21,132 nucleotides of DNA from Methanobacteriota archaeon. GTDB taxonomy: Archaea; Thermoplasmatota; Poseidoniia; Poseidoniales; Poseidoniaceae. Where the stretch lies: assembly GCA_002702945.1 (NCBI GenBank), contig PADF01000035.1, forward strand, positions 31,137-52,268, given 5' to 3'. The position numbers were made by a program, and so were the translations under genes. Of the stretch, positions 1 through 21,132 are shown piece by piece; within the stretch, counting starts at the first letter, position 1, and each line of letters starts with the position of its first letter. The notes under the pieces were generated by a model. It worked only from the letters and a program-made list of their open reading frames with translations. It was not told the DNA's origin and ran no database searches.

Positions 1-683
1 GATTCTACTGCCCAGTACATTACTGAATCTTCATTATTTGAGTGACCTGGATGGTCAGGGTCTTCATGATCAACGGGAGATTGGTAGACTAAATTCACCA
101 AACCCAAAAGATGTCCAAATTCATGGACTAAAACACAATTTTCAATTTCTTCTGATGAAGGCCTATTGAATATTGGACCCTCGGCTTCATCTACCGTCTC
201 TCCAAAAATTGCAATTGTAGATGCATCTACTGCAACACCTAATACTCCGTCGTTTTCATATTCACCTGAAGGAAATATTGCCTGCCAGTAAAGTGTGGAA
301 CCAGATTGGGGGTCATTTGACTTTGCATCAGACCCCTTATCTCTTACATCATCTGCAGACCACGAACCACTATGTTGAAAATCGGTTTCAGTCAATAAAA
401 TCTCAATGCCACCAGGTTTGTCACAAACCTGTTCTATTCTTTCCTTCAATAAATCTGTAGAACTAGTTTCAGGCTCGTATCCAGGTTCGAAGTCAATCTC
501 TAATATCATAGAAGTGTACTTTTGAGAACTTAGACAAGCCATCGTAAGACTTCCCGGAATTCCAGCACCCAAATATTCATCATCAGAGAAGCTGAAATCT
601 AAATCATCACCAAAACAACCTGAAAGTCCAGAGAAAAGCATTAACATGACCAGTAGAGATGCTACTCCTAAATTCCGTCCCAT
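1..683 (-). CDS. Lipoprotein zinc metalloprotease (partial, C-terminus beyond left edge)
   Basis: Reading the minus strand from ATG at 683 gives 227 residues with no stop before the window edge. The N-terminus is a lipoprotein signal: hydrophobic stretch then LFSGLSGC, a lipobox with Cys at about residue 24, followed by an acidic linker. A protease-like domain follows, with the zinc site HEFGHLLGLVN near residue 190, then a His/Asp-rich segment (DHEDPDHPGH) and SVMYW, which looks like a Met-turn. The layout HExxHxxGLVN...H.D..H..H....xMYW resembles the lipoprotein 'membrane metalloprotease' families known from Bacteroidetes and marine archaea; the third metzincin ligand position is Asn, so a downstream His may complete the site. 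It is the last visible gene of the surface-protein operon, 35 nt after the preceding stop. Start choice: GGTGAT at 687-692 lies just upstream of ATG 683; an in-frame ATG at 695 overlaps that box. Likely anchored outside the membrane and degrading or processing extracellular protein. Confidence 0.85.
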   Translation of the reverse strand, partial: MGRNLGVASLLVMLMLFSGLSGCFGDDLDFSFSDDEYLGAGIPGSLTMACLSSQKYTSMILEIDFEPGYEPETSSTDLLKERIEQVCDKPGGIEILLTETDFQHSGSWSADDVRDKGSDAKSNDPQSGSTLYWQAIFPSGEYENDGVLGVAVDASTIAIFGETVDEAEGPIFNRPSSEEIENCVLVHEFGHLLGLVNLVYQSPVDHEDPDHPGHSNNEDSVMYWAVE

Positions 684-686
684 ATT

Positions 687-692
687 ATCACC
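687..692 (-). promoter_or_regulatory. Shine-Dalgarno box of the metalloprotease gene
   Basis: GGTGAT on the minus strand, 3 nt before ATG 683. It complements the archaeal 16S rRNA 3' end and decides the start at 683 over the in-frame ATG at 695, within which it would otherwise be coding. Confidence 0.55.
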
Positions 693-718
693 CATACCTT
701 CGATTATTACAAAGTTGA

Positions 719-1168
719 CTACCACTCCTCTGGCATAACCAATGGAGAAAATAACTGCCCGGGAGATGTTGCAGCAGCCAACTGACTTCTAGCAAGATGC
801 TCCCACATCCTGAGAGCAAGTAATGCTTCAGATAAGTCCAGTTCTGTCTCGATTAAGGTTACTCTTATCAATGTAGCAAGAATATCCATGCGATCATTAT
901 CAACAATCGATAGAATCTTATCTAATTCCATTGTAATTTGAGAATTTGTGTCATTATCCATATTTAATTCCCATGGACTTGTGACCTTGTCAGGAAAAAG
1001 GACACCGGACTCTGATGAATATTCATTCAATGATTTCATCAGTTGCTTAATGTGGTTACCTATAACCATACTTGTTTCAATAAGTGGCATTTGAAGTTGC
1101 TTAATCAGATTTACCATACGCTCTTGTAAGGTAACTAAAGCATCAACTGATTGACTCTCTTCATTCAT
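719..1168 (-). CDS. Small helical protein of unknown function
   Basis: About 149 residues, with no signal peptide or membrane helix; I do not recognise a family. The composition (Leu, Met, Glu, Gln, Ile with few Gly/Pro) predicts mostly alpha helix, possibly coiled coil, in two blocks: roughly residues 5-50 (LVTLQERMVNLIKQLQMPLI) and 80-135 (LDKILSIVDNDRMDILATLI, ALLALRMWEHLARSQLAAA). The C-terminus ends in PEEW. Start: a GTG at 1177 directly abuts the stop of the upstream 1808-aa gene and would add three residues, but ATG 1168 has AGTGA five bases upstream and is preferred. It is predicted cytoplasmic, yet sits between two exported proteins in the same operon, so a role with the cytoplasmic tail of the upstream surface protein is possible but only inferred from position. 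Confidence 0.75.
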   Translation of the reverse strand: MNEESQSVDALVTLQERMVNLIKQLQMPLIETSMVIGNHIKQLMKSLNEYSSESGVLFPDKVTSPWELNMDNDTNSQITMELDKILSIVDNDRMDILATLIRVTLIETELDLSEALLALRMWEHLARSQLAAATSPGQLFSPLVMPEEW

Positions 1169-1177
1169 AGATTTCAC

Positions 1178-4100
1178 TCACTTAGTCAATGCTTCGATAT
1201 ATTTCCATCCAAAATGTTCCCACTGTTCCATGGTCCAACCGGCAGGAAGGCCAGTAGGTGGCAAAGGTGCAATATTTGGTTTATTATTTTCAGTAGTAAG
1301 TATCGATGCTTGAGGTATAGTCGTTGTTGTCGGAAGAGGAGCCATAAGTGAAGGATTTGGTAGCGCTTGAGGTATCATTTGAGTTGTTTGTTGAGTCTCA
1401 ATTGAAGGGAATTGTTTAGTCTCAAATTCTTGTTGCTCAACTTCAACAGTTTGATCAGCTGGGTCATCGGAAATTTGACTCTCCAATTTCATTCTTCTAG
1501 AAACTACCAACATCCACAAACCAAATGACAATGAAACCAGTGCAATCAAAAATAGAGTTACTCCAAATAGTTCATCTCCAGCTTGTTTAGCAAGAGCCTC
1601 GCCATCTCGAATCACTTCTTCCTTCACTAATAGAGGTTCGATAGTAATGCGATCCATCTCTACATCCCCAAGGTATACTAGAATTCTAAACTCGATAGTA
1701 CCGGAATCTGTATCTAAAACATTATAGTTCATAGAGGAGTAAAAAATAGATTCAGGATTTACTATAATGGATAAATTGGAAACTTCAAACCAGTTATTTG
1801 ACGAATCTAGACTTTCTAGAATAAACGTCACATTGCCTTTTGAACCTTGATTCAATGCTTGAATATTTAATGATAATTCGTCACCAATATTTGGGCTTGG
1901 ATCGCTCCACTTTATGAGAGTTTGATTATGAGAAAATTCAATATTGGGACCGATGAGTGCTAAATCCCAAGTACCAAACGGGTTAGTCGGTGAATTGATG
2001 TTGGAATCAAATGAATTACCTGCAGAATCTGAGCCAGTAAACCAAATATCTACTTGATAGGTTGGAAGAAGATTTGTAGCACCAAAATCGGTGAAATCTA
2101 TATCGCCAGTCCAGAAAAACTTTCCATCAAAGATTATGTAGGAATCAATATTCATACTTCCTCTAGAAATTTCTGATTCACCAGCCCGTATCCTATAGTG
2201 AACAATAATTTCTGAAGAGCCAAAACCATAGTAATCGTATGTCTCAACAAGTAAACTAGCTTGATTGAGTTTAGATATAGCAACTTCACCGCCACTAAGT
2301 ACATTATCTAACTTTACACTGACTATTTCGGGACTTTCACTATCAACTGCTAATCTTAACCTTGGTGTCTCTTCAGTTTCATCACTGGATAGTCCAGGCA
2401 TATCCGACATTACAAGCGAAAAATCAAGATGGCCGGATGGTGAAGCAGGGACAAGGAAATCCATACTAAAGTAACCATCTTCACGTATTGAGGTTTGCCA
2501 TTGATTGTCATAATCAATTATTTGAATATCAAAAATACCAGCAGGAGCAGGTGTTTCATCTTCAGAAAATAGAACACGCCCATCCAATCTCAACGCCTGT
2601 CCAACACCAATACTAGTTTCATCAAAATCTACATTATAATGATTCATTCCATTCCGTAATTGTACAGCAGTGATATGGCCTGGCATGGTATCAAATCTGA
2701 AGTCATTATCTAGACTCCAGGCATTATTAGATAAAACGAAGTTCTCAACATTACAAGGCACTTCTAAATCTATTGAACATGATTTATCAGAAACTGATAT
2801 TTGGGGCAAGAAAAATATCTCTCCATCAGTATCATAACTCTCAGGAAATTGCCATGTCAGCTGAAATTTAATACTAAAAATTATCTTGGTTTGTTCAAGA
2901 TTTCCAAATTCAAAACTGGAATAAATATTTGATACAGCAATAAATGGAGAACTGGATTCAACATGAATTTTTGGCTCTTCTTGGTCAGAATCAATTGTAA
3001 CAAAAATAGAAGTTGATAAGTCGGATAATGAACCATCGAGGGAGATTTGTACACTTTGAATATCATCCCAGCCATTTCCATCAGTAATCGCAATTTGAGC
3101 CGTATATGGCACACCTGGATGTAATGGTTGTTCGTCACTATGTCCTATTAATGAGGAGTTACTCGAATCAAATTCCGGAATGAATTCTTCTCTTATCACA
3201 TATGTAGAGAGATCGTTTGACCAATCCGGAGTTGCCCCATTAGAGGTTCCATCGCAAGGAATTGTGCTCTGAGGACATACCGGGCCTCCACCCATTGCAA
3301 TCAGATTATTCTGTCCATCACTTCCAGAAACATAGAATGAAACTTTCTGTCCATGAGTTAGCATTGAATCGTCAATTAGACCTTGAAATATATTCATACC
3401 ACCGGTTTTTATTTCCGGAGAGGAGAGAGTTTTTGTTTGATATTCATCTTGATTAGGTAAGTTATCGAAATTATAATCATTGCATGCTGTATTAACTGTT
3501 GAACGACAACCAAGCCAATAGTGAAGCGTAACAAGTGTTGGGGGATCAACTGAATCTTGAATAGTTAATGAAATTGGTTGACCCGCTGGAGCAGGTAATG
3601 ATGCATGAAGTTCATCTCCATTGTTTGGAGAAACAGAAATTACTAAAGGAGAATTACCATCAAGAATTAGTCTAATATTATTATAACTTGGATTGACAAA
3701 TTCTGAACCATTGACCAAATTAACCGCTTGAACATAGAATACCATTCCACCAGGAGTTGACTCCATAGGGGTTTGGAATGTCAAATTATAGTTACCAAAG
3801 CCAGGATTTTGCGACTCTATTAAAATAACCTCATCTCCGACAGGTTGACCGGAATTACTCACATTTTGACCAACAACTCTAAGCAAAAATTGACCAGGTA
3901 AAGGTGTTAGTTGAGAGCCTTCAAAGTTTATCATTCCGGTAAAGGAAATATTTGTTCCTCCCCTTAACCATTCAAAATTTGTTAACTGTCTACCATTTTC
4001 ATCAAATACATTCATGCCATTAAGTTGGATATCATTTTCAACTTTTAGATCCATAGAATCTGTTTGCCATGATGGAACTGCTATTCCAGTTTCATCCTCA

Positions 4101-6604
4101 ACTGTAACTAATGCTTGCGTTGCTTGTTCATCATCCCAAAGCCATGTGGTTCTCATCGGCATTGAGATTTCTAAAATCCCATCACTACCGACAAAGGATG
4201 TACAATTATTAACATCAAATAATGCAATCATTTGACTATTTGTTGAAGAAGAACAAGAATCGCCAAACTCCCAAATAAAACTTGGATTATTCCCGTTTGA
4301 ATTAATCAATTCTACAATGGTTTTAGTTACTCTTTCGACATCATCTCCTGCTGCAGCCTTGACTGTTAACATTCTTTTAATCCCATCAGGAACTGCTACA
4401 TCACCGTCAAAATAAACACCAATTGCTCTAGTCTTCATATTATATTCAACATCCAAATCAGTGACTTTAATTCGGCCAGGTGACTCAGCTTTGAATGATA
4501 AGAAAATTGTATCATCGCCTTCGCCGTTAGCTGAAATCTCTTGATTAATTGCAGAGACTAATGTTGGAGAGTTTAACACCTCGGTTCCAACAATAGAGGA
4601 ATCACTGACAGAGATACTGGATTCATTTAGAAACTGTAATGACTCCCAATCCCAATCTCCAATTCCGTTAATATTAATCGATGGCATATCTGGATAACCT
4701 TCTTCATACCACAGTCTAAATAATTCAACAGATGGAGATAAATCTCTACTTTGAGAATTCATAGTAATCTCGAACCTTAAGGAATTTCCTGCATTTAGAG
4801 ATGGGAAACTTACCTCTTGATTATTTTGCGCTGTCAACCAATTAGTACCATTATCATTGGAAACCCTCACTTCAACAGTTGTACCTAAGGGGTTATTTTC
4901 AACCCATTCAGGCCTAACTTTCCCTACATTCGTCCCAGTTTGAAAATAATCAGAAACCCAAGCCCCATTAGAAGAATAGGATGTATAATAATCAATATTC
5001 ACCCACCAAGAAACGGCTGAAGAACCAATCAATTGTGCCTTCCAGATCAACTGATTTCCCGGATATGAAAAGTGAATTGTTGATAGCGAAGTAACTGATT
5101 CCCAATGGGTTCCATTGTCCGCAGATACCCAGTAATCAACTCTATCTCCAATTGTTGGCGCATCCCAATATGTCTCCATATTGACTGAAAGTACTGGTTT
5201 TGAAGTGTAAATTGTATCCCCATACCAAGTAGTTGTTCCAGGCGCTGGGATTGTTTCATAACTCCAACCTGTTCCATATTCTCGATAATTGAGAGTTACA
5301 GATGAGAATGAAGAATAACTACAATCAACAGTGATGAATCTCTTTCCATCAAACTGTAATCCATATCCTAAAACATTAATCTGTTTTGTATTGGACTGGG
5401 GAACAAGTGTTTCAGAAGCACCAGAGATTTTCCAAGCCTCCAATACATCCTTATTTTGACTTCCTGAACTACCTTTTTGACAACGCATAAAAAATGTAGA
5501 CTCGCTAACTTCTAAACCTCTTACTTGTTGACCAGTTTTTCCACATTCATATGAGGAACCAGAAGATGAAAAATAAGTATAAATTGTCGACCCTCGAGTA
5601 TATGAGCCAGTCTGCATTTCATCAAATTCATAGGAAACTATTCGTCTTTGAGAATTATGTAAAACCCATACCACATCTCTTGATGCATCATATGCAATAC
5701 CTGTATAATCATTATATTGAGGGGATATATCATAGGAATCTAAGCAAGTCCAAACATCGTCTTTGGATATATCAAATTCTAGGACTCTGTGATTAGCTGC
5801 TGGTGCAGAAGATGAATAGTGATAACGGTAAGTAGATAGTATTCCAAAAAGTCTCTCATCATCTGTTACTGTCCAATCCCTAAAGCCATAATATGAGTAA
5901 TAACTAGAAGAAGGTTGTTGAGGCAATGTACAAGAGGCTTGTTCTAAAAGAATTGTTGATTCGACAGTTGCATTATTTGGATATAATCTCTTTACCACAT
6001 TACTAAATTGCTTAGAAGACCATGTAGATAAAAATAACCAATCATGATGTTTTAGTATTGCACCTTGGCTCTGAGCTATTAATGCGGATGATGATTTCTG
6101 AACTTGCATAGAAAACAAATTTTCACTAGCATTCGAGGTATGAGGTTGCCTTACCGAGAAGGTACCATTATCATACCAAGCATCAGATTCCTCACTAATA
6201 TTTTCATCTAGAGAATGAGTGATGTAAGAATTATTGTTCTCAGTTGGAGAAAGTGTCAATGTATCACTTCTTGAATCTGTCATAGCAGCAGAACCTTCCA
6301 TCCAATCACTTCTTGTCTCAACTATTTTGCTAGACCAACCAGTTGCTGATGCACCAGATAGAGTCATAGAAATATCACTAACTTCAGCACCCTTCGGTAT
6401 TGAAATTTCAGCTCCATCATCTGTTCTACCATTTTGATAAAGAGCAATATATTCAGTTGAACCATCGCTAAACTGATAGATGTGTCTTGAGACACTACTG
6501 GCTGATGCATCTTCAACAAACAAATCTGAAATAGGAGTCATTGGCGTAAAAGCCATCAAGAATGCAAGGAAGATTGCAATCCCAAAAGTTGAATTTTTAC
6601 GCAT
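1178..6604 (-). CDS. Giant single-pass cell-surface protein with beta-propeller-like and Ig-like domains
   Basis: 1808 residues. Signal peptide at residues 1-35 (MRKNSTFGIAIFLAFLMAF, cleavage probably near ASA). Residues about 180-450 are Tyr/Ser-rich and look propeller-like (repeated short beta strands such as RVLEFDISKDDVW and VVWVLHNSQRRIVSYEF). Two related modules follow with VSADNGTHW and VSNDNGTNW (about residues 490-640). The rest to about 1660 is a chain of beta-sandwich/Ig-like segments with many N-glycosylation sequons. One membrane helix lies at about 1680-1703 (LFLIALVSLSFGLWMLVV) followed by RR, so the C-terminal ~100 residues are inside: a Gln/Thr/Pro-rich linker and a terminal Trp-rich motif GLPAGWTMEQWEHFGWKYI. 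ATG 6604 has AGGTGA 6 nt upstream. It is 44 nt downstream of the TSP3-rod gene and abuts the next gene, so the three are probably co-transcribed. Likely an envelope protein or adhesin/receptor; exact ligand unknown. Confidence 0.85.
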   Translation of the reverse strand: MRKNSTFGIAIFLAFLMAFTPMTPISDLFVEDASASSVSRHIYQFSDGSTEYIALYQNGRTDDGAEISIPKGAEVSDISMTLSGASATGWSSKIVETRSDWMEGSAAMTDSRSDTLTLSPTENNNSYITHSLDENISEESDAWYDNGTFSVRQPHTSNASENLFSMQVQKSSSALIAQSQGAILKHHDWLFLSTWSSKQFSNVVKRLYPNNATVESTILLEQASCTLPQQPSSSYYSYYGFRDWTVTDDERLFGILSTYRYHYSSSAPAANHRVLEFDISKDDVWTCLDSYDISPQYNDYTGIAYDASRDVVWVLHNSQRRIVSYEFDEMQTGSYTRGSTIYTYFSSSGSSYECGKTGQQVRGLEVSESTFFMRCQKGSSGSQNKDVLEAWKISGASETLVPQSNTKQINVLGYGLQFDGKRFITVDCSYSSFSSVTLNYREYGTGWSYETIPAPGTTTWYGDTIYTSKPVLSVNMETYWDAPTIGDRVDYWVSADNGTHWESVTSLSTIHFSYPGNQLIWKAQLIGSSAVSWWVNIDYYTSYSSNGAWVSDYFQTGTNVGKVRPEWVENNPLGTTVEVRVSNDNGTNWLTAQNNQEVSFPSLNAGNSLRFEITMNSQSRDLSPSVELFRLWYEEGYPDMPSININGIGDWDWESLQFLNESSISVSDSSIVGTEVLNSPTLVSAINQEISANGEGDDTIFLSFKAESPGRIKVTDLDVEYNMKTRAIGVYFDGDVAVPDGIKRMLTVKAAAGDDVERVTKTIVELINSNGNNPSFIWEFGDSCSSSTNSQMIALFDVNNCTSFVGSDGILEISMPMRTTWLWDDEQATQALVTVEDETGIAVPSWQTDSMDLKVENDIQLNGMNVFDENGRQLTNFEWLRGGTNISFTGMINFEGSQLTPLPGQFLLRVVGQNVSNSGQPVGDEVILIESQNPGFGNYNLTFQTPMESTPGGMVFYVQAVNLVNGSEFVNPSYNNIRLILDGNSPLVISVSPNNGDELHASLPAPAGQPISLTIQDSVDPPTLVTLHYWLGCRSTVNTACNDYNFDNLPNQDEYQTKTLSSPEIKTGGMNIFQGLIDDSMLTHGQKVSFYVSGSDGQNNLIAMGGGPVCPQSTIPCDGTSNGATPDWSNDLSTYVIREEFIPEFDSSNSSLIGHSDEQPLHPGVPYTAQIAITDGNGWDDIQSVQISLDGSLSDLSTSIFVTIDSDQEEPKIHVESSSPFIAVSNIYSSFEFGNLEQTKIIFSIKFQLTWQFPESYDTDGEIFFLPQISVSDKSCSIDLEVPCNVENFVLSNNAWSLDNDFRFDTMPGHITAVQLRNGMNHYNVDFDETSIGVGQALRLDGRVLFSEDETPAPAGIFDIQIIDYDNQWQTSIREDGYFSMDFLVPASPSGHLDFSLVMSDMPGLSSDETEETPRLRLAVDSESPEIVSVKLDNVLSGGEVAISKLNQASLLVETYDYYGFGSSEIIVHYRIRAGESEISRGSMNIDSYIIFDGKFFWTGDIDFTDFGATNLLPTYQVDIWFTGSDSAGNSFDSNINSPTNPFGTWDLALIGPNIEFSHNQTLIKWSDPSPNIGDELSLNIQALNQGSKGNVTFILESLDSSNNWFEVSNLSIIVNPESIFYSSMNYNVLDTDSGTIEFRILVYLGDVEMDRITIEPLLVKEEVIRDGEALAKQAGDELFGVTLFLIALVSLSFGLWMLVVSRRMKLESQISDDPADQTVEVEQQEFETKQFPSIETQQTTQMIPQALPNPSLMAPLPTTTTIPQASILTTENNKPNIAPLPPTGLPAGWTMEQWEHFGWKYIEALTK
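4700..5145 (-). repeat. Tandem pair of related extracellular modules in the 1808-aa protein
   Basis: Two consecutive segments share the pattern VSxDNGTxW, then about 12-15 residues, then F-S/P-x-GN-x-L, and a following strand with SS/QSRDLS. The first is encoded near 4975-5140 and the second near 4700-4880. Protein-level similarity only; the DNA has diverged. Confidence 0.5.
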
Positions 6605-6648
6605 GTTAATTCACCTATTTTATGCAATAATATTAGTTGTATAATTAT
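6605..6648 (-). promoter_or_regulatory. Intergenic leader with Shine-Dalgarno AGGTGA before the 1808-aa gene
   Basis: A 44-nt AT-rich gap between the stop of the TSP3-rod gene and ATG 6604. AGGTGA at 6611-6616 is 6 nt before the start codon. The upstream ATTATAC/TATTATTGCATAAAATA stretch could carry a weak internal promoter, but nothing decides this. Confidence 0.4.
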
Positions 6649-9600
6649 CTAACCCGTCTGTCTAGAGTCATATCGGAGTGGTGATGAATCGCCTCTAACA
6701 CCATCTTCCTCGTCATCAAATACTTCAAACCAGTCTACTATCCAATCGCCATCTGTATCCCAATGCATTGGGTTAGTACCTTCAGCGATATGATCATCGT
6801 CTAAATCAAGAGCATACCAACCATATTCATGTTCGCCAACAATTCTGACTGGAGCCGTTTGAGGTGAACTGGTGTAGTATATTTCCCATTGATCTGTCCA
6901 AGCTCCTGATGTAGTGATTATGTCATCAGCATTATTTAAAATCAGGAAATCAACATCTTGATCGTCAACAATCAAAACATATCGGAAATCTATTGAGGAT
7001 TGCTTATCCATCTTTAGATAATTCTGAGTTGCTTCATTACTCGTACCTAGTCCTAACAGGAATCCTCTGAATTGCCACCACTCTTCTACCGGTTGTCCTT
7101 GATAGACCAATGGACTCAAACGAACCGCATTAGGTGAAGTCAAATCAATATCGGAAATAGTAAAGAATTCCTGGAAATTAGTATAAGGCGTGTATGAACA
7201 TCCTGCACCTGAACAATCCCAATTCCCATCCATATCTGGATCTAAGTTAGCATCTACTGCATTAGCCGGATCTAAAGTGAACCAAGTATATTCTAAATCA
7301 GGTCTTGAAAGGACTCCGTTACTAAAAGATAGTGGGAGGCATGAAGTGGTTGAAGTATCACAATCCGAGCCTGTTTCACCATCTATCCATTGCACTTTTA
7401 TCTGAAGCCAGGAACTGAAATTATCATTTGATTCATTCCACCCATGAGCATATTCATACCAATCAGGTAACATGTCACCATCAGTATCATTATCCATTGG
7501 ATTTATTCCATATTTGAACACTTCACGGCCGTCTGATAGATTGTAATCAATTTGATGTGAAATAACTTGATTTCCAGATAATACGGTATTGAATGTTACT
7601 GAATCTCCATCGGAATCATTTAGATCTGGACGTGTTTGATTATTCCATTCCATTAGATTTGTGAAAGGTAAGTCTCCTGGTCCCTGTGCAATTGAAAAAG
7701 AATATGGGGTGAAAACTCTATTATTCCATTCTCCTTGTTGTGCAGGAATATCGAAAGGAATTCCAGCATCCGGATTGGTAATACTATTTCTATCATACCA
7801 GCCATCATGGTCACCATCGTAAGAGACATCGAATGGATTGAGTGGGTTTGCTGCCCATCGGTCTTCCGTAGTTATATCGGGCATTCCATAAATTGCATAA
7901 CAGTATTCCCAACCATCCGGAATTGTATCTCCGTCAGAATCAGTACTGGTAGGATCTGCAACACCGATCAAAGTTCGGTTGAAGTTATCAGGATCTTGTT
8001 CGTTTATTTTCTGCATTCGATTGAAACTTTCTTGGTCTTTTTCAATGAAGTCTGTATAAACACCATTCTGCGCTTGGAAGTAGTTGTAACCCATCTCTTC
8101 CATGTAAGCATCAATAGCATCATCTCCAAAACTGTAGATTCCAACGTCTTGAGGAACATTAGTTCGTTCAGAATATTTACCCCATGTCCTAGATTCCCAT
8201 TCTCTTAAGTTAGAGAATCGTTCTTCAGAAGAGATAACTCCATCGCCGTCACAATCAAAACTGTCTCCATCGGAATCTAGATCAACATCACCATCAATCA
8301 ATGGATTTATTCCCCACAAATTTTCTTCCAAATTCCATTCAGCAAACCAATATTCGAATCCATCGGACATACCATCGCCGTCAGTATCAGGGTTGGTAGG
8401 ATCAGTTATGCCCATAATAACTGAAATGAATATATTTGCTGGTTCTCCATTTTGCCAGTCATTGAAATCATCTAACAGCCTCTTACCTCTGGTATCTTTT
8501 GTTATTAGAATATTGAATATTCTTTGTGTTTTTTCAGTAGGCTGAAGTAAATCTCCATCTATGTGCATCAATGGAGCATCTTCTGGATGATCAATGCCAT
8601 TATCGGGACTTGAAAATGCCAATGCGAATTCTTGCAAGTCATTAATTCCATCTTCATCAGAATCGAAATATCCATCATCAGCAACAAGAGGATTTAGAGT
8701 CCATTTTTGTGCAGAAATATTCCACTGGGTAAATAGTAGTTCTAAACCATCAATAATTCCATCACCGTCTGTATCAATATTATTTGGGTCAGCTGTTCTT
8801 CCCGTCAAATTGATCTGAGTATCATTAATGAATGAGCCAAATGATGTATCGGTAAGTACTCCTGCCCATGCTTGGAATGCATAAGCACTACCGATTGTTG
8901 TAACAAACCATTTTGGCGAAGTTCTATTTTTATCAGTCTCAGAATAATCTGGAGAAATTGAATTATACTCTTCCCAATTAGTCATTCCATCATCATCAGC
9001 ATCTTCCCATCGATCACTCGGTTGAAGTGGATTCAATGTCCAATCATCATCTAGTAAATTCCATCTTGCAAACCAGATTTCCCATCCGTCTGGCATTCCA
9101 TCATCATCAGTGTCGGTATCCAATGGATCGCAGGAGCCTGAACTAATTTTCAACTGAGACGAAAGTATAGATCCTGCGGCTCTATCAGCAAAAGTTGCTT
9201 GAGGGACACCAAGGAAACTAATATTTTCAAAAAGGTCAGTAGTGAATCCACCTGGTAAACTAACACCATCAAAAGTCTCATTGAAATTAAATAAATCTGT
9301 TCTAACATGGAATTCTAGCCAATTAACAAATGCCTCATTCTGTTGAATTTCACCATCGTGATTTATGTCATAACCATCACCGTCTGGATTCTTAAAAGCA
9401 TCAGAACCATTTAACGGATTAATACCTACTCTAGAAGAGTCCCATGAACAAGAATATATTGCTTCCCAGCCATCCGGTAATGAATCACCATCAGAATCAA
9501 TATTATTTGGGTCTGCAACAGTCCAGTTCTCAGCATACGATGGGGCTTCTCCATGTGATTCAAGCAGTAAACCTTCGATGGCTTGTAACCTAACTAATGA

Positions 9601-12423
9601 CCACTTGTATTCACATAAATTGAGTAATCCATCTTGGTCTGCATCCCAATTAGCGTCTTCTGGTCTATTCGGGTCTAAACTCCAGTTATTCCCGCCAGTG
9701 AAAGTAGAGCCTATCCATCTTCGATTCTCAATCTCCCACCCATCAGGCATACCATCTCCATCTGAATCATGGTTTGTAGGATCTGTACCTAAATCTACAC
9801 TTGAGACTGCTAGATAGGTTGCGTTAGCAGACTGACCTGCAGCATCATTACAGATGTATTCCATTTGTATGTTATAATGACACCACAAATTGGAACTTTC
9901 ATAGAAAAATCCGAAGTATTCTTCTCCATCTCCTAATCCATCTCCATCAGTATCTCCCACTTGTGGATTTGTTGAATTATAACCTTCAGGAGTTATTGCT
10001 TGATACTGATATTCATCAATATTTGTCCACAATCGTTCCAAAATGCCATCACCAGACTGGTCTAAATCTATACCATCTATGTCGAAGTCAAGAAGTGAAT
10101 CCCATGGGTCTGTTGGGTCCATGCCATTACCTAATTCCCAACCATCTGGAATTCCATCGCCATCCGAATCATTTGATCCGGGATCCATTAATTGAAGGTT
10201 GGAATATTGTCCAGGAGTTGAAGAACCAAATACAGTCTTATTTCCATTAACATACATTACACCTAATTCAGTAATTTGGCCAGGGATGGATTCATCCTGT
10301 AAAATTTGATACACATTTGAATAATCACCGGATAAAGTCCAAGTTCCATGAATCGAGCCAACAATTATTTCTTCTCCAGTAGAATATATTGAATGAATAT
10401 CATTCAATTCACGTGCAGGAACTGTATCTGAGCCTGGGTTTTCTAATAATCCGCTGTGAATAATAACATTATCATTTAATTTAAGTTGATGTAATCCAGA
10501 AGGTGTGCCAAACCACAATATTTGAGGTGTTGAGGGGGTTGGGCCATCCAAAAGAATTTGCCTAATTGCTGCAGGATTTGATGTAGAACCAGCTGGAAGC
10601 GACCTAATTTCACTGATAGAATTCTCGATACTGGTATTTTCAATAGAGAAAAATACTCTCCATTCAGGAGTTGTTACATCTCTAGCAGAGTCTGTTTTGA
10701 CTATCATTAAACCGACATTTGTACCTACAAATAGCGTCAATTCCCCATCCATGAGCCCATGTTCAACGTCAGTAACTGAAGCATTAGCCTGTTGAAGGGA
10801 ATTAGTTATCGATTCACTAATGGAGTGAGTCACAACTATGCTGCCTGTATTACTAATTTCGAAAATATGTCCTGAACCATTATCTCCTAAACCTAAAATA
10901 TGTTCATTGGAACTGGAAATCTGTAATGAAGTGATTGAATGTATTTCATCAGAATATGACCAGTCCCAAGTACTCAAAGAATCCGGAAACCCATCAACCT
11001 GAATTCTAGCAACTCCTAAACCGATATCTGATGCAAGTGAAATTGCATAAAGTTGGTCGCCATCAAAAATTAATTTTGAGTCATGCAATTCTACACCTTG
11101 CGGCATCCAAATATCTTCACTAGTCATTGTCTGGAAATCCAGAATTGTCAGGCCGTATTTTGTTGTTACATATACAATTGATTCTACAACTTCGATACTT
11201 CTAACATCGTGATGAATAATACTGTAGTCTTCATTTGGGTTGGCGAATGTGATAGGATAATGCTCTAGAGATGATTCACTAACAGTTCCGATAGCAACCG
11301 ATTTTAGTCCTGCCATGACATTATTTCCATCATCATCATAGATTAGATACTCTTGAAGATTAGATAATTGTTCACCCAATTCCAATGCAGTCGGAGTCCT
11401 ACTTACATCAGGCGATAAGACTCCGTCTCGATTAGCATCCCAGCCATCATTATCACCATCGAATAATGCACTACTTCTGTTTAGTGGGTCCAAGCCAAAA
11501 TGAACTTCCCATCCATCCGGTATTCCATCTCCAAATGAAGGATAAGTATTTCTTAATACAAATCCATCCCAATTGTAGCGATCTGAATCTTCTAGTAGTG
11601 GGTCTGTACCAAGCCACATATCTTCACCAATCTCACTTGTCGAGTTAGTAGCGCAGGCTGAAATCAAATTTTGGAATGTAGCATTAGCACCTGTTGGTAT
11701 GTATGGCCAATTTGTCAAAATTGAACCATCAGGTGGAGTGCCGATACACCATAAGCCATCTAATTCATTTGTATGATTATGAGGAGCTCCATACAGGTAC
11801 TCTTCTGACGAGGTATAGAGTTCAGTAGTCGAAAGAATACCATCTCTATTAACATCAAATCCGTCATTATCAGGATCTTCATTCATGTCTGTTGCATTTA
11901 GTGGATCGAAATCTCTGCATTTAAATTTCTGAGAAGACGAATCGAAACCACCGATTCTAAGGCACATGTAGGCCTCGAAACCATCAGGCATTCCATCTCC
12001 ATCCGTATCAGATTTTCGAGGGTCAAGATAACTTCTCACTCCTTCTCCATCAACAACTCCTGTTAAACCCCTAAAGAAACCAGGGTCAGTACAACTAGCA
12101 GGATACGGCCAGCAATATTCTTCTGTGGCATTCAATCCATCTTTATCGTTATCTTCAGTAGCATCTCCTGAGAAATTTTTGTCCATTCCAGGCATCGATA
12201 CACTTCTTCCATCAACTGCAGTGAAGTTTATGTCTTCCCTAAAGAGATCTTCATGTAAATTTGGAATACCATCACCATCGGCATCTGTGAGAGGTGGTTC
12301 CTCGAAATTTGTCGTATCTGGGTGGACGTTTGTAACTGGGGAAATAACTGGGAATTGTGACATAAATAGTAAACTAACTACTACGGCAACTGTGGTCAAC
12401 AAGGTTGATTGGCTTCTACGCAT
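6649..12423 (-). CDS. Giant secreted protein of TSP3-like acidic repeats with an internal propeller-like domain
   Basis: 1924 residues from ATG 12423 (an in-frame TTG at 12441 would add six). Signal peptide: MRRSQSTLLTTVAVVVSLLFM, then PVISPVTN. The body holds at least twenty calcium-loop motifs of the type DxDGDGxPDGWE, as in thrombospondin type 3 and related bacterial/archaeal rods: residues about 45-380 (e.g. DADGDGIPNLHEDLF, DTDGDGMPDGFEAYM) and about 750-1900 (e.g. DSDGDGIPDGWELGNGMDP). Between them, about 400-700, is a beta-rich region without acidic loops (VYVTTKYGLTILDF, LFVGTNVGLMIV, ILWFGTPSGLHQLKL, IIVGSIHGTWTLSGDY), resembling a seven-blade-type propeller. No C-terminal membrane helix, so attachment is probably non-covalent or through a partner, the 1808-aa protein being the obvious candidate. 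First gene of the minus-strand surface operon, divergent from the MBL-fold gene. Family is clear at the repeat level; the specific role (calcium-stiffened adhesin or envelope component) is inferred. Confidence 0.87.
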   Translation of the reverse strand: MRRSQSTLLTTVAVVVSLLFMSQFPVISPVTNVHPDTTNFEEPPLTDADGDGIPNLHEDLFREDINFTAVDGRSVSMPGMDKNFSGDATEDNDKDGLNATEEYCWPYPASCTDPGFFRGLTGVVDGEGVRSYLDPRKSDTDGDGMPDGFEAYMCLRIGGFDSSSQKFKCRDFDPLNATDMNEDPDNDGFDVNRDGILSTTELYTSSEEYLYGAPHNHTNELDGLWCIGTPPDGSILTNWPYIPTGANATFQNLISACATNSTSEIGEDMWLGTDPLLEDSDRYNWDGFVLRNTYPSFGDGIPDGWEVHFGLDPLNRSSALFDGDNDGWDANRDGVLSPDVSRTPTALELGEQLSNLQEYLIYDDDGNNVMAGLKSVAIGTVSESSLEHYPITFANPNEDYSIIHHDVRSIEVVESIVYVTTKYGLTILDFQTMTSEDIWMPQGVELHDSKLIFDGDQLYAISLASDIGLGVARIQVDGFPDSLSTWDWSYSDEIHSITSLQISSSNEHILGLGDNGSGHIFEISNTGSIVVTHSISESITNSLQQANASVTDVEHGLMDGELTLFVGTNVGLMIVKTDSARDVTTPEWRVFFSIENTSIENSISEIRSLPAGSTSNPAAIRQILLDGPTPSTPQILWFGTPSGLHQLKLNDNVIIHSGLLENPGSDTVPARELNDIHSIYSTGEEIIVGSIHGTWTLSGDYSNVYQILQDESIPGQITELGVMYVNGNKTVFGSSTPGQYSNLQLMDPGSNDSDGDGIPDGWELGNGMDPTDPWDSLLDFDIDGIDLDQSGDGILERLWTNIDEYQYQAITPEGYNSTNPQVGDTDGDGLGDGEEYFGFFYESSNLWCHYNIQMEYICNDAAGQSANATYLAVSSVDLGTDPTNHDSDGDGMPDGWEIENRRWIGSTFTGGNNWSLDPNRPEDANWDADQDGLLNLCEYKWSLVRLQAIEGLLLESHGEAPSYAENWTVADPNNIDSDGDSLPDGWEAIYSCSWDSSRVGINPLNGSDAFKNPDGDGYDINHDGEIQQNEAFVNWLEFHVRTDLFNFNETFDGVSLPGGFTTDLFENISFLGVPQATFADRAAGSILSSQLKISSGSCDPLDTDTDDDGMPDGWEIWFARWNLLDDDWTLNPLQPSDRWEDADDDGMTNWEEYNSISPDYSETDKNRTSPKWFVTTIGSAYAFQAWAGVLTDTSFGSFINDTQINLTGRTADPNNIDTDGDGIIDGLELLFTQWNISAQKWTLNPLVADDGYFDSDEDGINDLQEFALAFSSPDNGIDHPEDAPLMHIDGDLLQPTEKTQRIFNILITKDTRGKRLLDDFNDWQNGEPANIFISVIMGITDPTNPDTDGDGMSDGFEYWFAEWNLEENLWGINPLIDGDVDLDSDGDSFDCDGDGVISSEERFSNLREWESRTWGKYSERTNVPQDVGIYSFGDDAIDAYMEEMGYNYFQAQNGVYTDFIEKDQESFNRMQKINEQDPDNFNRTLIGVADPTSTDSDGDTIPDGWEYCYAIYGMPDITTEDRWAANPLNPFDVSYDGDHDGWYDRNSITNPDAGIPFDIPAQQGEWNNRVFTPYSFSIAQGPGDLPFTNLMEWNNQTRPDLNDSDGDSVTFNTVLSGNQVISHQIDYNLSDGREVFKYGINPMDNDTDGDMLPDWYEYAHGWNESNDNFSSWLQIKVQWIDGETGSDCDTSTTSCLPLSFSNGVLSRPDLEYTWFTLDPANAVDANLDPDMDGNWDCSGAGCSYTPYTNFQEFFTISDIDLTSPNAVRLSPLVYQGQPVEEWWQFRGFLLGLGTSNEATQNYLKMDKQSSIDFRYVLIVDDQDVDFLILNNADDIITTSGAWTDQWEIYYTSSPQTAPVRIVGEHEYGWYALDLDDDHIAEGTNPMHWDTDGDWIVDWFEVFDDEEDGVRGDSSPLRYDSRQTG
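7460..10175 (-). repeat. Long-period repeat array encoding D-x-D-G-D-G-x-P-D-G-W-E modules
   Basis: The coding signature for DTDGDGMPDGWE-like motifs, seen on the plus strand as degenerate ccatcNggNatNccatcNccatc, recurs near 7463, 7908, 8360, 8741, 9083, 9463, 9733 and 10139, i.e. every 265-445 nt. Further copies lie near 11508 and 11979, beyond the propeller-like insert. In several modules the loop is followed by FxxWNLxxxxWxLNPL and then a second loop DxDxDGxxxxxEY, so the repeating unit is larger than a calcium loop. Confidence 0.7.
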
Positions 12424-12624
12424 TTTTATTCCACACTGCAAAGTATAGGCTTCGCTATTGCAGTTGTCTTATCCTACACTTATGAGTATGATGGAACGAT
12501 GTTCCGACAATGCTCGCATTAATTTGATTATATTTGGTGCCGAATAAAAAATTAAGGTAGCAAAAATATTATTTTTTAAGAAAATATATCGGTTCATTCA
12601 AGACCTGTACGCGATGGGAGTAAT
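12424..12624. promoter_or_regulatory. Divergent promoter region between the surface operon and the plus-strand block
   Basis: About 200 nt with no convincing gene. For the plus gene, an AT-rich run with a TATA-like TTTAAGAAAATATAT at 12575-12589 is about 35-50 nt before the candidate start codons, a suitable distance for a short leader. For the minus operon several AT-rich stretches exist (for example near 12520-12570) and a TATACTTT lies close to the start at 12441-12450; none can be picked with certainty. Confidence 0.5.
12493..12505. promoter_or_regulatory. Short palindrome, possible operator
   Basis: GGAAC-GAT-GTTCC: a perfect 5-bp inverted repeat with a 3-nt spacer, located about 70 nt upstream of the surface-operon start and within the divergent promoter region. 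Size fits a dimeric regulator half-site pair, but a match of this length can arise by chance. Confidence 0.25.
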
Positions 12625-13440
12625 TTGACCGCTATGACGATGCGCATCACTCATCTTGGAACTGGAAGTCGCGGTAATTCGACACTTCTAGAAGTTGGCG
12701 ATGTTAGAGTTCTTTTGGACCAAGGATTCAGTGGCGCTCAATTGGAGAAAAGACTCAATCGAATGAAACTCAAACCTGAGGATGTTGATTGCATATTAGT
12801 TAGTCATCATCACGGAGATCATGGAGGGGGTGTAGCCATTGCTCAGCGAAAATGGAAAATCCCAGTTTTAGCAAATGAGAGAACAGCGATGGAGCTTAAT
12901 CTAGACCCTATGTTAACCAACTACTTTGGTTCATTAGACTTGGTTCGAGTGGGAGATGATCTATCAATTTTGACTGTCCCCGTCCCGCATAGCGGTTCGG
13001 ATAATGTCGCATTTGTCGCAAACTATCGGGGGGAAAGAGCGGCAATAATAACCGACTTAGGCTCTTGGACTGATGAGTTGGTAAAGCATGTTCATGGTTG
13101 CCAGCATATTTCCATAGAAGCAAATTACGATGATAAATTATTGGACCAAGGCCCATATCCATTTTCTCTAAAAGAACGAATAAGAGGGCGGGGCGGCCAC
13201 CTATCGAACAAACAAACAGGGGAATTTTTAGCCGAAGTTTGTACTGAAAAAACCAGAACAATTGTCTTAACACACCTAAGTGAAAAAAATAATTCACCTC
13301 ACCTAGCTGAATCTACAATCCTATACCACATCGGAGATTTTTTCACCGGAGACATTGATATTTCACTTCAAGATGGTCCTGAAAAAACCCATTACCTAAA
13401 TTCTAGTGAATCATTAAATGAGAAATTGATTAATTTGTAA
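12625..13440 (+). CDS. WalJ/YycJ-like metallo-beta-lactamase-fold hydrolase
   Basis: 271 residues from TTG 12625, or 266 from ATG 12640 where the family-like start MRITHLGTGSRGNSTLLE begins. The metal site HxHxDH is at residues 61-66 (SHHHGDHGGG); further expected ligands are His122 (VPHSGSDN), Asp144 (IITDLG), and His192 and His217 (GHLSNKQ, LTHLSEKNN). EANYD at 165-169 and GPYPFSLKERI at 176-186 are also typical of the YycJ/VicX/WalJ group, reported as nuclease-like phosphodiesterases in bacteria. Cytoplasmic; no signal peptide. Start: GGGAG at 12616-12620 lies 4 nt before the TTG, which favours 12625, while domain alignment would allow ATG 12634 or 12640. First gene of the plus block, 67 nt before the first pilin-like gene; a functional tie with pili is not evident. 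Substrate in archaea is unknown. Confidence 0.88.
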   Translation: MTAMTMRITHLGTGSRGNSTLLEVGDVRVLLDQGFSGAQLEKRLNRMKLKPEDVDCILVSHHHGDHGGGVAIAQRKWKIPVLANERTAMELNLDPMLTNYFGSLDLVRVGDDLSILTVPVPHSGSDNVAFVANYRGERAAIITDLGSWTDELVKHVHGCQHISIEANYDDKLLDQGPYPFSLKERIRGRGGHLSNKQTGEFLAEVCTEKTRTIVLTHLSEKNNSPHLAESTILYHIGDFFTGDIDISLQDGPEKTHYLNSSESLNEKLINL

Positions 13441-13507
13441 ATGATTTGAATTATTAAGATTAGTCGAATATTACATTGATTTTGCGACTATGAAGGTCAA
13501 TACCTAA
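13441..13507 (+). promoter_or_regulatory. Intergenic leader of the pilin-like genes
   Basis: 67 AT-rich nucleotides between the hydrolase stop and the first pilin-like ATG. AAGGT near 13491-13495 is a possible ribosome binding site about 12 nt before ATG 13508. The stretch TTATTAAGATTAG (13451-13463) could be a TATA-like element, so the pilin-like cluster may have its own promoter. Confidence 0.3.
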
Positions 13508-14593
13508 ATGATACCGAATCATGAGAGTAGCGTGTCAAGTATTCGCAGGACTAGAAATCACACTAAGTTCACTACAGATGAACGTGGTGTGAGTGAGGTT
13601 TTGGGTGTAATAATGATGCTAGCAATGGTAGTTAGTATCATGGGTGGAGTTTGGGTATTTTTGAATCCGTACATCTCTGATTTTGAAGATAATACTAATT
13701 GGAATAATGCGACTGGAATAGCTGATAGATTAGAGGATCGAATAGATGTTGTTGGAGATTCACCTAATGGCACTGGAGTAAGGCATAAACTCAGTATGCA
13801 AAAATCAATCTTACAACAGGTTTCGAATGCTGAATTCTGGACAATCTCTGCTGATCTAGTTGCTTATGATGCAATTACGCTTAGAAGTGTTAGCGATTAT
13901 TCTGTAGGAATTACTTCTATGAATGAAACTGCACGTAAAATTTCAATTGAAACAATCTCACAATATTGGGAGTTAACATTCCCAGCCACCGATGGTGAGG
14001 TAATTGCTCAACATGATTTAACATTGAATAGTTGGTATATAATCACAATTTATGATAGTGAAGATTTGCCGATTCACAGAACTATATCCTATCCGATTTC
14101 GGGCTTGAAGATATTAACGACTTTAGCATCTGGAGAGCATGAAATAAACCTAGTCAATAATGCTCGGATAGAACATTTCTACGACTCATCATGGGAAATT
14201 AGTGACTATCCAAGTGTGATTTTTGAGAAGTTGGCAACACAAGGATACCGATGTTCTATTTTACTAACAAACATCGAGGTCAATGGAAGCCTAGGTGTTT
14301 CAAATTCTTATGGCTTGGATATTTTGTCATCAGGCACGATAACTCCATTTTCTGGTCAGTCATACAATCTTAGATTCTCCATGGAGAGTACCTTGGCAGC
14401 TGTAATAACTCCACAATATAACGAACTTTGGTTATCAGAATATTATCTAAATAGGGCCTCTGGAACATTAGATACTTTTTCGGGACTGGCACCTTATGAG
14501 AGGTTGAGTGGCATAGATGGAATCACAGTTGAAACAAATGGAGAACCTCTATTTTTAGATGTAAGTATTCAACAGGTGGTGATTGAGAGATGA
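13508..14593 (+). CDS. Pilin-like secreted protein with archaeal class III signal peptide (first of three)
   Basis: 361 residues. After a 27-residue positively charged leader the sequence reads DERG|VSEVLGVIMMLAMVV, which matches the archaeal type IV pilin signature: basic/polar leader, RG before the prepilin-peptidase cut, then VSxVxGVIxM and a hydrophobic helix continuing to about residue 56. The Pro usual at +3 is Glu here. The remainder is beta-rich and unrecognised, with ADRLEDRIDVVGDSPNGTGV just after the helix, an arrangement also found in haloarchaeal pilin-like proteins with a conserved 'small residues plus G-x-P' segment. The stop overlaps the next start as ATGA (14590-14593), so translation is coupled. 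Probably assembled into, or priming, a type IV pilus-like structure; no ATPase or platform gene lies in the window. Confidence 0.75.
   Translation: MIPNHESSVSSIRRTRNHTKFTTDERGVSEVLGVIMMLAMVVSIMGGVWVFLNPYISDFEDNTNWNNATGIADRLEDRIDVVGDSPNGTGVRHKLSMQKSILQQVSNAEFWTISADLVAYDAITLRSVSDYSVGITSMNETARKISIETISQYWELTFPATDGEVIAQHDLTLNSWYIITIYDSEDLPIHRTISYPISGLKILTTLASGEHEINLVNNARIEHFYDSSWEISDYPSVIFEKLATQGYRCSILLTNIEVNGSLGVSNSYGLDILSSGTITPFSGQSYNLRFSMESTLAAVITPQYNELWLSEYYLNRASGTLDTFSGLAPYERLSGIDGITVETNGEPLFLDVSIQQVVIER
14578..14583 (+). promoter_or_regulatory. Shine-Dalgarno box of the second pilin-like gene
   Basis: GGTGAT, 6 nt before ATG 14590 and inside the end of the preceding gene. Supports the ATGA-overlap start. 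Confidence 0.5.
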
Positions 14594-16563
14594 GAGTCAA
14601 CTCAAAACGAAATGAGGAGGCTGTTTCTGCTGCTGTTGCTACTGTGCTTTTATTCGGTGGTGTTGTTTCAATTATTGGTTTAATGCTAGTCTCCATGGTC
14701 CCAATTATCGAAGAATTAGAAGGTTCGATAGAAAGAAGTGATATGTCCTCGCAAATGATGATTTTGGCTCAGCAGACTGAATCTCTCAGCGAAAGTGGAA
14801 TGCCAGGAGATTCAACAAGTGTTGAATTGATTCCCATCGATGGAAATATCGATTGGGACTTGACTAGAGGTGGAATGTGGTATTCTTCAACCTGGCAAAA
14901 CGAATCTTCATTCAGAATGAAAGGTGTCATGGATTTTGACAATAGCATAGATATCAAACACCCTGAAACATTTACAACTGCAGTATGTTTTGATGATTTG
15001 CGTCTTGGACCTTCAAGGCCATTTATCTATACCGCACCAACTTGGGCAGATACTGCACAAATTGCAATCTCTACTGGTTTGGCAATACCCCTTGGACCTG
15101 TTGAAGTGAAGGTATACCAACAAGAACAATTATCTGAAACCTTAGATCTACAAATATTCGACACAGAAGTTGTCGATTTATCTATTGGTGTTTCTAAATT
15201 TGAATCTAGCCATGAATTAGTAATTTTCTATTCAAAGGGGACTGGTGGAGCTACTCTTGTTTCACCTTCTGATTCCAATCCAAAAGATAATACTGGCAGA
15301 AATTGGATAATTCCTATGGATAGTGGAGATAGTAGAATTCACATAATGAGCAAGGATTCTAATCAAATCAATATTGAAACTTCTAATGATAACAGTGATT
15401 ATTTTGCTATTTACCAAGACGAGTTTAGGGCTGGTGTTTCATTTACAAAAGAAATTACAATTAGTCAACCCGATGTTGTTAGAATCTCAACCAGTTCTGA
15501 TTCTCATTTGATTTTACAAACTGATTTAGATAATAATAGTGGATCAACATCATTATTGAGTTTTGATGGAAACTATCTGGGTAATGAGTTTATCTCGCCT
15601 TCCCTAGATGGAGAAATGCTATTCACTAATCCCGGGGAAAATAGTGTTACAGTGACGTGGAGAGGAGGTGGTACATCGATACCAGCTGCTGGAAGTACTA
15701 GTGTATCTTGGCCTCCAGCTAGTGTTGAAGGAGCACCACTTTTGGATGCTGATGGTGATATATTTGTAACTTGGAAAGTGACTAATGAAGTAAGTTCGCC
15801 AGGAGGAATTCACTTAATTGCAGCCTCTGATACTGGTGCGTCATCAGGTAAAATTCACAGATTGTTGATAGACAATGATGGTAATTCAAATTCTATTTCA
15901 ATTTCAAGGGCGGGTATTTCTAGTACATGGAATATTAGTGGCGACTCAAATATTGATGGAGAAATTAGTAATCAATTACAAAATCAAATCCAAGTTATCA
16001 ACTCTGGAAATTATGATTTCAATGTAGTTGAAGGTCACCCTGTTAAAATCCACTTAGTCAATGGAAACAATGGATTGGTTGAAGCCAAGCATGATGGAGT
16101 TGAGAGGTGTAGTGCTGTAAATATGATGGCTAGTGGTTGGATTTCCGTAGATTTGCCTTGGTTATCTCTTGCTGGCCAAGAAAATTTAGCGATTAAACAA
16201 TCATGGAAGAGTGGAGATTTTCCTTCGAGTATGAAGATTACACTGATTGGCCATAATGGAGCATCTACGCACTCCAATCTCGCAACATCTTGGGTTTTCC
16301 ATCTTTCACGTCTAACCTACTCTTTTGCCTCTTCAATAACTGGTATGGAAGTTGCCTATTCTGGTGGTGCAATTGTAACTAATCACCCTGAGTTCACTCC
16401 AACAATAATACGGGAGCCTGTAGATCGTGCGGGCCCAGGGCCACGGTTTGCTGCAACAATTCCTTCAATGCACCCTGCAACCGATGGAATAAGTGGTGGA
16501 GGTAGATTAACACTTGATATCGAATTATCTTCTAGACAAACATTAGCATCTGAGGTTGCTTAA
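14590..16563 (+). CDS. Large pilin-like protein, truncated by an in-frame TAA (second of three)
   Basis: 657 residues to TAA at 16561-16563. The N-terminus MRVNSKRNEEAVSAAVATVL followed by LFGGVVSIIGLMLVSM is a pilin-type leader plus hydrophobic helix. Residues about 50-85 (MMILAQQTESLSESGMPGDS, then TSVELIPIDG) resemble the haloarchaeal pilin-like DUF7289 layout in which a helix is followed by a G-x-P-x-x-S/T-x-E-L segment. The rest is beta-rich, Ser/Asn/Gly-rich and unrecognised, and ends ...LASEVA. Start overlaps the previous stop (ATGA) and has GGTGAT 6 nt upstream. The gene looks broken: the same frame continues 82 codons past the stop, to a TGA at 16810-16812 that overlaps the next gene's ATG, mirroring the first overlap. 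The intact product would be 740 residues. Truncation removes the C-terminal 11%, so function may be lost or retained. Confidence 0.78.
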   Translation: MRVNSKRNEEAVSAAVATVLLFGGVVSIIGLMLVSMVPIIEELEGSIERSDMSSQMMILAQQTESLSESGMPGDSTSVELIPIDGNIDWDLTRGGMWYSSTWQNESSFRMKGVMDFDNSIDIKHPETFTTAVCFDDLRLGPSRPFIYTAPTWADTAQIAISTGLAIPLGPVEVKVYQQEQLSETLDLQIFDTEVVDLSIGVSKFESSHELVIFYSKGTGGATLVSPSDSNPKDNTGRNWIIPMDSGDSRIHIMSKDSNQINIETSNDNSDYFAIYQDEFRAGVSFTKEITISQPDVVRISTSSDSHLILQTDLDNNSGSTSLLSFDGNYLGNEFISPSLDGEMLFTNPGENSVTVTWRGGGTSIPAAGSTSVSWPPASVEGAPLLDADGDIFVTWKVTNEVSSPGGIHLIAASDTGASSGKIHRLLIDNDGNSNSISISRAGISSTWNISGDSNIDGEISNQLQNQIQVINSGNYDFNVVEGHPVKIHLVNGNNGLVEAKHDGVERCSAVNMMASGWISVDLPWLSLAGQENLAIKQSWKSGDFPSSMKITLIGHNGASTHSNLATSWVFHLSRLTYSFASSITGMEVAYSGGAIVTNHPEFTPTIIREPVDRAGPGPRFAATIPSMHPATDGISGGGRLTLDIELSSRQTLASEVA

Positions 16564-16812
16564 GAAGTAAGGCGAGGCTGGGCCGAACCTTATGGTGTTG
16601 CAATCGCAAATGAGGCATCAGATGGATTAGATCTAAGTGAAGATTGGACAATTTATCCAGGAAGACTCGATTTATTGAATGACTACGTTGGATGGGTGCC
16701 GGATCCTAGTATTGGAACTTCTGAAGCTGTATGGCACACAAACGGTGAGCCGATTCAATTTTCATTACAACTATCATCATTAGATGTCCTTATGCGGGAG
16801 GCGATTGGATGA
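16564..16812 (+). pseudogene. Orphaned 3' end of the second pilin-like gene after the in-frame TAA
   Basis: 82 open codons then TGA, in exactly the frame of the upstream gene (16801-14590 is divisible by three). The translation begins EVRRGWAEPYGVAIANEASD and ends SSLDVLMREAIG, with ordinary protein-like composition (VGWVPDPSIGTSEAVW in the middle). There is no start codon with a ribosome site at its beginning, so it is unlikely to be a separate gene. A single C-to-T change from CAA (Gln) to TAA would explain the break. It still carries the GGGAG box and TGA overlap used by the next gene. Confidence 0.7.
16796..16801 (+). promoter_or_regulatory. Shine-Dalgarno box of the third pilin-like gene
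   Basis: GGGAGG, 7 nt before ATG 16809, inside the orphaned reading-frame extension. Decides ATG 16809 over the in-frame ATG 15 nt later. Confidence 0.5.
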
Positions 16813-17276
16813 GAAATACAACAATGAGTAAGGATACAAATGGTGCAGCCACTGAACTTGGCTACATCTTCACCTTCTTACTTGGAGTACTATTACTATC
16901 AATGTTCAGTATGTGGGCTTGGGATATTGAAACCGCTACAAGGGAACGATGGAATCAAGAGGCAATTCAAGCAAACATGGATGATATTGCTTCAGCGGTG
17001 GAAAGGGCCGACCAAGCTAGTAGGATGGGTGATATCGAATATTCTGAGTCAATCTATTGGCGTGCAACTGAGGCTGATGAAAATCAGTTCACTTTGACTC
17101 TTAGTAATGAATTATTATCGCTTCAAGATGGTGGCGGTACTCTAGACATGGAAGTTTCCATCTCGGGAGCCGGTAGTGGAGAACATACTGGGACAATTGA
17201 ATTATCAGGTATTAGTACAATCTGGGTAGTTCATTCAGATGGAGTTACAAGTTTACAACTGTACAGGCCTCAGTAA
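16809..17276 (+). CDS. Small pilin-like protein (third of three)
   Basis: 155 residues. The N-terminus is DTNGAATELGYIFTFLLGVL followed by LLSMFSMWAWDI, one membrane helix, then an amphipathic segment ATRERWNQEAIQANMDDIAS plus AVERADQASR, then a short beta-rich tail. This is the layout of haloarchaeal pilin-like proteins of the DUF7266 type (xGVSTTLGYVLTLG...V.EELR..G..LA..L..AD). A prepilin-type cut before AATELGY is plausible, though the residue before it is Gly preceded by Asn rather than a basic residue. The start overlaps the TGA of the broken upstream frame (ATGA) and has GGGAGG 7 nt upstream. The stop codon is immediately adjacent to the stop of the convergent STAND gene. Likely a minor pilin or membrane partner of the two larger pilin-like proteins. 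Confidence 0.75.
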   Translation: MRNTTMSKDTNGAATELGYIFTFLLGVLLLSMFSMWAWDIETATRERWNQEAIQANMDDIASAVERADQASRMGDIEYSESIYWRATEADENQFTLTLSNELLSLQDGGGTLDMEVSISGAGSGEHTGTIELSGISTIWVVHSDGVTSLQLYRPQ

Positions 17277-19832
17277 TTATATCCCCATTACTGCATTATG
17301 AACTTGTGTCTGAACTTCCCTCATTCTTGATTTTGCACCAAGTTCTCTAAAGACAGATAGAGCCCTTTGAAGATATTCCATCCTGCGAGATTTGTCTGAT
17401 GCAACTGTTCCTAAACGAGTCAATAACTCTCCAATTTGCATTCTCAAGTCATTCGCCTCAGCAATAACAAGAGCTTCACGGAAGTGTTCCATTGCTTCGT
17501 CACTTCTTCCTGCATCTTGAAGAACTTCACCGAGAAGAATGGTAATATCTACCATTGACAGAATATCTCCTTCCTCACCCATTGCCTCAAGAGCATTTGT
17601 ATAATGATGAGAAGCGACATCTAAATCGCCTACTTTGGCATGGTATCTTCCTAAAACTGCTTGAGCACGTGCATGAATTTGTTGATTCTCAGAATTATCA
17701 GACTTCTCAAAAGCATTCATAGCATGTTTTCTTGCTCGTTCGACTTCACCCAAGTCTAGGAAAGAACGGGCTAAAATCAATTGTGCTGAAATTAATTCAA
17801 TATCATCATTCTGTTCAAGAATTGTCTCTACCTCTCCGTACGATTCGAGAGCCTTGGAGCGATCATTCTTACGCCTCAAAAGGTAGCCCATATTGTTGTA
17901 ACATCTAGCAGCGCCTTGTGCGTCTCCTAACTCTATGAAATTCTTTAATGCCTCATTATGCATCGAAAGTGCATCATCAAGATTTCCTTGCTTTAGCGAA
18001 ATATCTGCTTGTGCAGAAAGTACTTCTGCCTTAATTGAAATATTCTTCAATTTCTTAGCACCGTCTTCCGCCTCTAGGAAAACAACCTTTGCCTCTTCAA
18101 AACGGCCGAGAAGTGCTAAAATTTCTCCTTGAAGTTGCTTTATCCTTGTTTTTGAATCAATTTCGACTTCTTTAAGATCTATATTTTCGATTAAACCTAG
18201 TAATTCCATGTAACCTAATGAAACAAGATTTCTACCATCCTCAACGATTATTTTTGCGGCTTCATCATTTAGATCAGAACTGATGTAATGATAAATGAGT
18301 TCGATAGTAAAACCAGGTGTTTGTTTTGCTTTTGAATACCATTCTGCACACTTAATATGGGACTCAATCTTAACTTTTTCATCTAAACTTCTAAGTAAAA
18401 ATTCTCGAATTAAATCGTGAACATCGTAAATCTCAGATTCAACCTGTCGAGCCAATCCTTGTTCAACTAATGAATCAAGTTCATCAATGTCTAGACTTTG
18501 TTCACTTAGAGCATCAATTGGGATTGGCTCTCGGTATATTGATAGTGCAGAAAGTAATCTCTTCTGTTCGCCACTTAACTTAGAAAATATTTCTACTGTG
18601 ACATAGTTTTCTAATGTTTCATGGAAAGCACCGGCTGATGCACCACGGTTGATTAATTCCAAAACAAGAGGATGTCCTCTCGAAATTCCATGGATATACA
18701 ACCACTGCTCTTCTTCAAGATTATCGAAACTACTGAGTAACTTTCTACCAGAATCTGAATCGAGTCCATCAAGTGGAAGAACTAAACTAGCAATCCTACC
18801 TTCAGCATCCTTGGCAGGAACTACCGGTTTGAAAGAACGTGAGAATAATATCAACCCAATTTCTTCCTCACTGCCCAAAAGCCCGAGAGCCATCGCTTGG
18901 AATGTCTGATGGAGAGTTGTATCAGATATTTTATGGAAATCATCGATTACAATAAGGGATGGTGAACCACCTAGAGCATCGATAAGTAGTCTTGCCGAAT
19001 CTGCTGGTTTTGGAACGGGTGTAGTAGCGATATAATCAGCAAAATTTGAGTCTCCGATATTTGCCAACCAATCTGCAATAGATTCAAAGAAAGATCTAGA
19101 ACCTTCCCAATCTTGACATCTATGATAAAACAGATTCCTTCTATGCATGAACCTTTCAATTAATTTCGAAGCCATGGTAGTTTTACCAATTCCTGCAATA
19201 CCTGGAACCATTAGAGTAGTTGCTCTTGCATCTAATAAATTACACATGTTATCAAGTTCTTTTTCTCTTCCATAAAAGTGTCTTAATCTTGGTAAATCAC
19301 CCAAGGCAGTAACAAGTTGCTTCTCAACATGCTTCGATAAATCTCTTTCAATTAAATCAGCAGAGAGCATTCTAATATCTAAAATACAATTTTCATCCAT
19401 GTACCTGATAATATCTACTGATCGCATGCTGAACGGTAGTACAGAATTAATTTCACCAAGATTAGTATTAACTATTTGACCATCTTCAAGAATACACCGC
19501 AATTGAAAATTTCTAAGTTCATTCCATGTTTCTTCAGCAATATTCATACCAGAATCTGTCAAGAAGTAGGCCTTTCTTTTACGTGACACGCCTTTTACGT
19601 GGGCTTGTCTTTCAATTAGTAATCCTTGATCTTTCAGTCCTGCAATCGCCCTAGGAACGTTTGAACGAGCAATTGCCACAGCATTAGCAATTCCCATTTG
19701 AGAAAGAGAGAAAGGAACTTCTACACTACTTTTGTAATCCGAATAATCTAACAAATGTAAGAGAATTCTCTCTTGAACGCCAGGTTTAGCATTAGTAGCT
19801 ATAGTATCACCCCGATTATTGATTGTGAACAT
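17277..19832 (-). CDS. Winged-helix / STAND NTPase / TPR protein, probable signal-responsive regulator
   Basis: 851 residues. Residues about 18-105 form a winged helix-turn-helix domain (QERILLHLLDYSDY...SNVPRAIAGLKDQGLL...KRKAYFLT). A STAND/NB-ARC-like ATPase follows: FYGREKELDNM, Walker A GIAGIGKTT at 211-219, Walker B LIVIDDF near 292, sensor LILFSRSF near 326, and the GHPL motif (RGHPLVLEL) near 385. A second winged-helix segment lies at about 420-480 (LLSALSIYREPIPIDAL...YDVHDLIREFLL). From about 495 to the end are TPR-type helical repeats (e.g. AARCYNNMGYLLRRKNDRSK, DEAMEHFREALVIAEAN). Known STAND proteins with this order switch state on ligand binding through the repeat domain; the N-terminal wHTH suggests DNA binding. 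The start ATG 19832 lies 17 nt inside the upstream surface-protein gene, so the two are coupled. A defence role is possible but nothing specific supports it. Confidence 0.88.
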   Translation of the reverse strand: MFTINNRGDTIATNAKPGVQERILLHLLDYSDYKSSVEVPFSLSQMGIANAVAIARSNVPRAIAGLKDQGLLIERQAHVKGVSRKRKAYFLTDSGMNIAEETWNELRNFQLRCILEDGQIVNTNLGEINSVLPFSMRSVDIIRYMDENCILDIRMLSADLIERDLSKHVEKQLVTALGDLPRLRHFYGREKELDNMCNLLDARATTLMVPGIAGIGKTTMASKLIERFMHRRNLFYHRCQDWEGSRSFFESIADWLANIGDSNFADYIATTPVPKPADSARLLIDALGGSPSLIVIDDFHKISDTTLHQTFQAMALGLLGSEEEIGLILFSRSFKPVVPAKDAEGRIASLVLPLDGLDSDSGRKLLSSFDNLEEEQWLYIHGISRGHPLVLELINRGASAGAFHETLENYVTVEIFSKLSGEQKRLLSALSIYREPIPIDALSEQSLDIDELDSLVEQGLARQVESEIYDVHDLIREFLLRSLDEKVKIESHIKCAEWYSKAKQTPGFTIELIYHYISSDLNDEAAKIIVEDGRNLVSLGYMELLGLIENIDLKEVEIDSKTRIKQLQGEILALLGRFEEAKVVFLEAEDGAKKLKNISIKAEVLSAQADISLKQGNLDDALSMHNEALKNFIELGDAQGAARCYNNMGYLLRRKNDRSKALESYGEVETILEQNDDIELISAQLILARSFLDLGEVERARKHAMNAFEKSDNSENQQIHARAQAVLGRYHAKVGDLDVASHHYTNALEAMGEEGDILSMVDITILLGEVLQDAGRSDEAMEHFREALVIAEANDLRMQIGELLTRLGTVASDKSRRMEYLQRALSVFRELGAKSRMREVQTQVHNAVMGI

Positions 19833-21132
19833 AATCAGGATCTGGGACCCATTGGTTCGTTTCTACGTCCCAAATCCATCCAGGATGTTGAGAACTTGTT
19901 GTCTGTTGTTGAACTTGCTGTTGAACCTGTTGGACCTGTTGGACTTGCTGGACTGGTTGTTGTGGAGTAATCTCTGGAACAGTTTTTTGTTTTGCCCACG
20001 CATATGGGTCAACATTCTGTTGTTGTTCATTAGTTTCGAAATATTCCTCTTCCAATTCGTCTTCAAAGGTAAAGAAGAATGCTCCGACTCCAACCAAAAC
20101 TGCCAATGCAACCACTATGATTATGATGATTAAAAGTAGATTAGAACTCTCGTCTTCAGCAACCATCGATAATTTAAATTCTGTATTTTGGTCATTGTTA
20201 TTGGAACTGAATAACTGTCCATCCATCTCAAATACTACAGTTCTAAAATCTGCTGACCCTAGTTGGCTTGTCGTTACAAACATTTGCCAAGTACCATCAG
20301 AAAGAACACGTGTAGAATTGATTTCTTGACCAGAGCCTGAATCAAATCTCGCTTTAACTAAACTGTTAGGTAGGCCAACTCCTGAAAAGGATGCAGGCTC
20401 AGAAGTCGTAATAACTGAATTTGTATCATCTCGAATTACTGTGAACTTAATTGCTTCAATAGTTATGTCTACTGAACGGGAAAGAGTAGATAACTCACTA
20501 TTGTCAGTAGCTTTGAATTTAACGTTTTCAAGTGACCAGCCACCTATATTGTCAGAACGAGTAGCTGATGGATTGTAAGTAGCAATACCATCTGTTGAAA
20601 TCGAGAAATATGAATCATAAAAGTTATCCAATTCGGTACTAGGATCATCATATACTTCATAAATCAAAATAGCACCTTCTGGGTCATTGAAGAATTCATT
20701 CAAATTGAATACTGCGCCTTTACCACATCTGTTCAAGTTTCTCGATTCTTCATCACAGTATACTTTGACAGTATTTGCCCACCCTGAAGGATCAAATGAT
20801 GGAGGTAAATTATCTACTGAATTATCAATTGTTATGAATACTGAAACCTCATCCGAGAAATCTTCTCCATCAAAAGAGCGCATTACAATTTCGTAAACTG
20901 AATTATGAGGTAGAGTGTTAGTCTTCCAAATGTTAGTTAAATCCCATGATGTATTGAAAATACCATTATCGATTTGATCTTGTCTAATGATAATATTTGT
21001 AGGAGAATTACCAGTTGATCTTCCTCCCTGATAAATATCAATTTCAACACGAGTTACAATTCCATCATTATCCCAAACATATCCTGATATCGAAGTTGAT
21101 TCACTTCCTCTAATCACTTCAGTATCATATAT
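19816..21132 (-). CDS. Membrane-anchored surface protein with Gln-rich linker and Trp-rich tail (partial, N-terminus beyond right edge)
   Basis: 438 visible residues; the frame is open to the window edge and begins inside a domain (IYDTEVIRGSESTSISGYVW), so the GTG at 21117 is not the true start. Extracellular part: Ig-like segment (SGYVWDNDGIVTRVEIDIYQ), then a cadherin/dystroglycan-like segment with FNLNEFFNDPEG, DDPSTEL and ATYNPSATRSDN, then another beta-sandwich ending near visible residue 320. Membrane helix about 329-352 (LLLIIIIIVVALAVLVGVGA), an acidic stretch (EDELEEEYFE), a PQQPVQQVQQ-type linker and a terminal motif HPGWIWDVETNQWVPDPDY. The topology implies a cytoplasmic tail. The stop lies 17 nt inside the downstream STAND regulator gene, pointing to co-expression and possibly a receptor/regulator pair. 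The ligand is unknown; many similar anchored Ig-like proteins exist in marine group II archaea. Confidence 0.85.
   Translation of the reverse strand: MYDTEVIRGSESTSISGYVWDNDGIVTRVEIDIYQGGRSTGNSPTNIIIRQDQIDNGIFNTSWDLTNIWKTNTLPHNSVYEIVMRSFDGEDFSDEVSVFITIDNSVDNLPPSFDPSGWANTVKVYCDEESRNLNRCGKGAVFNLNEFFNDPEGAILIYEVYDDPSTELDNFYDSYFSISTDGIATYNPSATRSDNIGGWSLENVKFKATDNSELSTLSRSVDITIEAIKFTVIRDDTNSVITTSEPASFSGVGLPNSLVKARFDSGSGQEINSTRVLSDGTWQMFVTTSQLGSADFRTVVFEMDGQLFSSNNNDQNTEFKLSMVAEDESSNLLLIIIIIVVALAVLVGVGAFFFTFEDELEEEYFETNEQQQNVDPYAWAKQKTVPEITPQQPVQQVQQVQQVQQQVQQQTTSSQHPGWIWDVETNQWVPDPDYVHNQ
19895..19965 (-). repeat. Gln-codon short repeat in the surface-protein tail
   Basis: On the minus strand a 9-nt unit GTY-CAR-CAR (Val-Gln-Gln) is repeated about five times with one or two extra CAA/CAG codons, giving QQVQQVQQVQQQVQQQ. 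Third positions vary between copies, so this is an older or selected repeat rather than a perfect microsatellite. Confidence 0.7.

Follow-up and report, generated by a model that had tools for sequence, protein, structure and literature searches.

Does the in-frame TAA that splits a large pilin-like gene of a Poseidoniales (Marine Group II) archaeon mark the natural end of that gene, form part of a programmed mechanism, or represent damage to an intact gene? The gene, here called gene B, lies in a stretch of 21,132 nucleotides (the window). An earlier note had read the gene as ancestrally ending at 16812, at an overlapping junction with the following gene, and had listed a CAA/GAA-to-TAA mutation, a polymorphism, a phase-variable off state, a sequencing error and programmed readthrough as possible explanations of the TAA. 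The features concerned are as follows.

13508-14593, + strand: gene A, 361 amino acids, with an archaellin/type IV pilin N-terminus
14590-16563, + strand: gene B as interrupted, 657 codons plus TAA; pilin-like, with a DUF7289-like N-terminus; 120 of the 120 best-listed homologues align beyond the stop
16561-16563, + strand: the apparently private in-frame TAA, a sense codon (Tyr, Phe or His) in the relatives examined
16564-16812, + strand: the C-terminal 82 codons of gene B, a conserved tail, and the ancestral TGA (16810-16812)
16796-16801, + strand: GGGAGG, Shine-Dalgarno-like, 7 bases ahead of the gene C start
16809-17276, + strand: gene C, 155 amino acids, with a hydrophobic N-terminal stretch
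12625-13440 (+), 16809-17276 (+), 17277-19832 (-) and 19816-21117 (-): window genes ending in TAA

The coordinates in the earlier note were all correct, as were its 82 open codons, its products of 657 and 740 residues, the TGA at 16810-16812 and both overlapping junctions: genes A and B share ATGA at 14590-14593, and the TGA of gene B overlaps the ATG of gene C in ATGA at 16809-16812. When the 246 bases after the TAA were shuffled with dinucleotide content preserved, 33 of 5000 shuffles stayed open. An open run of this length is thus moderately unlikely by chance, a result that is only suggestive on its own, and homology was therefore needed to call the tail coding.

We searched proteins with the 657 residues of gene B and obtained 511 matches at E 0.001, the best 120 of which were examined. 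In the alignment of all 120, the column of the TAA holds an amino acid in every protein (Tyr in 83, Phe in 33 and His in 4), and a further 82 residues follow it in 115 proteins and 81 in the remaining 5. The mean fraction of the modal residue is 0.838 in the tail vs 0.661 upstream of the stop, and the N-terminal 82 residues are conserved about as well as the tail. The nearest protein among these 120, P0001, is 740 amino acids long and differs from the gene B of the window, stop column apart, at 3 of 739 residues (121, 446 and 736).

The same pattern was found in genomic DNA. When 17 of the 120 proteins were aligned and searched against genome contigs, 144 relatives came up. Of these, 80 loci were retained; their titles name Candidatus Poseidoniales, Poseidoniaceae, Poseidonia or (uncultured) Euryarchaeota, which suggests that the window comes from this group too. 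The stop column is covered in 78 of them and is a sense codon in each of the 78 (68 Tyr, 7 Phe and 3 His), with no in-frame stop inside the matched stretches of these covering loci; the two others reach only residues 607 and 610, and neither contains a stop. Searched alone by tblastn, the extension matched 78 of the 80 loci at 62-98% identity (median 75%), the other two ending earlier. Homology settles that the extension after the TAA is coding. We also looked for the contrary pattern, in which all homologues end at the same stop and the extension is unconserved, and saw the opposite in both proteins and loci. Homologues continue through the stop column into a conserved tail, which bears out an ancestral end at 16812, and the normal gene B product is a predicted protein of 740 residues ending there. 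The suggested origin of the TAA from CAA or GAA is contradicted by the same column, which is Tyr, Phe or His in the 120 proteins and 78 loci and Gln or Glu in none examined.

Wider genome searches found gene B in 58 of 62 genomes of the nearest relative's genus and in 162 of 170 genomes of its family, sets that overlap each other and very likely also the 80 loci. An internal stop was present in 1 of the 66 matches of the genus search, and among the family matches listed at least two carry one TAA each, one of these being the genus-search match. Two loci (L101 and L102) considered as possibly sharing the stop of the window were rejected, as their TAAs sit at about residues 209 and 581. The contig with the TAA near 209 aligns only from about residue 202, and the one with the TAA near 581 contains 20 N; both stops are probably draft errors or pseudogenes in incomplete stretches. 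No related locus was found in viral contigs, whether they were searched by alignment or by an exact pattern that left the stop codon unspecified.

Comparison with the nearest locus, L001, whose protein is 86% identical to the gene B of the window, bears on the age of the change. Before the stop, the two genes differ by 133.5 non-synonymous and 306.5 synonymous changes, giving a dN/dS of about 0.05 at nearly saturated synonymous sites. The tail differs by 2 non-synonymous and 43 synonymous changes; its synonymous sites are saturated, and hence no ratio was calculated. No relaxed selection is visible in the tail, and the 2 vs 43 differences indicate that it has been under selection along almost all of the lineage of the window. 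Six other window genes were also compared with L001, those at 719-1177 and 1178-6604 being excluded. Five align end to end or nearly so, and the alignment of the 1930-amino-acid gene covers residues 4-951, at which point L001 ends. Each of the six gave a single alignment containing one gap at most, and no stop interrupts the window frames, so the window sequence is not generally damaged.

Together, these results support that the TAA is private and not programmed. It would be a sequence error or else a nonsense substitution that arose very recently in the cell or population sampled, and to this reading we assign a probability of roughly 0.93. We propose that gene B would normally encode a 740-residue pilin-like surface protein, in which a single codon reads TAA in the window sequence only. 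The two origins of the TAA are about equally likely. An error of base calling or assembly consensus, which would leave the real cell with an intact gene B, has close to an even chance: the change is an isolated single substitution within a strongly conserved gene, the near-identical P0001 is intact, and internal stops occur in relatives sporadically, at other positions, near missing sequence or N runs. Against this, the lack of frame damage in the six other genes compared with L001 indicates that the sequence is not generally poor. A real and very recent loss-of-function allele, carried by the cell that was sampled or by a population minority, we put at a little under even odds. It would fit the clean flanking frames and the tail without relaxed selection. 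However, no second copy of such an allele was seen among the best 120 of 511 proteins, clustered at 90% identity, where a truncated copy could hide in the 16-member cluster of P0001, and the codon is intact in all 78 covering loci, so the gene is rarely lost. Improbable, in our estimate, is the further idea that the TAA is a real low-frequency allele in a natural Poseidoniales population, where a virus or grazer exploits the surface protein, so that losing it would be an advantage and intact and truncated strains would coexist.

The mutation, polymorphism and sequencing error proposed in the earlier note thus stand among the explanations of the TAA, whereas its CAA/GAA origin, readthrough and phase variation are unsupported. 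Programmed readthrough giving forms of 657 and 740 residues would account for the frame staying open after the TAA and for the conserved tail, but none of the 78 covering loci and none of the 120 best-listed proteins has a stop at this column, and the RNA at 16555-16680 folds no better than its shuffles (z 0.40; 117 of 200 fold at least as well), making this account very unlikely. No Rfam family matched the window at gathering scores, and a literature search on stop-codon readthrough in marine group II archaea returned no match. Reassignment of TAA to an amino acid was rejected as well: the four other window genes ending in TAA would each reach a second stop after no more than 20 codons. Phase variation is common in genes for surface appendages, and a switch turning gene B off at the TAA codon would fit this habit. 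No repeat tract or inverted repeat was found at the codon: homopolymers of at least 4 are absent from 16501-16630, a search of 14400-17400 gave no tandem repeat near the codon, and inverted or direct repeats of at least 14 are absent from 16300-16900. We consider such a switch just as unlikely as readthrough; a weak 6-base repeat lies at 15885-15907, about 650 bases upstream of the TAA codon. Gene fission, with the tail made as a separate small protein, could use in-frame starts at 16675 (TTG), 16696 (GTG) or 16792 (ATG). However, the first 111 bases of the tail contain no in-frame ATG, GTG or TTG, so a fragment would be missing 37 or more of the 82 conserved codons, and a split is seen in 0 of 78 covering loci; we regard fission as the least credible account of all.

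If the private TAA is real, the product would lack the last 83 of its 740 residues, from a very well-conserved stretch, and would probably be non-functional, although neither structure model is confident about the C-terminal region. Gene C would probably still be translated from its own Shine-Dalgarno-like site, perhaps less efficiently, the overlapping stop-start junction no longer being reached. A Shine-Dalgarno-like tetramer, a loose motif counted without a chance control, occurs within the last 18 nucleotides in 76 of 78 loci, and the bases at the gene B stop vary among the 78 (ATGA in 46, TTGA in 13, GTGA in 11, CTGA in 5, CTAA in 2 and TTAA in 1). This site and these varied bases suggest that gene C can probably be translated to some extent even when gene B is not read to its end.

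By its relatives, gene B is a predicted pilin-like surface protein. Its N-terminus is, by eye, charged and then hydrophobic. Against DUF7289 (PF23960, cut-off 27), the 657-residue form scores 24.4, P0001 26.2 and the L001 protein 26.7, and the model matches 53 of 58 relatives at E 0.001; a literature search on DUF7289 gave no match. No solved structure matching gene B by sequence was found. An AlphaFold model of P0001, made with 58 of the 120 proteins in the alignment, has a beta-rich middle at about 110-570 that is mostly confident, and both its N-terminal helix and residues 577-740 have low confidence. A relative's C-terminal 181 residues, modelled alone with 49 of 73 distinct fragments as alignment, gave a mean pLDDT of 46.7, too poor for use. 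The C-terminal block (16270-16812 in the window, residues about 560-740) is very highly conserved, and the relative's copy has no Pfam match, while both models give the block low confidence; it may need partner proteins to fold. A fold search with the 740-residue model gave 13 matches at a threshold of E 0.001, rising to 1683 at E 10. Those listed, 50 in all, were diverse and for the most part rich in beta structure; their TM-scores were 0.05-0.19, and we did not take them as meaningful. As a separate observation, the protein encoded at 19816-21117 (- strand) contains a C-terminal GWIWDVETNQWVPDP that resembles the YVGWVPDPS motif in the gene B tail, possibly by coincidence.

Gene A carries a predicted class III-type pilin N-terminus of the archaeal type IV pilin family, with scores of 21 bits for TIGR02537 (cut-off 20) and 28.9 for PF23960 (cut-off 27); its 24.3 for PF07790, under the cut-off of 25.2, counts against pilin membership. 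Gene C matched no Pfam model above cut-off and no NCBIfam model at E 0.01. On the same strand as gene B, gene A lies upstream in 76 of 80 loci and gene C downstream in 78. Of the 80 loci, 71 have a metallo-beta-lactamase-fold gene upstream on the same strand and 76 have a downstream ATPase/TPR regulator-like gene in the opposite orientation; all four neighbours are present in 67, some loci being cut by contig ends. Across 12625-19832 of the window this order is kept: the metallo-beta-lactamase-fold gene, three pilin-like genes and the opposite-strand ATPase/TPR regulator-like gene. Elsewhere in the window, two giant proteins on the - strand (1178-6604, 1808 amino acids, and 6649-12441, 1930 amino acids) have no Pfam match at E 0.01, and the second shows, by eye, several DTDGDGMPDGWE-like repeats.

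A 2018 study proposed that an archaeal flagella operon of Poseidoniales serves adhesion, and the group lacked cultured representatives as of that year (PMC6461757). Large pilin-like proteins that may be minor pilins or adhesins are reported in a 2016 census of type IV pili in archaea (PMC4858521). The passages cited from these two articles make no mention of the three-gene cassette, and our literature searches met no described function for the gene set at 12625-19832; a search on premature stops, sequencing errors and pseudogenes in metagenome-assembled genomes, taken together, likewise gave no match. The TAA is best regarded as an ordinary feature within a conserved cassette and not as a new mechanism. 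It also calls for caution, as automatic annotation would record a 657-residue gene and drop well-conserved residues. What the analysis adds is a three-gene pilin-like cassette that is conserved in nearly all of the relatives' loci examined and poorly described and, as a by-product, a large cassette member with a conserved C-terminal block that no Pfam model matched.

Among known systems, programmed readthrough shares with this locus a conserved open frame past a stop; it differs in that the stop here is unconserved and a search for a stimulatory structure following the stop found none. A nonsense allele or sequence error in a conserved gene likewise shows a single in-frame stop, intact frames on either side and absence from the relatives examined, and as far as testable no difference was found. 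In relation to archaeal type IV pilin-like proteins (TIGR02537, PF07790 Pilin_N and PF23960 DUF7289), gene B is very large (740 residues in relatives), scores just under the DUF7289 cut-off and has a conserved C-terminal block that, in one relative's protein, lacks a Pfam match. It shares with them a charged and then hydrophobic N-terminus and, in the model, a beta-rich remainder, and it also adjoins the pilin-like gene A with overlapping ends.
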